DNA from: Candidatus Ruthturnera sp. Tsphm01 | Lineage (GTDB): Bacteria; Pseudomonadota; Gammaproteobacteria; PS1; Pseudothioglobaceae | Reading direction: 5' to 3' | DNA length: 64,000 nt | NCBI GenBank assembly: GCA_030142985.1 | Contig: CP125320.1 | Span: 997,639-1,061,638 of the forward strand | In this document: piece by piece, positions 1 through 64,000 of the stretch | How positions within the stretch are numbered: position 1 is the stretch's first letter | Layout: every line of letters begins with the position of its first letter | The notes under the pieces: model-generated | Seen by the model: the letters and a program-made list of their open reading frames with translations, nothing else | Database searches by the model: none | Told to the model about the DNA's origin: nothing | Translations under genes and position numbers: made by a program

Positions 1-328
1 ATACCATCTCATAATGTTCATTCCTTAGTTCTTCTTTATAAAGCTTGGATTTAAGTGAGGTGATGCTGCTGATTAATATTTGTTCATTTTTTTGTTTAGC
101 AGTATCAACTGCACCCGCTTTAATAGCATCAGCTTTGATTTGTTGTATTTTTTGTATATGTATATCTTGTTCTGAATGTAAACTTATTTTAGGATAAGCC
201 AACCTAATACTGTCCGTTGTTACATACCCCTCATGAGTTTGCAGTTTGCCACAATTGATTTGTGCTTGGATCTGAGTACGACTCACCCCAAGTTTGCGTG
301 CTGCCTGTGAAACGCTTAATTTTACCAC
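1..328 (-). CDS. Helix-turn-helix N-terminal protein, partial (runs off window start)
   Basis: This reading frame is open from a GTG at 328 to the window edge, giving about 109 residues. A strong Shine-Dalgarno GGAGG sits about 5 bases upstream of the GTG, which decides the start. The N-terminus (VKLSVSQAARKLGVSRTQI) looks like a MerR/excisionase-type helix-turn-helix. It is followed by a lysine- and glutamine-rich, probably coiled-coil stretch. The gene lies 37 bp downstream of hemD on the same strand, so it may be cotranscribed with it. The C-terminal part, which would define the function, is outside the window. The HTH is seen in the sequence; any role is unknown. Confidence 0.6.
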   Translation of the reverse strand, partial: MVKLSVSQAARKLGVSRTQIQAQINCGKLQTHEGYVTTDSIRLAYPKISLHSEQDIHIQKIQQIKADAIKAGAVDTAKQKNEQILISSITSLKSKLYKEELRNEHYEMV

Positions 329-365
329 CTTAGCCTCCAAAAAATCATCAAAGATAGTTGACAAA

Positions 366-1112
366 TTAACTAGGTTTTACCGGTTTGTCAAGTGTATTAA
401 GGCTTATTAATACTGAAATAATGCCATTATCACTAGTATTCGGTGCAACCAATACTTTGTCAAATCCAATTGAATTAGCATAAGCCTTTATTCTGTCACT
501 TAAAACCACTAATAAATAGTTTTTAAGCTTATCAATATCAATAATTTGGCTGGATATCTCCAATAATGATTTCATGCCATCTATACTGGTAATACTAATA
601 ACACCTTCATTTCTTGATAAAAATTCATTGAGTGATTGACGGTGTAGAGAACCAATATCATGACTAATACGTTCATACACTTCAACATATTCAACTTGAT
701 TATCTTGTTTAGTTAAGCCTTGCTTTAGGGTTTCTCTACCGCCTCTACCTCTAAAAATTAAAATCGTTTTATGACACAAGCGATTCACACTATCAAGCGC
801 CAAAAGTGCTTCACTGGAAGATTTATCCTTAGGAAAATCGTCAATTTTTATATTATTTTTACTCAGTTTTTTAGCAGTAGCACTACCCACTGCAAAAATC
901 TGGTGATAACTGATTGTTTTAAGAATTCTTAAGCCGTATTCAACAGCATTGGCGCTAATAAAGATAACCACATCATAATGATTCTTTTCTGCCTTGGTAT
1001 CAATAGGATTAAGTTTTAATGTTGGGAACAAAAGTGGTTTATTGCCACTTTTAACTACCATAAACTGTAATTCTTCTACTTGTAGTAGTGGTCTAGTCAA
1101 TAATACATTCAC
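366..1112 (-). CDS. hemD: Uroporphyrinogen-III synthase
   Basis: HemD closes linear hydroxymethylbilane to uroporphyrinogen III, the branch point to heme, siroheme and cobalamin, in the cytoplasm. The 248-residue product has the usual family length and the weakly conserved two-lobed HemD pattern: an N-terminal LLTRP motif, IFISANAVEYG, a FAVGSATAKKL loop, and the C-terminal SITSIDGMKSLLE and VVLSDRIKAYA segments. The sequence is poorly conserved in general, so the call rests on these spaced motifs. It starts 3 bp after the stop of the upstream ORF, which suggests an operon. Siroheme for DsrAB depends on this enzyme. No hemC is in the window. Confidence 0.85.
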   Translation of the reverse strand: MNVLLTRPLLQVEELQFMVVKSGNKPLLFPTLKLNPIDTKAEKNHYDVVIFISANAVEYGLRILKTISYHQIFAVGSATAKKLSKNNIKIDDFPKDKSSSEALLALDSVNRLCHKTILIFRGRGGRETLKQGLTKQDNQVEYVEVYERISHDIGSLHRQSLNEFLSRNEGVISITSIDGMKSLLEISSQIIDIDKLKNYLLVVLSDRIKAYANSIGFDKVLVAPNTSDNGIISVLISLNTLDKPVKPS

Positions 1113-1115
1113 TAA

Positions 1116-1709
1116 CTAAAACCCTAATATTTCGGCAATAATTCGTATTTTATTCAACGTTTCACTTTCTACATGCTTGTAAATAAGTACAGTTTTAGTA
1201 TTAACAAGCGATACATCTTGCAAAAAATCCCTAATTTTCTTTTCATCCAAAACGTTAGAAGTGTAAAGAATGGGTAATTGATTAAAATGCAAATATTTAT
1301 TTGCGATTAACTTAGTATTTAAATCAAGTTTTAGTTTTTTATTAGACTGGAAGCATAATTGGTAATCACTTAATATCGCCATTACTTCATCGCTTGGTTG
1401 CTCATCAAGTTCACAAAATAAGTTAAATTGAGACCGATATTGATAGATTGGTTTAAGTTTTGATGTAAGTTGAACTGCGTCTAATAATTGCGCTTGTTCA
1501 ATGGATATAACCAATTCAAACATTTCATCAGAGTCTTCTAATTCTGTAAATATTTGCTCAAGGTCTTCTTCAGTGTCAATTTTTAACGCCAAAGCTTTGA
1601 ATAAAGTTGAGTAATAATCAAAACGCCACTCACTAGGCAAATCATCGGGGTAAAAATCATCAAGTAAATCTAAACCACTACGGCCAATTAAGAATTCTGT
1701 TTTGTTCAT
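1116..1709 (-). CDS. Hypothetical protein with DUF72-like N-terminus
   Basis: The protein has 197 residues, is acidic, and has no signal peptide or membrane segment. The N-terminus (LIGRSGLDLLDDFYPDDLP, then a DYYSTLF block) resembles the start of DUF72/YecE TIM-barrel proteins. Those are usually 240-300 residues and carry further motifs I do not see here, so this may be a shortened or diverged member. It is the first gene of a minus-strand set with hemD (3-bp gap). It diverges from the exchanger gene at 1769 across a 59-bp spacer that must hold both promoters. The function is unknown and the DUF72 resemblance is tentative. Confidence 0.6.
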   Translation of the reverse strand: MNKTEFLIGRSGLDLLDDFYPDDLPSEWRFDYYSTLFKALALKIDTEEDLEQIFTELEDSDEMFELVISIEQAQLLDAVQLTSKLKPIYQYRSQFNLFCELDEQPSDEVMAILSDYQLCFQSNKKLKLDLNTKLIANKYLHFNQLPILYTSNVLDEKKIRDFLQDVSLVNTKTVLIYKHVESETLNKIRIIAEILGF

Positions 1710-1768
1710 TTGGGTTTATATGTCTTTATAATGAGTGAAAGTTTTATACAAAGATCTCTTTATTAATT

Positions 1769-2722
1769 ATGCTGGATATTCTACTACCAATTATTGCCTT
1801 ATTATCAGGATTTGTACTTTTAATTTGGAGTGCGGATGAATTCACTGAAAATGGGGCAAAAATTGCCAATATCTTTAAAATATCACCACTCATTATTGGA
1901 TTAATTATTTTTGGATTTGGTACCAGTGCGCCTGAAATGCTAGTGTCAGCACTTGCTGCTATAGAAGGCAATACAGGACTTAGTATTGGCAATGCCATTG
2001 GCTCTAATATTTTCAATATTGCCCTAGTATTAGGTATTAGTGCAATTATTAGCCCAATTGAAGTGCAAGGGGATATTTTAAAAAAAGAATGGTTGTTTTT
2101 AATGATTGTCACGCTTTGTGCAGGGCTATTGTTGTGGGATTATCGTCTTGATTTTAGAGATGGTATGATTTTATTGTCTTTACTGGTTTTATTTTTTGCT
2201 TATACCTTTAAGCAAGCAAAAAATAAAACGCATCATGAATTTGACGAACTTGAGCATTGTGTGAGCAAATCTCAAGTTAAAAAAACTTGGGTAATGTTGG
2301 TTGTGGGTTTGGTGGTTTTAGTCTCTAGCGCAAAACTTGTAGTTTGGGGTGGTGTGGAAGTGGCTAAAATATTTAATGTTTCAGATTTGGTTATAGGGCT
2401 TAGCGTGGTAGCATTAGGCACCAGTTTGCCAGAACTGGCAGTATCAATCGCAAGCGTTCTAAAGAAACAACACGCAATGGTAGTAGGTAATATAATCGGC
2501 TCTAACCTATTTAATACCATTGCAGTATTAGCCATACCGGGATTAATCCACCCGTCAGATGTGCCAATAGAGGTTATTAGTAGAGACTATCCAACCATGC
2601 TATTACTGACTGTTTTATTGTTTGTTGTTGCTTATAAATTTAACAAAAAACACGTTATTAATCGTGTTGATGGGCTTGTTCTTATTGGGGTATTTGGTCT
2701 TTATATGTGGCAATTATTTTGA
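1769..2722 (+). CDS. yrbG: Calcium/sodium antiporter (CaCA family, YrbG-like)
   Basis: This is an inner-membrane cation/Ca2+ exchanger of 317 residues, the normal length for bacterial YrbG-type proteins. The two inverted alpha-repeats that form the ion site are clear: GFGTSAPEM with SIGNAIGSNIFNI in the first half, and ALGTSLPEL with VVGNIIGSNLFNT in the second, separated by a charged cytoplasmic loop near residues 150-170. About ten hydrophobic segments are visible. The 3' end overlaps the next gene (tsaE), implying translational coupling. The counter-ion (Na+ or H+) cannot be told from sequence. Confidence 0.9.
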   Translation: MLDILLPIIALLSGFVLLIWSADEFTENGAKIANIFKISPLIIGLIIFGFGTSAPEMLVSALAAIEGNTGLSIGNAIGSNIFNIALVLGISAIISPIEVQGDILKKEWLFLMIVTLCAGLLLWDYRLDFRDGMILLSLLVLFFAYTFKQAKNKTHHEFDELEHCVSKSQVKKTWVMLVVGLVVLVSSAKLVVWGGVEVAKIFNVSDLVIGLSVVALGTSLPELAVSIASVLKKQHAMVVGNIIGSNLFNTIAVLAIPGLIHPSDVPIEVISRDYPTMLLLTVLLFVVAYKFNKKHVINRVDGLVLIGVFGLYMWQLF

Positions 2723-3177
2723 AATTAAGCCTTCACGATGAGTTTGATACTTATGATTTTGCACATAAATTGGCTCAGTGCGCTCAATTAGTTGATGATT
2801 GCATAGTTATTTATTTAGAAGGCGATTTAGGAGTTGGAAAAACCACGCTAGCTCGAGGATTTATTCAGTTTTATGGGTTTGAGCGAGTTAAAAGCCCTAC
2901 CTACTCCTTGGTAGAAAGCTATGTCAATGACAAAGTCAATATTCAACACTTTGACTGTTACCGATTAAGCGATGCACAAGAGTTAGAATATATTGGTATT
3001 CGCGAATATTTAGTACCTGGTAATATTCAGTTGATTGAATGGGCAAATTTAGGCAAAGGTATGATTGCGCCAGCAGATATGACGATTAAAATTACTGATG
3101 ATTTTGATAAACGCGAACTAGAAATTACCACATATACACAAGTTGGAACCCAACTACTCACATGTATCAATTTATAA
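2707..3177 (+). CDS. tsaE: tRNA threonylcarbamoyladenosine biosynthesis ATPase TsaE
   Basis: TsaE is the ATPase that works with TsaB, TsaC and TsaD to make t6A37 in ANN-decoding tRNAs. The 156-residue product shows Walker A GDLGVGKTTLARGF, KSPTYSLVESY, the HFDCYRL block and IEWANLG, all typical of TsaE. No ATG is available. The frame opens with GTG at 2707, inside the exchanger gene, and an in-frame TTG at 2719 forms a TTGA overlap with that gene's stop, so either start is possible. It is followed by an AmiB-type amidase gene, the same neighbour as in many gammaproteobacteria. Confidence 0.92.
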   Translation: MAIILKLSLHDEFDTYDFAHKLAQCAQLVDDCIVIYLEGDLGVGKTTLARGFIQFYGFERVKSPTYSLVESYVNDKVNIQHFDCYRLSDAQELEYIGIREYLVPGNIQLIEWANLGKGMIAPADMTIKITDDFDKRELEITTYTQVGTQLLTCINL

Positions 3178-4370
3178 AAAGCCTCAAATACAATCTCTTT
3201 CAATTAAACAAACAAACAAAATCTTCTTTTTTTGTTGGGAAAATACATTTATTCATCTTATTCTCTTTATTATTAAGTAATGTTTATGCGAACAATAAAA
3301 CCACGTTATTTGACTTTCGTTTTTGGACATCGCCTGAACGAACTAGAATTGTCATTGATATTGATTCAAATGTTAGATTCTCGATTAAGGGACAGAAAAG
3401 TCAAGTTGTTTTAAAGATTAAGAACGCAAAATTACTTAATCAAACTTACAAAAAGCTCTTTTATCAAGATCGGCGTATTAGAAAAACACGCATTAAGCGT
3501 GACAAAAACACATTGATATTTACATTTAAAACTACTAAAAATTATCACGTTAAAAGTTACACCCTAAAGCCAAACAATCGATATCGACACCATCGTTTGG
3601 TTGTGGATTTAATGGATAAAAAACCCGCAACAATTAAATCACACATAAAGTTCAGTAAACAGGTAATCAAACAACCAAGCAAGGTTAAAAACACAACAAA
3701 AATCATTCTAATTGATGCTGGTCATGGTGGTGAAGACCCAGGTGCAGAAGGTTATCGGCATTCAAAAGAAAAACACATTACCTTAAAAATTGCTAAAAAA
3801 TTGGCAAAAAAAATCAATCGAACTCAAGGCATGAAAGCCATCCTTACTAGACGAGGGGATTATTATGTTGGTCTGACCAAGCGTATTCGTATTGCCCAAG
3901 CCAACCATGCTTCGCTATTTATTTCAATTCATGCTGATTCAGTCAAACGTATAGGTGCTAGAGGTTCTTCAGTTTATACTTTGTCAGAACATGGTGGCTC
4001 AACCAAATTTGCTAGAGATTTAGAAAAATCACAAAATACAGTTGACCAATTTGGCATCAGAGAGGCGTTAATTAAAGATGACCAATACTTGAATAAAATT
4101 CTATGGGATTTTTCTAGAAAAGACCGAGACATTCAAAGCCAAAAACTAGGATTTAAAATTCTCAAGCACATGAGTAGAATTGGTCATCTACATAAAAAAA
4201 CACCGCAAAAGGCAAACTTTGTTGTCTTAAAAACACCATCCATTCCTTCTATATTAATCGAAACTGCATTTATTTCCAACCCTGAAGAGGAAAAACGACT
4301 TAACAATTCAAAACAACAGGATAAGATTGCCAATGCAATTTATCAAGGAATTTTGGGTTATTACAAATAA
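3162..4370 (+). CDS. amiB: N-acetylmuramoyl-L-alanine amidase (AMIN + Amidase_3)
   Basis: This is a periplasmic zinc amidase that splits septal peptidoglycan during daughter-cell separation. Of 402 residues, an N-terminal hydrophobic signal (about residues 28-43) precedes an AMIN domain (FDFRFWTSPERTRIVIDI) that targets the septum. An Amidase_3 domain starts near residue 180. Zinc ligands are visible in IDAGHGGEDPGA, the Glu of KEKHITLKIA and SIHADS, and the catalytic Glu in LIETAFISNPEEE. The ATG at 3162 overlaps the end of tsaE by 16 bases. The symbol amiB is chosen from the tsaE-amiB neighbourhood; amiC would fit the domains equally well. The gene converges on dsrR with only 12 bp between. 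Confidence 0.88.
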   Translation: MYQFIKSLKYNLFQLNKQTKSSFFVGKIHLFILFSLLLSNVYANNKTTLFDFRFWTSPERTRIVIDIDSNVRFSIKGQKSQVVLKIKNAKLLNQTYKKLFYQDRRIRKTRIKRDKNTLIFTFKTTKNYHVKSYTLKPNNRYRHHRLVVDLMDKKPATIKSHIKFSKQVIKQPSKVKNTTKIILIDAGHGGEDPGAEGYRHSKEKHITLKIAKKLAKKINRTQGMKAILTRRGDYYVGLTKRIRIAQANHASLFISIHADSVKRIGARGSSVYTLSEHGGSTKFARDLEKSQNTVDQFGIREALIKDDQYLNKILWDFSRKDRDIQSQKLGFKILKHMSRIGHLHKKTPQKANFVVLKTPSIPSILIETAFISNPEEEKRLNNSKQQDKIANAIYQGILGYYK

Positions 4371-4382
4371 ATCTTGAACAGG

Positions 4383-4724
4383 CTATTTTTTATTTGATTT
4401 ATCAGGTGCACACTCCTCTTTTGGTGGCTCGTAGTTTGGGTCATTTGGGTTCATAAACACAAAGTGATAATCGCTGTCTTTATCTATTTGGTCAAAATCC
4501 ACTACCATGCCTTCAAGTAATTCTTTTTGCTCATAAGCAAGAATATATTCAATACCATTAGATTGAAGATGAATATCACCATTATTACGATCATCAAAAC
4601 CCATTAAATATTGGAAACCATCATCGGTTTTATCAACAGCGAAGCGAATTAACAGCCCTTGGGTTTCTGGATTATGGGTTGATAAGATAATTTCATCCGC
4701 TGCTTTTTTTGTAATAGTAATCAT
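4383..4724 (-). CDS. dsrR: DsrR, IscA-like protein of the dsr operon
   Basis: The 113-residue protein has the HesB/IscA A-type scaffold fold pattern (ITITKKAADEI, GLLIRFAVD, YLMGFDD, and a VDFDQIDKDSDYHFVF-like strand). It lacks the three conserved cysteines of true iron-sulfur carriers; the only Cys is in the C-terminal tail (EECAPDK). Loss of those cysteines is known for DsrR. In Allochromatium it is linked to expression or maturation of Dsr proteins rather than to Fe-S transfer. It is the last gene of the dsr operon, and its start overlaps the dsrN stop by 4 bases. Its position at the end of the cluster supports the name. Confidence 0.85.
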   Translation of the reverse strand: MITITKKAADEIILSTHNPETQGLLIRFAVDKTDDGFQYLMGFDDRNNGDIHLQSNGIEYILAYEQKELLEGMVVDFDQIDKDSDYHFVFMNPNDPNYEPPKEECAPDKSNKK

Positions 4725-6085
4725 GGTTTTTGTTTTTTAATCTTACTTATAAAATTAACAAATTGCACAACCCACTCATTGCCCGCCACGTTACGTAAGT
4801 GTGTATACGAAGCTAAAAGGTTGTGCTTAATAATACCATCAAACTCATTATCAATACCCACGCCACGCAAAACCTTAAAAGCATAGCGTGTATTGGTGTT
4901 AAGATTTTTAAGTTTTGAGTAGTGAAACTCGTGAGCATAAATATGCTTAGACACACCAAGCCAACAATGCTCATCGGTTGGCGCTAACTCAACATAACCC
5001 CTGCCAATAGGTTTGGGTGTCATGTGCGTATCTGCATCAATCACACCTATCATTGGATGGGTTTGTTCATTGTAGGTAATGCTATTGGTTAAATACATCA
5101 AGCCACCACATTCCACGTACGTTGGCAGACCTTGTTCTATTTTAACTTTAATATCTTCTAATAAGGATTGATTGGCATTTAACGCTTTAAGTTGCATTTC
5201 TGGAAAACCGCCGCCGATAAATAACCCATCACATACTGGCAAATTATTATCTTTAAGTGTGTCAAAATATTTTATGTTAACACCTAATGATTCAAATTTA
5301 TCCAAATCATCTTGGTAATAAAAACCAAATGCACTATCTTTAGCAATAGCAACCGTTATTTTTTCCTTGATTGTATAAGTCTTAATAATTCTCTTATTAG
5401 GTTTAATACAATTCAAATTCATTAATGCATTAAGGTCAACTTGGTCGGAGATAATACTGGCAACTTTGTTGATAAAGGTTTGCGATTGTGGTGTTTCATT
5501 GGCAGGCATTAAACCCAGATGACGCTCATCAATTACCAGTGATTTAGAGCGACGCACACAGCCCAACACAGGAATATCAGTGTAATACTCAATGGCTTGA
5601 ATTAATTTTGACTCATGACGCTCACTGGCTACTTTATTAAGGATAACACCGGCAATATCTACATTTTTATCAAACGCCTGATAGCCACTAAGTAGTGGTG
5701 CAACACCACGAGTAATGCCTGTGCTGTCAATCACCAATACCACAGGAATGTCTAACAATTTAGCAAGATCAGCATTGGCGTCACCACCAGTAACACTCAT
5801 GCCATCAAACAAGCCTTTATTGCCTTCAACAATAGTAAGGTCACTATTGATATTTTGATTGTTATACAATTGAATAATTTCATCATCAGTCATGTTGTAA
5901 AAATCTAGGTTATAACAAGGGTTGCCACTGGCTTGAGCAAGCCAAATAGGGTCAATATAATCAGGTCCTTTTTTAAAGGCTTGAACCTTTAAAGATTGTT
6001 GTTTAAATGCAGCGCACAATCCCAAACTAACGACAGTTTTGCCTGAGGATTTATGAGCAGCAGATAAGTAAAATGATGAAGGCAT
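4721..6085 (-). CDS. dsrN: DsrN, cobyrinic acid a,c-diamide synthase-like siroheme amidase
   Basis: The 454-residue protein has a CobB/CbiA architecture. An N-terminal P-loop-like amidation domain (AAHKSSGKTVVSLGL, KKGPDYIDPIWL, VEGNKGLFDGM) is followed by a class-I glutamine amidotransferase domain with YVECGGLMYL carrying the nucleophilic Cys and a late HEFHYS segment. In dsr clusters this protein is believed to amidate siroheme to the siro(heme)amide cofactor of DsrAB. It could in principle act in cobalamin synthesis, but no cob/cbi genes are nearby. It lies 31 bp after dsrP and is coupled to dsrR by a 4-base overlap. Confidence 0.9.
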   Translation of the reverse strand: MPSSFYLSAAHKSSGKTVVSLGLCAAFKQQSLKVQAFKKGPDYIDPIWLAQASGNPCYNLDFYNMTDDEIIQLYNNQNINSDLTIVEGNKGLFDGMSVTGGDANADLAKLLDIPVVLVIDSTGITRGVAPLLSGYQAFDKNVDIAGVILNKVASERHESKLIQAIEYYTDIPVLGCVRRSKSLVIDERHLGLMPANETPQSQTFINKVASIISDQVDLNALMNLNCIKPNKRIIKTYTIKEKITVAIAKDSAFGFYYQDDLDKFESLGVNIKYFDTLKDNNLPVCDGLFIGGGFPEMQLKALNANQSLLEDIKVKIEQGLPTYVECGGLMYLTNSITYNEQTHPMIGVIDADTHMTPKPIGRGYVELAPTDEHCWLGVSKHIYAHEFHYSKLKNLNTNTRYAFKVLRGVGIDNEFDGIIKHNLLASYTHLRNVAGNEWVVQFVNFISKIKKQKP

Positions 6086-6116
6086 TATCTGCCTTTATTA
6101 ATTAAATGTGATTAAC

Positions 6117-7319
6117 TTAACTTTTATGATGAGGATTAGAAACTTCATCAGCAAGGCTCTCAGGTAAAAATGGTAAAAATTTTATCAAGAATGTAACCGC
6201 AATTAAAGCCAGCGCAATACCACCAACACCTAAAATTATTTCAGGCAATGACGGTGTATATGACACAATACCGCCATAACCTTCTAAAATCTCCTTACCT
6301 GGAAACATTTCTAATGGATAAGCTTGGCCACCAATAATTAACACATACATTTGAATAAAACCACCAATAATAACCAACATCGATGCTAGACCTAATATTG
6401 AACGATTACCCTTAGTTGCTGGATGATAAATTAATATCAGTGGCACGATTGAGCCTAATATGATTTGTCCATACCAAAATAAATTGGTATAGATGCTATC
6501 CATAGAAAATAAAATCATTTCCACATTGTTGTTTTCAGCAAGATAGATATTGCCCAGATGAAACACAATTGCAAAATACAAAACAGCTGCCACAAAAACA
6601 CCTAATAGGTTAGCCAAACGATTAACAATAATATCGCCAAGTTTTCTATCTGTCCATTTATAACTTGCCATTAATATTAATAAATAAAATGCCAAACCAA
6701 AAGAAAACGACATGACAACAAATTTAGGCGCCATAATCATAGCATCATAAGTATGGCGAGCAACCAATAAACCAAAAATAGAGCCTGTGCCTGTGGTTAA
6801 TACCAAACGCCAAACAAACGCCACCATTCCAAGTTTTTGGCTAAATTTATTCATTCTTCGTTCAAACATCATCCACAAATATATAGCAACAATAACAAAA
6901 AAGCCGTTATATAAAATAATATTCCAAGCAAAGATTGATTTAAAATTATACTCAGTCATGGCAACAATTAAACGGTCTGGGCGACCTAAATCAAGCACCA
7001 ATACCATTAAACCACCTGCTAATAATGACAACGCAACCAATCCAGATAAGCGTGATAAAGGTTTATATATTTTCTTACCAAATACAGAAGAAATAGAGGC
7101 CACGTTTAGCGCACCACTCGCCGCTACTATCAAAAACAAAGCAAATACATGTGGCATACCCCACACAATACGATTGCTCATACCAGTTACAAAATGGCCA
7201 TGGTGTTCCATATAGTACATACTACCTAGTGCGGCTAAAACCAAAATCCCCAACCCTGCAACTAGCACATAAAACCCTAGGCTTTTTCCTTCAATTTGCT
7301 CAAAACGAATATTGCTCAT
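6117..7319 (-). CDS. dsrP: DsrP, NrfD-family membrane quinone-interacting subunit
   Basis: This is the integral membrane subunit of the DsrMKJOP complex and exchanges electrons with the quinone pool. The 400-residue protein has about ten hydrophobic helices (for example WGMPHVFALFLIVAASGALN and the last helix near residues 365-385) and short charged loops. It matches NrfD/PsrC-type anchors, which carry no bound heme. It follows dsrO by 25 bp in the order O-P, where O is the periplasmic ferredoxin partner. No truncation is seen. The assignment rests on fold pattern and strict synteny. Confidence 0.92.
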   Translation of the reverse strand: MSNIRFEQIEGKSLGFYVLVAGLGILVLAALGSMYYMEHHGHFVTGMSNRIVWGMPHVFALFLIVAASGALNVASISSVFGKKIYKPLSRLSGLVALSLLAGGLMVLVLDLGRPDRLIVAMTEYNFKSIFAWNIILYNGFFVIVAIYLWMMFERRMNKFSQKLGMVAFVWRLVLTTGTGSIFGLLVARHTYDAMIMAPKFVVMSFSFGLAFYLLILMASYKWTDRKLGDIIVNRLANLLGVFVAAVLYFAIVFHLGNIYLAENNNVEMILFSMDSIYTNLFWYGQIILGSIVPLILIYHPATKGNRSILGLASMLVIIGGFIQMYVLIIGGQAYPLEMFPGKEILEGYGGIVSYTPSLPEIILGVGGIALALIAVTFLIKFLPFLPESLADEVSNPHHKS

Positions 7320-7344
7320 AAAATTCCCAAATTAAATTTATTAT

Positions 7345-8076
7345 TTAAATACCGCTATAGCGCACGCCAGTATTTAGGTTAAGGTCTGCTCTAATTTGTG
7401 TAGATTGAACTGTTTTCAAAGTTTGACTTATTTGACTTGATGCATCATACAAATCACCAAAAATAACAGCATCACTGTTTACACTCACAACACAAGCAGG
7501 TGCCTCGCCTTTATCAACCTTGTGTACACACATCGTGCAAGCCTCAACCGTGCCTTTGCCACGAGGCATGTGTTCTTTTTGATTACTTAGCGTTTCATGT
7601 ACAAATGATCGCGCGTCATACGGACAAGCCATCATACAATAACGACAACCAATACATAAATGTTTATCTACTAATACAATGCCATCTTCGCGCTTCATGG
7701 AAGCATTTGTTGGACAAACATCAACACAAGGTGGCTCTTCACAATGCTGACACATGAGTGCAAGATTGCTAATTTTTCCAGTGGCTTTATCTTTAACTTT
7801 TAGTTTTTTAATCCAGTCTGGTCTTTGAGCGCCTGTTGAGTGCACTTCAGAACCCCAACCTTGTTCTTGTTGACAAGCACTAACCATGCCATCAATATCA
7901 GCCTCAGTTAACTTGTTGGTATCAATCAACATACCCCAACGTTTTTCATTGGTAACTGGCACCTTGTTGGCACTAGCAAATGTTGTGAGTGTAATGCCAC
8001 TAGCAACTGTGGCAACGCCAATCGTTGCTGCGCTCGTGGTTTTGATAAAATCGCGACGATTTAATGTTTTATTCAT
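7345..8076 (-). CDS. dsrO: DsrO, periplasmic Tat-exported ferredoxin subunit
   Basis: This is the iron-sulfur subunit of DsrMKJOP that relays electrons on the periplasmic side. The ATG at 8076 is preferred over the longer frame because it begins the twin-arginine signal (NRRDFIKTTSAATIGVA) and forms an ATGA overlap with the dsrJ stop. Four cysteine clusters follow: CQHCEEPPCVDVCP, CIGCRYCMMACPYDARSF, CTMCVHKVDKGEAPAC, plus isolated Cys, as expected for a four-[4Fe-4S] NrfC/HmcB-type protein. At 243 residues it is near the normal length. Its place between dsrJ and dsrP is canonical. Confidence 0.93.
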   Translation of the reverse strand: MNKTLNRRDFIKTTSAATIGVATVASGITLTTFASANKVPVTNEKRWGMLIDTNKLTEADIDGMVSACQQEQGWGSEVHSTGAQRPDWIKKLKVKDKATGKISNLALMCQHCEEPPCVDVCPTNASMKREDGIVLVDKHLCIGCRYCMMACPYDARSFVHETLSNQKEHMPRGKGTVEACTMCVHKVDKGEAPACVVSVNSDAVIFGDLYDASSQISQTLKTVQSTQIRADLNLNTGVRYSGI

Positions 8077-8456
8077 AAAAAACCTTCCTTTGGTGTCGTG
8101 CGGTGACAACTAAAGCAGTCAAGGCTAACACCGACTTGTTGATGACAATCTGAACAAAATTGACCTTTCTTATCAACTGAATGGTACTGATTGTTTGTCT
8201 TATTTTTATTAGCATGGCACGATACGCAACCTTTTAAAGAATATTCATCCGTTCGCACACCTTGGCGCAAGGTTTTATCACGCTTATGGTGTAAAAATTC
8301 AGGATGCATTCTTCGAATAATCGAAATACTTTGGTGAAATACTTTGCCAGACGCCTTAATGGAACTAGCCTGCTTGCCAAGATTAGCATGTTCGTTAGTA
8401 TGCGCAAACACACTACCTACCAACAAACTTAAAAAAACAACCAACAAACGATTCAT
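8073..8456 (-). CDS. dsrJ: DsrJ, periplasmic triheme cytochrome c
   Basis: This is the triheme c-type cytochrome of DsrMKJOP, proposed to take part in redox chemistry of the sulfur substrate in the periplasm. The 127 residues start with a signal sequence (VVFLSLLVGSVFA). Exactly three CXXCH heme motifs follow: CVSCH, CSDCH and CFSCH. The upstream RRMHPEFLHH region, conserved in DsrJ, is present. The only cysteines in the protein are the six in the heme motifs, whereas the well-studied Allochromatium DsrJ uses an extra Cys as an unusual distal heme ligand. The stop overlaps the dsrO start by 4 bases. It follows dsrL. Confidence 0.92.
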   Translation of the reverse strand: MNRLLVVFLSLLVGSVFAHTNEHANLGKQASSIKASGKVFHQSISIIRRMHPEFLHHKRDKTLRQGVRTDEYSLKGCVSCHANKNKTNNQYHSVDKKGQFCSDCHQQVGVSLDCFSCHRTTPKEGFL

Positions 8457-8485
8457 AATTTTTATTCCACTTAGATTAAATCGGG

Positions 8486-10450
8486 CTACTCACCAAGACC
8501 CATTTGAATATACCCAGCTGGGCAAACATCAGCACAAATATGACAACCAATACACTTGTTGTAATCAGTGTCAACATATCTGCCTAACGTTGCCTTATCT
8601 TTCTTAACTTTAAATACCGCATCTTGAGGGCAATACATCACACAGTTATCACACTCAAAACACAAACCACAAGACATGCAACGATCCGCTTCTTTTTGCA
8701 CTTCCTCTTTAGTATAACCAATCAAACGCTCATCAAAGTTACCTAATACGTTATCAACATCCACCAATTTGTGGTTGCGCTGATTGCGTTGTTCATGTTC
8801 AAAATGACCTAAGAACAATTCTGTATGTGGAATGATGGACGCAAAGGCACGATCTTCATAATTATGCACCGCAAAATCAGCAGTATCTGTTGAGGCTGCA
8901 ATATCAGAACCTTGCTCATAAGACTCAGGAGAAAGATCCCACTCTTTTAACTTATCCATTAAATCAAAATAACTAACATCAACCTTAGGACGAGTGTGCT
9001 GATCAGAACCCGCAAGATAATCACCAATACTTTCAGCAACAATTGATGCTTGACCAATGGCGGTTGTTAATAAGTGTGGACGAACCACATCACCACAAAC
9101 AAAGAAACCTGGTTTATTAGGCACTTGGTAGTTCTTATCTGCATCAATAAATCCATGCTCATTGAAGAATGAAGTATCCATGCCCTCAGAATCAACACCT
9201 TGACCAATTGCAGAAACAATCAACTCGCACTCAATATCAAATTCAGAACCCTCAATTGGTGTATCTCCATCTTCTTCTAAACGAATCATACGTAATGCAG
9301 TTGCACGACCATCTTTCCCTATAATCACTTCAACAGGTTGCAACTGACCTTGAATTTCAACACCTTCACGAGTTGCATCATCAATTTCTTCTTGTGCTGC
9401 TGGCATGTTCTCAACAGTAGAGCGTGTTGTTAATAATACATCTGCACCTAGGCGCTTAGAAGTATTAACCACATCATGCGCAGTATCACTAAAAATAATA
9501 TGCTCAGGACGGTCTTTTTCAGCAACATTATTAATATTACCCAAACGACGTGCAACTGATACAACGTCAATTGAAGTATCACCACCACCAATACAAACCA
9601 CCTTGCCTGTAATGTGTTTCAAACGACCTTGGTTGTACGCCTCAAGAAATGCAACACCAGAAACACAATTTGTTGCTTCACCACCTGGGACAGGCAACGT
9701 TCGACCGCTCATAGCACCTATTGCAAATAAAACTGCATCAAATTCTTTTTCTAATTCGTCAATAGTAACATCAACACCAACCTTGGTGTTCATTTTAGTT
9801 TCAACGCCCGTATTGATAATACGATCAATCTCATAAGACAACACATCGCGTGGCACGCGATAATCAGGAATGCCATACATCATCATACCACCCAATTGGT
9901 CGTATTTCTCAAATACAGTTACGCTGTGACCTTGGCGACGTAATTTAAGTGCTGCTGCCAAACCACCACAACCACCACCAATAATAGCAACTTTTTTACC
10001 TGTATCTTTAGCATCAACTTTAAATGTATAACCTTCAACTTTTGCATTGTCACCAATAAACTGCTCAACCGCATTAATACCAACCGTATCTTCGACTTCA
10101 TTACGATTACAACCATCTTCACAAGGCGCTGGACAAACACGACCCATCACTGATGGAAATGGGTTTGAATCTGTAGAACGTTGAAACGCATACTCTTGCC
10201 AAGATAGGTCACCAGAAGGTTTTTCCATACCACGAATAATATCTAACCAACCACGAATGTTATGCCCTGAAGGGCACGAACCTTGACAAGGTGGTGTTTG
10301 AGTAACATAAGTAGGACATTTATGAGAAGTATCTTCTTTAAAAATCTTTTGACTCCATGGTACTGTTTTTAACTCATCGCCATCATCGGTGTATAATCTA
10401 AATGTATGGTTGTCGCCCTTAGTTGGTACGCCATATGGGTTTTTCTGCAT
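8486..10450 (-). CDS. dsrL: DsrL, iron-sulfur flavoprotein NAD(P)H oxidoreductase
   Basis: DsrL is the cytoplasmic flavoprotein that couples DsrAB to NAD(P)H and is essential for sulfur oxidation in Allochromatium. The 654-residue protein has an N-terminal Fe-S region (CPAPCEDGCNR), an FAD-binding AIIGGGCGGLAAALKL, a second nucleotide site VCIGGGDTSIDVV, and the FVCGDVVRPHLLTTAIGQA motif of GltD-type reductases. A C-terminal two-cluster ferredoxin domain carries CMSCGLCFECDNC and CIGCHICADVCP. That C-terminal extension separates DsrL from plain GltD, a copy of which lies at 17-18.5 kb. It sits between dsrK and dsrJ as in other sulfur oxidisers. Confidence 0.94.
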   Translation of the reverse strand: MQKNPYGVPTKGDNHTFRLYTDDGDELKTVPWSQKIFKEDTSHKCPTYVTQTPPCQGSCPSGHNIRGWLDIIRGMEKPSGDLSWQEYAFQRSTDSNPFPSVMGRVCPAPCEDGCNRNEVEDTVGINAVEQFIGDNAKVEGYTFKVDAKDTGKKVAIIGGGCGGLAAALKLRRQGHSVTVFEKYDQLGGMMMYGIPDYRVPRDVLSYEIDRIINTGVETKMNTKVGVDVTIDELEKEFDAVLFAIGAMSGRTLPVPGGEATNCVSGVAFLEAYNQGRLKHITGKVVCIGGGDTSIDVVSVARRLGNINNVAEKDRPEHIIFSDTAHDVVNTSKRLGADVLLTTRSTVENMPAAQEEIDDATREGVEIQGQLQPVEVIIGKDGRATALRMIRLEEDGDTPIEGSEFDIECELIVSAIGQGVDSEGMDTSFFNEHGFIDADKNYQVPNKPGFFVCGDVVRPHLLTTAIGQASIVAESIGDYLAGSDQHTRPKVDVSYFDLMDKLKEWDLSPESYEQGSDIAASTDTADFAVHNYEDRAFASIIPHTELFLGHFEHEQRNQRNHKLVDVDNVLGNFDERLIGYTKEEVQKEADRCMSCGLCFECDNCVMYCPQDAVFKVKKDKATLGRYVDTDYNKCIGCHICADVCPAGYIQMGLGE

Positions 10451-10471
10451 ATCAAATCTCCTTATATTCGT

Positions 10472-12046
10472 TTAAGTTTCTGATGTTTCTACCGATGTAA
10501 CATCATCAGTATCAGTTTGTGGTTTGTCCATAATAATCGCCTCACTCACCAGTTGGTGAACGCTCACAATCATGTATGGATCAAAATCAAATTTAGGTAG
10601 TACTTTAGAAAACTGTGACTTACAAATGGCACAAATGGCAGCCAATGTATTAACTCCATTATCTTTTTCAACTACTTTCAGTGCTTGCATTCTTGGTACT
10701 GCACCTTTCACACGAATCTCCATTAAATCGTCTGTTAATAAACCACCACCACCACCGCAACAAAAAGTAACCTCCTTAATTGTACTACGCTCCATGTCAA
10801 CATAATTATTACACACAGCTTTAATAACGTCACGTGGCAAAATAAATTGACCGTCTGGAATGCCGCCCATATTAGTTGCACGGGCAACATTGCACGAATC
10901 ATGGAAAGTAACCGTACGATCATCATTAGCAGACTTATCAAAAGCTAACTTACCTCTTTGAATTAAGTCATGGGTATATTCAATAATATGTTGTGGTTGA
11001 GGATAGCGATGATCTAGTTGGTCTTGTAATTTTTGAGCAAATTCGTCAGTAGCGCCTGCACCTACACCCGATAAAGTATTCCAAAAACTATAAGCAACAC
11101 GCCAAGCATGCCCACACTCACCTACCATAACCCGTGACACTTCTAAATCAAGTGCAGCCTTACGAATACGTAAAGCAGCCTTACGCATCACATCATAAGA
11201 GCCAATAAACATGCCAAAGTTTGCGCCTTCAGAGGCATATGAACTTAACGTCCAACTAACACCATCTTGATGAAACACTTTGCCATAACCGATTAAACCA
11301 TCGATATGAGGTTCGGCAAAAAAGTCTGCTGATGGGGTGATTAATAAAATTTCTGCACCTTTTTGGTCTAGTGGGTATTTAACAGCAACTCCGCCTGTCT
11401 CTTCTTCAATTTCTTCTTCAAGGTCAAGTAATGTATCACGCAAAGCTGGTTCAGGCAAACCTAAGTTATTGCCAATTGTTAAAGCCTTGCCTAAAATTTG
11501 ATTGCAATATTTTTGACCTATACCAACCGCATCTAACACCTCACGGGCTGCCATTGAAATTTCAGCTGTGTCAATGCCGTATGGGCAGAATACTGAACAA
11601 CGACGACACTGTGAACACTGATGAAAATAGTTATACCAATCATCCAGCATGTCATCGTCTAATTCTTTAGCGCCTACCAATTTAGGGAAGTATTTACCTG
11701 CAAAAGTAAAATGGCGACGATACACACTTCTAAATAAATCTTGACGTGCAACTGGCATATTTTTTGGATCTGAAGAACCTAAAAAATAATGACATTTATC
11801 GGTACAAGCACCACATTTAACGCACGAATCTAAAAACACTTGTACAGAGCGATATTTAGACTTAAGTTCGCCTATTTTATCAATAGCAACTTGCTGCCAA
11901 TTGTCTACTTTTTTACCAGGAAAACCTAATGGGTTTTGAAACTCTTGTACAGATTTAAATGGCCCTTCGCCATCCATAATACCTTCTTTTAACTCAGGAA
12001 TTTCAAGATAAGTGGGTAATACTGGAATATCAAATTCTTTTGCCAT
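10472..12046 (-). CDS. dsrK: DsrK, heterodisulfide-reductase-like subunit
   Basis: This is the cytoplasmic catalytic subunit of DsrMKJOP, thought to reduce or oxidise the DsrC trisulfide/disulfide. It has 524 residues. Two [4Fe-4S] motifs near the N-terminus (CVKCGACTDKCHY, CSQCRRCSVFCPYG) precede HdrD-type CCG elements, including HDSCNVAR, FCCGGGGGLL and the late CAICKSQF, which bind the special catalytic cluster. It is 1 bp from dsrM, its membrane partner, so coupled expression is likely. No key residue is missing. The interaction with DsrC is known from the family. Confidence 0.94.
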   Translation of the reverse strand: MAKEFDIPVLPTYLEIPELKEGIMDGEGPFKSVQEFQNPLGFPGKKVDNWQQVAIDKIGELKSKYRSVQVFLDSCVKCGACTDKCHYFLGSSDPKNMPVARQDLFRSVYRRHFTFAGKYFPKLVGAKELDDDMLDDWYNYFHQCSQCRRCSVFCPYGIDTAEISMAAREVLDAVGIGQKYCNQILGKALTIGNNLGLPEPALRDTLLDLEEEIEEETGGVAVKYPLDQKGAEILLITPSADFFAEPHIDGLIGYGKVFHQDGVSWTLSSYASEGANFGMFIGSYDVMRKAALRIRKAALDLEVSRVMVGECGHAWRVAYSFWNTLSGVGAGATDEFAQKLQDQLDHRYPQPQHIIEYTHDLIQRGKLAFDKSANDDRTVTFHDSCNVARATNMGGIPDGQFILPRDVIKAVCNNYVDMERSTIKEVTFCCGGGGGLLTDDLMEIRVKGAVPRMQALKVVEKDNGVNTLAAICAICKSQFSKVLPKFDFDPYMIVSVHQLVSEAIIMDKPQTDTDDVTSVETSET

Positions 12047-12047
12047 G

Positions 12048-12821
12048 TTATTCGTCCTTACCTAAAGTTTGCTCTAGTCGTGTTGCATGCTCTTGTTCTT
12101 GCTTGAGTGCCCAAGGTGAAATGTGGCGCTTTGAGCGAGCATCATCCACTTGGTTTCGTGTCGGGCTAAAGAAAATACCTGGCACGTGTAATAATTTAGA
12201 AATCGGGAAAATTGCCATCAGTACAAATACCAAGAAGATATGTACTAAAAAATGCACTTCTGTTGGTAGGTTTGCCCAATTAAAACTCACCAAGCCTGAT
12301 GCAAATTCCTTCACCATAATAATGTCTGTATGATTACTGGTAAATGTCATTACAGCGCCACTTATACCAATAATGAGCAACATAATTAACATTAAATAAT
12401 CACTAGGCGCTGAAATATAACGAATGCGCTCAACAAAAATACGGCGTAACATGAGCCCAACAAGGCCAATCACCATGGCAAAAGCAGCATACTTAAATGG
12501 TTGAGTTAATAAAAAGATACTAGGCAAATCACCTAGCCAAAAATAGCGTATATGACGAATTAAAACTAACAATAGACCTATATGAAACAACCAGCCAAAT
12601 AACCAAATCCATTTGTTTGATTTGAACAGGCTTTCAAATAAGACCACTTCGCGCATCATGCGCATAACCACACCTGTTTGCGTTAACGGGGTTGGTGCAG
12701 TGGGAATTTTAAGGGGAGCTGGCGTTATCCAAAATTGATAGATTTTTCTCGCCATTCCAATAAGGAATGCAATCAGTGAAATATAAAATAAAGCGGTAAA
12801 AAAAATGCTTATTACAGACAT
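12048..12821 (-). CDS. dsrM: DsrM, NarI-like membrane cytochrome b subunit
   Basis: This is the membrane diheme cytochrome b partner of DsrK. The ATG at 12821 (MSVISIFF) is preferred because a GAGAG ribosome-binding site precedes it. The longer frame to 12860 would start inside the terminator hairpin. The 257-residue product has five to six hydrophobic helices and several membrane histidines (LFGWLFHIGLLLVLIRHIRY, EVHFLVHIFLVF) suited to heme b ligation. Its C-terminal tail is charged and cytoplasmic. It is followed after 1 bp by dsrK. A strong intrinsic terminator lies between dsrC and this gene. Confidence 0.92.
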   Translation of the reverse strand: MSVISIFFTALFYISLIAFLIGMARKIYQFWITPAPLKIPTAPTPLTQTGVVMRMMREVVLFESLFKSNKWIWLFGWLFHIGLLLVLIRHIRYFWLGDLPSIFLLTQPFKYAAFAMVIGLVGLMLRRIFVERIRYISAPSDYLMLIMLLIIGISGAVMTFTSNHTDIIMVKEFASGLVSFNWANLPTEVHFLVHIFLVFVLMAIFPISKLLHVPGIFFSPTRNQVDDARSKRHISPWALKQEQEHATRLEQTLGKDE

Positions 12822-12848
12822 ATTACTCTCAAATTCAATGGTTAAAAA

Positions 12849-12877
12849 ATTTAAAAACACCCACCGAAGTAGGTGTT
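12849..12877 (-). terminator. Intrinsic terminator between dsrC and dsrM
   Basis: On the minus strand the sequence AACACCTAC-TTCG-GTGGGTGTT forms a 9-bp stem (one G-T pair) closed by a UUCG tetraloop. A T-run follows it at once. It lies 18 bp past the dsrC stop and 28 bp before the dsrM start, inside the dsr operon. The form is that of a rho-independent terminator. Partial read-through would give more dsrA-to-dsrC transcript than dsrM-to-dsrR transcript. Confidence 0.82.
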
Positions 12878-12895
12878 TTTATTGCTTGTATCGAC

Positions 12896-13219
12896 CTAAA
12901 TACAACCAGTTGGTTTTGGCAACCCGGCAAAACGACAACCTTGCTTACCAGGACCATATGGAAACAAAGTATACAAATATTTAGAGTTGCCTTTGTCTTT
13001 ACCCATTCTTTTAGCGATTGCTTTAGTTAGTACACGTACTGCAGGTGCAATTTGGTACTCTTCAAAATAATCACGCAAAAAATTAATCACATCCCAATGT
13101 TCATCACTTAAATCAACATCGTCATCTTTTGCCATTTGTTCAGCAATTTCTTTAGTCCAATCACTCAAATCTACCAAGAAACCTTCTTCATCTACTTCTG
13201 CGCCTAAAATATCAGCCAT
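12896..13219 (-). CDS. dsrC: DsrC, sulfur carrier protein
   Basis: DsrC carries sulfur as persulfide/trisulfide between DsrEFH, DsrAB and DsrK. The start at 13219 (MADILGAEVDEEGF) is set by GGAG 9 bases upstream and the usual ~107-residue length. The longer open frame to 13309 runs into dsrH. The flexible C-terminal arm holds both functional cysteines, in KQGCRFAGLPKPTGCI: the penultimate one that carries sulfur and the one ten residues before it. This distinguishes true DsrC from TusE-like homologues that have only one. A terminator follows directly, consistent with separate high-level expression. Confidence 0.96.
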   Translation of the reverse strand: MADILGAEVDEEGFLVDLSDWTKEIAEQMAKDDDVDLSDEHWDVINFLRDYFEEYQIAPAVRVLTKAIAKRMGKDKGNSKYLYTLFPYGPGKQGCRFAGLPKPTGCI

Positions 13220-13247
13220 TTTTTTTACTCCTATATAAAAATTTAAG

Positions 13248-13544
13248 TTAAACCCAAGAAACCGTAGTTCCATGTTCAACAACCAAATCAACAAAGCCTG
13301 CATAATCAACTAATTTGATATTATCAGCAAGCTTTGAAGAAATTCCTCTTGCTTCGACATCACCCTGAAGCGCATAAACTCTACCTTGAGCGGCAAGATC
13401 AGCAATCATTGGTGAGTTGGTATTTTTCGCAGCAGAAATAACACCATCTTCAATTAATAAAATAACGCTTGTGTTATCAATTGTATTAAGACAAGATTTG
13501 AGTGAATTTCGCTCGAAAGATGATTTATTAACAGTATGTAACAT
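13248..13544 (-). CDS. dsrH: DsrH, sulfurtransferase subunit
   Basis: This is the TusB-like subunit of the cytoplasmic DsrE2F2H2 sulfur-relay hexamer that passes persulfide sulfur to DsrC. The 98-residue product shows the family pattern MLHTVNKSSFERNSLKSC, with the conserved DsrH cysteine, and ILLIEDGV. The ATG at 13544 is preferred over the TTG two codons upstream because GGGGG lies 7 bases before it. It follows dsrF by 12 bp and precedes dsrC by 28 bp. Confidence 0.93.
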   Translation of the reverse strand: MLHTVNKSSFERNSLKSCLNTIDNTSVILLIEDGVISAAKNTNSPMIADLAAQGRVYALQGDVEARGISSKLADNIKLVDYAGFVDLVVEHGTTVSWV

Positions 13545-13556
13545 ATTCAATCCCCC

Positions 13557-13961
13557 TTAGAAACTTAAACATACGTCTTGTTCAGACATAATTTTTGAAA
13601 GTTGTGCATTAGAAACCACTTTAATACTTGGTTTTTCTGCCCAATCATCGTCTTCATCTTCATATGCTAAAGGCATTAAATCATCCACATTTAAACCCCT
13701 TTCTTCTAAAGATTCTGCTGATACGTAAAGTTTATTAATGTCATAATCACCCAATGCATGGAAGGTTTTAGAAAAATTCTTCATGCCAATACCATCGGCA
13801 TTTTGACCTTCAACAATTTGGTATACACCATCATCAATAAAAGCCAAGGAAACATCTTGTTCGAATGCCGCAGCAATTAACACCACTTCTAGCGACTCAA
13901 TTGCATACACCGTGCCAAATGAAGAGCGACGATTTAAATACATAAATTTCTTAGTTGCCAT
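13557..13961 (-). CDS. dsrF: DsrF, sulfurtransferase subunit
   Basis: This is the TusC-like subunit of DsrEFH, 134 residues from the ATG at 13961 (MATKKFMYLNRR), which has GGAG nicely spaced before it. The longer frame adds only four residues inside dsrE. The AFEQDVSLAFIDDGVYQI segment is typical of the family. No Cys is present in that segment; the only Cys is near the C-terminus (EQDVCLSF). In the studied complexes the active-site Cys is in DsrE, so this is not evidence of loss of function. It starts 1 bp after dsrE ends. Confidence 0.92.
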   Translation of the reverse strand: MATKKFMYLNRRSSFGTVYAIESLEVVLIAAAFEQDVSLAFIDDGVYQIVEGQNADGIGMKNFSKTFHALGDYDINKLYVSAESLEERGLNVDDLMPLAYEDEDDDWAEKPSIKVVSNAQLSKIMSEQDVCLSF

Positions 13962-13962
13962 C

Positions 13963-14364
13963 TTAATCTCCAAATACCACTAAACGATCGGACTGAATGC
14001 CCGCTTCAATCAACTGACCCAAGCCAGAAATACGAAATGCTGGATGGATATTGTTACCATCAATACCATTCTTACTTGCCTCAGATTCATCTAGCATACC
14101 ACGACGAAGTGCTGCTGCTATACACACAACAAGTTCAGGCTCACCATCGACGTTCTTAATACCTAATTCTGCCCACTGGTTGACAACATTACGATCATCT
14201 TGTGGTGGCAATGTAAAACGTGATGCATTATTCACACCATCATGATAGAAAAATACACGGAAAATTTCATGGCCTTTTTCAATCGCTGCTTTGGCAAATT
14301 GGTACGCCGTATCAGATGCTTGATGCTGGTACGGTCCTTCGTTAATTTGAATAGAAATCTTCAT
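13963..14364 (-). CDS. dsrE: DsrE, active sulfurtransferase subunit
   Basis: This is the TusD-like subunit of DsrEFH that carries the catalytic persulfide. The 133-residue protein starts KISIQINEGPYQHQ and has the catalytic Cys in PELVVCIAAALRRG. The GLGQLIEAGIQSDRLVVFG C-terminus is the usual family ending. It follows dsrB by 12 bp and leads into dsrF. The presence of all three subunits plus a two-Cys DsrC marks the pathway as oxidative rather than sulfate-reducing. Confidence 0.95.
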   Translation of the reverse strand: MKISIQINEGPYQHQASDTAYQFAKAAIEKGHEIFRVFFYHDGVNNASRFTLPPQDDRNVVNQWAELGIKNVDGEPELVVCIAAALRRGMLDESEASKNGIDGNNIHPAFRISGLGQLIEAGIQSDRLVVFGD

Positions 14365-14376
14365 AATAATATATAT

Positions 14377-15450
14377 TTAGAAACGAATATGCGCAGAAGA
14401 ATTCAACTCATGACGCGCACCTTTCCAATCATTGATATGGAATTTAGTGAACGGCAAGCCTGTCTTTTCAAAAAATGCTGTCCAGCCAATGCGATCAACC
14501 CATTCACCCATTCTTTCCCAATCACGGGCATCTTCCTTATAAACAGATAAAATATTCTTAACCACAGCAGCAACTTCCGGCCATCTAGGTGGGTTGTTGG
14601 GTAAATTAGAAACCACTAATTTATGGAACGAGGGCTTAGATCTTGCATTTGAGTTTTTGCCACCAATCCACAGTGCAATCTTAGAGTGTTCAGGATCATT
14701 GATTTGCATCGGCGGGCATGGCGGGAAGCACGCACCACAACAAATACATTTCTTCTCATCCACTTCCAATGTTGGCTTGCCATTAACCATCGCAGGACGA
14801 ATTGCTGCAACTGGACAACGTGCAACAACAGTTGGACGCTCACACACGTTAGCCACTAAATCATGGTTAATTTTAGGTGGTTTAGTATGTTGAATGTTAA
14901 GCGCGATATCGCCTTGACCACCACAGTTAATTTGACAACAAGAAGTTGTCATGTGTACACGGTTAGGCATCTCTTCATGTGTAAACTCCTCATGTAATTC
15001 ATCCATGAGTGACTTTACAATACCTGAGGCGTCTGTACCTGGAATATCACAATGCAACCAACCTTGAGTGTGTGAAATCATGGTTACCGATGGACCTGTG
15101 CCACCTACAGGAAAACCTGCTTCAGTTAATGCCACAATTAGTGGCTCAACCTTTGCGCCATCAGCCACCATATACTCAACATTAGAGCGCATGGTAAAAC
15201 GAACAAATCCATCTGCAAATTCATCAGCAATATCAGCTAATTTTCTAATGGTGTAAACATCCATTTGACGTGCAGTACCACAACGAACCGTCCAAATTTC
15301 TTCATTATTTTTTGAAGTGTGGTGCAACACACCTGGACGAGGACGGTCATGATAAGCCCATTGTCCGTAGTTACGACGCATCGTCGGGTGCATGTATTGA
15401 ATAGGATCAGGGCAACCTGATTCGATGGGCATTCTTGGTGCTTCAGCCAT
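14377..15450 (-). CDS. dsrB: Reverse dissimilatory sulfite reductase beta subunit
   Basis: DsrB pairs with DsrA in the alpha2-beta2 siroheme enzyme that oxidises sulfide/persulfide sulfur to sulfite in the cytoplasm. It has 357 residues, the family norm. Cysteines in SCCQINCGG and CERPTVVARCPVAAIRP match the siroheme/[4Fe-4S] region. A ferredoxin insert follows (CICCGACFPPCPP). The GGTGPSVTMISHTQGWLHC segment is the usual DsrB substrate region. A GGAG lies upstream of its ATG. It is separated from dsrA by 72 bp containing a small hairpin. Confidence 0.96.
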   Translation of the reverse strand: MAEAPRMPIESGCPDPIQYMHPTMRRNYGQWAYHDRPRPGVLHHTSKNNEEIWTVRCGTARQMDVYTIRKLADIADEFADGFVRFTMRSNVEYMVADGAKVEPLIVALTEAGFPVGGTGPSVTMISHTQGWLHCDIPGTDASGIVKSLMDELHEEFTHEEMPNRVHMTTSCCQINCGGQGDIALNIQHTKPPKINHDLVANVCERPTVVARCPVAAIRPAMVNGKPTLEVDEKKCICCGACFPPCPPMQINDPEHSKIALWIGGKNSNARSKPSFHKLVVSNLPNNPPRWPEVAAVVKNILSVYKEDARDWERMGEWVDRIGWTAFFEKTGLPFTKFHINDWKGARHELNSSAHIRF

Positions 15451-15477
15451 TTTATTTCTCCTAGTATATAAAATTAT

Positions 15478-15494
15478 GTGAGACTTACTCTCAC
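15478..15494 (-). other. Small hairpin between dsrA and dsrB
   Basis: GTGAGA-gtaag-TCTCAC on the minus strand forms a perfect 6-bp stem with a 5-base loop in the dsrA-dsrB spacer. No T-run follows, so it is not an obvious terminator. It may protect or process the mRNA between the two subunit cistrons; that is only a guess. Confidence 0.4.
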
Positions 15495-15522
15495 TTTAAA
15501 AATTGTTATCTAAATAATGTGC

Positions 15523-16824
15523 TTATGCACTTGCCTCTGCTTTATTTTCAAACCACTTAACAGCCTCTTCGTCCCATGTATCCATACGAACGTAAGATGA
15601 AGTACGTGTAGAATTAACCATATTGGGGTCTACATTAAGACCAATACCTTCAAGAAAGTTAACCACACCAATACGCTCAATCATTTCACCAGTTCTTTCG
15701 TGCTCTAGTGCGTTTTCAGCAAAGAAATCAATCACTTCACCTGCTAAATCTTCAATCGTTTCAAAGTCATCTGCCGTGTCCATTTTCATAAATGGCACAA
15801 CCACTGAACCAAACAAGTCGCCAATCTTAAGTGTACGCTTACCACCCATGACAATCATCACACCTTTATCATCGCCCGTTGCTAAGATAGGCTCTACATT
15901 GCCTTTGGCAATATACTTATGAGTTAAAGGGCTGGTAACATTTAAACAATGCATACATTTAACACAGTTCTTGTTATCAATTGTAATTGAATCATCTTCA
16001 TTAAGTGTCATCGCATTAGTAGGACAACGAGAAGTAATATTGTCAACAACATAACTACGGCCTTTGTCTGCAACCATTGCCTTCCACAAGTCTTGATTAA
16101 CTTTAATGTCGTCTCTCCAAGTTCCAATAACTGCAAAGTCAGCACGTTGAACTGTATTCATACAATCGTTTGCACAACCTGACACTTTAAATTTCATTTT
16201 GTATGGTAATGCTGGGCGATGCATGTCATCTAAAAATGCATTAACCAAGGTACGCAAAACTGCTTGCTCATTAACATTTGACATCTCACAACGTGAAGCG
16301 CCAACACAAGACATGCCTGTACGTACTGCAGGACCAGCGCCACCCAAGTCAAAACCATAATCATTAAATGTATTAAAAATAGTCTGTGTTGTTTCTTCAG
16401 TCGCACCTTGTAACATGATATCGCCTGATTGACCATGAAATGCAATCAAGCCAGAACCGCCGTTATCTACAAACATATCACACATGTCTCTTAATAAAGT
16501 TGATGTGTAATGCATGCCTGCTGGTGGTTGAATACGTAAAGTATGAAACTCGCCTGCTGCAGAGAACTTATAAGTACCGTCTTCGTTTTTTAATTCATTA
16601 AAACGTGGAATAATACCGCCGCCATAACCAATAACACCAACTGTGCCACCTTTCCAGTAGCCTTTTTTAGTGACATATGAAGTTTCTAACGTGCCCAATA
16701 CGTCACGTGCCATTTCAGCGCCAGCATGACTGTCGCTTGCTAATCTTTTAAGACCTGTAACAAACGAAGGCCATGGACCATTTTCCAACTCATCAAGGTT
16801 AGGTGTGTTATATAACTCTGCCAT
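15523..16824 (-). CDS. dsrA: Reverse dissimilatory sulfite reductase alpha subunit
   Basis: This is the catalytic alpha subunit of rDsr and the first gene of the dsr operon. The 433-residue protein carries the siroheme/[4Fe-4S] cysteines in the C-x5-C and C-x3-C pattern: CVGASRCEMSN and CANDCM. A ferredoxin domain follows (CPTNAMTL, CVKCMHCLN). The start ATG at 16824 has GGAG 8 bases upstream. An upstream region of 142 bp holds a perfect TATAAT. The subunit is intact. Together with two-Cys DsrC, DsrEFH and DsrL it shows an oxidative system; this rests on context, since DsrA alone does not reveal direction. Confidence 0.97.
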   Translation of the reverse strand: MAELYNTPNLDELENGPWPSFVTGLKRLASDSHAGAEMARDVLGTLETSYVTKKGYWKGGTVGVIGYGGGIIPRFNELKNEDGTYKFSAAGEFHTLRIQPPAGMHYTSTLLRDMCDMFVDNGGSGLIAFHGQSGDIMLQGATEETTQTIFNTFNDYGFDLGGAGPAVRTGMSCVGASRCEMSNVNEQAVLRTLVNAFLDDMHRPALPYKMKFKVSGCANDCMNTVQRADFAVIGTWRDDIKVNQDLWKAMVADKGRSYVVDNITSRCPTNAMTLNEDDSITIDNKNCVKCMHCLNVTSPLTHKYIAKGNVEPILATGDDKGVMIVMGGKRTLKIGDLFGSVVVPFMKMDTADDFETIEDLAGEVIDFFAENALEHERTGEMIERIGVVNFLEGIGLNVDPNMVNSTRTSSYVRMDTWDEEAVKWFENKAEASA

Positions 16825-16891
16825 TTTATCTCTCCAATATATTTAAGTAAATCCCCTTAGTTTTTTCCAAAAGAAGATGTGAACGAAACAA

Positions 16892-16897
16892 ATTATA
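16892..16897 (-). promoter_or_regulatory. Probable -10 element of the dsr promoter
   Basis: The 142-bp gap between the small ORF and dsrA contains TATAAT on the minus strand, 68 bases before the dsrA ATG. No convincing -35 stands 16-18 bases upstream, so an activator may be needed. Further upstream (about 16948-16962) lies a CTACCCCCTAAGGGATAG stem-loop, and around 16914-16934 a TACCA...TGGTA inverted repeat; either could be regulatory. All assignments are by eye. Confidence 0.45.
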
Positions 16898-16966
16898 CTT
16901 AAATGAAATAAAATACCAGTGTTTATTAGTGGTATTAACTACTATCCCTTAGGGGGTAGATTGGTT

Positions 16967-17098
16967 TTATTTTTTGAGAATTAAAGCAATAATAATAAAG
17001 CCAACACCTGTTAATGCAGGGGCAATAATGGCATTAGTAATACCAATAGCAATCATGCCAATCGCAACTATTAAAAGTAATATTAGTAAGTATTTCAT
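16967..17098 (-). CDS. 43-residue hydrophobic membrane peptide between gltD and dsrA
   Basis: An ATG at 17098 overlaps the gltD stop as ATGA and opens a 43-codon frame ending TAA at 16967. The product is almost wholly hydrophobic (MKYLLILLLIVAIG..., ending LILKK), with two likely short transmembrane segments around a TNAIIAP turn and a lysine tail placing the C-terminus in the cytoplasm. The 4-base overlap implies coupled translation with gltD. I recognise no family. It lies directly upstream of the dsr promoter region. It could be a small membrane protein or a chance hydrophobic frame. Confidence 0.5.
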   Translation of the reverse strand: MKYLLILLLIVAIGMIAIGITNAIIAPALTGVGFIIIALILKK

Positions 17099-18528
17099 GC
17101 TAGATACTCATTAACTTTAGCAGCAACACCACGACCTTCATTGATAGCCCATACAACTAATGATTGCCCACGGCGACAATCTCCAGCGGTAAAAATGCCT
17201 TTTTGTGACGTTGTGTATTGAGCGTATCTGGCCTTATAATTACCACGCTCATCAAGCTCAATATTGGCATCATCACTTAGATAATGCTCAGGAGATACAA
17301 ATCCCATTGATAATAAAACCAATTGCGTATGCCAAGTTTTTTCACTACCATCAATTTGGGTTAATTGCCCATCTTTAAAATTAACATTAACCGTCTTTAG
17401 GCCAATGACAGAACCTTGGTCATCTTGAATAAACGATTTAGTCATTAAATGGTATTGTCTTGGATCTTTGCCAAGCATTTTTGTTGCCTCAGCGTGTCCA
17501 TAATCAACTCGATAAATAAGTGGCCATAGTGGCCAAGGGTTGTTTGACGCGCGCTCAACTGGCGGCTTGCCCATTAATTCAAAATTCACAATCGATTTTG
17601 CACCTTGACGTAGTGCTGTACCGATACAATCTGTACCTGTATCACCACCACCAATCACAATTACATCCTTACCTTTAGCAGATAAATCTGATTCATCTGC
17701 GCGACCAATATCCAACAAACTTTTGGTATTTTTAGCTAGATATTCCATCGCTAAATGCACGCCTTGTGCTTGGCGATTATTTACCAATAAATCACGCGCT
17801 TTACTTGCACCTGTGGTTAACACAAGTGCATCAAAATCTTGTTGTAATTGTGCGGTGGTAATGTCTTTGCCGACATCAACATTGGTTATAAATTTAACTC
17901 CTGAATCTTGCATTAATTTAACACGGCGATCAACCACATCTTTACCAAGTTTCATATTCGGAATGCCATACATTAATAAACCGCCAACACGATCATCGCG
18001 CTCAAATATAGTAACGTTATGACCGATTTTATTTAATTCATCTGCCGCTGCCAAACCTGCAGGACCAGAGCCAATAATAGCAATTTTTTTACCCGTTCTA
18101 TACTCAACTGTGTAAGGCTTAATCCAGCCTTCATCAAAACCTTTGTCAATAATGGCTTGCTCAATATTCTTAATCGTAACTGCAGGATTATTAATACCCA
18201 ATACGCAAGAGCCTTCGCAAGGTGCTGGACAAACCCGACCTGTAAATTCTGGAAAATTATTAGTTTTTAATAAACGTGTTAGTGCTTCTTGCCATTTATT
18301 ATGATAAATTAAATCGTTAAATTCTGGGATTAGATTATCAACTGGGCAGCCATTTTCTGACTGGCAAAAAGGCACGCCACAATCCATGCACCTTGCGCCT
18401 TGCTCTTGAAGATGGGCTTTATCATGATGCACTGTAAAAATCTCACCATAATCTTTAATGCGCAAATCCACAGGACGATAAGCCTCGGTTTTTCTATCAA
18501 ATTCTTTAAAGCCAGTTACCTTTCCCAT
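17095..18528 (-). CDS. gltD: Glutamate synthase small subunit (GltD-type NADPH oxidoreductase)
   Basis: The 477-residue FAD/NADPH flavoprotein passes electrons to the GOGAT large subunit. N-terminal Fe-S cysteines are in CMDCGVPFCQSENGCP and CPAPCEGSCVLG. FAD binding is at IAIIGSGPAGLAAADEL, NADPH binding at VIVIGGGDTGTDCIG, and the C-terminal IFTAGDCRRGQSLVVWAI is typical. It lacks the ferredoxin extension seen in DsrL. The large subunit gltB is not adjacent. It lies upstream of and in the same direction as dsr, so a dedicated dsr-related role is possible, but GltD is the default reading. Confidence 0.9.
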   Translation of the reverse strand: MGKVTGFKEFDRKTEAYRPVDLRIKDYGEIFTVHHDKAHLQEQGARCMDCGVPFCQSENGCPVDNLIPEFNDLIYHNKWQEALTRLLKTNNFPEFTGRVCPAPCEGSCVLGINNPAVTIKNIEQAIIDKGFDEGWIKPYTVEYRTGKKIAIIGSGPAGLAAADELNKIGHNVTIFERDDRVGGLLMYGIPNMKLGKDVVDRRVKLMQDSGVKFITNVDVGKDITTAQLQQDFDALVLTTGASKARDLLVNNRQAQGVHLAMEYLAKNTKSLLDIGRADESDLSAKGKDVIVIGGGDTGTDCIGTALRQGAKSIVNFELMGKPPVERASNNPWPLWPLIYRVDYGHAEATKMLGKDPRQYHLMTKSFIQDDQGSVIGLKTVNVNFKDGQLTQIDGSEKTWHTQLVLLSMGFVSPEHYLSDDANIELDERGNYKARYAQYTTSQKGIFTAGDCRRGQSLVVWAINEGRGVAAKVNEYLA

Positions 18529-18627
18529 GACAAGTAAATACTCAAATATAAATCTAAAAGATTATGCCATATTTTTCGTAAAATTGCACCACTCAAAAAC
18601 TAGATAAAATTATATAGCGCTCTTGTC

Positions 18628-18656
18628 TTGTTCACTGTTAAAAATAACGGTATAAT
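18628..18656 (+). promoter_or_regulatory. Probable rplS promoter
   Basis: TTGTTC (-35) and TATAAT (-10, 18651-18656) are separated by exactly 17 bases, 42 bp before the rplS start. This fits a sigma-70 promoter with a perfect -10 and a weak -35, and would let rplS be transcribed alone. Confidence 0.55.
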
Positions 18657-18697
18657 TATTTCTTTTTTTATGAAAGTTTATTTAAAGGAACACTCAA

Positions 18698-19051
18698 ATG
18701 AATTTAATTGATCAAATTGAGAACGAACAACTAAGGTCAGATCTGCCTTCATTCACATCAGGCGATACTATTGTTGTACAAGTAAAAGTACGTGAGGGTG
18801 AGCGTGAAAGATTGCAAGCATTTGAAGGTGTTGTTATTGCCAAGAAAAACCGAGGCATTGGCTCAGCATTTACAGTTAGAAAGATTTCTCATGGCGAAGG
18901 CGTTGAAAGAGTGTTTCAAACCCACTCAAAAATGATTAATTCAATTGAAGTGAAACGTAGCGGTAAAGTTCGCCAAGCTAAACTTTATTATCTTCGTGGC
19001 CTTACTGGCAAGAAAGCGAGAATTAAGGAAAAACTCCAACTTAAAAAATAA
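18698..19051 (+). CDS. rplS: 50S ribosomal protein L19
   Basis: L19 sits at the 30S-50S interface. The 117-residue protein is full length with the family signature ([55 protein letters not shown]). AAGGA is well placed before the ATG. It is usually last in rpsP-rimM-trmD-rplS. Here it stands alone with its own promoter and terminator, so the operon has been split in this genome. Confidence 0.98.
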
Positions 19052-19066
19052 GTGGATTTTTTTGAT

Positions 19067-19097
19067 AAAAAATGTCGGTCTTTACCGGCATTTTTTA
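19067..19097 (+). terminator. Intrinsic terminator after rplS
   Basis: AATGTCGG-tcttta-CCGGCATT forms an 8-bp stem with one G-T pair, preceded by an A-run and followed by TTTT. It starts 15 bp after the rplS stop, a classic rho-independent terminator. Confidence 0.85.
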
Positions 19098-19124
19098 TAA
19101 GCCATTATCTGTCATAATTTGGCA

Positions 19125-20006
19125 ATGGATAATTCAATACTCATTGATCAATTTTTAGATAACTACTGGCTTTCATCAGGTGCTAGCAAAAATACGTTAT
19201 CAGCTTATCGCTCTGACCTTAATTTATTTTCAAAATGGGTTAACAAACCACTCACTAATATTAGCGATATACATATTAATCAGTACTTTAATGAGCGCCA
19301 ATCAATATCCATGAGTGCCGCTACACAAGCCAGAATACTCACCTGTTTGCGTATTTTCTACCAACACTTAATTAAACAAAAAATCATTAAAAAAAATCCA
19401 ACTGATAAATTGCACCATCCTAAACAAGCACAAAAACTGCCCGTTTTTTTAAATATTGATGAGGTTGGAAGGCTGCTTAATGCACCTAATCATAACACTA
19501 TTTTTGGCCTGCGCGACCAAGCCATGTTAGAGCTTTTATACGCTTGTGGACTACGTGTCTCGGAATTGATTAATCTGAGTTATCATCATATTAATCTAGC
19601 CGATGAATATATTCGCATTCATGGCAAGGGCAACAAAGAGCGCCTTTTACCAATGGGTGAAATGGCAATGGATTGCTTGGCAAATTACGAGAAAAACGCA
19701 AGACCGTTTTTATTAAAAAATGGTCAAACTGATGGTTATTTTTTAACCAATCGTGGCACCAATATGAGCCGACAAAATTTCTTTTACATCATCAAAGGCT
19801 ACGCATTCAAAGCAGGCATTAACAAACCCTTATCGCCACATACCCTACGTCATGCTTTTGCCACACACCTTGTGCAAAAAGGGGCGGATTTACGCAGTGT
19901 GCAATTAATGCTCGGACATAGTGATATTTCTAGTACACAAATCTACACCCATATTCAAAATATCCAACTTAAATCACAGCATAGTAAGCACCACCCTAGA
20001 GGATAG
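19125..20006 (+). CDS. xerD: Tyrosine recombinase XerD
   Basis: XerD, with XerC, resolves chromosome dimers at dif. From the ATG at 19125 the protein has 293 residues. The SAM-like N-terminal domain (LIDQFLDNYWLSSGASKNTLSAYRS) is followed by the catalytic domain with Arg in YACGLRVSELI, Lys in GKGNKERLLP, HTLRHAFATH, LGHSDI and the nucleophile in STQIYTHI. This frame also opens at a TTG two codons earlier, but the ATG is preferred. The full active-site set is present, and no neighbouring att or integron features suggest a mobile-element integrase instead. XerC versus XerD is judged from overall pattern. Confidence 0.85.
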   Translation: MDNSILIDQFLDNYWLSSGASKNTLSAYRSDLNLFSKWVNKPLTNISDIHINQYFNERQSISMSAATQARILTCLRIFYQHLIKQKIIKKNPTDKLHHPKQAQKLPVFLNIDEVGRLLNAPNHNTIFGLRDQAMLELLYACGLRVSELINLSYHHINLADEYIRIHGKGNKERLLPMGEMAMDCLANYEKNARPFLLKNGQTDGYFLTNRGTNMSRQNFFYIIKGYAFKAGINKPLSPHTLRHAFATHLVQKGADLRSVQLMLGHSDISSTQIYTHIQNIQLKSQHSKHHPRG

Positions 20007-20097
20007 TTATAAATAAATCATGATCTTATACCAAACAAGAGATGATGAATATAGTATAACTATCAATAACTTAAACCTTTAAAACTATTAATATTTA

Positions 20098-20688
20098 GAG
20101 ACTTTTGCATAATTCAACTCAAACTCACCAATCTGGTAAAATAATAACCATCTAAACAACCCTATAAATTACTCAAAATGTCTGAAGAATGCCCGACAAA
20201 ACTCATTCTCAGATTCTCTTGTTGTTGAACATAACCTCCCATTAGAACTTGACGATGTACACAACATTATTAACTGGAGTGAGATAGAACAAACACTTTC
20301 AAACTTATATTCATCTGTTAGAGGTGTGCTCAGTTATCCGTCATTAATAATGTTTAAGATTCTTATCCTACAAGCTAAGCTATTGAATGTAGGGCGAAGC
20401 AAGATACCTTGAATTAGAACAAAACAATGCCAGAACGCAACTAATTGCCATTAGTCATAACCTTAAAACTGGGGTGAATATTTTTAAACAGATGCGCAAT
20501 TTACAGGATTGTTACATCCAATGAGTGGGGAAAGGTTAAAAACAGAGAGTAAAATGTTAAAAAATACAGAAAATAAGTGTGGTTTATTGGGTTTTGGAAA
20601 AAATATCAAGAGAGTTTTTAGAAATGTTTTTTGAAAAATTGTAAAAGTTGAAATTAAGATGAGAAATTATGAATTACGCAAAAGTCTC
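20098..20688 (+). mobile_element. Internally deleted remnant of the resident IS5-family element
   Basis: Both ends are retained: GAGACTTTTGCATAATTC at the left and its complement (one mismatch) at the right. Inside, a decayed transposase resembles the copy at 26888-27910. About 75 N-terminal residues (DSLVVEHNLPLELDDVHNII and so on, from about 20180) run into a break near 20400. They resume with the last ~38 residues (NARTQLIAISHNLKTG...), so about 220 codons are missing. The flanks show no exact target duplication. It fills most of the 700-bp gap between xerD and tatD. It cannot encode transposase but could be mobilised in trans. Confidence 0.85.
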
Positions 20689-20718
20689 ATATTGTCTAAA
20701 TCATAACGACACAAACCA

Positions 20719-21393
20719 ATGATTAACTCGCATGTCCATTTGGACTTCGACCATATCCACACAATCACTGAAAATGCAGTAGTAATTGTGCCTAGTATAG
20801 GTAAGCAAAACTGGCAACAAGTGCAAATGTATCCATATTTTGCACTGGGCGTTCACCCTTGGTCAGTCGAATCGCACACTCAGCAAGATTTAGACACTTT
20901 GGAATACTTGATTAAATGTAGCAATCCCATTGCCATCGGTGAATGCGGGCTAGACTTTGCTAAAAACATTGATAGAAGTAAGCAACTTTATATTTTTGAA
21001 TATCAGTTACAATTGGCTGAAACTTACAAATTTCCAGTGATTATTCACGCAGTCAAGGCAACTGAAGAAGTTATATTATTGTTAAAAAAATATCCAAAAG
21101 TCACAGGCGAAATTCATGGCTTTTCAGGTAGTGAAGTGCAGGCTAGAACTTTAGTAGACATGGGGTTTTATTTAGGGTTTGGATTGCAAATTCTAAATGA
21201 TAAGCCTTTAAGGTTAAAAAAAATTGTTCAAAACCTAGCGCTTGAATCACTGCTAATTGAAACAGATGACCACGCTAATCCAAATAATTTAATACTAGTC
21301 GCTGAAAAGATTGCCCAATTAAAACAAATAGCAGTAGAAGACTTGAGCAAGCAATGTGATAATAACGCCATTTTACTATTTGGATTGCAATAA
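20719..21393 (+). CDS. tatD: TatD-family metal-dependent hydrolase
   Basis: The 224-residue protein belongs to the TatD DNase/amidohydrolase group: metal-binding NSHVHLDFDH near the N-terminus, ALGVHPW, AIGECGLDF, PVIIHAVKA, GEIHGFSGS and LIETDDHAN. Members are usually about 260 residues, so this is a short one. The N-terminal motif reads HVH rather than the usual HxHLD with preceding Asp, but the metal histidines are kept. The stop overlaps the tcdA start by 1 base (TAATG), so the two are coupled. Activity could be 3'-5' DNase or D-aminoacyl-tRNA deacylase-like; sequence does not decide. Confidence 0.85.
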   Translation: MINSHVHLDFDHIHTITENAVVIVPSIGKQNWQQVQMYPYFALGVHPWSVESHTQQDLDTLEYLIKCSNPIAIGECGLDFAKNIDRSKQLYIFEYQLQLAETYKFPVIIHAVKATEEVILLLKKYPKVTGEIHGFSGSEVQARTLVDMGFYLGFGLQILNDKPLRLKKIVQNLALESLLIETDDHANPNNLILVAEKIAQLKQIAVEDLSKQCDNNAILLFGLQ

Positions 21394-22130
21394 TGAGTGA
21401 CAGCTGTGCACGAACTGAAATATTATTAGGTCAACAAGGATTAGCACGATTAGCAGAATCTCATGTTTTAATTGCTGGTCTTGGTGGTGTTGGTGGCGCT
21501 TGTGCAGAAGCACTCTGTAGAGCTGGCATTGGTACATTAACCTTGGTTGATTTTGACATTATAGAAAAAACAGACCTTAATCGTCAAATTATTGCACTTA
21601 ATTCAACACTTGGACTACCCAAAGTAGACGCACTGGCTGATAGATTGTATGATATCAACCATGATACCATTATCATCAAGCGTCATGAATTTATAGACAA
21701 GGATAAAGCTCAAGCCATTGCACTTGATGCTAATCTAGATTTTATTGCAGATTGTATTGATGCTATTGCTTATAAAACCATACTTATTGACAGTTGTAAT
21801 CAATCTAAAAAATCTATTATTTCAAGCATGGGGGCGGGTGGAAGACTTGATCCTACTCAAGTTAAAATTTCGCGCATGGATAAAACACAAAACTGCGCCT
21901 TAGCACGTGAAATACGCAAGCAGCTTAGGCGCATTCACGCTTCACTTAAATTTCCCGTAGTACATTCAACAGAAGTACCAATTAAGGCATTGCCACATCA
22001 AGCAGTGCGTGTAACCAACACCGCCCCTGTAGGCAGGCCTAGAGCGATGAATGGTGCAATTTCGTATATGCCTAATATTTTTGGGCTGATGATGGCAGGA
22101 CATATTATTCAAACTCTATTAAAATCATAA
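21393..22130 (+). CDS. tcdA: tRNA threonylcarbamoyladenosine dehydratase (TcdA/CsdL)
   Basis: TcdA is an E1-like ATPase that dehydrates t6A37 to cyclic t6A. The 245-residue protein has the nucleotide site IAGLGGVGGACAEALCRAG, the LVDFDIIEKTDLNRQIIAL segment, the CIDAIAYKTILI region and SSMGAGGRLDPTQVKI, all characteristic of the YgdL group rather than of ThiF/MoeB. It overlaps the tatD stop. t6A synthesis is also represented in the window by tsaE. Confidence 0.92.
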   Translation: MSDSCARTEILLGQQGLARLAESHVLIAGLGGVGGACAEALCRAGIGTLTLVDFDIIEKTDLNRQIIALNSTLGLPKVDALADRLYDINHDTIIIKRHEFIDKDKAQAIALDANLDFIADCIDAIAYKTILIDSCNQSKKSIISSMGAGGRLDPTQVKISRMDKTQNCALAREIRKQLRRIHASLKFPVVHSTEVPIKALPHQAVRVTNTAPVGRPRAMNGAISYMPNIFGLMMAGHIIQTLLKS

Positions 22131-22173
22131 TCTATAAAAATAAGTTTTGTTCGTTTCAAGAAAGAGAGATAAA

Positions 22174-22728
22174 ATGGTTAGTACACAAACCCCAATCTGT
22201 GATTTTAATACCACAGCAATTGACTTTAGTCTAAAAGGTGTTGATGGAAAAATGCATACTTTAAAAAGTTGCCAAGGTGAAAACGGCCTATTGGTGATGT
22301 TTATTTGCAATCATTGCCCTTATGTTAAGGCAATTATTGATCGTATTATTCGTGACACCAAAGCACTCAAAGCAATGGGAGTAAATGCCGTTGCAATTAT
22401 GTCAAACAATCAAAATGAATATGAAGCTGATTCTTTTGAAAACATGCAAAAAATTGCCACAAGCATGAACTTCCCATTTCCCTACCTAATAGATGAAACT
22501 CAGCAGGTCGCTAAAGCCTATGGTGCTGTGTGCACACCTGATTTCTTTGGCTATAATGCTAATTTTAAATTGCAATATCGTGGTCGGCTTGACGCTTCAC
22601 ACAAAGAGTCTGCAGCAGTGGATATTAAGCGTGATTTATTTAATGCAATGAGCCAAATAGCTATAACTGGAAAGGGTCCTTTGGAGCAAATTCCCTCAAT
22701 GGGTTGCTCAATTAAGTGGATTGTTTAA
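22174..22728 (+). CDS. Thioredoxin-fold peroxiredoxin-like protein
   Basis: The 184-residue cytoplasmic protein belongs to the AhpC/TSA-like thioredoxin superfamily. The start at 22174 is chosen for its AAGAAAGAGAG ribosome-binding stretch; the longer frame begins at a TTG. The CNHCPYVKAI motif gives a CXXC active site after FSLKGVDGKMHTLKS. The VAKAYGAVCTPDFFGYN segment holds the cis-Pro-like region and a further Cys. It resembles the conserved 'thioredoxin family protein' set found beside redox genes in many proteobacteria. The substrate is unknown. It converges with the small disulfide protein at 22738. Confidence 0.8.
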   Translation: MVSTQTPICDFNTTAIDFSLKGVDGKMHTLKSCQGENGLLVMFICNHCPYVKAIIDRIIRDTKALKAMGVNAVAIMSNNQNEYEADSFENMQKIATSMNFPFPYLIDETQQVAKAYGAVCTPDFFGYNANFKLQYRGRLDASHKESAAVDIKRDLFNAMSQIAITGKGPLEQIPSMGCSIKWIV

Positions 22729-22737
22729 AAGGTTCTT

Positions 22738-23004
22738 TTAACAACAATTATTGTCTGTTGGACAACAACTTGATTTAAACCAAGACAAGACGGTTGTCTT
22801 GTCAGGAATACCGCCTGCATGTGCGATTTTCCCATCTACCACCACCCCAGGAGTGGACATAATACCATAAGACATAATTTCTACAGTGTCTTCAATTTTC
22901 TCTAAATTAATAGGAATGGCGTTTTCGCTACAAACTTGTTTAATTAGCATTTGTATTGCCTTGCAATTAGCACAATCCATGCCCAATACTTTAACTTCAA
23001 TCAT
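22738..23004 (-). CDS. Small redox-active disulfide protein (thioredoxin-like)
   Basis: The 88-residue mini-thioredoxin of the TM0996/MTH895 type has a CANC active site in VLGMDCANCKAIQ, TPGVVVDGK with the cis-Pro, and a C-terminal cysteine-rich tail (CCPTDNNCC) that could bind metal. Such proteins often pair with an ArsR regulator and an ArsP-type permease, and both are upstream here (24876-26166). A thiol-reducing or metal-handing role to that permease system is inferred. The neighbouring rhodanese gene between them is broken. Confidence 0.8.
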   Translation of the reverse strand: MIEVKVLGMDCANCKAIQMLIKQVCSENAIPINLEKIEDTVEIMSYGIMSTPGVVVDGKIAHAGGIPDKTTVLSWFKSSCCPTDNNCC

Positions 23005-23019
23005 TTTTTTATCCTATTA

Positions 23020-23931
23020 TTATAATTCATAATCGCCATTATATGGCTTGCTACCTTCTACTGCTGGCAGTGTCAAACGATTACCCCAATGAGACCAGCC
23101 ACCATTATAAAGTTTGATATTTTTATAGCCCAAACTTTATAATTGTAAATAGGCTAGACTCATTCTAAAGCCATCGTGACAATATACGTAAATAGTTTTA
23201 TCTTTGAGTATTTGTGCGTAAAGATTGGTCAAATCTTTTTCTTTTATCCACTCCTAAGAACTAATACCCTCCATACTCACAATATTAATTGCACCAGGAA
23301 TATGTCCTGCTAAAATAGAGTGCTTTATAACTTCTCCTGTGTACATTTTATGAGGTCTAGCGTCCAACAACACAATGTTTTCATTGCGCTGTGCGACCAC
23401 ATCGCTATATACATCTTGCCACTCAATGAGTAAATCATAATTTTTATCTTTGAGCGCTACATTGCCTTTTCTGACTTTGGTGGTTTCTGTAGTCATATCC
23501 TCAAATGAGCTCCAAGCTTGTGTACCACTATTTAATATTTTCACTTGATTCATATTAAAACCATACAATTCTAATAAAAAATACACCCTTGAAGCCAGTG
23601 TAGTACCAGAATCATCATATAAAACCACTGTAGAATTATTATTTACACCCCAGTTTCGCAGTGTTTTCTCAAATACCTGCTTACTTGGAAAGCGCATAAT
23701 CGGATTGGCATTATTATCACCCAAATTCTTAAAGCGTTGCACTTGTTGTGCACCTGGAATATGCCCAATGGTAAAGTAACGATGTGGATGATAACGCACT
23801 TCTAACACACGGAGTTTTCTATCATCGATACGCTCACTAAGCCAATCACTATCTACTAAAAAATCTTGATTTGCTAAAACTATTTGACTGACCGACGCTA
23901 AAATAAATCCTAATATAACCCTTATTTTCAT
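23020..23931 (-). pseudogene. Rhodanese-type sulfurtransferase with two in-frame stops
   Basis: One uninterrupted frame of 304 codons encodes a two-domain, exported rhodanese/3-mercaptopyruvate sulfurtransferase, but it has TAG at 23254-23256 and TAA at 23137-23139. The first part (225 residues) has a signal peptide (VILGFILASVSQIVLA) and the non-catalytic domain. The catalytic CHDGFRMS loop and the LYNGGWSHWG end lie after the first stop, so the truncated product would lack activity. Both stops fit Gln codons changed by C-to-T. There is no frameshift, which points to recent decay. It lies between the MBL gene and the mini-thioredoxin. Confidence 0.88.
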
Positions 23932-23955
23932 TTCCCTCTCCTAGGTTAAAAAAAA

Positions 23956-24864
23956 CTATTCAAACTCCAATTGTCCAAATACATTTTGGGCATTTTTTCT
24001 TGCAATACTTTCAAAATTCTTTAAATATCTAAATTTTTCTTGATTGATATTAGTGGCATCAATCATATCACCATCATTAGCAATTACTTTACGCACACTA
24101 TCACGCAAAAAAACTAAATAATCATAAGTATCTCTTGTCGCTTCATTTAAATTGGTTAAATGACCATGACCTGGGATAATAGCTTTTGGCTTAAAACTTG
24201 CCATTTTTTCAAATACTTTTATCCAGCTTTTAATATTTTTAGCAGGACCTGCTCCTAATACTCTTTCAACAAAAACAATATCACCGCTAAACATTATCTT
24301 TTCTTTTGGTATCCATGCAAAAATATCACCTACTGTATGTGCAGCTCCAAAGTAATAAAGTTCCAAATCCACATCACCTAAATGGACATTCATTTTCTTA
24401 TCAAAAGTTAGCATAGAATAAAACTCATTTGTGCCATTAAGTGAGCTACCAATTAGCCCTTGCAAACGATTTAAATGGTAATCAGTTCTATTTATTTGGT
24501 CTTGATGGGTTTTTTCTGATGAAATAATGCTAGCGCCGATTTTTTGAAAATAATCATTACCAAGCCATCGGTGGTCTTGCCCGCCTGTATTGATAACCAG
24601 CTTGATTGGCTTATTTGTGATTTTTTTAACACTCTGATGAATTTGTTTCGCTCCTAGATAACTTGCACCACTATCAATTAAAATAACGCCTTCATTGGTG
24701 ATAATTACACCATGTGTAGAATTATTCCCCAAATTATCTTTACTTCTTTGTTTGGTCTCTCCCGTTAGCGCATAAACAAATTCATTAACTTTTTCAATTT
24801 TTAATGGTATTTGTGCATTTGCTAAGTTTGTTAAAATTAGTAGCAAAATAAATATTGTTTTCAT
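23956..24864 (-). CDS. Exported MBL-fold hydrolase with variant metal motif
   Basis: The 302-residue metallo-beta-lactamase-fold protein has an N-terminal signal (IFILLLILTNLANA). The classical HxHxDH metal motif is replaced by NTGGQDHRWLGN: Asp-His remain, the HxH pair is missing. Later ligands are intact: AAHTVGD, MFSGDIVF and PGHGHLT. SoxH-like and quinoprotein-relay MBL proteins are the closest type I can name. I believe this NTGGQDH variant recurs in sulfur oxidisers, but I could not check that. Its place beside a rhodanese suggests sulfur or thiol chemistry in the periplasm. Activity with one metal is possible. Confidence 0.78.
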   Translation of the reverse strand: MKTIFILLLILTNLANAQIPLKIEKVNEFVYALTGETKQRSKDNLGNNSTHGVIITNEGVILIDSGASYLGAKQIHQSVKKITNKPIKLVINTGGQDHRWLGNDYFQKIGASIISSEKTHQDQINRTDYHLNRLQGLIGSSLNGTNEFYSMLTFDKKMNVHLGDVDLELYYFGAAHTVGDIFAWIPKEKIMFSGDIVFVERVLGAGPAKNIKSWIKVFEKMASFKPKAIIPGHGHLTNLNEATRDTYDYLVFLRDSVRKVIANDGDMIDATNINQEKFRYLKNFESIARKNAQNVFGQLEFE

Positions 24865-24875
24865 TTTATTCTTTC

Positions 24876-25829
24876 TTATAAAATAACATTAAACACAATT
24901 CCAATTAAGATAATTGAGACTGTTACTATTGCGGTAAATAGTAGCAAAGCCTGCCACTTAATTACCTTTCTTAGAATTAGTAATTCTGGCACAGAAATCG
25001 CCGCAATACTCATCATAAAAGCTAAAGTTGTACCAATAGCCACGCCTTTTATTAGCATCGCCTCAGCCAATGGAATAACACCCACTGTGCTAGAATACAA
25101 AGGAATGCCAATTAAAACCGCCATAGGAACTGCCAAAAAATTATTAGCATCACCCAAACTCTGTGCCCATTCTTGTGGGAAATAACCGTGAAAATATGCA
25201 CCCAAACCTATACCTAGAATAATCCATTTCCAGATACGCCTTACAATTTCTTTAGTTTGTCCAATGGCATAACGATTTCTAACCTCAAAACAATTATCTT
25301 TTTTGATGTTTTGAGTTTCACCTATTTTGATTTTCCACACATATTCTTCAACCCATTTTTCAGGTTTGAATTTTTCCATAATAATGCCGCCAAAAAATGC
25401 TACCAATAAACCTGAAACAACATATAAAACGGTAATTTTCCAGCCAACAATACCTAGCAACATCACCACAGCGATTTCATTAATCATCGGGCTGGCAATT
25501 AAAAATGAGAAAGTAACGCCTAATGGAATACCTGCTTCAACAAAACCAATAAATATCGGAACTGACGAACAAGAGCAAAATGGCGTAAACGCACCTAAAA
25601 ATATTGCAGAAATTCTAGCAGAAAATTTAGACTTCCCTTGTACGTAAGTCCTTACTTTTTCAGGTGAGATAAATGATCTAAACAACCCTATTAAATAAAT
25701 AATAAGAATGAGCATAAAAAATATTTTTGCAATATCCATTACAAAAAACTGCACACTTTCACCCAGTTTGCTACTAGAATCAAGCCCTGCTAAATCAAAA
25801 ACTAAATAGTCAGCTAACAATTCAAACAT
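24876..25829 (-). CDS. ArsP/DUF318-type permease
   Basis: The 317-residue inner-membrane protein has about eight hydrophobic helices in two repeats. The FTPFCSCSSVPIFIGFVEAG and ASPMINEIAV motifs are those of the UPF0718/DUF318 permease family, which includes ArsP organoarsenical exporters and Cu/Zn efflux relatives. The paired cysteines of CSCSS are the presumed ligand site. It begins 8 bases inside the end of the ArsR gene, so it is coupled to it. Whether it moves a metalloid, a metal or a thiol compound cannot be decided from sequence. Confidence 0.85.
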   Translation of the reverse strand: MFELLADYLVFDLAGLDSSSKLGESVQFFVMDIAKIFFMLILIIYLIGLFRSFISPEKVRTYVQGKSKFSARISAIFLGAFTPFCSCSSVPIFIGFVEAGIPLGVTFSFLIASPMINEIAVVMLLGIVGWKITVLYVVSGLLVAFFGGIIMEKFKPEKWVEEYVWKIKIGETQNIKKDNCFEVRNRYAIGQTKEIVRRIWKWIILGIGLGAYFHGYFPQEWAQSLGDANNFLAVPMAVLIGIPLYSSTVGVIPLAEAMLIKGVAIGTTLAFMMSIAAISVPELLILRKVIKWQALLLFTAIVTVSIILIGIVFNVIL

Positions 25830-26166
25830 CTTTCTCTCCTATGTATGGACATGATTTCATTTCCTGAAATCTTTGTAAGTCTAATTTAAACAAAGTTTGT
25901 TTAAATACTTCTGTTGTTGATAATTTGATAATTTTGGTTTGAAATTGTGCCAAATCAGGATGAATTGAATACAAAACCCACTTGCCACATCTACGTTTGC
26001 GGACTAAACCATTAAGTTTTAGAATGCTTAGATGGCGTGAAATCTTAGATTGCCCAAGATTGAGTGCATATTCTAACTCACAAACACATAGTTCTTTCTC
26101 TTTATATATAAGTGCCAAGCACCTAAGCCTAGTTTCATCTGATAATACATTAAAAAATTCATTCAT
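25822..26166 (-). CDS. ArsR/SmtB-family repressor
   Basis: The 114-residue winged-helix protein has FFNVLSDETRLRCLALI, ELCVCELEYAL with the CVC metal-sensing motif typical of ArsR, and the recognition helix LGQSKISRHLSILKLNGLV. The CVC site favours arsenite or another thiophilic ligand. It heads the operon regulator-permease-MBL-rhodanese-mini-thioredoxin and probably represses it. A near-palindrome lies 23-42 bp upstream. Confidence 0.88.
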   Translation of the reverse strand: MNEFFNVLSDETRLRCLALIYKEKELCVCELEYALNLGQSKISRHLSILKLNGLVRKRRCGKWVLYSIHPDLAQFQTKIIKLSTTEVFKQTLFKLDLQRFQEMKSCPYIGEKDV

Positions 26167-26188
26167 ATCTATATTTGCGTTAATCTAC

Positions 26189-26208
26189 ATATACGGTTTT
26201 CCATATAT
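26189..26208. promoter_or_regulatory. Candidate ArsR operator
   Basis: ATATACGG-TTTT-CCATATAT is an inverted repeat with 7 of 8 arm positions matching, 23 bp upstream of the ArsR start in an otherwise AT-rich spacer. Position and symmetry suit an autoregulatory ArsR site, but the sequence does not match the usual SmtB 12-2-12 consensus. Confidence 0.4.
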
Positions 26209-26261
26209 TATACGACTAAAAACATCATATATCAAGTTTTTTTGGTGTTTATCAACTCAGT

Positions 26262-26329
26262 GAGGTCTTTGCATAAATTATTTCAATAAAAACTATGAAA
26301 ACTATCGATGAATTAAATGAAAATAATAA
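26262..26329. repeat. Single IS5-type terminal repeat remnant
   Basis: GAGGTCTTTGCATAAATTAT at 26262 differs by a few bases from the GAGACCTTTGCATAAAT termini of the local IS5-type family. No matching right end is seen before the next element begins at 26330. It is probably a truncated miniature copy into or beside which the next one inserted. Confidence 0.5.
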
Positions 26330-26480
26330 GAGACCTTCGCATAATTCATAATTTTTCACCCTAATTACAACTTTTAAAATTTTTCAAAAAAATATCTTGT
26401 TTTTCCATAAAAATCTAAAAAACATCTTGTTTTAAACGTGTGTAAAAATAGAAACACAATGTGTATTATGCAAAGGTTTC
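26330..26480. mobile_element. 151-bp miniature derivative of the IS5-type element
   Basis: It begins GAGACCTTCGCATAATTCAT and ends with the near-complement (ATTATGCAAAGGTTTC). The first ~100 bases track the left non-coding end of the full IS at 26727 (CATAATT...CAACTTTTA...CCTAAAAAACATCTTG-type sequence). It has no coding capacity. TAATAA stands on both sides, a possible target repeat although it is low-complexity. Its length equals that of the miniature element at 35521. It cuts off the 3' end of the phnA remnant. Confidence 0.75.
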
Positions 26481-26726
26481 TAATAATATATTACACACTG
26501 CTGTACCGCGTTTAGCGGTAAAGTTTACGCCTCTAACTATAAAGTCTTTGGTTAATATAACCGTATCACCAGAACCTAACTGAGCGCCATGACTGTCTTT
26601 GTGTTTTAATACTTGTTCGTCACTAGCACATCCATCTATTGCTTGTGCCCAAGTTAAAATATTTCATCATCCAAATAAAGCATATCAAGCAAAACCTGTA
26701 GCCAGACTTCACCACTTAACTTAGTT

Positions 26727-27992
26727 GAGACCATTGCATAATTCATAATTCCCCATCCTAATTTCAACTTTTACAATTTTTCAAAAATATTTTCAAAATT
26801 TTCCCTATTTTTCTATAAAAACCTAAAAAACATCTTGCTTATCTGAGTTTTCATCGCCACATTTTTCTATTTTTACCCTTTTGCCACTCATTGGACGCAA
26901 CAATCCTGTAAGTCTCGCATCTGTTTAAAAATGCTCATTCCAGTTTTAAGGTTGTGACTCATGGCAATTAGTTGCGCTCTGGTTTTGTTTCTTTCTAGTC
27001 CAAGGTATCTTGCCTTGGCTAATCCGTGATGAAGCTTAAGTAGTCCAAAAGTGCGCTCAACAATATAGCGAATGGATGAGCGTTGTTTATTCTCTTGTTT
27101 CTGTTGCTTGGTTAAAGGCTTGTTTCTGTAGGCACGGTGCAATATTTTATTATTTTCTTTGCCTAGTTTTTCATCATTGTTTTTATTGGCATAAGCGCTA
27201 TCAGCATAGACTTGTCCACATGTTTTTATTTTACTGTTAGTGCGTTCTACCTCTAATAATTTATCAAACTCTTGTGAGTCGTGTACATTACCTGGAGTGT
27301 AAGTCATTTTCTTAACAAAACCATCTTCATCGGTATTGGCGTGCATCTTAAAACCATAGGTGGTTTTACGTTTGCCATCGGCTGCTATTTTGACATTGTA
27401 TTTTGCCTCTTTGTCTTGAGTGTTGTTGCCATCCTTGCCTTTACGCTTGCGTGATTGTTTGGCTTCTATAACGGTGGCATCAATGATGTTGATTGAACCC
27501 AAGGAAACAATGATTGAATTTTGTTCAAGATGGATATTGATTTGCTCTAGTAGAGGCGCTAGTAATTTCTCGGTGCTGAGTAGTTGCCTGAAACGCCAAA
27601 TGCTAGAATGATCAGGCACATTTTCAGACAAAGACAAATCAATAAAACGTCTGAACATTAAATCTCTGGCAATTTGCTTTTCTAGCGCCTCATCACTTAG
27701 ACCGTACCAAGCTTGAAGGATTAGGATTTTAAACATTATCAGTGGCGGATAACTGGGTGCACCCCTAATAGAAGAATACAAGTTCGAAAGTGTTTGTTTT
27801 ATCTCGTTCCAGTTGATGATGTTGTGTACATCATCAAGTTCTGATAGGGATTTGTGATCTACAACAAGAGAATCTGCAAATGAGTTTTGTTGGGTGTTTT
27901 TCCAAGACATTTTTGATATTTTTAAAGTTGTTTTTAGATGGGTGTTATTTTACTAGATTGTTGGGTTTTTAGTTGATTTATGCAAAGGTCTC
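26727..27992 (-). mobile_element. IS5-family insertion sequence, full length (1266 bp)
   Basis: Terminal repeats GAGACCATTGCATAA (left) and GAGACCTTTGCATAA (right, complemented) bound one transposase gene. The 5-bp target duplication TAGTT is exact at 26722-26726 and 27993-27997. It sits inside the phnA remnant. Because the duplication is perfect and the transposase is open, this is the youngest visible copy and the likely source of transposase for the miniature elements at 26330, 35521 and 40198. Confidence 0.93.
26888..27910 (-). CDS. IS5-family DDE transposase
   Basis: The 340-residue transposase is intact. The N-terminal DUF772-like region (PPLIMFKILILQAWYGLSDEALEKQIARDLMFRRF, seen in pieces) is followed by the DDE domain: Asp in INIIDATVIEAK, Asp in VYADSAYANK and Glu in YIVERTFGLLKLHHG. 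The C-terminal QLIAMSHNLKTG block also survives in the decayed copy at 20098. No frameshift or stop is seen. Confidence 0.92.
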   Translation of the reverse strand: MSWKNTQQNSFADSLVVDHKSLSELDDVHNIINWNEIKQTLSNLYSSIRGAPSYPPLIMFKILILQAWYGLSDEALEKQIARDLMFRRFIDLSLSENVPDHSSIWRFRQLLSTEKLLAPLLEQINIHLEQNSIIVSLGSINIIDATVIEAKQSRKRKGKDGNNTQDKEAKYNVKIAADGKRKTTYGFKMHANTDEDGFVKKMTYTPGNVHDSQEFDKLLEVERTNSKIKTCGQVYADSAYANKNNDEKLGKENNKILHRAYRNKPLTKQQKQENKQRSSIRYIVERTFGLLKLHHGLAKARYLGLERNKTRAQLIAMSHNLKTGMSIFKQMRDLQDCCVQ

Positions 27993-28370
27993 TAGTTAAT
28001 ACACGCCAAGCTACTACTTGTACCGCTGCTATCGACAACCACATAGAATCGTTCAAGCAATGCCAATGGTTAATATTTCCCTGCTTAGGATTATCAATAG
28101 AGTTATGACAAATGTTGCAAATTAAAATAGATTAATTATCGCTATTATCTGAGGGCATCACTGTAAATACTGACAAATCATGCTCATTGCCACAACTCGC
28201 ACTTGTGCTGGCTACGGCTTAATAATATTTGTTCAGTATCCATAAAATGGCCCGTCTATATTGAAAATGAATCATATTTTAACTAATAAATATAATAAAA
28301 AACTAACATAGTTCGCTAAAACATCACCTAAATAGGTATAATTTTGGTCTTCATTTATCCCACAAACCAC

Positions 28371-30197
28371 ATGTCTGAAAATAAGTCTGACCATAAGTCA
28401 CCATCTAAATTTGAATGTTTAGGATTATCTAATACCATTTTGAAAGTATTGGATTCTATTGGCTACGAAACCCCTTCTCCCATTCAAGAGCAATGCATCA
28501 CCCTCTTACTAAATGGCGAGGATATTATCGGTCAAGCGCAAACAGGCACAGGGAAAACAGCAGCATTCGCTCTGCCACTGCTTGATAAAATTGACTTAAA
28601 TATTAAGGCGCCACAATTGCTAATCTTAACGCCCACCCGTGAACTTGCCATTCAAGTATCAGAAGCGGTACAAACCTATGCACGAGGCATGAAGGGCTTT
28701 CACGTACTACCCATTTACGGCGGACAATCTTATGATATTCAACTGCGCCCTCTAAAGCGTGGCGTACACGCTATTGTTGGCACTCCTGGCCGGGTAATGG
28801 ATCATATTAAAAAAGGCACTTTAAAACTAGACAAACTTAAGTCATTCGTACTAGATGAAGCCGATGAAATGCTTAAAATGGGTTTTATTGATGACATTAA
28901 ATGGGTAATGCAGCGAATTCCTGAACAACGACAAATTGCCCTTTTTTCTGCCACTATGCCAAACATTATCAAAAAAGTGGCTGAACAATTTTTAAACCAA
29001 CCAAAAATTGTTAAAATAAAAACCAAGACAGAAACAGCAACCACCATTACCCAAAAATACTGCATGGTTGGCGGCTTATCACAAAAATTAGACGCATTAA
29101 CCCGCATTCTTGAAGTGACCACTTTTGATGCAATGATTATCTTTGTTAGAACCAAAACACTTACTGTTGAATTGGCAGAAAAACTATCTGCCCGTGGCTT
29201 TTCAGCAGAAGCCATAAACGGCGATATTCAACAAAACCAACGAGAGCGTATTATCACTGACTACAAAAAAGGGAAAATTGACATTCTTATTGCCACCGAT
29301 GTTGCCGCCCGTGGTTTAGATGTAGAACGCATCTCACACGTGGTCAATTACGACATTCCCCAAGACGCCGAATCTTATGTGCATCGCATTGGCAGAACAG
29401 GGCGTGCAGGTCGAAAAGGTGACGCAATTTTATTCGTATCAAGCCGTGAAAGGCGTATGCTCAGTACCATTGAGCGTATTACTCGCCAAAAAATCACCCC
29501 CATTGAACTACCCAGTGCAAAGATTATTAATGCCAAACGCATTGAAATATTCAAACAAAATATAGCGCAAACCATCAACAACCAAAACTTAAGCATATTT
29601 GAAAAATTAGTCAGCGAATTCCAACAAGAAAATTCAGAAATTGAAACTTCAAAAATATCTGCCGCCTTAGCATTCATTGCACAAGGTAATGAACCATTGC
29701 TATTATCAGAAAAAGAGTCAAACTTTGGTGGCAATCGAACACTAAAAGAAGAAAAAATAATCCCCACCAAAGCCGATCCACTAAAAGACTTCCCTAAGAT
29801 CCCAATGTGTCGTTATAAAATTGAAGTAGGTAATAATAATAATGTCAAGCCGGGTAATATTTTAGGTGCTATCGCCAATAAGGCTGACATGGACAGTGAA
29901 TATATTGGCTCAATTCAAATTTTTGATCATTTCTCAACTATCGACCTGCCAGATGAGATGCCAAGCGAGGTATTTAAGGTTTTAAAAAAGACCGTGGTTT
30001 GTGGCAAGCGCTTAAATATTGTCGAACTCACTGAAAAAAACAACAAGGCCACTATTGGAGGGCGAGTAGAAAAGCGTAATTTTGGTCGTGGTAAATTCTC
30101 TAAAGACAAAAACAATAACCAACGTCGTAGTAAAAACTATCATAGCAAGAGCAAAAGAGACGACAAATACAGTAGAAAGCCAAAATTTTCACGCTAA
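28371..30197 (+). CDS. deaD: DEAD-box ATP-dependent RNA helicase DeaD/CsdA
   Basis: This cytoplasmic RNA helicase assists 50S assembly and mRNA turnover, especially in the cold. From the ATG at 28371 the protein has 608 residues. All motifs are present: AQTGTGKT, PTRELAIQ, GTPGRVMDH, DEADEML, SATMP, ATDVAARGLD and HRIGRTGRAGR. A DbpA-type RNA-binding domain near residues 475-550 (YKIEVGNNNNVKPGNILGAI) and a basic, Arg/Lys/Asn-rich tail follow. The longer frame starts at a TTG. It is upstream of the SulP gene; a cold-shock gene lies nearby. Confidence 0.93.
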   Translation: MSENKSDHKSPSKFECLGLSNTILKVLDSIGYETPSPIQEQCITLLLNGEDIIGQAQTGTGKTAAFALPLLDKIDLNIKAPQLLILTPTRELAIQVSEAVQTYARGMKGFHVLPIYGGQSYDIQLRPLKRGVHAIVGTPGRVMDHIKKGTLKLDKLKSFVLDEADEMLKMGFIDDIKWVMQRIPEQRQIALFSATMPNIIKKVAEQFLNQPKIVKIKTKTETATTITQKYCMVGGLSQKLDALTRILEVTTFDAMIIFVRTKTLTVELAEKLSARGFSAEAINGDIQQNQRERIITDYKKGKIDILIATDVAARGLDVERISHVVNYDIPQDAESYVHRIGRTGRAGRKGDAILFVSSRERRMLSTIERITRQKITPIELPSAKIINAKRIEIFKQNIAQTINNQNLSIFEKLVSEFQQENSEIETSKISAALAFIAQGNEPLLLSEKESNFGGNRTLKEEKIIPTKADPLKDFPKIPMCRYKIEVGNNNNVKPGNILGAIANKADMDSEYIGSIQIFDHFSTIDLPDEMPSEVFKVLKKTVVCGKRLNIVELTEKNNKATIGGRVEKRNFGRGKFSKDKNNNQRRSKNYHSKSKRDDKYSRKPKFSR

Positions 30198-30208
30198 GAT
30201 AAAACATC

Positions 30209-31945
30209 ATGAAATTCTCGCGTTTTTTTCCTTTTTTAATCTGGTTTAAATTTGTTAATAAAGTCTCTCTTAAAGCAGATTTAATCGCAGGATTAACTGG
30301 CGCTGTTATTGTCCTACCCCAAGGTGTAGCATTTGCCACCATCGCTGGACTACCCCCTGAATATGGGCTATATACTGCAATGGTTACTCCAATTATTGCT
30401 GCACTGTTCGGTTCATCATTACATTTGGTTTCAGGTCCAACCACAGCCATTTCTATCGTAGTTTTTTCCGCTATTAGTCATCATGCCGAGCCAGGTAGTG
30501 CTGAATTTGTATCATTAGCACTTACACTCACTTTTCTTGCTGGCGTTTATCAATTGGCCTTTGGCTTGGCACGCTTAGGCACAATGGTTAATTTTGTTTC
30601 GCACACAGTCATTATTGGTTTTACGGCAGGTGCGGCTATCTTAATTGCCACTAGTCAATTAAAGCACATCACAGGCATCTTTGTACCCAAAGGCGAATCC
30701 TTTATCCATACCTTAATGGAACTCTATCAAGGCGCTGGAGATGCTAATATGTATTTGATTATTATTGCCTTAGCAACCTTAATTACAACTGTTTTAACCA
30801 AAAAGTTATTCCCAAAATTACCTAATTTATTGCTAGGCATGGTTGTTGGTAGTGTGCTTGCCTTATATTTCAAAGACTTCACCACGCAAATTAAGTTAGT
30901 AGGCGAAATCCCTGCACATTTACCGCCTTTCTCCATGCCAAATTTTTCATTCTCTACGATTAAAAACCTTGCTCCTGAAGCGTTCGCCATCGCCTTACTT
31001 GGTTTAATCGAGGCAGTTTCAATCAGTCGCGCTGTAGCAACAAAATCCAACCAGCGCATTAACCCTAACCAAGAGTTTATTGGTCAAGGCATGTCAAATA
31101 TATTTGGTAGTTTTATGTCTAGTTATGCAGGCTCTGGTTCATTTACACGCTCAGGACTCAACTTTGAATCAGGTGCAAAAACACCTTTATCTGCTATTTT
31201 TTCTGCCATTATATTAATGATTATTGTGTTGCTTATTGCACCACTCACTGCTTATCTGCCCATTGCTGCTATGGCGGGTGTTATTCTTGTAGTTGCTTAT
31301 AATTTAATTGATTTCCATCACATTCGTGAAACCTTAAGTTTTAGCGTAGAAGAGTCTGCCATCCTGATAGTCACCTTTTTAGCAACCCTCTTCCTTGAGT
31401 TAGAATTTGCTATTTATTTAGGTGTTTTACTCTCATTAGTTTTATTCCTTAGCAAAACTTCCACACCTGCTATTCCTACTTTATCCTTAGACAATATCCA
31501 AACCAATGGCAAAAAGAAGTTTATTAATATTAATAAAAAAACCGTTAAACAATGCCCTCAACTTAAAATTATTCGTATTGACATGTCTATTTATTTTGGC
31601 TCTGTTAATCACATTCAAAAACGCATTGCTGCTATCGTAGAAAACGAGCGCATTAATCATATTTTGATTGTCGCTAGTGGCATTAATTTTATTGACTTGA
31701 CAGGTATAGAGGTACTCATTTCAGAAAATAATCGTCTAGTAAAAAACAATGGTGGCTTATATTTTGTTGGACTTAAAGCCTCCGTTTATGAGTTTGCCAC
31801 CAAGTCACATTTCATTCAACGAATCGGCAGATCGAACTTTTTTGACTCAAAATCACAAGCCATTAATCATATTCATAAAAAATTAGAGCAGAAAACTTGC
31901 ACAACCTGTCAAGCGCTTATTTTTAATGAATGCCTGCCTAAATAA
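30209..31945 (+). CDS. SulP-family anion transporter with STAS domain
   Basis: The 578-residue inner-membrane transporter of the SLC26/SulP family has the N-terminal FPFLIWFKFVNKVSLKADLIAG-type entry (in pieces), LPQGVAFATIAGLPPEYGLY, and about 12 to 14 helices. A C-terminal STAS domain covers about residues 440-560 (LIVASGINFIDLTGIEVLI). Substrates in the family include sulfate, bicarbonate and other anions. In a sulfur oxidiser fixing CO2, either sulfate export or bicarbonate uptake would make sense; the sequence does not decide. It starts 11 bp after deaD. Confidence 0.88.
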   Translation: MKFSRFFPFLIWFKFVNKVSLKADLIAGLTGAVIVLPQGVAFATIAGLPPEYGLYTAMVTPIIAALFGSSLHLVSGPTTAISIVVFSAISHHAEPGSAEFVSLALTLTFLAGVYQLAFGLARLGTMVNFVSHTVIIGFTAGAAILIATSQLKHITGIFVPKGESFIHTLMELYQGAGDANMYLIIIALATLITTVLTKKLFPKLPNLLLGMVVGSVLALYFKDFTTQIKLVGEIPAHLPPFSMPNFSFSTIKNLAPEAFAIALLGLIEAVSISRAVATKSNQRINPNQEFIGQGMSNIFGSFMSSYAGSGSFTRSGLNFESGAKTPLSAIFSAIILMIIVLLIAPLTAYLPIAAMAGVILVVAYNLIDFHHIRETLSFSVEESAILIVTFLATLFLELEFAIYLGVLLSLVLFLSKTSTPAIPTLSLDNIQTNGKKKFININKKTVKQCPQLKIIRIDMSIYFGSVNHIQKRIAAIVENERINHILIVASGINFIDLTGIEVLISENNRLVKNNGGLYFVGLKASVYEFATKSHFIQRIGRSNFFDSKSQAINHIHKKLEQKTCTTCQALIFNECLPK

Positions 31946-32115
31946 CTAGAATATATGCTAAAATTAGAAACGCTGTAAAGAATATGCCCATAAAAAAGTA
32001 ATTTTTGGGCTACAGTTGCTATTTATATCTATGTTGTTGATTGATTCGTTGTCGGTTTTCGTACTCTATAAAGGTAATCTATTTTTTCGGTAATTTTTAA
32101 CTTATAGGAGACATA

Positions 32116-32319
32116 ATGTCTACAACAGGAAAAGTCAAATGGTTTGACGCAAAAAAGGGATTTGGTTTTATTGAACAGGAAAGTGGTGATGACGTATTCG
32201 TTCACTTTCGCGCTATTCAAGGTGATGGTTACAAGTCATTAGAAGAAGGTCAAGAAGTAGAGTTTGACCTAGAAGATGGTGAAAAAGGTCCACAAGCTGC
32301 TAATGTTTACCCAAAATAA
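32116..32319 (+). CDS. cspA: Cold-shock protein (CspA family)
   Basis: This is a 67-residue single-stranded nucleic-acid chaperone. RNP1 (KGFGFIEQ) and RNP2 (DVFVHF) are both present after GKVKWFDAK, in the single OB-fold. GGAG is placed before the ATG. The 170-bp upstream region is long and gene-free, as expected for cold-shock genes with a structured 5' leader; within it an imperfect GCCCATAAAAA...TTTTTGGGC pair occurs around 31987-32010. A strong terminator follows. Confidence 0.95.
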
Positions 32320-32337
32320 TTTATTAATTATTTAAAT

Positions 32338-32367
32338 AAAAAACCCAGTTTAATCTCTGGGTTTTTT
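32338..32367 (+). terminator. Intrinsic terminator after the cold-shock gene
   Basis: A6-CCCAG-ttaatct-CTGGG-T6 forms a stem of 5 GC-rich pairs extended by A-T pairs, 18 bp past the stop. Its symmetry means it can act in both directions. Confidence 0.85.
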
Positions 32368-32399
32368 ATTGTCTGCAATAATATATATTGCTCTAAGAA

Positions 32400-32508
32400 C
32401 TACTCTCTCAAAGCGTTTCTCATGCCATAGCCTGCTTTATATCTATAAGGGTAGTTATTGTATTTTTTGTGCTACCATTTAAATTCTATAGCAAATAAGC
32501 CATTATCT
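32400..32508 (-). pseudogene. C-terminal fragment of an unidentified gene
   Basis: A minus-strand frame reads LDNGLFAIEFKW-stop-HKKYNNYPYRYKAGYGMRNALRE and then a TAG at 32400-32402. The aromatic/basic composition looks like real protein rather than noise, and the internal TAG could be a former Gln codon. The upstream part is lost where the IS3 remnant begins. I do not recognise the family. Confidence 0.4.
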
Positions 32509-32516
32509 AGTCCAAC

Positions 32517-32964
32517 CTAGCTACCATTATTGACTTACACTCTCGTAAGGTGATTGGTTGGTCAATGAGTAAGTGTCATGACACTGCTCGCATTAACATG
32601 GCAATGCCTAAGCAACAAGAGGTGTTGCTGCATTCTGACTAAAGTTTGACTTATAGAACTTATGACCATCTCAAACTATTTAAGACTAATAATATTACTC
32701 AAAGTATACGCCCCAAGAGTATTTATTCGCTTTGCTCAGGGCAGTAGAAAAGGTGAGTGTCATGATAATGCAGTGGCTGAGAACTTTTTTAACACAATTA
32801 AAACAGAGTTAATCAATCAACAAACTTATCAGACCAGAGAGCAATCTAAAAGCGGTATTTTTGAATACATCGAGGTGTTTTATAACAAGATTAGGCGACA
32901 TTCAACTATTGATTATCAGCCACCTAATGACTTTGAACGGTTGTTTTATCAAACAATGGTTTAG
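32517..32964 (+). pseudogene. Degenerate IS3-family transposase (OrfB C-terminal part)
   Basis: The first frame has LATIIDLHSRKVIGWSMS and EVLLHSD followed by TAA. After a frameshift, a second frame carries [39 protein letters not shown] and PPNDFERLF, the IS3 catalytic C-terminus with its last Glu. The N-terminal half and OrfA are gone. This is a different, older IS3 lineage from the copies at 36858-38631. Confidence 0.85.
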
Positions 32965-32975
32965 CCAGGTAACGC

Positions 32976-33022
32976 CTCTAGCACTCAACTTAAGCCTTAA
33001 AGGCTTAAGTTGAGTGCTAGAG
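32976..33022. repeat. Perfect 47-nt palindrome (23-bp arms)
   Basis: CTCTAGCACTCAACTTAAGC and the next bases CTT are followed, after a single A, by their exact reverse complement. It lies 12 bp after the decayed IS3 transposase and 13 bp before the HTH ORF. No T-run follows on either strand, so it is not a standard terminator. It could be the fused end of a lost IS, a cruciform or protein-binding site, or a remnant of replicated inverted ends. Confidence 0.9.
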
Positions 33023-33035
33023 AAAAAAACTATTA

Positions 33036-33311
33036 GTGCAAAAAAAAGAGTCAGTAAAATACTTTTTTAGTGTTCAGTCAAGTAGAGGAGTTGCAAAACA
33101 CGTTAGCCTTTGCAAATTTTGGAAAAGTAAGCAAGAAGCGCTTGGTCTATCTCAACGAGTATTTGCTAGAAAGCATAATTACGACTATTCACTCATTAGC
33201 AAAACTGAGTGTGTTGATAGAAGGTTTAATAGCATCGAAACCGTTCAATATTATAAAAACTTAAACATTAATCCTTATGAGTTAATTGATATTATCTTAA
33301 AAAAAACTTGA
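33036..33311 (+). CDS. Short XRE-like helix-turn-helix ORF
   Basis: The 91-codon frame opens at a GTG. Residues 35-85 (EALGLSQRVFARKHNYDYS, LISKTE, then NSIETVQYYKNLNINPYELI) look like an XRE/Cro-type DNA-binding domain with its dimerisation tail. The first ~30 residues are unlike the family and no good ribosome-binding site is visible, so the frame may be a remnant or start later. It sits alone between IS debris with a palindrome and sbcB. Function is unknown; a plasmid- or phage-type regulator is possible. Confidence 0.45.
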   Translation: MQKKESVKYFFSVQSSRGVAKHVSLCKFWKSKQEALGLSQRVFARKHNYDYSLISKTECVDRRFNSIETVQYYKNLNINPYELIDIILKKT

Positions 33312-33395
33312 ATGGAAAAACATGCAATAATTTTTGCTTAAATTTAGACACAGTAAATGTATCTTAAAATAAGTAATACATTAAACTAACTACTC

Positions 33396-34811
33396 ATGAA
33401 AACATTTTATTGGTACGACTATGAAACTTTTGGTATTTCGCCAAAAATAGATAGAATTTCACAATTTGCTGGCATTAGGACTGATGAGAATTTTAATATT
33501 CTAGACGAGCAAATGTTTTACTGCAAACCAACTCATGATTGCTTGCCATCGCCTGAATCTTGTTTTATAACTGGCATTAGCCCGCAATTATGCGAGCAGA
33601 AAGGCATGATTGAGCATGAATTTATTAAAAAAATTCATGCTCAATTTTCAACGCCAAATACCTGTATTGTGGGCTACAATTCAATTCGTTTTGACGATGA
33701 ATTTACTCGTCACACGCTGTATCGTAATTTTATAGACCCTTATGCTTGGCATTGGAAAAATGGCAATACCCGTTGGGATGTATTAGACGTTGTGCGACTG
33801 TGTTATGCGCTTAAGAAAGATGCAAGTCTTAAATGGGTTCATAATGAAGAAGGTAAACCCATCTTTAAACTTGACCAATTATCACTTGTTAATGACATTG
33901 AGCATGCAAATGCACATGACGCTCTGGCTGATGTGCGTGCCACTATTGCCATTGCAAAAATTATCAAGCAAACACAGCCTCAACTATTTGGCTATAGTTT
34001 TAGCTTAAGAGAAAAGAAAACAGTCGCCTCTAAAATTAGCCTATTTGAGCCAATGTTGCATACAACTGGCATGTATCCAGCACAACTGTCTTGCACTCGA
34101 TTGTCTGTTGCGCTGGCTTATCATCCTGAGTATAACGATCGAGCCCTTGTGTTTAATCTTGATCAAGACCCTTGTATTTTGCTAGAGCTTGATATTGAAG
34201 AACTTAAAACCCTAATGTTTACCAAGCAATCTGAATTACCAAAAGAAACGGAAAGACTACAAATCAAAGAACTGATTTTTAATAAAAGTCCAATGTTCAT
34301 TCCCAGTATTTATAAACTTGAACCAAAAATTATTAAACAGCTAAATATTGACATGAATCAATGTATGCAACATCTTGATTTTATCAAAGACAACCAAGTT
34401 AAGATTGGTAAAGTCGTGCAAGATTTATACAAAAATAATCAAAAACGTATTGCAACAAAGGATGTAGACCAATCGCTTTATGACGGTTTTATTGACAGTG
34501 CTGATAGGCATATTTGTAATCAAATTCAAACTTTATCTGTTGATGAATTAAAAGAATTTCATCCAAAATTTAAAGATGAAAAACTCTCGACATTACTCAT
34601 GCATTTTAAAGCTAGAAATTATCCTAATGCTTTAACTGAAGACGAAAAAGAAGATTGGTTTAAAACCATTCAAGAGCGAGTTCAGATGGGTGAAAATGGT
34701 TATACAACTATTGAAGATTGCCTTAAAAAAATCAATACAATGAGAGGGCAACATCCAAATCAAGAGCAACTATGGCGGCAACTTGAGGCTTATAGCAAAT
34801 CGTTCTTTTAG
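33396..34811 (+). CDS. sbcB: Exodeoxyribonuclease I
   Basis: This is a 3'-5' exonuclease on single-stranded DNA used in recombination repair and mismatch excision. The 471-residue length is normal. The DnaQ-type catalytic motif YDYETFGISPKIDRISQFA opens the protein. GYNSIRFDDEFTRH and HDALADVRATIAIA complete the DEDDh set. The C-terminal ExoI SH3-like and helical regions follow. Intact; next to nth. Confidence 0.94.
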   Translation: MKTFYWYDYETFGISPKIDRISQFAGIRTDENFNILDEQMFYCKPTHDCLPSPESCFITGISPQLCEQKGMIEHEFIKKIHAQFSTPNTCIVGYNSIRFDDEFTRHTLYRNFIDPYAWHWKNGNTRWDVLDVVRLCYALKKDASLKWVHNEEGKPIFKLDQLSLVNDIEHANAHDALADVRATIAIAKIIKQTQPQLFGYSFSLREKKTVASKISLFEPMLHTTGMYPAQLSCTRLSVALAYHPEYNDRALVFNLDQDPCILLELDIEELKTLMFTKQSELPKETERLQIKELIFNKSPMFIPSIYKLEPKIIKQLNIDMNQCMQHLDFIKDNQVKIGKVVQDLYKNNQKRIATKDVDQSLYDGFIDSADRHICNQIQTLSVDELKEFHPKFKDEKLSTLLMHFKARNYPNALTEDEKEDWFKTIQERVQMGENGYTTIEDCLKKINTMRGQHPNQEQLWRQLEAYSKSFF

Positions 34812-34879
34812 GTCGTTTTGCCCTATATTTAAATATAGGGTATAATATTCTGCATTGAGAAAAAACAAATAAAGACAAA

Positions 34880-35512
34880 ATGAACGCTGAGACACGTACA
34901 GAAATATTTGGGAGGTTGCTTAAAAATATACCCAATCCAACCACAGAGTTAAATTATTCAACACCGTTTGAACTGCTAGTAGCTGTTACGTTATCTGCAC
35001 AAGCAACGGATAAAAGTGTTAATAAGGTCACTGATAAATTGCTTCCAATTGCCAACACGCCCGAAGCTATTTTTGAATTGGGTGAAGACACACTTCGAGA
35101 TATCATAAGAACCATTGGTTTGTTTAACTCAAAAGCCAAGCATATTATCCAAACTTGCAAAATTCTGATTGAAAAACACAACTCAAGCGTACCAGAAACT
35201 CGTAAAGAACTAGAAGCACTGCCCGGTGTTGGTCGAAAAACTGCTAATGTTGTACTTAATACTGCTTTTGGTCATCCAGCCATTGCGGTGGATACGCATA
35301 TTTATCGTGTGGCAAACCGCACTGCCATTGCCAGTGGTAAAACTGTACTAGAAGTAGAGAAAAAATTGGTTAAATTCATTCCTGATGAATACCGAGTGCC
35401 TGCACACCACTTAATGATTCTACATGGTCGTTACACCTGTAAGGCTCGCTCTCCATTATGCACCGAATGTATTTTGCTTGATCTTTGTGAATACGAAGAG
35501 AAGAACTTATAA
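34880..35512 (+). CDS. nth: Endonuclease III
   Basis: This is a base-excision DNA glycosylase/AP lyase for oxidised pyrimidines. The 210-residue protein has the helix-hairpin-helix LPGVGRKTANVVLN with the catalytic Lys, the VDTHIYRVANR block with the catalytic Asp, and the C-terminal [4Fe-4S] cysteines (CKARSPLCTECILLDLC). It is full length. A 151-bp miniature element begins 8 bp after its stop. Confidence 0.96.
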   Translation: MNAETRTEIFGRLLKNIPNPTTELNYSTPFELLVAVTLSAQATDKSVNKVTDKLLPIANTPEAIFELGEDTLRDIIRTIGLFNSKAKHIIQTCKILIEKHNSSVPETRKELEALPGVGRKTANVVLNTAFGHPAIAVDTHIYRVANRTAIASGKTVLEVEKKLVKFIPDEYRVPAHHLMILHGRYTCKARSPLCTECILLDLCEYEEKNL

Positions 35513-35520
35513 ACCTTTAA

Positions 35521-35671
35521 GAGACCTTTGCATAAATATAAATAATCATCAAAACATCAACTTTTAAACTTTCTAAATACACCATCAACCCTACTAAGAG
35601 TGTATTTATAAAATTTAAAAGTTGATAAAATCTGTTATTTTTCTAATCACCCATATTTATGCAAAGGTCTC
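35521..35671. mobile_element. 151-bp MITE of the IS5-type family
   Basis: Perfect 19-bp terminal repeats GAGACCTTTGCATAAATAT and an exact 5-bp target duplication TTTAA (35516-35520 and 35672-35676) define it. Internal inverted pairs (ATCAACTTTTAAA with TTTAAAAGTTGAT, AAATACAC with GTGTATTT) mean the whole element could fold into one long hairpin. It has no coding capacity. The termini match the IS at 26727. It stands directly before the DUF1841 start codon. Confidence 0.93.
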
Positions 35672-35676
35672 TTTAA

Positions 35677-36096
35677 GTGTTTTATACTCAAGATAGAACA
35701 CAACAGCGACAATTCCTTGCCAATGCCTGGCAAAAATTCTTAAACAAGCAAGTGCTTAACCCATTAGAAACTCAACTAACACAAGTGATTGGAATACACC
35801 CTGAGTATCACAAACTGATTAGTGATATTGAATCTGACTATTCTCCAGAGCAAGGCAAGGTCAATCCTTATCTGCATATTAATCTACATCTGTCTTTAAG
35901 AGAACAGCTCTCAATTAACCAGCCACTTGGCATTAAAAAGATTTATCAAAAAATATTAATCCAAACCAAAGGCCAGCATGAAACAGAGCACAAGATGATG
36001 GATTGCATTGCACAGATGATTTTTTCCGCGCAGAAAAATAACATGCCGATAGATAATCAGTCTTATATTCACTGCTTACAAAGCCAGTCACACTAA
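35677..36096 (+). CDS. DUF1841 family protein
   Basis: The 139-residue cytoplasmic protein of unknown function fits DUF1841: RQFLANAWQKFLN, IGIHPEYHKLI, NPYLHINLHLSLREQLSI and HETEHKMMDCIAQMIFSAQ, rich in conserved histidines. The frame starts with GTG at 35677, whose G directly follows the target repeat of the miniature element. The only Shine-Dalgarno-like sequence, AAAGG, is inside the element's right end with a 9-base spacer. Its stop overlaps the next gene (TAATG). Confidence 0.85.
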   Translation: MFYTQDRTQQRQFLANAWQKFLNKQVLNPLETQLTQVIGIHPEYHKLISDIESDYSPEQGKVNPYLHINLHLSLREQLSINQPLGIKKIYQKILIQTKGQHETEHKMMDCIAQMIFSAQKNNMPIDNQSYIHCLQSQSH

Positions 36097-36928
36097 TGTG
36101 TGTTGAGTCACATATTGAAAAACATCTAGGTCAAACGCTCATCAACAAACAATCCATTAGTACAGGATTATTTGATGCCTATAAAGTGACACTAGATAAT
36201 GGCAATCACGTTTTTATTAAATACCAATCCAGTGCTAATCAGCAATTACTATCAGAAGGTAACGCGCTTTGTCTGTTAGGTAAAGCAATCCACACACCCA
36301 AAGTATTAGGTAATTGCGAACATTGCTTAATTTTAGAATGGATTGAAATTGTGCACAATTCAAATACGCAGTCACAGATAGGTGTTGAATTGGCTAAACT
36401 TCATCAAAATACCCATGACTATTTTGGCTTCGAATTTGATAATCATATTGGGAAAACACCGCAACATAACGGGGTTGATAAAAATATTAGCGATTGGTTG
36501 GTATTTTTTTGGGAATACCGCTTGTTGTTTCAAATTGAACTTGCTAAACAAAATGGTTATTTAAATACACAAAACTACAAGCAACTACTAAGTATAGAAA
36601 AAATATTGCCTAATTTATTAGACATTCACATCACCCCGACCTTACTACATGGAGACTTGTGGTCTGGCAATGTTTTGAGTGGAAAAAACAATCCTTATTT
36701 TATTGATCCTGCTAGTTATTATGGCCACTGCGAGGCGGATTTTTCCCTAACCTTTATGTTTGGTGGGTTTTCAAATGATTTTTATAGCAGTTATACAGCC
36801 ATACTCCCACTCAAAGAAGGGTTTAACAAGAGAAAACCCTTATATATACTGTATCATTGTAATACCCCCAAAAAACCACACCATTCTAAAGTAGAAAATT
36901 CTATAATAAAAAACAAGGAGTTTTCACA

Positions 36929-37195
36929 ATGAAAAAATCAAGATACACAGACACACAAATAGTCAATATACTTAAACAAAACCAAGCAGGAGAATCTGTT
37001 GCCAACCTATGCCGTGAATACGGCATGAGCCAGGCTACATTCTACAAGTGGCGCTCCAAATATGGTGATGCAGATGTTAATATTGTTAAAAGACTTAAAG
37101 AGCTAGAAGCAGAGAATTCAAGACTCAAAAAGATGTACGCAGATGAACGCTTAATGTCTCAAATCAGATTAGAGGCACTTGAGGGAAAGCTCTAA
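36929..37195 (+). CDS. IS3-family transposase OrfA
   Basis: The 88-residue protein has an N-terminal helix-turn-helix (DTQIVNILKQNQAGESVANLC, then YGMSQATFYKWRSKYG) and a leucine-zipper-like tail (LKELEAENSRLKKMYADERL). GGAG lies before its ATG. It ends in GGAAAGCTCTAA, where A-AAG is a typical IS3 -1 slippage site, followed after 6 bases by a perfect hairpin. Normally slippage fuses it to OrfB. Confidence 0.9.
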   Translation: MKKSRYTDTQIVNILKQNQAGESVANLCREYGMSQATFYKWRSKYGDADVNIVKRLKELEAENSRLKKMYADERLMSQIRLEALEGKL

Positions 37196-37221
37196 CGCCA
37201 TCTTCTCGTAAGAAGATGGCG
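37196..37221 (+). promoter_or_regulatory. Hairpin that would stimulate -1 frameshifting in the IS3 copy
   Basis: CGCCATCTTCT-CGTA-AGAAGATGGCG is a perfect 11-bp stem with a 4-base loop. It begins 6 bases after the A-AAG slippery site and 1 base... immediately after the orfA stop region. Spacing and stability match the recoding signals of IS3-family elements. Confidence 0.75.
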
Positions 37222-37279
37222 AATAATCTCAAAAATAAGCGTCAAGTCTCAGTTGGTTTTGCTTGCACTTGGAACTTGA

Positions 37280-38017
37280 ATGGGCGTCAGTAAAAGTACT
37301 TATTACTATCAGCCAAAATTAAGTGATGACAATATCCTAATTTCGGATTATTTACTACGTTTAACCGCAACGCATAAGCGTTGGGGCTTCAAGCTGTGTT
37401 ATTTGTATCTGCGTAATGTCAAAGGCTACAAATTTAACCATAAGCGAGTCTATCGCATCTATCGTGAACTAGAACTAAATCTAAGAATCAAACCAAGGAG
37501 AAGAATTAAAAGAGACAAGCCCGAAGCGCTCAGTGTACCAACAGGCATTAACCAAACCTGGTCAATGGACTTCATGGCAGATTCACTAACAGATGGCAGA
37601 AGCATTAGAACCTTTAATGTAGTAGACGACTACAATCGAGAAGGGTTAAATATTGATGTCGATCTATCACTGCCAGCAAGACGGGTTATTCAATCGCTAG
37701 AGCGTTTAATCCAATGGCGTGGCAAGCCTAAAACCATCAGATGTGATAATGGTCCAGAATACATTAGCCAAGCTTTGCGAGATTGGGCACAAGGGCGCGA
37801 TATTAAGCTAAGATACATCCAACCAGGTAAACCAACTCAAAATGCCTATGTTGAGAGATTTAATCGCACAGTAAGGCAAGAGTGCTTGGATCTTCATTTA
37901 TTTGACTCAGTTGAGTCAGCACAAGATGCAACCACACAATGGCTTTGGGTTTATAACAACGAGCGACCACATTTTGCACTAGGTGGCATTCCACCTAGGC
38001 AAAAGTTGGCTTCGTAA
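37280..38017 (+). CDS. IS3-family transposase OrfB (DDE)
   Basis: The 245-residue integrase-core protein has WGFKLCYLYLRNVKGYKFNH (HTH_21 region), Asp in WSMDFMADSL, Asp in IRCDNGPEYIS and Glu in QNAYVERFNRTVRQECLD, completing the DDE triad. The frame reached by -1 slippage from orfA runs through RQVSVGFACTW and stops. It would join this frame if one G in GGG at 37282-37284 were absent. So either OrfB starts alone at the ATG (preceded directly by TGA) or the copy is inactivated by a 1-nt insertion. Confidence 0.82.
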   Translation: MGVSKSTYYYQPKLSDDNILISDYLLRLTATHKRWGFKLCYLYLRNVKGYKFNHKRVYRIYRELELNLRIKPRRRIKRDKPEALSVPTGINQTWSMDFMADSLTDGRSIRTFNVVDDYNREGLNIDVDLSLPARRVIQSLERLIQWRGKPKTIRCDNGPEYISQALRDWAQGRDIKLRYIQPGKPTQNAYVERFNRTVRQECLDLHLFDSVESAQDATTQWLWVYNNERPHFALGGIPPRQKLAS

Positions 38018-38209
38018 GGATAGTAAAATAATGATTGGCTCTACGAAATTTAACAAACCCAATATCAACTGTCAAGGGACGCTAACGCTCAAGCCCTTGA
38101 CAGCTGACACTGGATTTGTTGGTATAATGGATCAGCCAATCAGGGCTAAAAATGACTGTAAACAGTCGAGATTCTACTTAAAAGTTGTGTGGGGAATGGG
38201 GGTATTACA

Positions 38210-38631
38210 TAAGCATTGAAATAGACCACTCATTACCAGCACAACGAGTGATTCAATCATTAGAGCAACTTATTCAATGGCGTAGCAAACCCAAAGCCAT
38301 CAGATGTGATAATGGTCCAGAATATATATCTCATATACTCAGAGAATGGGCACAAGCAATGGATGTTGAGCTTATGTATATACAACCAGGCAAACCAACC
38401 CAAAATGCCTATATAGAAAGATTTAACAGAACAGCAAGAAACGAATGGTTGAATATGCATATTTTTGATTCGATTGAGCACGCTCAATCGTTAGCAACAC
38501 AATGGATGTGGGTATATAATAACGAACGACCTCATAGTTCGATTGGTGGTATTCCACCAAGAAAGCTACTTGAGGCTATTTAAACAACGGAAATTCTATT
38601 TTTAGCAGTGGTTAAAAATGGGAGGATTACA
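38210..38631 (+). mobile_element. IS3-family element, copy 2, 5'-truncated
   Basis: Only the right part remains. It covers the C-terminal half of OrfB (DNGPEYISHILREWAQAM, QNAYIERFNRTARNEW, NNERPHSSIGGIPPRK; to the stop at 38583) and the right terminal end GGAGGATTACA. It is clearly diverged from copy 1. The flanking TCAT at 38632-38635 matches TCAT before copy 1 at 36854-36857, so the outer pair behaves as one insertion. The left half was lost when copy 1 arrived or by recombination. Confidence 0.85.
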
Positions 38632-38693
38632 TCATTACCTCAATCATCTTAATCTTTTTGGTCATAGTTATCACAAAAATGTAATGAATTGTT

Positions 38694-38992
38694 ATGGGAG
38701 AATTAGCAAAGTTACGCGATTTGGGCAAAAAAACTGAATAGCAATTAAACAAAATAGGCATCTACAGTGAATAAGATTTACAAGAGATAGGCACACCTAC
38801 ATCAAGTTAGATGAGCCACATTTATGCTTTCTGTATGCGCTAACTGGTGCACTTGAAGATGGAAGTTGACTTAACATTATCCGTAATGAAAAAACTCGGC
38901 TTATTATTGAACAGGACAATTATAAAGTTGAGCAAAACAAACACTTTAACAAAAAATTACTAAACCTGCCAATTAACAAAATTACTCAGTAA
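38694..38992 (+). pseudogene. TfoX C-terminal-domain-like gene, decayed
   Basis: From an ATG overlapping the end of the kinase gene, the frame reads MGELAKLRDLGKKTE, stop, QLNKIGIYSE, stop, DLQEIG. After a frameshift it continues YIKLDEPHLCFLYALTGALEDGS, stop, LNIIRNE and ends at 38992. This follows the TfoX C-terminal domain (helix-hairpin-helix-like, ending in LYALxGA...W). The stops TAG, TAA and TGA sit where Gln, Gln and Trp are expected. The 3' end overlaps hisH by 33 bp, so the exact original end is unsure. Confidence 0.65.
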
Positions 38993-39577
38993 TTGCAAAC
39001 CATCATGCTGTGATTTTTCAGGATGAAATTGCACTGCAAATAATTTATTCTGAGCAATGGCACAAGTAAAATTAACCCCATAATTAGTCACCCCGGCAAC
39101 CATATTTGCCTGGCTTGCTTCTACATAGTAACTATGCACACTATAAAAACGTGCATTGTCATCAATATTATGCCAAAGTGGATGCTCTATTGACTGTTTG
39201 ACTGTATTCCAGCCCATGTGTGGCACTTTAAGATTATTCTTAACAAATTTAACAACATTGCCTGACACAATGGACAAACCATTAGTGCCGCCATTTTCTG
39301 CGCTAAAATCAAACAAAAGTTGTAAACCTAAGCAAATGCCTAAAAATGGCTTCTCATCAACACAGCGCTTAATTACATCAATCAATTCATGTTCTACTAG
39401 TGCTTCCATACAAGCACCTATTGCACCTTGGCCTGGAAAAACAATACGATCAGCATTGATGATTAAATCAGCATCATCAGTTAAAAATATCTGGTCATTA
39501 GGTGCAACATGCGCAAGTGCCTTTTGCACACTACGTACATTACCCATGCCATAATCAATAATTGCAATACTTTGCAC
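38960..39577 (-). CDS. hisH: Imidazole glycerol phosphate synthase subunit HisH
   Basis: HisH is the glutaminase subunit that feeds ammonia to HisF in histidine synthesis. The 205-residue class-I amidotransferase has the nucleophile in LGICLGLQLLFD, the His-Glu pair in AVQFHPEKSQHDG, and IDYGMGNVRSVQKAL at the N-terminus. It follows hisB by 6 bp. hisF and hisA, usual neighbours, are not next to it here. Confidence 0.95.
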   Translation of the reverse strand: MQSIAIIDYGMGNVRSVQKALAHVAPNDQIFLTDDADLIINADRIVFPGQGAIGACMEALVEHELIDVIKRCVDEKPFLGICLGLQLLFDFSAENGGTNGLSIVSGNVVKFVKNNLKVPHMGWNTVKQSIEHPLWHNIDDNARFYSVHSYYVEASQANMVAGVTNYGVNFTCAIAQNKLFAVQFHPEKSQHDGLQLLSNFVNWQV

Positions 39578-39583
39578 GAATGC

Positions 39584-40162
39584 TTAAAGCGAGCCTTTGG
39601 TTGAAGGCACGCCTTCTTGGCGATCATCCCTTGTTATTGCCATACGCAACGCCCTACCAAATGCTTTAAAGATGGTTTCAGCTTGATGATGAGAATTAAC
39701 CCCTTTAAGATTATCAATATGCAGTGTAATTAAAGCGTGATTAACAAAGCCTTGGAAAAATTCTGAAATCAAATCAACATCAAAAGTGCCAATCATAGCG
39801 CGCGTGAAACTCACATTTAAATCTAAATTAGGGCGACCAGAAAGGTCCAACACAACGCGTGATAACGCCTCATCCAGTGGCACATAAGAATGACCATAAC
39901 GGGTAAAACTTTTTTTATCACCGACCGCTTTAGCAAAGGCTTGACCCAATGTAATGCCAATATCTTCAACACTATGATGATCATCAATCTGTGTATCACC
40001 ATCGCATTTAATAGTTAAATCCATTAAGCCGTGCCGTGCAACCTGATCCAGCATGTGGTCTAAAAATGGCACGCCAGTGTCTATATTTGATTGACCTGTG
40101 CCATATAAATTAAGTTCAACACTAATGTTAGTTTCATTAGTTTTTCTAGATACTTTAATCAT
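39584..40162 (-). CDS. hisB: Imidazoleglycerol-phosphate dehydratase
   Basis: This catalyses the sixth step of histidine synthesis. The 192-residue monofunctional form has duplicated metal motifs [11 protein letters not shown] and [15 protein letters not shown] plus the second-half DLSGRPNLD. It lacks the phosphatase domain of enteric HisB. It is the first gene of a hisB-hisH pair. A degenerate miniature element lies in its upstream region and may disturb the promoter. Confidence 0.96.
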
Positions 40163-40197
40163 ATTTATTCTGCAAGTTCAATTATCTTTTTATTATA

Positions 40198-40359
40198 ACG
40201 ACCTTTGCATCATTATGGATGATTAGCAAAATGACAGTTTTTATTAAATTTGGAATTTTATAAACCCACTCCTAGCAGGGCTAAGGGTATTTATATAAAG
40301 CTTCCAAGTTGATGAAAGAATGGTGTTTTGATGATTGTTCATAATAATGTAAGGGTCTC
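40198..40359. mobile_element. Degenerate MITE of the IS5-type family
   Basis: The left end ACGACCTTTGCATCATTAT and the right end ATAATAATGTAAGGGTCTC are imperfect complements (about 14-15 of 19) of the GAGACCTTTGCAT family termini. The inside is non-coding with an inverted pair near its centre (TTTATAAACCC...GGGTATTTATA). No clear target repeat remains. It is the oldest-looking member. Confidence 0.65.
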
Positions 40360-40505
40360 GATAACTATTGACGGCAATAATCGCACATATAATGAAAATA
40401 ATATAAGGAATAGACAACCGTAATAAAACCAACAATTACGATAATGAATAGCACAATCAAAGCAACAACAAAGCCTTTAGTAGGTAGTTTTTATGATAAC
40501 GCGAT
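40360..40505 (-). other. Gap between asd and MITE with a possible tiny membrane frame
   Basis: A minus-strand frame ending TAG at 40365-40367 reads KLPTKGFVVALIVLFIIVIV, GFITVVYSLYYFHYMCDYC and RQ, one or two hydrophobic segments. It has no ATG and no clear ribosome-binding site; only TTG or GTG inside the hydrophobic part could start it. It may be a fragment of a membrane gene. I see nothing else here. Confidence 0.3.
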
Positions 40506-41531
40506 TTATAAATACTCCTCAATTAGAATTTCAGCGATTTGTACCGTGTTAAGCGCTGAACCTTTGCGAACATTGTCAGAAACCACCCATAAATTTAAAC
40601 CTTTTTCACAAGAGATATCCTCACGGATGCGACTCACAAATGTATCATCATGATTAGTTGCTTCCACAAATGGCGTGGCGTAGCCCCCATCTTCACGCTT
40701 ATCCATTACCGTAACACCACTCGCCTGAGATAAAATCTTAGTGGCTTCAGCAGCGGTAATTTTTCTTACAGTTTCGATATTAATCGCTTCAGAATGCCCA
40801 TAAATAACAGGCACACGCACTGCTGTTGGATTAACTAAGATGTCCTCATCCTCAAAAATCTTTTGAGTCTCCCACACCATTTTCATCTCTTCCTTGGTAT
40901 AACCATTGTCTTGAAAGACATCAATATGTGGGATGACATTAAACGCAATCTGCTTTGGATATACTTCAACATCAACCTTAGTATTGCCACTTAATAATTT
41001 AGTGGTTTGGTCGATTAATTCACTAATAGCCTTCTTACCAGAACCCGACACCGCTTGATAAGTGGCGACATTAATGCGCTTAATCCCCACCGCGTCATAA
41101 ATCGGCTTGAGTGCCACCAACATTTGAATGGTAGAACAATTTGGATTGGCAATAATATTACGCTTGGTGTAATTTTTAATCGCATGTGCATTAACCTCTG
41201 GCACGATTAAGGGAATATCCTTATCACGGCGAAAATGTGCCGTATTATCAATCACCACACACCCCGCCTCAGCCGCAATCGGTGCATATTTCTCAGAAAT
41301 ACTACCACCTGCTGAAAATAAACCCACTTGCACCTGAGAAAAATCAAAGGTATCTAAGTCCTGCACTATCCAACTTTTACCCTGACAAAACACTTTCTTA
41401 CCAGCAGAATTAGCACTCGCCAAAGGGTATAAATTATTAATTGGAAAGTTACGCTGTTCTAAAATAGAAAGAATCGTCTCACCCACCGCACCTGTTGCGC
41501 CAACAACGGCAACATCAAATTTTTTACTCAT
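40506..41531 (-). CDS. asd: Aspartate-semialdehyde dehydrogenase
   Basis: This NADPH enzyme feeds lysine, diaminopimelate, threonine and methionine synthesis. The 341-residue protein has VAVVGATGAVGETIL at the N-terminus, the catalytic Cys in IANPNCSTIQM, and SGSGKKAISEL; the C-terminal VSDNVRKGSALNTVQIAEIL is the family ending. It is intact and of normal length. The gene follows two lipoprotein genes on the same strand. Confidence 0.96.
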   Translation of the reverse strand: MSKKFDVAVVGATGAVGETILSILEQRNFPINNLYPLASANSAGKKVFCQGKSWIVQDLDTFDFSQVQVGLFSAGGSISEKYAPIAAEAGCVVIDNTAHFRRDKDIPLIVPEVNAHAIKNYTKRNIIANPNCSTIQMLVALKPIYDAVGIKRINVATYQAVSGSGKKAISELIDQTTKLLSGNTKVDVEVYPKQIAFNVIPHIDVFQDNGYTKEEMKMVWETQKIFEDEDILVNPTAVRVPVIYGHSEAINIETVRKITAAEATKILSQASGVTVMDKREDGGYATPFVEATNHDDTFVSRIREDISCEKGLNLWVVSDNVRKGSALNTVQIAEILIEEYL

Positions 41532-41549
41532 AATATAAGAATGTAAAAG

Positions 41550-42032
41550 TTATCTACTGGTTCTAACAAAAATTGCTTTTTGAATTTTTTCAAAGATGCC
41601 TTGGTAAAATTTTGACTCTTCTATTGGCACAGAATTTCCACCTTTCATCCCATAATCACTAGATGTATCCTGATGATTAACAAAATTCAATCTAATAGCA
41701 ATTTTCTTAGATGGCATAGTCTCAATAAACGCAGTTGCCTTAATATATTCTATACTTTGCCCTGTAAATATAATAAACCCACTTTTTTTATGACTGTTAG
41801 CAGTAATAAAACCAGTCGCAGAATCTGCTGTTGAGATAACATAACCTTTGTCTTGAAATACTGATAAAGTTGAGGCAAATGCTGTCTTATAAGAAGTATC
41901 AAATTCTTTCTTTTGAATCGATTGCAACTCTAAACTGGTTTTTGTTGGCTTGTAGTTTTTTTGAACTCCACATCCAAACATAAAAATAGAAAATGTTAAT
42001 ACAATCAATATCTTTGCTTTATTTTTAAACAT
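41550..42032 (-). CDS. Predicted lipoprotein, unknown function
   Basis: The 160-residue protein has a signal ending in the lipobox FMFGC (Cys 21), so it should be lipidated. The mature part is a small alpha/beta domain with DTSYKTAFASTLSVFQDKGY and DSATGFITANS, followed by a strand-rich end. I recognise no specific family, although the Q-x-G-Y-V-I...D...G-x-I-T pattern recalls small outer-membrane lipoproteins. It lies 18 bp upstream of asd and 24 bp after another lipoprotein gene. Confidence 0.7.
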   Translation of the reverse strand: MFKNKAKILIVLTFSIFMFGCGVQKNYKPTKTSLELQSIQKKEFDTSYKTAFASTLSVFQDKGYVISTADSATGFITANSHKKSGFIIFTGQSIEYIKATAFIETMPSKKIAIRLNFVNHQDTSSDYGMKGGNSVPIEESKFYQGIFEKIQKAIFVRTSR

Positions 42033-42056
42033 AATTTTTTCCTGGAAAAGTAAGAA

Positions 42057-42461
42057 TTAAAAACTTGATGTTCTGTAAGAAAAATCTTTAACTTTATTAT
42101 TATTGTCAAATTTGATAATAATAGTTAGTGTTTTTTGTGATGATGAACTTGCAGATGCACCATCTTTACCGAACAATAATAAAATATTTATACCACCTGA
42201 ACTACTTGAACTAACTGAATTGCTAGATACTTTATCATATATCCATACTTCGTTACTATCCTTGTCAGTTGATACAATATTTGGTGAACCTAAAACTTCA
42301 ACCACTTTAGCACTACTCATGCCTTTTTTTATTTCACGCTGAACAGTTCCTACAGTAATGCGATTTTTAGAGTTATCTTGCACTGCCTTTCTATGCTCTT
42401 CGGCTGGCACACAACCTTGCATAAAAATACCTACCAGTATTATTGTTATAATTTTTTTCAT
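42057..42461 (-). CDS. Predicted lipoprotein with SmpA/BamE-like domain
   Basis: The start at 42461 (MKKIITIILVGIFMQGC) gives a clean signal with lipobox Cys 17; the longer frame adds three residues. The 134-residue product has the SmpA/OmlA pattern: VQREIKKGMSSAKVVEVLGSP, then EVWIYD and a late strand with FDNNNKVKDF. A Ser/Gly-rich insert (SSSSGG, SASSSS) lies between. True BamE is part of the beta-barrel assembly machine; this could be a paralogue. Confidence 0.7.
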   Translation of the reverse strand: MKKIITIILVGIFMQGCVPAEEHRKAVQDNSKNRITVGTVQREIKKGMSSAKVVEVLGSPNIVSTDKDSNEVWIYDKVSSNSVSSSSSGGINILLLFGKDGASASSSSQKTLTIIIKFDNNNKVKDFSYRTSSF

Positions 42462-42491
42462 GTGTTGCATCCTAATGACAAAAACTGATAA

Positions 42492-43232
42492 TTATACTTG
42501 ATTGTCAATATCAATAAATTGGTGCTTAATATTAAATTTATCACTTAGATGCTGGCATAAGGCTTGTACGCCATAACGCTCAGTAGCATGGTGTCCTGCG
42601 GATACAAAAGCGATGTTATTTTCTTTAACAATCGCTGGGATTTGCTCAGAGACTTCACCCGTTATAAAACAATCAGCGTTAATATTAATAGCGTGGTCGA
42701 TGTAGTTTTGTGCACCGCCACTACACCATGCAATGCGTTTTAATATTTTATCATTCGCACCAAAAACTAACGGCGTTCGTCTCAGAGCTTGTTTTATGGC
42801 ATTGGAAAAACTGCTTAGCGTGGTGTCAATCTCCCCTTGCCAGACTAGCGTATCGCCAATTGGGGTGGGGTTTTTAATGCCCAAGCGTTGGGCGAGTTGG
42901 GCATTGTTGCCAACTTTTGGATGGGCATCAAGTGGCAGATGGTAGGCGAATAAATTAATATCGTGATCTAATAATGCTTTAATGCGGTTTTTTTTGATGC
43001 CCGTTATGGTCAAGTTTTCATTTTTCCAAAAAAATCCATGATGGACAAACAGCGCGTCCGTCCCTTCATCAATCGCTCTATCAATCAAATCTTGATTAGC
43101 ACTCACGCCTGAGATGATTTTATCAATATTAGGCTTGCCTTCAATTTGCAAGCCATTGGGGCAATAATCATCAAACGTGTCTACATTAAGATAGTCATGG
43201 CAGTATGCGGATAAGGTCTTGTTTTCAATCAT
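42492..43232 (-). CDS. Nif3-like dinuclear metal-center protein (YbgI type)
   Basis: The 246-residue protein belongs to the NIF3/YbgI family (GTP cyclohydrolase 1 type 2 homologue). Metal ligands appear in LFVHHGFFW and AYHLPLDAHP at one end and SAGHHATERYG at the other. CSGGAQNYID is typical. The physiological role is unsettled. It starts 8 bases inside the hisC end, so it is coupled to hisC. Confidence 0.88.
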   Translation of the reverse strand: MIENKTLSAYCHDYLNVDTFDDYCPNGLQIEGKPNIDKIISGVSANQDLIDRAIDEGTDALFVHHGFFWKNENLTITGIKKNRIKALLDHDINLFAYHLPLDAHPKVGNNAQLAQRLGIKNPTPIGDTLVWQGEIDTTLSSFSNAIKQALRRTPLVFGANDKILKRIAWCSGGAQNYIDHAININADCFITGEVSEQIPAIVKENNIAFVSAGHHATERYGVQALCQHLSDKFNIKHQFIDIDNQV

Positions 43233-44286
43233 AGAAGCGTTTTACAAGGTTGATAAAGGTTCGATTTTGTGTTTGCGTGCCAATGGTAGCGCGCAAGCAA
43301 TCTGTTAATGCTGGGGCTGTGCTTAAATCTTTAATTAGCACGCCGTTCGCTTTTAAAAACTCGAACAAAAGATTGGCACTGGGTGCTTTGAATAAAATAA
43401 AGTTAGCTTGTGATGGGTAGACTTGCAAGCCACTAATTGCACCAAGCATGGATGACAATTTAGCACGTTCTTTGAGGATAATTTGTGCGTTCTTGTTGAT
43501 TTCATCTTTTTCTTTGAGAAGAAAATTCGCACTCGCTTGCGTGAGTATATTGATATTGTAAGGCAGGCGTAGTTTATCTAGTGCTGTCACCGTACTCTGT
43601 GCGCCAATTAACAAGCCTAGGCGCAAGCCAGCAAAACCGATTTTTGACACGGTTCTAAGCAATACTAAATTTGGATATTTATTGATATCTAGCAAAAAAC
43701 TGTCATCAGCATAGGCATAATATGCCTCATCAAGCACCACCAAAGCATTAGTTGAAGTGATGATTTTCTCAATAACTACTCTATCAAACGCATTGCCTGT
43801 TGGATTATTTGGATAAGCAATAAAAATTAATTTAGGATTATAGAATGCTATCGCTTTTTGCATGGCGTCAGCATCAATCTCAAAATCATTCGTCAATGCA
43901 ACACTTTGATAATTAAGCCGTGTAAATTTTGCAATCATCCCGTACATCACAAAACTTGGCTCAACGCTTAAAATAGTATCCCCCGTATCACATGCCAATG
44001 CCAATAGTTGAATCAGCTCATCCGAGCCATTGCCCAATAGCATGCCAAACTCATCAGGAATATCCATCAATTCACGCAAAGTTTGTTGCAACTCATCAGC
44101 ACTGGCATTTGGATAACGATTAAGCTGTGTATCGGCCAAATAGGCTAAATATTGCCCAGTTAACGCATCTGGCAAGGCAAATGGCGACTCCATTGCATCC
44201 AACTTCACCATATCATCAGAAAAAGGTACATGATAGGCATTAATTTCTTTAATATCAGGGCGTAGCCAGTTATTAATAAAACTCAT
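43225..44286 (-). CDS. hisC: Histidinol-phosphate aminotransferase
   Basis: This PLP enzyme acts in step 8 of histidine synthesis. The 353-residue fold-type-I aminotransferase has YPNNPTGNAFD, VLDEAYYAY, and the PLP Lys in LRTVSKIGFAGLRLG. The N-terminal LDAMESPFALP and RYPNASADELQQTLRE are characteristic of HisC. It overlaps thiD by 4 bases and the nif3-like gene by 8. Confidence 0.93.
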   Translation of the reverse strand: MSFINNWLRPDIKEINAYHVPFSDDMVKLDAMESPFALPDALTGQYLAYLADTQLNRYPNASADELQQTLRELMDIPDEFGMLLGNGSDELIQLLALACDTGDTILSVEPSFVMYGMIAKFTRLNYQSVALTNDFEIDADAMQKAIAFYNPKLIFIAYPNNPTGNAFDRVVIEKIITSTNALVVLDEAYYAYADDSFLLDINKYPNLVLLRTVSKIGFAGLRLGLLIGAQSTVTALDKLRLPYNINILTQASANFLLKEKDEINKNAQIILKERAKLSSMLGAISGLQVYPSQANFILFKAPSANLLFEFLKANGVLIKDLSTAPALTDCLRATIGTQTQNRTFINLVKRFYD

Positions 44287-45035
44287 GATGGTGGTTGTCG
44301 GTTGGGATGATATTGCATTTTACCGATACTTTTGGCGCTTAATAAAGTTTGATAGGTATAGTCCAGTGCGCGCTTGCAAGCAATTTCAATACCCAAGCCT
44401 GATGCAATTAATGCGCCGATTGCACTTGAAAGTGTACAGCCAGAACCATGATAATTACCTGGTAATTTTTGATAAACAAAACTTTGAACTAGTGTTCCGT
44501 AATGATACAAACAATGCTCAATTACATCATCAGATACATCGGTTTTGGTGAGTAAAATCCAACTGCAATTAAGTTTTTCAATCGCTTTTTGTTCATCTTC
44601 TTCATCTGCCAAAATTTGTAATTCTGCCAAGTTAGGTGTGATAATTTTTATCAATGGTAATAATTCTTGTATTAAAGCATCAACTAAAGACTTATCTAGG
44701 AAATGACAATCATTGCTGGATTTAACAATTGGGTCAAGAATAATTGTTTTATTTTTGACTAATCTAGCAATTGCTTTAATTTGCTTAATTGATGACAACA
44801 ACCCAATTTTCACCACTTCAAAATCAACATCGGCTTGTAAATGCTTAAATTGCTTAATAATCAAGCCACAATCTACCTCAACCAAACTTTCAACTGACGC
44901 TGTGTTTTGCACGGTAAGGTTAGTAGTAATAACAAGTGGTGTTACGCCAAATTGATTAATGCTTTCAATATCAGCAACTAACCCCGCACCGCCACAAGGA
45001 TCAAGTCCTGATAAAACTAAAACCGTATCATTCAA
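44283..45035 (-). CDS. thiD: Hydroxymethylpyrimidine (phosphate) kinase
   Basis: ThiD phosphorylates HMP and HMP-P for thiamine synthesis. The 250-residue ribokinase-fold protein shows [36 protein letters not shown], and the anion-hole [17 protein letters not shown] near the end. It lies in a tight run dsbA-thiD-hisC with short overlaps. No TPP riboswitch is evident. Confidence 0.93.
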
Positions 45036-45645
45036 GTTTGCTTTCTTTTTTAATTAAAAAATCCACCACTTTTAGCATGTCAGAGTGCGAACCTGCATGT
45101 GTGGCATCGGTTAAATACTTACCATTAATAATCATAACTGGCACGCCAGTAATCTTATATTTAAGTGTATTTAACTTGGATTTATTGACTTTAATTCTTA
45201 CACTAAAGGAATCGAATGCTTTTTCTACTTTGTTTTTACCAATACCAAAGTTTGCCACCCAGTCAACAAAACTCTCTTTAGAGTTAAAGCGCTTATTCTT
45301 TGTATGGATTGCATCAAATAACACCTCGTGCAATTCTTTAACTAAATTTAACTCCTCTAACACAAAGTAAAAAATCGCCCCATTTAGCCAACGCTTAGAA
45401 AACATAGCTGGTTGGCGCACAAACTCAACATTGCTGGGTTTGGTTTTGAGCCATCCATTCATTAAAGGCTCAAGATTATAGCAATGTGGACAATAGTACC
45501 AAAACAACTCACGCACCTCAATTTTATCGCCCGTTGTAGTTTTGACTGGTTTATCAAGCACTACGTAATCTATACCAGCTTCATAATCCTGCGAAAATGC
45601 AAAACTAGAAAATGTAATCAGCAGAGCAAATAGTATCTTTTTCAT
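45028..45645 (-). CDS. dsbA: Thiol:disulfide interchange protein DsbA
   Basis: This is a periplasmic disulfide oxidase. The 205-residue protein has a signal ([15 protein letters not shown]), the CPHC active site in [13 protein letters not shown], and cis-Pro in [13 protein letters not shown]. It overlaps thiD by 8 bases. Exported Dsr cytochromes and lipoproteins may depend on it, although CXXCH heme cysteines must be re-reduced before heme attachment. Confidence 0.95.
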
Positions 45646-45647
45646 GG

Positions 45648-46130
45648 CTATTCCTTGTTTAAGATTTTAATATTATACGATTTTAACTCATCCATAGTTG
45701 CACGTAACTGCATATAAGTTTGGCGCTGTTGTGGATGGATTAGATTTGGGCTTAATTCTGCCAATGGCATAAGCACAAAGTTATATTTCAAAATATCGCC
45801 TCTTGGCAGGTTGTGGCTTTTATCAACGACCATGTCATACAAGGTTAAATCAAGATCAATTGAGCGTGATGAAAATTTTGGCAAACGCCTATCTCTACCA
45901 AGATTATCTTCAATTTTATGCAAAACACTAACCACTCCAGAGATTGTTAAATTAGTCGTTGCATTAATGCCAATATTATAAAAATCATCACCTTCAAAAC
46001 CAAAGGCTTTGGATTTATAAACTCTAGAAAAAACCGTATTTTCAAATACTGCCTTAATAGCATCGACAGCCTTAGACAAATTTTTTCTGCGGTTTTGATT
46101 CGAGCCGATATTGATATGAATATTAGCCAT
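45648..46130 (-). CDS. folK: Hydroxymethyl-dihydropterin pyrophosphokinase
   Basis: FolK activates the pterin for dihydropteroate synthase. The ATG at 46130 ([18 protein letters not shown]) is preferred; the longer frame adds seven residues inside folB. The 160-residue protein has [34 protein letters not shown] and [19 protein letters not shown], the standard HPPK motifs. It overlaps the folB end by 8 bp. Confidence 0.93.
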
Positions 46131-46476
46131 TGCTACGCTCAATAATGACACCCACTCCTTGTGCGCCTGTCAATACTTCGCCTTTATTTAAAGTGAGTTT
46201 TATCCAAGTAACTTCAAATTCTTTTAGTACAATTTGGGTGATTTGTTCTGCCAAAGTCTCAACCAACTGGAACTCACTATTTTGCACAAAGTCAATTAAG
46301 CGCTTCGACACCGCCTTATAATCCAAGGCCTGATTAATATGGTCAGTTTTACTAGCGGCATTAATATCAGCTGACATTTCAATATCTAGTACAATATTTT
46401 GACGAATCTTTCGCTCCCAATCGTAAATACCAATAACGGTATCAATTTTTAATCCTTGTATAAATACAATATCCAT
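46123..46476 (-). CDS. folB: Dihydroneopterin aldolase
   Basis: FolB makes 6-hydroxymethyl-dihydropterin. The 117-residue protein has IQGLKIDTVIGIYDWERKI, LDYKAVSKRL, QLVETLAEQI with the catalytic Glu region, and LTLNKGEVL near the end with the catalytic Lys. First gene of the folB-folK pair; divergent from plsY. Confidence 0.94.
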   Translation of the reverse strand: MDIVFIQGLKIDTVIGIYDWERKIRQNIVLDIEMSADINAASKTDHINQALDYKAVSKRLIDFVQNSEFQLVETLAEQITQIVLKEFEVTWIKLTLNKGEVLTGAQGVGVIIERSNG

Positions 46477-46527
46477 AGTAACATCTTAAGCAACTAAAAT
46501 TACTCACAATTAAACCAAAGAAGCATT

Positions 46528-47142
46528 ATGTTACCTGAGTTATCCTTTGTTATTCTCCTTCTCCTTGGTTATCTAATTGGCTCAATTTCAACAGCAATTA
46601 TTGTTTGTAAAATACTTAATTTTCCCGATCCTAGAACCTGGGGCTCAAACAACCCGGGGGCCACCAATGTATTACGCATTGGTGGCAAAAAAGCGGCTGC
46701 AATCACACTCATTGGTGATGGGCTTAAAGGTGCAATTCCAGTGTTAATTTCCCACCACTTAAACTTTAATATGCTTGATATTACTTGGATTGTTTTGGCA
46801 GTATTTTTAGGTCATATATATCCTATTTTCTTTGGCTTTAAAGGTGGAAAAGGGGTTGCAACTTTCTTAGGTGCTTTGCTCGCTCTTAGTTATCTTACTG
46901 GACTTAGCTTTATCACCACTTGGGTTTTTGTGGCAAAAGTACTAAAAATTTCATCACTCTCGGCACTAATCGCTACCGCACTCACACCAGTTTATTTTTA
47001 TCTAATTAATGATAATTTAGCCTCTACCTATATCATAATCTTAATTTGTCTGTGGATTTTTTACACACATAGAAGTAATATTAAAAGACTGCTTAACAGC
47101 AAAGAAAAGAAAATTAACCAACACTCAAAAAAATACTTATAA
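46528..47142 (+). CDS. plsY: Glycerol-3-phosphate acyltransferase PlsY
   Basis: PlsY transfers acyl from acyl-phosphate to glycerol-3-phosphate in the inner membrane. The 204-residue protein has about five to six helices and the PlsY signatures GSISTAIIVCK, SNNPGATNVLRIGGKKAA, GHIYPIFFGFKGGKGVAT and YTHRSNIKRLL. The C-terminus is basic. Intact; back-to-back with folB as in other gammaproteobacteria. Confidence 0.95.
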   Translation: MLPELSFVILLLLGYLIGSISTAIIVCKILNFPDPRTWGSNNPGATNVLRIGGKKAAAITLIGDGLKGAIPVLISHHLNFNMLDITWIVLAVFLGHIYPIFFGFKGGKGVATFLGALLALSYLTGLSFITTWVFVAKVLKISSLSALIATALTPVYFYLINDNLASTYIIILICLWIFYTHRSNIKRLLNSKEKKINQHSKKYL

Positions 47143-47230
47143 CTTACTTGTTAAACATTATAATAAATAGGATTTTTAACAAAAAAATACAACTCGTTAC
47201 ATTTTTTATAATTCAAACACCATAAATAAC

Positions 47231-48202
47231 ATGTCAATAAGAAAAAAATTTAGTAAAAAAGATGCTAAAAAGAAAATAAAGAAAATTAGTGAAAAAGATG
47301 CTAAAAAGAAAATAAAGAAAATTAGTGAAAAAGATGCTAAAAAGAAAATAAAGAAATTACAAAATAATAAACACGTTATGCATAAAAACAATACTATGTC
47401 TGGCAATGCGTTGTTAAGTTTATCAAAAATAGTAGGGGATTACCCTTATTCTAAAAAGATGAGTGTTGAAGAATACGAAAGTGAAAAGTATTTATTACAA
47501 ACAGAACTACTAAAGGCACAAGATTGGATTAAAAATCATGACAAAAAGGTTATCTTGCTGTTCGAAGGTCGCGATGCGGCTGGAAAAGGCGGCACAATTA
47601 AACGCTTTATGGAGCATCTTAATCCGCGCGCTGCACGTGTCATTGCTCTAGAAAAACCATCAAGAGTAGAATTAGGACAATGGTATTTTCAACGCTATAT
47701 TAAACATTTCCCTACTAATGGGGAAATGTTATTATTTGACCGATCTTGGTATAATAGGGCTGGTGTAGAACGTGTTATGAGCTTTTGTAAAAACTCAGAA
47801 TATCTTGAGTTTATGCGACAAGCGCCATTATTAGAACGCATGTTAGTTAATGATGGATTTATGCTTTCTAAATATTGGTTTTCTGTTAGTCGCCAAGAAC
47901 AATTAAGACGCTTTCAGTTGCGTAAAAACGATCCTTTAAAAAGATGGAAGTTAAGTGAAATAGATTTACAATCATTAACCAAATGGGATCAATATACCAA
48001 GGCTAGAAAAGACATGTTCTTTTATACCAATACTGCTGACTCGCCTTGGATTGCCGTAAAATCAGACGATAAAAAACGTGCAAGAGTTAATTGTATTAGG
48101 CACTTTCTTTATAACTTGGATTATGCCAACAAAGATACTAAAATAGTTTTCGAGCCTGATTCGAAAATTATTGGAAGTGTAAGTAATCTATATAAAAAAT
48201 AA
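47231..48202 (+). CDS. ppk2: Polyphosphate kinase 2 with lysine-repeat N-terminus
   Basis: The 323-residue PPK2-family enzyme moves phosphate between polyphosphate and nucleotides. Walker A is in FEGRDAAGKGGTIKRFMEHL, the Walker B region in LFDRSWYNRAGVERVM; EQLRRFQLRKNDPLKRWKLS is the PPK2 lid. Before the catalytic domain (from about residue 60) lies an unusual N-terminus of three near-identical 12-residue repeats (KDAKKKIKKISE), encoded by a 36-bp tandem repeat. PPK2 normally lacks this. It may tether the enzyme to polyphosphate or nucleic acid. A 40%-lysine protein is encoded 11 bp downstream. Confidence 0.9.
   Translation: MSIRKKFSKKDAKKKIKKISEKDAKKKIKKISEKDAKKKIKKLQNNKHVMHKNNTMSGNALLSLSKIVGDYPYSKKMSVEEYESEKYLLQTELLKAQDWIKNHDKKVILLFEGRDAAGKGGTIKRFMEHLNPRAARVIALEKPSRVELGQWYFQRYIKHFPTNGEMLLFDRSWYNRAGVERVMSFCKNSEYLEFMRQAPLLERMLVNDGFMLSKYWFSVSRQEQLRRFQLRKNDPLKRWKLSEIDLQSLTKWDQYTKARKDMFFYTNTADSPWIAVKSDDKKRARVNCIRHFLYNLDYANKDTKIVFEPDSKIIGSVSNLYKK
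47255..47358 (+). repeat. 36-bp tandem repeat in ppk2
   Basis: GATGCTAAAAAGAAAATAAA recurs at 47261, 47297 and 47333, a 36-bp period, with about 2.8 units almost identical at base level. It keeps the reading frame, so copy-number change would lengthen or shorten the lysine-rich N-terminus by 12 residues without breaking ppk2. Confidence 0.92.
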
Positions 48203-48213
48203 GGAAGCTCCTA

Positions 48214-48486
48214 ATGTCAAATATAAAAAAACAACTGAAAGTTGCTGTACAAATTGCCAAGAAAGCAGAAATTAAAGCCTTAATTGCAACTGAAAAAGCT
48301 CAAAAAGCCGTTAATAAGATAGCAAAACTAAAAAAAGAACTAGGTTCACAACATAAAAAAATAGTCAAAAAAATTAAAAAAAATAAGAAAAGCATTAAAA
48401 AAAATAAGAAAAACAATGATAAGAAAATAAAATTCTTTGCTAAAAAGAGAATAAAAAAAGCAAAGAAGAAGAAATCCTTAAAATAA
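48214..48486 (+). CDS. Lysine-rich histone-like protein downstream of ppk2
   Basis: Of 90 residues about 36 are lysine, mostly in the second half (KKIKKNKKSIKKNKKNN and a KKAKKKKSLK tail). The first 45 residues form a predicted amphipathic, Ala/Lys helix (VAVQIAKKAEIKALIATEKA). GGAAG lies before the ATG, 11 bp past ppk2, so it is cotranscribed. It resembles histone H1-like basic tails (AlgP/HctB type). Binding to polyphosphate or DNA is inferred from charge and from the gene pair. Confidence 0.72.
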   Translation: MSNIKKQLKVAVQIAKKAEIKALIATEKAQKAVNKIAKLKKELGSQHKKIVKKIKKNKKSIKKNKKNNDKKIKFFAKKRIKKAKKKKSLK

Positions 48487-48573
48487 TTCTAGTTTTTTAA
48501 CTGGTCTGCGGCACTAATCAACATAAAAAGTGGACCAATAATTATTCTTAGGAATGGTTTTTTCAATGAATAA

Positions 48574-49332
48574 CTAAGTTTTGATATTCACGCCTTTTTT
48601 AAGTAGATAAAAAGCAAATATTGCCAATATGGTAATCATGCTCAATAAAACTAAAATTGACACCCAAAACTCAGAGGTGCTCACACCTAAAAATCCCAAT
48701 CTAAAACTATCAACCATGTAATAAATAGGATTGAATTTAGATATATCCTGCCAAAATTGTGGCAATATTTCCACACTATAAAACATACCACCAAGATAAG
48801 TCATGGGCATTAAAATAAAAGTAGGAACAATGGAGATATCATCAAACGATTGGGCAAATATGGCATTAATAAACCCTGCTAATGAAAATAATATCGAGGT
48901 GAGTAAAAAAGTAATCAGTATAATAAATATATTGTCTATTTTAAAATCAATAAAAAACCACACAGCAATAAAAACGCCCAATCCAACCGCAAATCCGCGT
49001 GCCACACCACCAGAAACATACCCTAATAAAATAATCCAATAAGGTACAGGCGCAACTAACAACTCCTCAACGCTATGGTTAAATTTTGCTAGAAAAAATG
49101 ATGCCACTGTACTGGCATAAGAATTGGTAATAATGGTCATTAAAATCACGCCAGGGATAATGTAGTGTAAATAATCCACGCCCTGCATATCTCCAATGCG
49201 CTCACCCATCAAACCACCAAAAATCAACAAATATAATGACGTAGTAATAATAGGTGGAAAAACAGTTCGCACCCAAATACGAGAGAATCTTAAAATCTCC
49301 TTAACAACAATAGTTTTATAAGCAATCCACAT
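48574..49332 (-). CDS. ABC-2 type transporter permease (YadH-like)
   Basis: This is the inner-membrane permease of an exporter. The start at 49332 (MWIAYKTIVVKEI) is set by AAGGAG just upstream; a longer frame exists. The 252-residue protein has six helices and the ABC-2 motifs LMGERIGDMQGVDYLHYIIPG (in pieces) and FILMPMTYLGGMFYSVEILP. The ATG overlaps the ATPase stop (TAATG). The YadGH type is most likely; substrate unknown. Confidence 0.9.
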   Translation of the reverse strand: MWIAYKTIVVKEILRFSRIWVRTVFPPIITTSLYLLIFGGLMGERIGDMQGVDYLHYIIPGVILMTIITNSYASTVASFFLAKFNHSVEELLVAPVPYWIILLGYVSGGVARGFAVGLGVFIAVWFFIDFKIDNIFIILITFLLTSILFSLAGFINAIFAQSFDDISIVPTFILMPMTYLGGMFYSVEILPQFWQDISKFNPIYYMVDSFRLGFLGVSTSEFWVSILVLLSMITILAIFAFYLLKKGVNIKT

Positions 49333-50249
49333 TATATCTCCTTGTTGGTTAAACATAAAAATAAGGTTTCTAAGCGATTTTGCGTACTACGAACATGCTC
49401 CACACTAACACCCTGCACGCTTAGATTTTGCAATACATTGGTGATATTAACATCTGAACCTAATGTGACTTGTAATGAATAATCATCCAAGCGTTCACAT
49501 TTAAAATTATCAGTTACTATTGTTTGAGGTAGTTTTGTTGAGCTTTCCAAAATCAGCACCTGTTGGTCAACTTGTGACAATAATGCCTTCATACTAGTTT
49601 GTTTAATTACCTCACCCTTGTTTAGGATGGCGATATTACGGCAAAGTGACTCAGCCTCTTCAAGATAATGCGTGGTTAAAATAATGGTCATGCCTTGACG
49701 ATTGAGCTTACCCAAAAAATGCCACATTGAGCGACGTATTTCAATATCAACACCCGCAGTAGGCTCATCAAGAATTAATATTTTAGGTTGATGAATAAGC
49801 GCTCTTGCCAACATTAAGCGACGCTTCATACCGCCCGATAATGATTTGGCTATATCAAAACGCTTGTCCCAAAGCCCTACTTCTTTGAGTAAAAGTTCAG
49901 CTTGAATTCTAGCTTTTGACTTGGCAATACCATAATAACCCGCTTGATTAATCAAAATTTCCTCAATAGGTTCAAAAGGGTTAAAGTTAAATTCCTGTGG
50001 CATTAGTCCAATTAATTTCTTCACCTGATTGGCATGGCTGTTTTGATTAAACCCCAATACCTCAATATTGCCTGAAGTTTTATTAAGTAGCCCGCAAATA
50101 ATACCAATAACTGTTGTTTTTCCTGCACCATTACTACCTAATAGTGCAAAAAAATCACCTTGCTCAACACGAAGATTGATACCTTTTAGTGCTTCCAATT
50201 GATTGGCATAGGTTTTTTTTAAACCTTGAATGAATAGTGCGGCTGACAT
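49332..50249 (-). CDS. ABC transporter ATP-binding protein (YadG-like)
   Basis: The 305-residue ATPase has Walker A in LGSNGAGKTTVIGII, the signature SLSGGMKRRLMLARAL, Walker B in ILILDEPTAGVDIE, and TTHYLEEAESLC. A ~80-residue C-terminal extension follows. It pairs with the ABC-2 permease just downstream. It diverges from aceF across a 120-bp region. Confidence 0.93.
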   Translation of the reverse strand: MSAALFIQGLKKTYANQLEALKGINLRVEQGDFFALLGSNGAGKTTVIGIICGLLNKTSGNIEVLGFNQNSHANQVKKLIGLMPQEFNFNPFEPIEEILINQAGYYGIAKSKARIQAELLLKEVGLWDKRFDIAKSLSGGMKRRLMLARALIHQPKILILDEPTAGVDIEIRRSMWHFLGKLNRQGMTIILTTHYLEEAESLCRNIAILNKGEVIKQTSMKALLSQVDQQVLILESSTKLPQTIVTDNFKCERLDDYSLQVTLGSDVNITNVLQNLSVQGVSVEHVRSTQNRLETLFLCLTNKEI

Positions 50250-50372
50250 AATAAATGTAACTTATAAAAAAAATAGGATAAAAAATCAAAACATTTTAAC
50301 ATTTATCCCCTTTTATTAACTATTTTTGCGATAATTACCCACTTTAAATTGTTTTCTAAACATGTAAAACTT

Positions 50373-51908
50373 ATGACAAGCATAAAAAATATAGCGCTAC
50401 CTGATATTGGCGATTTTGATGAGGTTGAAGTAATCGAGATTTTAGTAGGCATTGGCTACAAGATAAACACTGATGACAGTATAATCACCCTAGAAAGCGA
50501 CAAAGCTTCCATGGAAATTCCAAGCCCTTTTACGGGTATTGTCACAAAAATTGACGTCAGTATTGGCGACAAAATTAAACAAGGTGATGTCATTTTGAGC
50601 GTTGAAAGTGAAGATGATGACCTTCAAAATACTAACCAAAGTGCCGAAACTAAACATTCTAAGCCACAAATCGTACCCGTTGTTGTGCCCGATATTGGAG
50701 ATTTTGATGAGGTTGAAGTGATTGAAATTCTAGTCAGCGCAGGTGATGAATTGTCTGTGGAAGATAGTATCATCACTTTAGAAAGCGATAAAGCCTCAAT
50801 GGAAATCCCAACACCAGTTGCGGGCAAGGTCATTGATATTAATGTTGCGCTAGGTGATAAAATCGCCCTAGGCGGGCTAATTCTTAATGTTGAAAGTATG
50901 GATGTAGAAAAAGCACCAAAAACACCTACCGAGACTAAAATAGAAAACCCTACACCCGCACCGATACCAACCCCTAGTACACCAGTACCTGTAACCACAA
51001 ACACTATTCAAGCAATTTCGACTCTACCCAAAGGCAATTCGCACGCGTCGCCTTCTATTCGTAAACTGGCTAGAGAATTAGGTATTGATTTATCATCTAT
51101 CACTGGTACAGGGCAAAAAGGCAGAGTTTTAGATACTGACCTTAAAAACTATGTTAAACAAATAATAACCTCTGGCAATTTAGGTGGTGGCATTCCTAAA
51201 ACGCCTGTGATTGATTTTTCCAAATTTGGCGACACTGAAACACTAGCACTATCCAGAATTAACAAACTATCTGGTAAGCACTTAACCGCATGCTGGCTAA
51301 ATATCCCCCACGTTACCCAATTTGACGAAGTCAACATTAATCAAATGGAAGCGTACCGACAAGAACAAAAAGCCAACGGTGTTAAACTTACTCCTCTAGT
51401 TTTTATCATGAAAGCACTGGTTCAAACGTTAAAAAACCATCCACGTTTTAATGCCTCACTTGATGAATCAGGTGAAAACTTGATTATTAAAAAGTATTTC
51501 AACCTAGGCATTGCAATGGATACGCCAAAAGGCTTAATTGTGCCAGTAATTCGTGATGTTGAACAAAAATCATTGCCTGATTTGGCTAAAGAGCTCTTTG
51601 AAACTTCAAAAAATGCACGAGAAGGTAAACTAAAACCTGCTGATATGCAAGGCGCAGGTTTGACCATTTCCAGTTTAGGTGGTATTGGTGGTACGCAATT
51701 TACTCCCATTGTTAATGCGCCAGAAGTGGCTATCTTGGGCGTATCACGCTCATATTTCAAACCTGCTTGGAATGGTGAAAATTTCACCCCCGCTTTAACA
51801 TTACCACTGGCGTTATCCTATGACCACCGCGTGATTGACGGCGCACAAGGCGCACGGTTTATGGCGGAGTTAAACGACACTTTGCAAAACATGAAGGGGA
51901 TTGTATGA
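50373..51908 (+). CDS. aceF: Dihydrolipoamide acetyltransferase (E2) of pyruvate dehydrogenase
   Basis: This is the E2 core of the pyruvate dehydrogenase complex. The ATG at 50373 (MTSIKNIALPDIGDF) is preferred to the one eight codons upstream. The 511-residue protein has two lipoyl domains, each with the lipoylated Lys in LESDKASMEIP. A Pro/Thr-rich linker, a peripheral subunit-binding domain (HASPSIRKLARELGIDL) and the acetyltransferase core with the catalytic YDHRVIDGAQGARFM follow. Its stop overlaps the lpdA start by 4 bases. The E1 gene aceE, usual in first position, is not adjacent. Confidence 0.95.
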   Translation: MTSIKNIALPDIGDFDEVEVIEILVGIGYKINTDDSIITLESDKASMEIPSPFTGIVTKIDVSIGDKIKQGDVILSVESEDDDLQNTNQSAETKHSKPQIVPVVVPDIGDFDEVEVIEILVSAGDELSVEDSIITLESDKASMEIPTPVAGKVIDINVALGDKIALGGLILNVESMDVEKAPKTPTETKIENPTPAPIPTPSTPVPVTTNTIQAISTLPKGNSHASPSIRKLARELGIDLSSITGTGQKGRVLDTDLKNYVKQIITSGNLGGGIPKTPVIDFSKFGDTETLALSRINKLSGKHLTACWLNIPHVTQFDEVNINQMEAYRQEQKANGVKLTPLVFIMKALVQTLKNHPRFNASLDESGENLIIKKYFNLGIAMDTPKGLIVPVIRDVEQKSLPDLAKELFETSKNAREGKLKPADMQGAGLTISSLGGIGGTQFTPIVNAPEVAILGVSRSYFKPAWNGENFTPALTLPLALSYDHRVIDGAQGARFMAELNDTLQNMKGIV

Positions 51909-53311
51909 TTATAAAAACTCAAGTTGTTGTGATTGGTTCTGGACCTGGTGGTTATACAGCTGCATTTCGAGCGGCTGATTTAGGCAAACAAGTTACGTTA
52001 ATTGAACGTTATGATGCTTTAGGTGGTGTGTGCCTAAATGTTGGCTGTATCCCTTCTAAAGCACTCCTTCATACTGCCCAAATCATCAATGAGGCAAAAG
52101 AAGCCTCGCATCTAGGTGTTACGTTTAATGAACCAAACATTAATATTGATGATGTACGCACAAATAAAACCAACATTGTCGCTAAATTAACAGCTGGTAT
52201 CAAAGCCTTGGCAAAGGCAAGAAAGGTTGATGTTATAACGGGTTATGGTAAATTTATCTCAGCCAATCAACTTGCAATCGAACATAGCGACGATATCATT
52301 GAATTTGAACAATGCATTATCGCCGCAGGTTCACACGTTACCAAAATCCCTGCCTTTCCATTTGATGATGCTCGCGTGATGGATTCAACAGATGCACTGA
52401 ATCTAATCGATATACCAAAACGTTTGCTGGTAGTAGGTGGTGGTATTATCGGCCTAGAAATGGCAACAGTTTATCATACACTTGGTAGCGAAATCACTGT
52501 AGTTGTACGTTCTGGGCAGCTGATTGCTAGTGCTGACAAAGACATTGTTAGTCCACTATTCAAACGTATTAAAAAACAATACGCCAATATTTTTCTAAAT
52601 ACCAAAGTAACCAGCATGAACGCACTAGATGAAGGCATCAAAGTCGGCTTTGAAGGCAAAAACGCCCCAGAATTTGACACTTTTGATAAAGTGCTAGTCG
52701 CCATTGGTCGCACCCCTAATGGCAAATTAATCGATTGCGAAAAAGCAGGCGTTGAAGTCAACGATTGGGGTTTTATCCCCACAGACAAACAAATGAAAAC
52801 TAACGTTCAAAATATCTACGCCATCGGCGATATTGTGGGTCAGCCCATGCTCGCCCACAAAGCCGTACACGAGGCTAAAGTCGCAGCAGAAGTCATTTGT
52901 GGGCACAAATCAGGCTTTGATGCCCTTACCATACCATCCGTTGCCTACACCGACCCAGAAGTCGCTTGGACAGGCAAAACCGAAAAAGAACTCAAAGTTG
53001 AAGGTGTTGCTTATGAAAAAGGTGTATTCCCTTGGGCAGCTTCAGGTCGTAGTTTAAGTATTGGCAGGTCTGAAGGCATGACCAAAGGCTTGTTTGATGC
53101 AAAAACAGGTAGAATCTTAGGCATGGGTATTTGTGGCACTAATGCAGGTGAGTTAATTGCTGAAGCAACACTTGCTATTGAAATGGGCTGCGATATGGAT
53201 GATATCGCACTCACCATTCACGCCCACCCAACCTTAAGTGAAACCACCGCCTTTGCAACTGAAATGGCGCAGGGTACAATTACAGATTTATTACCCCCTA
53301 AGAAAAAGTAG
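51905..53311 (+). CDS. lpdA: Dihydrolipoamide dehydrogenase (E3)
   Basis: This is the FAD disulfide oxidoreductase that reoxidises lipoamide of pyruvate and 2-oxoglutarate dehydrogenases. The 468-residue protein has VIGSGPGGYTAAFRAADLG, the redox disulfide in GGVCLNVGCIPSKALLH, an NAD site VVGGGIIGLEMATV, and the catalytic HAHPTLSE near the C-terminus. It is coupled to aceF by ATGA. Intact. Confidence 0.97.
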   Translation: MIIKTQVVVIGSGPGGYTAAFRAADLGKQVTLIERYDALGGVCLNVGCIPSKALLHTAQIINEAKEASHLGVTFNEPNINIDDVRTNKTNIVAKLTAGIKALAKARKVDVITGYGKFISANQLAIEHSDDIIEFEQCIIAAGSHVTKIPAFPFDDARVMDSTDALNLIDIPKRLLVVGGGIIGLEMATVYHTLGSEITVVVRSGQLIASADKDIVSPLFKRIKKQYANIFLNTKVTSMNALDEGIKVGFEGKNAPEFDTFDKVLVAIGRTPNGKLIDCEKAGVEVNDWGFIPTDKQMKTNVQNIYAIGDIVGQPMLAHKAVHEAKVAAEVICGHKSGFDALTIPSVAYTDPEVAWTGKTEKELKVEGVAYEKGVFPWAASGRSLSIGRSEGMTKGLFDAKTGRILGMGICGTNAGELIAEATLAIEMGCDMDDIALTIHAHPTLSETTAFATEMAQGTITDLLPPKKK

Positions 53312-53325
53312 TCTATTTTAAGTCT

Positions 53326-53770
53326 ATGCCAAAAATAAAAGATATTCCAACTGTTGATAGACCTAGAGAGAAACTACTCAAAAAAGGCACTGATGCACTA
53401 TCAAAAACTGATCTATTAGCAATTTTATTAGGCAGTGGAATTAAAGGTATAAATGTACAAAAACTCTCTCAAACTATTATTAAGAAATTTGGTACAAATC
53501 TTTTAGATATCACTATAGATGATTTACTGACTATTAAAGGCATTGGTCAAGCTAAAGCAATGCAGATTATTTCAGCAGTTGCTTTAGTTAAAAGAATCTA
53601 TAAAGAACAGAATGGTAATGAATTTATTATTAAAAATTTTAAAGATGTCCTAACACTAGCTCATAACCTAAAAGATAAGAAAAAAGAATACTTAGTTAGT
53701 TTGTATTTGAATTCAAGAAACGCCCTAATTAAAAAAGAAACAATTAGCATTGGCTTGCTAAATAAAAGTT
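53326..53770 (+). pseudogene. radC: RadC-like gene truncated by an IS
   Basis: About 148 codons remain: IKDIPTVDRPREKLLKKG, SKTDLLAILLGSG and the helix-hairpin-helix IKGIGQAKAMQI are RadC/YicR-type, and YLVSLYLNSRNALIKKETIS begins the JAB/MPN domain. The frame enters the IS at 53771 (stop at 53776-53778) just before the metal-binding HNHPSG region, which is absent. No remaining C-terminal piece is seen after the IS. RadC function is unclear even in intact form. Confidence 0.88.
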
Positions 53771-54509
53771 GGGTCTAGATAACTTTAGAGGCATAAAAAC
53801 ATGGTAAATTGTTGTTATGTCAGTAAAAAACAAGTATGTAAAACATGCTCATATTTCTGAGGTTAAATTTAGGCAGATAATTTTGTTGTTTTCTGAGGAT
53901 TTGAGTGCAACTCAAATCTCTCATTTAACAAAAATATCCAGACCAACAGTTAATAAATATTTGACCGCTGTTAGACTCAGGATATTGGAATTATCTTTAC
54001 TTCAATCTGACCCACTAGTGGGTCAGATTGAAGTGGACGAAAGTTATTTTGGCGCACGGCGCGTCCGCGGAAAACGCGGCCGTGACGCCAAGGGTAAGAC
54101 AATAGTATTTGGCTTGTTAAAAAGAGGTAATGAGGTGTATACAGAGATAGTTCCAGATTGCAAAAGCGCTATCCTACAAAGGATTATCAAGGGTAAAGCC
54201 GGTGTAGAGAGTGTTATTCATTCAGATGGGTAGCGTGGGTATAATGGTTTAGTAGATTTTGATTATAAGAAGCATTTTAGGGTATATCATAGCAAGAACA
54301 AGTTTGCTAGAGGAAACTCTCATATTAACGGCATAGAGTCGTTTTGGGAATATGCCAAAACTAGACTAGTAAAATTTAAAGAAATGGATAAAAAGATGTT
54401 TAATCTACACCTTAAGGAATGTGAATTTAGATTCAATAATCGTAAGCAAAGTATTTACAAAATTTTGCTTGGAATTTTTAGAAAAGAGCCTCTAAAGTTA
54501 TCTTGACCC
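53771..54509 (+). mobile_element. IS1595-type insertion sequence (739 bp)
   Basis: The ends GGGTCTAGATAACTTTAGAGGC and the complement of GCCTCTAAAGTTATCTTGACCC match with one difference over 22 bases (listed here in two parts: GGGTC and the GATAACTTTAGAGGC core). One transposase frame lies inside. The 8-bp flanks (TAAAAGTT, TAAATTAT) are not a clean duplication. radC stops on its left and an unrelated fragment begins on its right, so a deletion probably followed insertion. Confidence 0.85.
53817..54506 (+). pseudogene. IS1595-type transposase with one in-frame stop
   Basis: The 229-codon frame has a helix-turn-helix (DLSATQISHLTKISRPTVNKY) and an ISXO2-like DDE core with VDESYFGARRVRGKRGR, HSDG and HINGIESFWEYAK. 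TAG at 54231-54233 replaces a Trp that would be expected after HSDG. The remainder (RGYNGLV to EPLKLS) is fully conserved in frame. One G-to-A change would explain it. Confidence 0.88.
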
Positions 54510-54665
54510 TAAATTATTCCTTTTGATATTGATGATATTTGTTTGATTATTGATAAAGGTTATGACCGAGCAACATTAGAGAACAAGATGGAAAATAGTT
54601 ATAAAAATTATGAAAAGGATGGTCTAATTTGGCATGAAAACACTTTGAAGCCCAATTTGAATTAA
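54510..54665 (+). pseudogene. C-terminal fragment, perhaps a restriction-enzyme remnant
   Basis: An open frame from the IS edge reads IPFDIDDICLIIDKGYDRAT and LENKMENSYKNYEKDGLIWH, then ENTLKPNLN and TAA at 54663-54665. It lacks a start and is cut by the IS. It ends 4 bp before a DNA methyltransferase gene, which suggests the partner endonuclease of a type II system; this is guessed from position only. I do not recognise the sequence. Confidence 0.4.
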
Positions 54666-54669
54666 AACG

Positions 54670-55308
54670 ATGAAAACTAATATTATTTACAACGATGATT
54701 GTATAAAAGCCCTCAATTCAAAAATTGATAAAAAATCCATTGATTTAATTTTTGCAGATCCACCTTACAATTTATCAGGCAATGGTCTGAAATGAAAGGA
54801 CAATAAAACAGGTGGTGACTGGTACATGGTTAATGAAGCGTGAGGCAAAATGACAGCGCCAGAGTTTTTGAAATTTACTCGCCAGTGGGTTGGCGCTTGC
54901 GATAGAGCTTTAAAAGACAAAGGCTCAATATATATCGCTTGTAGTTATTATAACATCAGTGAACCTATGATTGTTTTAAAGCAATTAAGTTACAAAATTA
55001 ACAACATCATTACATGGTATAAAAGCAATGCCATGCCGAATATGACTAAACGCATTTTTACTCATTCTACTGAGTTTGTAATTTGGGCGGTTAAAGGTAG
55101 TGGCTGGACTTTTAACTATGAAAAACAAAAGGATGGAAGGCTTAAACAAATGCGTGATTTGTGGCAGATGCCATTAGTACAAGGCAAAGAGCGTATAAGA
55201 GGTAGTAGCACAACAGCTTATGTTGCCAAAAAATACGAACGACAATGGATTGGCATAGAAAAAGATAAAAATTATATTAAAATTTCAACAAAAAGATTGA
55301 GTAAATAA
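54670..55308 (+). pseudogene. Type II DNA adenine methyltransferase, decayed
   Basis: From ATG at 54670 one frame of 213 codons gives an N6-adenine (beta-group) methyltransferase: DPPY in LIFADPPYNLSGNG and the RALKDKGSIYIACSYYN region. TGA at 54793-54795 and at 54841-54843 fall where Trp is expected. Near the end, KERIRG jumps straight to SSTTAYVAKKYERQWIGIE, so the HPTQKP segment and most of the FxGxG SAM loop have been deleted in frame. It resembles the HinfI/DpnA group. It cannot be functional as it stands. Confidence 0.82.
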
Positions 55309-55317
55309 GGAAAACAA

Positions 55318-55971
55318 ATGAACACAACACAAGCAAGAAAAAACGTCATTGAGCAACAAATTCGCCCTTGGGGTGGTTTAAATTACATTGCCAATAATGC
55401 ACTTAAAGATACGCCAAGAGAAAATTTCGTACCAGAGAAATATAAAAATCTAACCTTTGCAGATATTGAAATTCCACTTACAGATAAAGCAAAAATGCTT
55501 TTTCCGAAGATTGAAGGGCGCTTGCTAGATACGCTTAATATTCAAAAACATGAAACTGTATTAGAAGTGGGTACGGGTAGTGGTTATTTAACAGCTGTTC
55601 TGTCAAAATTATGCAAATCTGTAACCAGCATTGAAATTGATGAGACACTTAGTCATAGCGCCCAAGAAAAAATTAATGCATTGGGGGTTAATAATGTTAA
55701 TTTAAAAGTGGGAGATGCTTCAAAGGGATGGCATTCTGATGATTTTTTTGATGTGGTCATTGTTGGTAGTTCGGTGCCTAAAATTACAGGTCGTTACTTT
55801 CACTTATTAAATGTAGGTGGTAGAATCTTTGTGATTGAAGGAGCTGGAAATATCATGAGTGCAAAATTGATTACTCGTATTAGTGAGCATCAATGGGACA
55901 CAAAATCCTTATTTGAAACACAACTAGACCCCATGCAAGGGTTAGAGTCATCAGCCAGTTTTGAATTTTAA
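55318..55971 (+). CDS. pcm: Protein-L-isoaspartate O-methyltransferase family protein
   Basis: The 217-residue SAM methyltransferase has IEQQIRPWG at the N-terminus, the SAM motif VLEVGTGSGYLTAVLSKLC, VTSIEIDE, and KVGDASKGW. PCMT repairs isoaspartyl residues, but many bacterial members of this shorter type have no tested function. GGAAAAC stands before the ATG. It is followed 3 bp later by the RND gene. Confidence 0.85.
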   Translation: MNTTQARKNVIEQQIRPWGGLNYIANNALKDTPRENFVPEKYKNLTFADIEIPLTDKAKMLFPKIEGRLLDTLNIQKHETVLEVGTGSGYLTAVLSKLCKSVTSIEIDETLSHSAQEKINALGVNNVNLKVGDASKGWHSDDFFDVVIVGSSVPKITGRYFHLLNVGGRIFVIEGAGNIMSAKLITRISEHQWDTKSLFETQLDPMQGLESSASFEF

Positions 55972-55974
55972 ACC

Positions 55975-58356
55975 ATGAATGTGTTTTTTGACTTTGTTCT
56001 GAAAAAAGCCTTATTAGGGCTTGCACTTTTGTCACTGGTTGCTATATTTTTTATTGCTCAAATTCCTGATTTTCAACTGGATGCCTCTTCAGATTCTTTG
56101 GTGCTAGAAGGTGATGAAAACCTACGCTACTACCAAAGTATTAAAAAAAATTATGGGTCTGATGATTATTTGGTTATTTCTTATCAGGTTGAAAGTAATT
56201 TACTAGCGCCTGAACAACTCAACCATCTTAGAAAATTTAGACAAGATTTAACCAAAATTAACCAAGTCAAGTCGGTGACAACTATTTTAGATGTGCCACT
56301 CTTTAGATCACCCCCCTTATCTTTAATGGATTTAGCTGGTAAAAGTATCAGTATTGATAATGGTAATGCTAACTTAGCTTTGGCCAATGATGAATTTAAA
56401 AATTCACCTTTATATGCCAATAATTTAGTCAGCAAAGATGGTAAGACAACCGCTGTTTTAGTGGCACTAAAAGACAATCAAAAATTCAAAGAACTGCGTG
56501 AAAATCGTGACAAAATGCGCCTTCAAAGGGTTAATAATAAATTGTCAAATAATCAACAATTAAGACTTAAAATTATCGAAAAGCAAGTTTTAAAAAATGC
56601 CACTGCCCAGAGTCAATTACAAGCGCAAACAATTGCCCAAATTCGAACCACTATCAGCCAATATTCAGACAAGGCTCACCTATTTTTAGGCGGTCTGCCT
56701 ATGATTACCACTGATATTGTGGCTTATATTAGTAGTGATTTAATCATATTTAGCTTGGCAGTTATTGGGCTAATGAGTTTAATCTTAATGATGATTTTCA
56801 AAAGCATTCGCTGGGTCATTATGCCAATCGGCATTAGTATTGTTAGCGCGCTTATCATGACAGGTGTTTTGGCTTATTTGGGTTGGAAAGTTACCGTTAT
56901 TTCATCTAACTTTTTCTCATTATTACTGGTGATGACACTTTCTGTGGTTATTCATCTCGTGGTTAGATATAGAGAAATTGCCCAGCTCAATCCAGAGTTT
57001 GGCTCAAACCAGCTCATTAAAAACACTTTGTCACAAATGTTCAAACCTTGTCTTTTCACAACTTTAACCACGTTTGTGGCTTTTGGTTCTTTGCTTATTA
57101 GTGGCATCAGACCCGTGATTGATTTTGGCTTAATGATGTCAATTGGTGTCACTATTGCCTTAACATTGTCATTTCTTGCTTTTCCGATGATTATGAGTTT
57201 ATTACCAAAAGCGAAAATTGAAAAACATAAAACTGAATTAAGTATCACCACTTCATTGGCTAAATTTGTAAAAAAATTTGGCAATCATTTGTTGGTGATA
57301 TTAATAATATTTGTGATAGGCGCTGGATTTGGGGTTAGTAAACTTAGTGTTGAAAATCGTTTTATTGATTATTTTAAAAAAAACACAGAAATCAACCAAG
57401 GTTTAACCTTAATTGATAAAAAACTAGGCGGCACCATTCCACTGGAAATTATCTTTGATGATTTGGCGGAAGACTATTGGTTTGATGAAGATTTGCGTAA
57501 TGAGATACATGAAGTCCATCAATATCTTGATTCTTTAGAAGAAACTGGCAAGGTTTTGTCAATTGACACCCTAATGCAACTTTTAACCCAAGTCAATAAT
57601 AATGAGGTACTTAATGGATTTTTCTTAAATATTGTCCGCTCTCAACTGCCTGAAAGCGCTAAAACGCAAATACTATACCCTTATTCATCTGAGGATAGCG
57701 GGCAACTCAGAATGATTATCCGCATTCAAGAAACTAATAAAGGATTAAAACGTAATGAGTTGATTAATAAAATTCAACGCCATATTTCTACCGATCTTGG
57801 ATTTAAGCCAGGCAGTTTTCATTTAAGTGGCATGTTGGTTTTGTATAACAATATGCTACAAAGTTTATTTGATTCGCAAATCAAGACTATTGCTGTCGTA
57901 TTTGTGATGATTTTTATTATGTTTTTGTTTATTTTTAAATCAATTAGCTTGTCTATCCTTGCGTTGATTCCAAACACTTTACCGTCGCTTTTTATTCTTG
58001 GTATTATGGGACTATTAAACATCCCGCTGGATTTAATGACCATCACCATTTCAGCAATTGCCATTGGTATTGGTGTTGATAATGCTATTCACTACATTCA
58101 CCGCTTCAAAGATGAATTTAAAAAAGATGGGGACTATATAGCGACGATGTATCGCTCTCATGCCAGCATTGGTTTGGCAATGTTTTATACATCAATTACG
58201 GTAACAATAGGCTTCTTAATTTTGGCTTTATCTAACTTTATACCCAGTATTTACTTTGGTGTATTTACTGCCATTGCAATGCTTAGTGCGCTACTTGCTA
58301 ACCTGACCCTATTGCCTAAATTAATACTCATGATAAAGCCAAAAATTAACCCATAA
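55975..58356 (+). CDS. RND/MMPL-superfamily exporter
   Basis: The 793-residue inner-membrane protein has 12 helices in two repeats. Each repeat has one membrane segment, a large periplasmic loop (roughly 30-255 and 450-635) and five membrane segments. The second-half ISAIAIGIGVDNAIHYIHRF with membrane Asp is the RND motif. It has no adjacent adaptor or outer-membrane gene. HpnN-like or MmpL-like lipid transport is the likely class, but the substrate is unknown. Confidence 0.85.
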   Translation: MNVFFDFVLKKALLGLALLSLVAIFFIAQIPDFQLDASSDSLVLEGDENLRYYQSIKKNYGSDDYLVISYQVESNLLAPEQLNHLRKFRQDLTKINQVKSVTTILDVPLFRSPPLSLMDLAGKSISIDNGNANLALANDEFKNSPLYANNLVSKDGKTTAVLVALKDNQKFKELRENRDKMRLQRVNNKLSNNQQLRLKIIEKQVLKNATAQSQLQAQTIAQIRTTISQYSDKAHLFLGGLPMITTDIVAYISSDLIIFSLAVIGLMSLILMMIFKSIRWVIMPIGISIVSALIMTGVLAYLGWKVTVISSNFFSLLLVMTLSVVIHLVVRYREIAQLNPEFGSNQLIKNTLSQMFKPCLFTTLTTFVAFGSLLISGIRPVIDFGLMMSIGVTIALTLSFLAFPMIMSLLPKAKIEKHKTELSITTSLAKFVKKFGNHLLVILIIFVIGAGFGVSKLSVENRFIDYFKKNTEINQGLTLIDKKLGGTIPLEIIFDDLAEDYWFDEDLRNEIHEVHQYLDSLEETGKVLSIDTLMQLLTQVNNNEVLNGFFLNIVRSQLPESAKTQILYPYSSEDSGQLRMIIRIQETNKGLKRNELINKIQRHISTDLGFKPGSFHLSGMLVLYNNMLQSLFDSQIKTIAVVFVMIFIMFLFIFKSISLSILALIPNTLPSLFILGIMGLLNIPLDLMTITISAIAIGIGVDNAIHYIHRFKDEFKKDGDYIATMYRSHASIGLAMFYTSITVTIGFLILALSNFIPSIYFGVFTAIAMLSALLANLTLLPKLILMIKPKINP

Positions 58357-58413
58357 AGCGCCAACAAATTAAAAAAAGAATATGCCAGCAGTATTCATTT
58401 ATCGTTAATACCT

Positions 58414-59973
58414 ATGCCAAAACAACATTATTTTGACGTTTTAATTATTGGTACGGGTAGTGCTGGATTAATGAGTGCACTACAGTTATCAGATGATTTA
58501 AGCATTGCGCTGATTGCCAAGGATAAAATATTAGAAGGTAGTTCGTACTATGCACAAGGCGGTATATCTGCTGTGTTAGATATAAATGATAACTTCACCA
58601 CGCACATACAAGATACCTTGTCAACTGCAAAAGGCTTGGGTGATAAAACTGCCATCCGCTTTATGGTTGAAAATGCACCCAAAGCCATTGCCTCATTAGA
58701 GCGCTCAGGTGTTAAATTTACCAAAGATAAAGATAATTACCATTTAACTACTGAAGGCGGTCATAGCCATAGAAGAGTGGCGCATGTTGCTGATAAAACA
58801 GGGCAATCAATCCAAATTAACCTGCTTAAAAGTGTTAAAACAAAAAGCAACATAACGCTTTTTGAAAACTATATTGCCATTGATTTATTAATCAAATCCC
58901 ACAGCTGTTATGGTGCTTATATTCTTAATAAGAATACTCTCAAAGTTGAAAGTTTCATCTCCTATAAAACCATTATTGCCACAGGTGGCGCATCAAAAGC
59001 TTATCTTTATACCTCTAACCCAGATACATCAACTGGTGATGGCATTGCTATGGCTTATCGAGCAAAATGTGTAATTACTAATATGGAATTTACCCAGTTT
59101 CATCCTACTTGTCTTTATCATCCGCATGCAAAATCTTTTTTAATCACCGAAGCACTTCGTGGCGAAGGTGGTAAATTAATTTTGCCAAATGGCAAGGCTT
59201 TTATGCACGAATTTGATAATCGAGAAGAACTTGCACCACGTGATATTGTTGCTCGTGCAATTGATGCGCAAATAAAAACCCACGGCCTTGATTGTGTTTA
59301 TTTAGACATTTCATTTAAAGACAAAGATTGGATTAAGCAACATTTCCCAACCATTTATAAAAAATGTCAATCGCTTGGCATTGATATCACTACAGATGCC
59401 ATTCCTGTTGTACCTGCTGCGCATTACACTTGTGGCGGTGTGCAAACCAATCTTGATGGTCAAACTAATGTAGACAATTTATACGCCGTTGGTGAAGTCG
59501 CACACACAGGTGTGCATGGCGCTAACCGTATGGCGAGTAATTCTTTGTTAGAATGTGTGGTATTTGCCAAATCTTGTGCTAATCATATCAACCAACAATC
59601 AATAACATTAACGCATAAAAAATTTAACCAGTGGGATGCTTCCAGAGTGGCACCTTCAAAAGAAAAAGTAGTGGTGTCTCACCTATGGGATGAAATTCGC
59701 CGTATTATGTGGAATTTTGTTGGCATTGTACGCTCTAACAAACGCCTAAAATATGCACAACACCGCCTAAACCAAATTCAAGCAGAAGTGAATGATTATT
59801 ACAAAATTTATTTAATCTCTAGTGATTTAATTGAACTAAGAAACCTTGTGCAAGCCGCGCAATTAATTGTTCAATCTGCAATTTCTAGAACAGAAAGCAG
59901 AGGATTACATTACAATGAAGACTATCCGCAACAAGCAAATCAAGCAACCGATACCATTATTAAAAAATCATGA
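58414..59973 (+). CDS. nadB: L-aspartate oxidase
   Basis: This is the first enzyme of de novo NAD synthesis, a flavoprotein oxidising aspartate to iminoaspartate. The 519-residue protein has LIIGTGSAGLMSALQL, GSSYYAQGGISAVL, TEGGHSHRRVAH, EFTQFHPTCLYHP, AAHYTCGGVQTN and HGANRMASNSLLECVVF, the complete set. Its stop overlaps the def start (ATGA). nadA and nadC are not in the window. Confidence 0.96.
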   Translation: MPKQHYFDVLIIGTGSAGLMSALQLSDDLSIALIAKDKILEGSSYYAQGGISAVLDINDNFTTHIQDTLSTAKGLGDKTAIRFMVENAPKAIASLERSGVKFTKDKDNYHLTTEGGHSHRRVAHVADKTGQSIQINLLKSVKTKSNITLFENYIAIDLLIKSHSCYGAYILNKNTLKVESFISYKTIIATGGASKAYLYTSNPDTSTGDGIAMAYRAKCVITNMEFTQFHPTCLYHPHAKSFLITEALRGEGGKLILPNGKAFMHEFDNREELAPRDIVARAIDAQIKTHGLDCVYLDISFKDKDWIKQHFPTIYKKCQSLGIDITTDAIPVVPAAHYTCGGVQTNLDGQTNVDNLYAVGEVAHTGVHGANRMASNSLLECVVFAKSCANHINQQSITLTHKKFNQWDASRVAPSKEKVVVSHLWDEIRRIMWNFVGIVRSNKRLKYAQHRLNQIQAEVNDYYKIYLISSDLIELRNLVQAAQLIVQSAISRTESRGLHYNEDYPQQANQATDTIIKKS

Positions 59974-60512
59974 TTCTACCCATCTTAAACTACCCTGATA
60001 AGCGCCTAAGAACCAAAGCCAATTACGTAAACACGATTGATGAAACCATACAGATTTTAATCAAAGACATGTTTGAAACCATGTATGCCAAAGGTGGCAT
60101 TGGCTTGGCCGCCACTCAAGTCGACCAACATTTACAAGTGGTGGTGATTGATGCGCCAGACTCACAAGATGAGTATAAATTATTATTAAAAAACCGCCAA
60201 AAGGAGCCACAAAAGCAACGCCCTTTGTGTTTTATTAACCCAAAAATTAAGAAAAGATATGGGCAGGAAAAACACACTGAAGGTTGTCTATCCGTGCCAA
60301 ATTTTCAAGCAGAAGTGCAACGTTATAATCACATTAAAGTTGAAGCGCTCAACGAAAAAGGCGAGATATTTACCTTACAAGCAACGGGGCTACTTGCTAT
60401 TTGCATCCAGCATGAACTGGATCATTTAAAGGGTATTTTGTTTGTTGATTATTTATCTAAACTCAAACAAAAACGCCTACTAGAAAAAACAAAAAAGATG
60501 ACTAAGAATTAA
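59970..60512 (+). CDS. def: Peptide deformylase
   Basis: Def removes N-formyl from nascent proteins. The 180-residue metalloenzyme has motif 1 GGIGLAATQVD, motif 2 EGCLSVPN and motif 3 QHELDHLKG. It is coupled to nadB by 4 bases. The usual partner fmt is not adjacent. Confidence 0.96.
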   Translation: MILPILNYPDKRLRTKANYVNTIDETIQILIKDMFETMYAKGGIGLAATQVDQHLQVVVIDAPDSQDEYKLLLKNRQKEPQKQRPLCFINPKIKKRYGQEKHTEGCLSVPNFQAEVQRYNHIKVEALNEKGEIFTLQATGLLAICIQHELDHLKGILFVDYLSKLKQKRLLEKTKKMTKN

Positions 60513-60516
60513 GTCT

Positions 60517-61500
60517 GTGTCAATCCAAATTGACCAGTACAAGCTTAATTCGCAAGTATTGCTTGCGCCCATGGCTGGCACTAGTGACAAGCCATTTAGG
60601 CTGTTGTGCAAATCCCAAGGTGCGGCATTAACAACCTCAGAAATGGTGGTACTGCAAGATCATTTACTGGATACCAACAAGTCCAAATACCGCCTAGACT
60701 TTGAAGGGGAAACAGCGCCAATTAGCGTTCAGATAGCTGGCTCTAGCGCTTTAGAATTAGCAGAATCTGCCAAAAAAGCAGTTGAATTTGGTGCACACAT
60801 TATTGATATCAATATGGGCTGCCCTGCCAAAAAAGTCTGCAACAAGGCAGCAGGCTCTGCACTAATGCAAGATGAGCAGTTGGTTCAAGATATTTTAGAG
60901 TCTGTTGTCAATGCGGTTAATATTCCAGTCACCTTAAAAATACGAACTGGCTGGGATGTTAGCCATAAAAATGCCCCAATTATCGCCCAAATTGCACAAA
61001 AATCTGGCATTCAAATGATCAGCATACATGGCAGAACCAAAGAGGATAAATACAAAGGCGAAGCAGAATATCACACTATTAAAGATGTGGTGCGTCAAGT
61101 TAATATTCCAGTGATTGCCAATGGCGACATTACCAGTGCAGATAAAGCTAAGCAAGTCCTAGAATATACAGGTGCAAGTGGGATTATGGTTGGTAGGGCA
61201 ACACAAGGAAATCCTTGGATTATTCATGAAATTGACCACTTTCTTAAAACTGGACAATATGCCCAAACCATCCCGCTTGAGTTTAAAAAACAAGTCATTC
61301 TTAGTCATATTCAACAAATTTATCAATTTTATCAATTTTATGGAGATTTTTTAGGTTTAAGGCTCGCCAGAAAGCACATTTTTTGGTATGCTACACATCT
61401 TGATAAAAAACATGTCCAGCAATTTTGGCAAAGCATTAATCGAATTAATAACCAAAAACAACAATTCAACCTACTTGAAAATTACTTGCAACAATTATGA
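60517..61500 (+). CDS. dusB: tRNA-dihydrouridine synthase B
   Basis: This FMN enzyme reduces uridine in the tRNA D-loop. The frame starts with GTG at 60517. The 327-residue protein has VLLAPMAGTSDKPFRLLCK, the catalytic Cys region NMGCPAKKVCNKAAGSAL, LKIRTGWD, SIHGRTKEDKYKG and VIANGDI. It overlaps fis by 4 bases, the classical dusB-fis operon of gammaproteobacteria. Confidence 0.96.
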   Translation: MSIQIDQYKLNSQVLLAPMAGTSDKPFRLLCKSQGAALTTSEMVVLQDHLLDTNKSKYRLDFEGETAPISVQIAGSSALELAESAKKAVEFGAHIIDINMGCPAKKVCNKAAGSALMQDEQLVQDILESVVNAVNIPVTLKIRTGWDVSHKNAPIIAQIAQKSGIQMISIHGRTKEDKYKGEAEYHTIKDVVRQVNIPVIANGDITSADKAKQVLEYTGASGIMVGRATQGNPWIIHEIDHFLKTGQYAQTIPLEFKKQVILSHIQQIYQFYQFYGDFLGLRLARKHIFWYATHLDKKHVQQFWQSINRINNQKQQFNLLENYLQQL

Positions 61501-61727
61501 GTTCAACTGATTTACCAGCCTGCATTAATGCAAAACTTAAACGTTACTTTAAGCAATTAGACGGCGAGCCAGCAAGTGGCGTGCATAAAATGGTCATCAA
61601 TGATGTAGAATCTATTGTGATTAAATTTGTGCTTGACTTTGTCAATAATAACCAAAGCGAAGCTTCAAGAATTTTAGGTATTAATCGTGGCACATTAAAG
61701 AAAAAAATTCAACGATACAAACTCTAA
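61497..61727 (+). CDS. fis: DNA-binding protein Fis
   Basis: Fis is a nucleoid and transcription regulator. The 76-residue protein is slightly shorter than enteric Fis (98). The C-terminal helix-turn-helix NQSEASRILGINRGTLKKKI is fully conserved, and the dimer helices precede it. The shorter N-terminus lacks part of the beta-hairpin arms used in enteric recombination. ATGA overlap with dusB supports the call. Confidence 0.95.
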   Translation: MSSTDLPACINAKLKRYFKQLDGEPASGVHKMVINDVESIVIKFVLDFVNNNQSEASRILGINRGTLKKKIQRYKL

Positions 61728-61776
61728 CGCTTTATAATTATTTCTTAATTGCCTATCAAAATTTTAAAGGAATAAA

Positions 61777-63318
61777 ATGTCTATAAAACGCGCCTTAATC
61801 AGTGTTTCTGATAAAACTAGATTGATTGATTTTGCCCAATTCTTAACAAGTAAAAATATCGAGATTATTTCCACAGGTGGCACGGCTAAACTGTTGAATG
61901 AGCACCATATTCCAGTCATCAAAGTATCAGATTACACAGGGTTTCCTGAGATGATGGCAGGTCGTGTTAAAACCCTTAATCCTAAAATTCATGGTGGTAT
62001 TTTAGCGCGCCGTGGGCTTGATGAAGGCGTGATGGCAGAAAACAACATTAAGCCAATTGATTTGGTTGTGGTTAACCTTTATCCATTCCAAGCAACGATT
62101 GCTAAGGCTGACTGCACGCTGGAAGATGCGATTGAAAATATTGATATCGGCGGCCCAGCAATGCTAAGATCAAGTGCCAAAAATCATGCTTCTGTTACAG
62201 TTGTGGTAGATAGCACAGATTATCAAAAAGTCATGAGTGAAATTAGTAACTTAGGCAATACCACGCTCGAAACTCGAACCAGGCTAGCCCTTAAAACATT
62301 TGAACATACAGCAGCTTATGACGGCGCTATTGCTAATTATTTAGGCAAAGGCAAAGATGATTTTTCTAACACTATAAACCTGCAATTTAACAAGATTCAA
62401 TCAATGCGTTATGGGGAAAACCCACACCAAAATGCTGCATTCTATGTTGAGAATAATATCACTGAGGCTTGCGTGGCATCCTCAACGCAATGCCAAGGTA
62501 AGGAAATGTCATACAATAATATGGCAGATGCAGATGCAGCGCTTGAGTGTGTGCGTAGTTTTGATAAGCCTTGTTGTGTGATTGTTAAGCATGCCAATCC
62601 ATGTGGCGTTGCTGTGCGTGCTAACATTTTTAATGCTTATGACGATGCTTTTAAAACTGATCCAACTTCAGCATTTGGTGGCATTATTGCCTTTAATCGT
62701 AACTTGGACAAAAAGACAGCACAAAATATTATTAAGCGTCAGTTTGTTGAAGTTATTATTGCACCTAATGTTGATAATGACGCTAAAGAAGTGTTATCAG
62801 CTAAACAAAATATACGTGTACTAGAGTGTGGCGATTTAAACATGGCAAAGTATTCGCTAGATTATAAACGTGTCACTGGTGGATTGTTAGTACAAGACAA
62901 GGACTTGGGTGTTATCGCAAAAGATGATATTAAATGCGTCAGCGATTTAGCACCCACCAAAGACCAAATTAAAGATTTATTATTTGCTTGGAAGGTCGCC
63001 AAAGCTGTTAAATCAAATGCCATTGTTTACGCTAAAAACCAAATAACCATCGGTGTTGGTGCGGGTCAAATGTCTAGAGTCTACTCTGCCAAAATTGCAG
63101 GCATTAAAGCTGCTGATGAAGGTTTGGCAGTTGAAGGTTCAGTAATGGCATCTGATGCCTTTTTTCCATTTCGCGATGGCATTGACGCGGCAGCACAAGC
63201 TGGCATTAAAGCCATTATTCAGCCAGGCGGATCAATGCGTGATGCCGAGGTTATAAAAGCAGCGAATGAGCATGGCATTGCTATGGTATTTACAGGTATG
63301 CGTCATTTTAAACATTAA
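61777..63318 (+). CDS. purH: Bifunctional AICAR transformylase / IMP cyclohydrolase
   Basis: PurH catalyses the last two steps of IMP synthesis. The 513-residue protein has an IMP cyclohydrolase domain ([35 protein letters not shown]) and a transformylase domain ([38 protein letters not shown]). AAAGGA precedes the ATG. The usual purD neighbour is absent. Confidence 0.97.
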
Positions 63319-63331
63319 CTAAAAAATAACC

Positions 63332-63745
63332 ATGCTAATTAAAAAAATTAAGGTTTATCCACAAATAAATACAATATCTATTGCTGATGGCAAACTTGAT
63401 ACACTGACTCAAGAATATGAAAATACTAAAGATTTAAAGGCAGCGCTAAAGAGTTGGGTGAGTATGGTAAAAAAATACGATTCAATGGGTTATTATCCCT
63501 TGGCTAAGCCTGAATTCATTAGTGAGGTATTAGTAGGTGCGCTCTCTAATATAAAATTAACCAAAGAAACGGTTATTACAGACAATAATTATCAAAATAT
63601 AAGTGGCTATCCTCAATGCAATCGATTGTTTCAGTTGCCCAGTGAAATTAAAAACCAAATATTAAAACGCCTTGATGGATATTTTATTAACTATCAGAAA
63701 GATAGTTGGGAAATACTAAACGTTGAGTCTATTGATAATTCTTGA
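63332..63745 (+). CDS. Hypothetical protein
   Basis: The 137-residue soluble protein has no signal peptide, membrane segment or motif I recognise. It has alternating charged helices (LTQEYENTKDLKAALKSW) and a GYPQCNRLFQLPSEIKNQ segment. It lies 13 bp after purH, so it is probably cotranscribed, and converges with the helicase gene. Composition matches the neighbouring genes. Confidence 0.65.
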   Translation: MLIKKIKVYPQINTISIADGKLDTLTQEYENTKDLKAALKSWVSMVKKYDSMGYYPLAKPEFISEVLVGALSNIKLTKETVITDNNYQNISGYPQCNRLFQLPSEIKNQILKRLDGYFINYQKDSWEILNVESIDNS

Positions 63746-63756
63746 ACGCTAAATAT

Positions 63757-64000
63757 TTATGAAAGAATTCTCACTTTAAATGACCTGCCTTTTAATTTAT
63801 CATGACTTATCTTTTTTAATGCTGTTTTAACCAATTCTGAACTTACTGCAACATAAGACCAATGGCTAAGAATATTAATTTTACCAATCTGATCAAAGGC
63901 GACTCCATCTTTCCTAGTTAGCCCACCCACAATGTCACCTGGACGTAATTTTTGTTTTTTACCGCCATCTATTTTTAAGGTTGTCATGGATGGTTTTTTA
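63757..64000 (-). CDS. dbpA: DbpA-type RNA helicase, C-terminal part (runs off window end)
   Basis: The minus-strand frame is open through the window edge. Its last ~80 residues (LKIDGGKKQKLRPGDIVGGL, then IGKINILSHWSYVAVSSEL and LKGRSFKVRIL) match the 23S rRNA-binding C-terminal domain of DbpA. The helicase core lies outside. An internal ATG at 63987 is unlikely to be the start. Confidence 0.82.
   Translation of the reverse strand, partial: KKPSMTTLKIDGGKKQKLRPGDIVGGLTRKDGVAFDQIGKINILSHWSYVAVSSELVKTALKKISHDKLKGRSFKVRILS

Follow-up and report, generated by a model that had tools for sequence, protein, structure and literature searches.

The dsr operon in this window (the whole 64-kb stretch of DNA that was analysed) raises the question of why a terminator-like hairpin should stand between dsrC and dsrM, with genes of the same operon on either side. 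The cluster lies on the minus strand and is composed of an upstream half, dsrABEFHC, and a downstream half, dsrMKLJOP-N-R, as assigned from family searches and gene order, which bear out the claim of an earlier note on this DNA that dsrMKLJOPNR continue on the same strand past the hairpin. Because the NCBIfam matches for DsrM, DsrJ, and DsrP fall under the curated cut-off, these three are named through match plus position. The features are as follows, called by family searches and gene order where nothing else is given:

13248..16824, minus strand: upstream half of the operon from dsrA to dsrH
16824-15523, minus strand: dsrA
15450-14377, minus strand: dsrB
14364-13963, minus strand: dsrE
13973-13557, minus strand: dsrF
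13550-13248, minus strand: dsrH
13219-12896, minus strand: dsrC, 107 aa, ATG at 13219, stop at 12896 (TIGR03342 and PF04358)
12842..12881, minus strand: terminator-like element with a 13-bp stem (12881-12852), a C(UUCG)G tetraloop, and a T-rich tail to about 12842
12826..12833, minus strand: dsrM ribosome-binding region TTTGAGAG, outside the hairpin, with TTTGAGA invariant across 30 relatives
12821-12048, minus strand: dsrM, ATG at 12821 (NF038037 DsrM, E 4e-46; PF02665; gene order)
4383..12046, minus strand: downstream half of the operon from dsrK on
12046-10472, minus strand: dsrK
10450-8486, minus strand: dsrL
8456-8073, minus strand: dsrJ
8109-7345, minus strand: dsrO
7319-6117, minus strand: dsrP
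6085-4721, minus strand: dsrN-like gene (CobB family), named by family plus position
4724-4383, minus strand: dsrR-like gene (Fe-S biosynthesis family), named by family plus position

The SD of dsrC (AGGAG) is good, and dsrM, as the first gene past the hairpin, opens the membrane-complex half. Genome-wide, three more DsrC/TusE-like genes with 39-42% identity are present at G000:C1 237106, 920164, and 1082223.

The minus-strand hairpin (12881-12852) reads 5'-TAAAAACACCTAC-TTCG-GTGGGTGTTTTTA-3' and is followed by the tail AATTTTTTAA to about 12842. Counting the A-U base, the perfect stem spans 13 bp; without the A/T run, it is reduced to a 7-bp core, CACCTAC/GTGGGTG, followed by the U-tract TTTTTAAATTTTTT, and the UUCG loop is closed by a C-G pair. 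The structure occupies the 74 nt that separate the dsrM ATG (12821) from the dsrC stop (12896), its stem starting 14 nt past the stop and its tail ending about 20 nt before the ATG. The UUCG loop and T-run that the earlier note had described directly downstream of dsrC are thus borne out by the sequence, the terminator scan, and the coordinates; its placement at 12849-12877 was out by a few bases, and the 9 bp that it gave belong to the 13-bp stem.

Within this single genome, the MFE and centroid folds of the dsrC-dsrM gap have the hairpin as their sole stable element, the fold of the region against shuffles has a z of -2.4 (equally good in 5 of 200 shuffles), and the hairpin is the best match in a terminator scan of positions 6000-25000, which gave 24 terminator-like matches against 13.5 expected. 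The d'Aubenton-Carafa score for core plus tail is barely positive (d = 4.4) and becomes negative with longer stems, the borderline score varying with the chosen stem end. The single-genome evidence is modest because several other sites score equally well in our own wider scan of the 64-kb window. Two further readings were dropped: a repeated element, since the 1.52-Mb genome holds one copy of the hairpin sequence when up to 2 mismatches are allowed (similar A-stem-T terminators are present), and an Rfam element, since no Rfam family matched at the hairpin position.

Other features of the window were recorded alongside. A terminator-like hairpin at 19072-19091 (plus strand) follows rplS, with a phage-integrase-family (XerD-like) gene next on the same strand, and is possibly another mid-operon terminator. 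The segment 32035-32369 matches the cspA thermoregulator RNA family (RF01766) and contains a strong A-stem-T hairpin at 32337-32368. Two 153-bp elements (26329-26481 and 35520-35672) are flanked by AGAGACCTTTGCATAA-like inverted repeats and resemble MITE-like non-autonomous copies, although their interiors differ; an IS at 26726-27993 has ends as in these elements and a DDE transposase gene (26888-27910, minus strand).

Conservation in relatives puts the dsrC-dsrM hairpin well above chance. Searches with DsrC yielded 80 loci in public genomes and found matches in 75 of the 83 genomes of the window's family, and dsrC is followed by dsrM in 154 loci, 136 with distinct gaps (genus labels g1-g11 and locus labels with L are the arbitrary numbering of this comparison). 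A hairpin with a U-tract is found in 34 of 35 distinct dsrC-dsrM gaps of genera g1, g3, g4, g6, g9, g10, and g11 and in about 2% (0-3%) of dinucleotide shuffles of these seven genera's gaps, counts that take in related sequences and are not phylogenetically independent. By our own terminator scoring, 36 of 48 loci (g8 and g7 included) reach at least 13 at dsrC-dsrM; in the same 48 loci, that score is reached at none of the dsrA-B, B-E, M-K, K-L, and L-J junctions, at two E-F, two F-H, and five H-C junctions. The absence at dsrA-B (0/24) and dsrK-L (0/25) is found despite gap lengths like those of dsrC-dsrM. Judged from these comparisons, the hairpin is not a product of chance, and the conservation in related dsr operons that had been proposed as a check holds in most genera.

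The exceptions follow clades. The hairpin is found in none of 25 distinct gaps of genus g5, it is without a U-tract in g7, and in g8 (Bathymodiolus thiotrophic symbionts), it is present in 11 of 12 with a tail that is mostly U4-CC(C), so that about half fail the U-tract criterion. Because g5 is without the hairpin and the g8 tail is weakened, a tap at this site would not be essential to a reverse-dsr operon.

Several gaps hold further sequence of their own. Six g8 loci (L008, L009, L099, L013, L120, and L119) have an extra hairpin that follows the dsrC stop directly and precedes the conserved hairpin, and that of L119 has a good U-tract of its own. In another g8 locus, L103, a MITE-like insert of about 200 bp with GAGACCTTTGTATAA-type inverted ends lies between dsrC and the hairpin, and the dsrC-dsrM gap of L130 (g5) contains a MITE-like palindrome of 40 bp whose ends resemble those in L103. 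Viral contigs L159-L179 also carry dsrC, several with a dsrA-like match nearby; most of these phage copies overlap the ORF that follows, and in L169-L171 an unrelated terminator is present. Spread of the hairpin through phage dsrC genes was rejected, as the phage copies are without the host hairpin.

The alignment of 30 relatives indicates the strand on which the structure matters. The seven core pairs are paired in 97.6% of cells, compared with 29-45% in controls with the partner slid 1-3 columns; compensatory changes on both sides occur in five of the seven, and RNAalifold concurs. Wobble cells comprise 39 G-U and 2 A-C, and core pairing on the other strand would drop to 79.9%, so that it is the dsr-sense RNA, and not its complement, whose pairing has been preserved; even in the 1.0-Mb clam-symbiont genomes, where C has drifted to U, the bases are still paired as U-G. 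On this alignment, selection acts on the hairpin as dsr-sense RNA, and the wobble asymmetry speaks against an antisense or DNA-cruciform role. Run lengths of T after the stem (5-7) surpass those of the opposing A in 27 of 30 relatives (mean 6.2 vs 4.2), which argues that the U-tract is retained over and above the demands of pairing. The alignment counts take in related sequences and do not represent independent events. Beyond the stem, the U-tract, and the ribosome-binding region, no conserved sequence was found in the gap alignment.

No consistent sigma-70-like promoter match was found between the hairpin and dsrM in the window or its relatives, and the window and most g1/g9 relatives have not even an 8/12 match within their 73-83 nt gaps. 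A promoter for dsrM inside the gap was therefore rejected, and dsrM-R would need read-through. The search for a secondary promoter upstream of dsrM, suggested in the earlier note, thus supports the read-through route.

The stem, the U-tract, the lack of a consistent promoter after them, and the same-strand genes that are needed together make it probable that the element is a leaky intrinsic (Rho-independent) mid-operon terminator, an attenuator acting as a fixed tap. Transcription from the upstream dsr promoter(s) would run through dsrABEFHC, the hairpin would fold in the nascent RNA once its stem had emerged past the dsrC stop codon, and a large part of the polymerases would dissociate at the U-tract, leaving a short mRNA that ends just past dsrC and whose 3' end the hairpin would also shield. 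The remaining polymerases would read through into dsrMKLJOPNR, with dsrM using its own ribosome-binding site. The outcome would be a step-down in message, with DsrC on the favoured side, from the soluble sulfur-carrier/sulfite-reductase half to the membrane-complex half. From these sequence features we infer termination, its partial extent including the fraction released, and a purpose in stoichiometry. Since dsrM is served by a strongly conserved ribosome-binding region of its own, the step would lie in the message rather than in translational coupling; masking of that region by the hairpin was rejected, as it lies downstream, outside the stem. The earlier reading of an attenuator after dsrC would thus be largely right in kind, the element being a conserved and probably leaky terminator.

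The alternative that survives best, although rather unlikely, is an intercistronic mRNA-stability element as in Rhodobacter puf, where polymerases would read through, the transcript would be cut downstream, and the hairpin would block 3'-5' exonucleases so that dsrABEFHC (or dsrC) outlives dsrM-R. It draws on the intercistronic-hairpin precedent (Klug 1987, in PMC6238624), on the g8 and g7 hairpins with a poor or no U-tract, and on Proteobacteria outside the Thioglobaceae, where no dsr junction is more structured than dsrC-dsrM (mean z -2.1; 33/63 < -2) and a GC-rich hairpin often lies 8-17 nt past dsrC with few T behind it. In other Gammaproteobacteria, the hairpin often stands without a U-tract, which points to a function independent of termination, and the pattern favours a puf-like stability role in those bacteria. 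The wider structure pattern is suggestive only, because intergenic windows are generally more structured than coding ones; dsrA-dsrB outside the Thioglobaceae is also somewhat structured (mean z -1.8, 22/55 windows with z < -2, compared with 2/24 in Thioglobaceae). Against stability as the role in the window stand the conserved 5-7 U directly after the stem, which are unneeded for exonuclease blocking and exceed the opposing A-run. The intrinsic terminator proposed between dsrC and dsrM accordingly keeps its hairpin, U-tract, and conservation, while the U-less hairpins elsewhere lend weight to an mRNA-stability role, and the dsrC hairpin may stabilise mRNA and terminate at once. A broader and doubtful idea is that a structured 3' boundary after dsrC is general and repeatedly re-evolved in reverse-dsr operons, taking the form of a terminator with a U-tract in the AT-rich Thioglobaceae and of a GC-rich hairpin without one in other lineages; it would set the DsrC to DsrMKJOP ratio, perhaps tuned to sulfur status.

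Far less probable than these is a full terminator that divides the cluster into two transcription units, with dsrM-R expressed from a promoter of their own overlapping or after the hairpin. Some g10 genomes have 9-10/12 promoter-like matches between hairpin and dsrM, and the g8 gaps of 100-280 nt are long enough to contain one; the short gaps of the window and most g1/g9 relatives, with no sigma-70-like match, and the short distance from tail to dsrM ATG in the window speak against it, and any dsrC-internal promoter would itself read through the hairpin. Still more remote is a regulated attenuator, in which a protein or antitermination factor would shift the termination fraction according to sulfur status. 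Its site within a sulfur-regulated operon and a regulatory role proposed for DsrC (mentioned in PMC7787665) would suit it, but the MFE and centroid folds of the short gap show no alternative antiterminator fold, and nothing besides stem, U-tract, and ribosome-binding region is conserved. A chance hairpin or functionless relic, for which the AT-rich genome, the similar-scoring hairpins elsewhere in the window, and the g5 gaps might speak, is scarcely credible in the face of the conservation, covariation, strand asymmetry, and shuffle rate.

In the reverse-dsr pathway, DsrC is the carrier of the sulfur substrate, and reports on related symbioses rank it with the most abundant symbiont proteins or sulfur transcripts. 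A conserved tap after dsrC would be a possible way for uncultured SUP05-type bacteria and bivalve symbionts to set the ratio of carrier to membrane complex, and in metatranscriptomes, counts of dsrC (or dsrABEFH) would then be a poor stand-in for the DsrMKJOP complex. The literature search found no paper joining dsrC, the dsr operon, and a hairpin, and a search on dsrC, dsrM, and terminator returned only species descriptions. A terminator after dsrC would be a known kind of element whose site appears unreported in the literature searched; what is new is that most genera of the family keep it at this point of the reverse-dsr operon, together with its clade-wise loss and weakening.

Among known systems, the Allochromatium vinosum dsr operon is alike in gene order and in a dsrC transcript level that stands apart from the rest (Grimm 2010, in PMC3397948, PMC11267869). 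There, dsrEFH and dsrC transcripts exceed dsrA (PMC3397948), and PMC11267869 lists dsrC as the least changed among the dsr genes given and credits its separate level to an additional dsrC promoter. That promoter sets the A. vinosum operon apart from the present one, and a terminator after dsrC is not described in the papers found. The published data, which come from other Gammaproteobacteria and not from Thioglobaceae, fit a raised dsrC level. The puf operon of Rhodobacter has an intercistronic hairpin and differential decay of its mRNA segments (Klug 1987, in PMC6238624), and both hairpins lie between a segment for an abundant product and one for a less-needed membrane complex, with differential message predicted. 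Unlike puf, where decay acts and no terminator is needed, the dsrC hairpin has a conserved U-tract. It would also differ from a classical regulated attenuator, as neither a leader peptide nor, in the MFE and centroid folds, an alternative fold was found, and it would act as a constitutive tap. Intrinsic (Rho-independent) terminators can act as leaky mid-operon terminators or attenuators, and the dsrC hairpin resembles these in its GC-containing stem, its C-G-closed UUCG loop, its U-tract, its site after the gene of a highly needed small protein, and the same-strand genes that lie beyond it.
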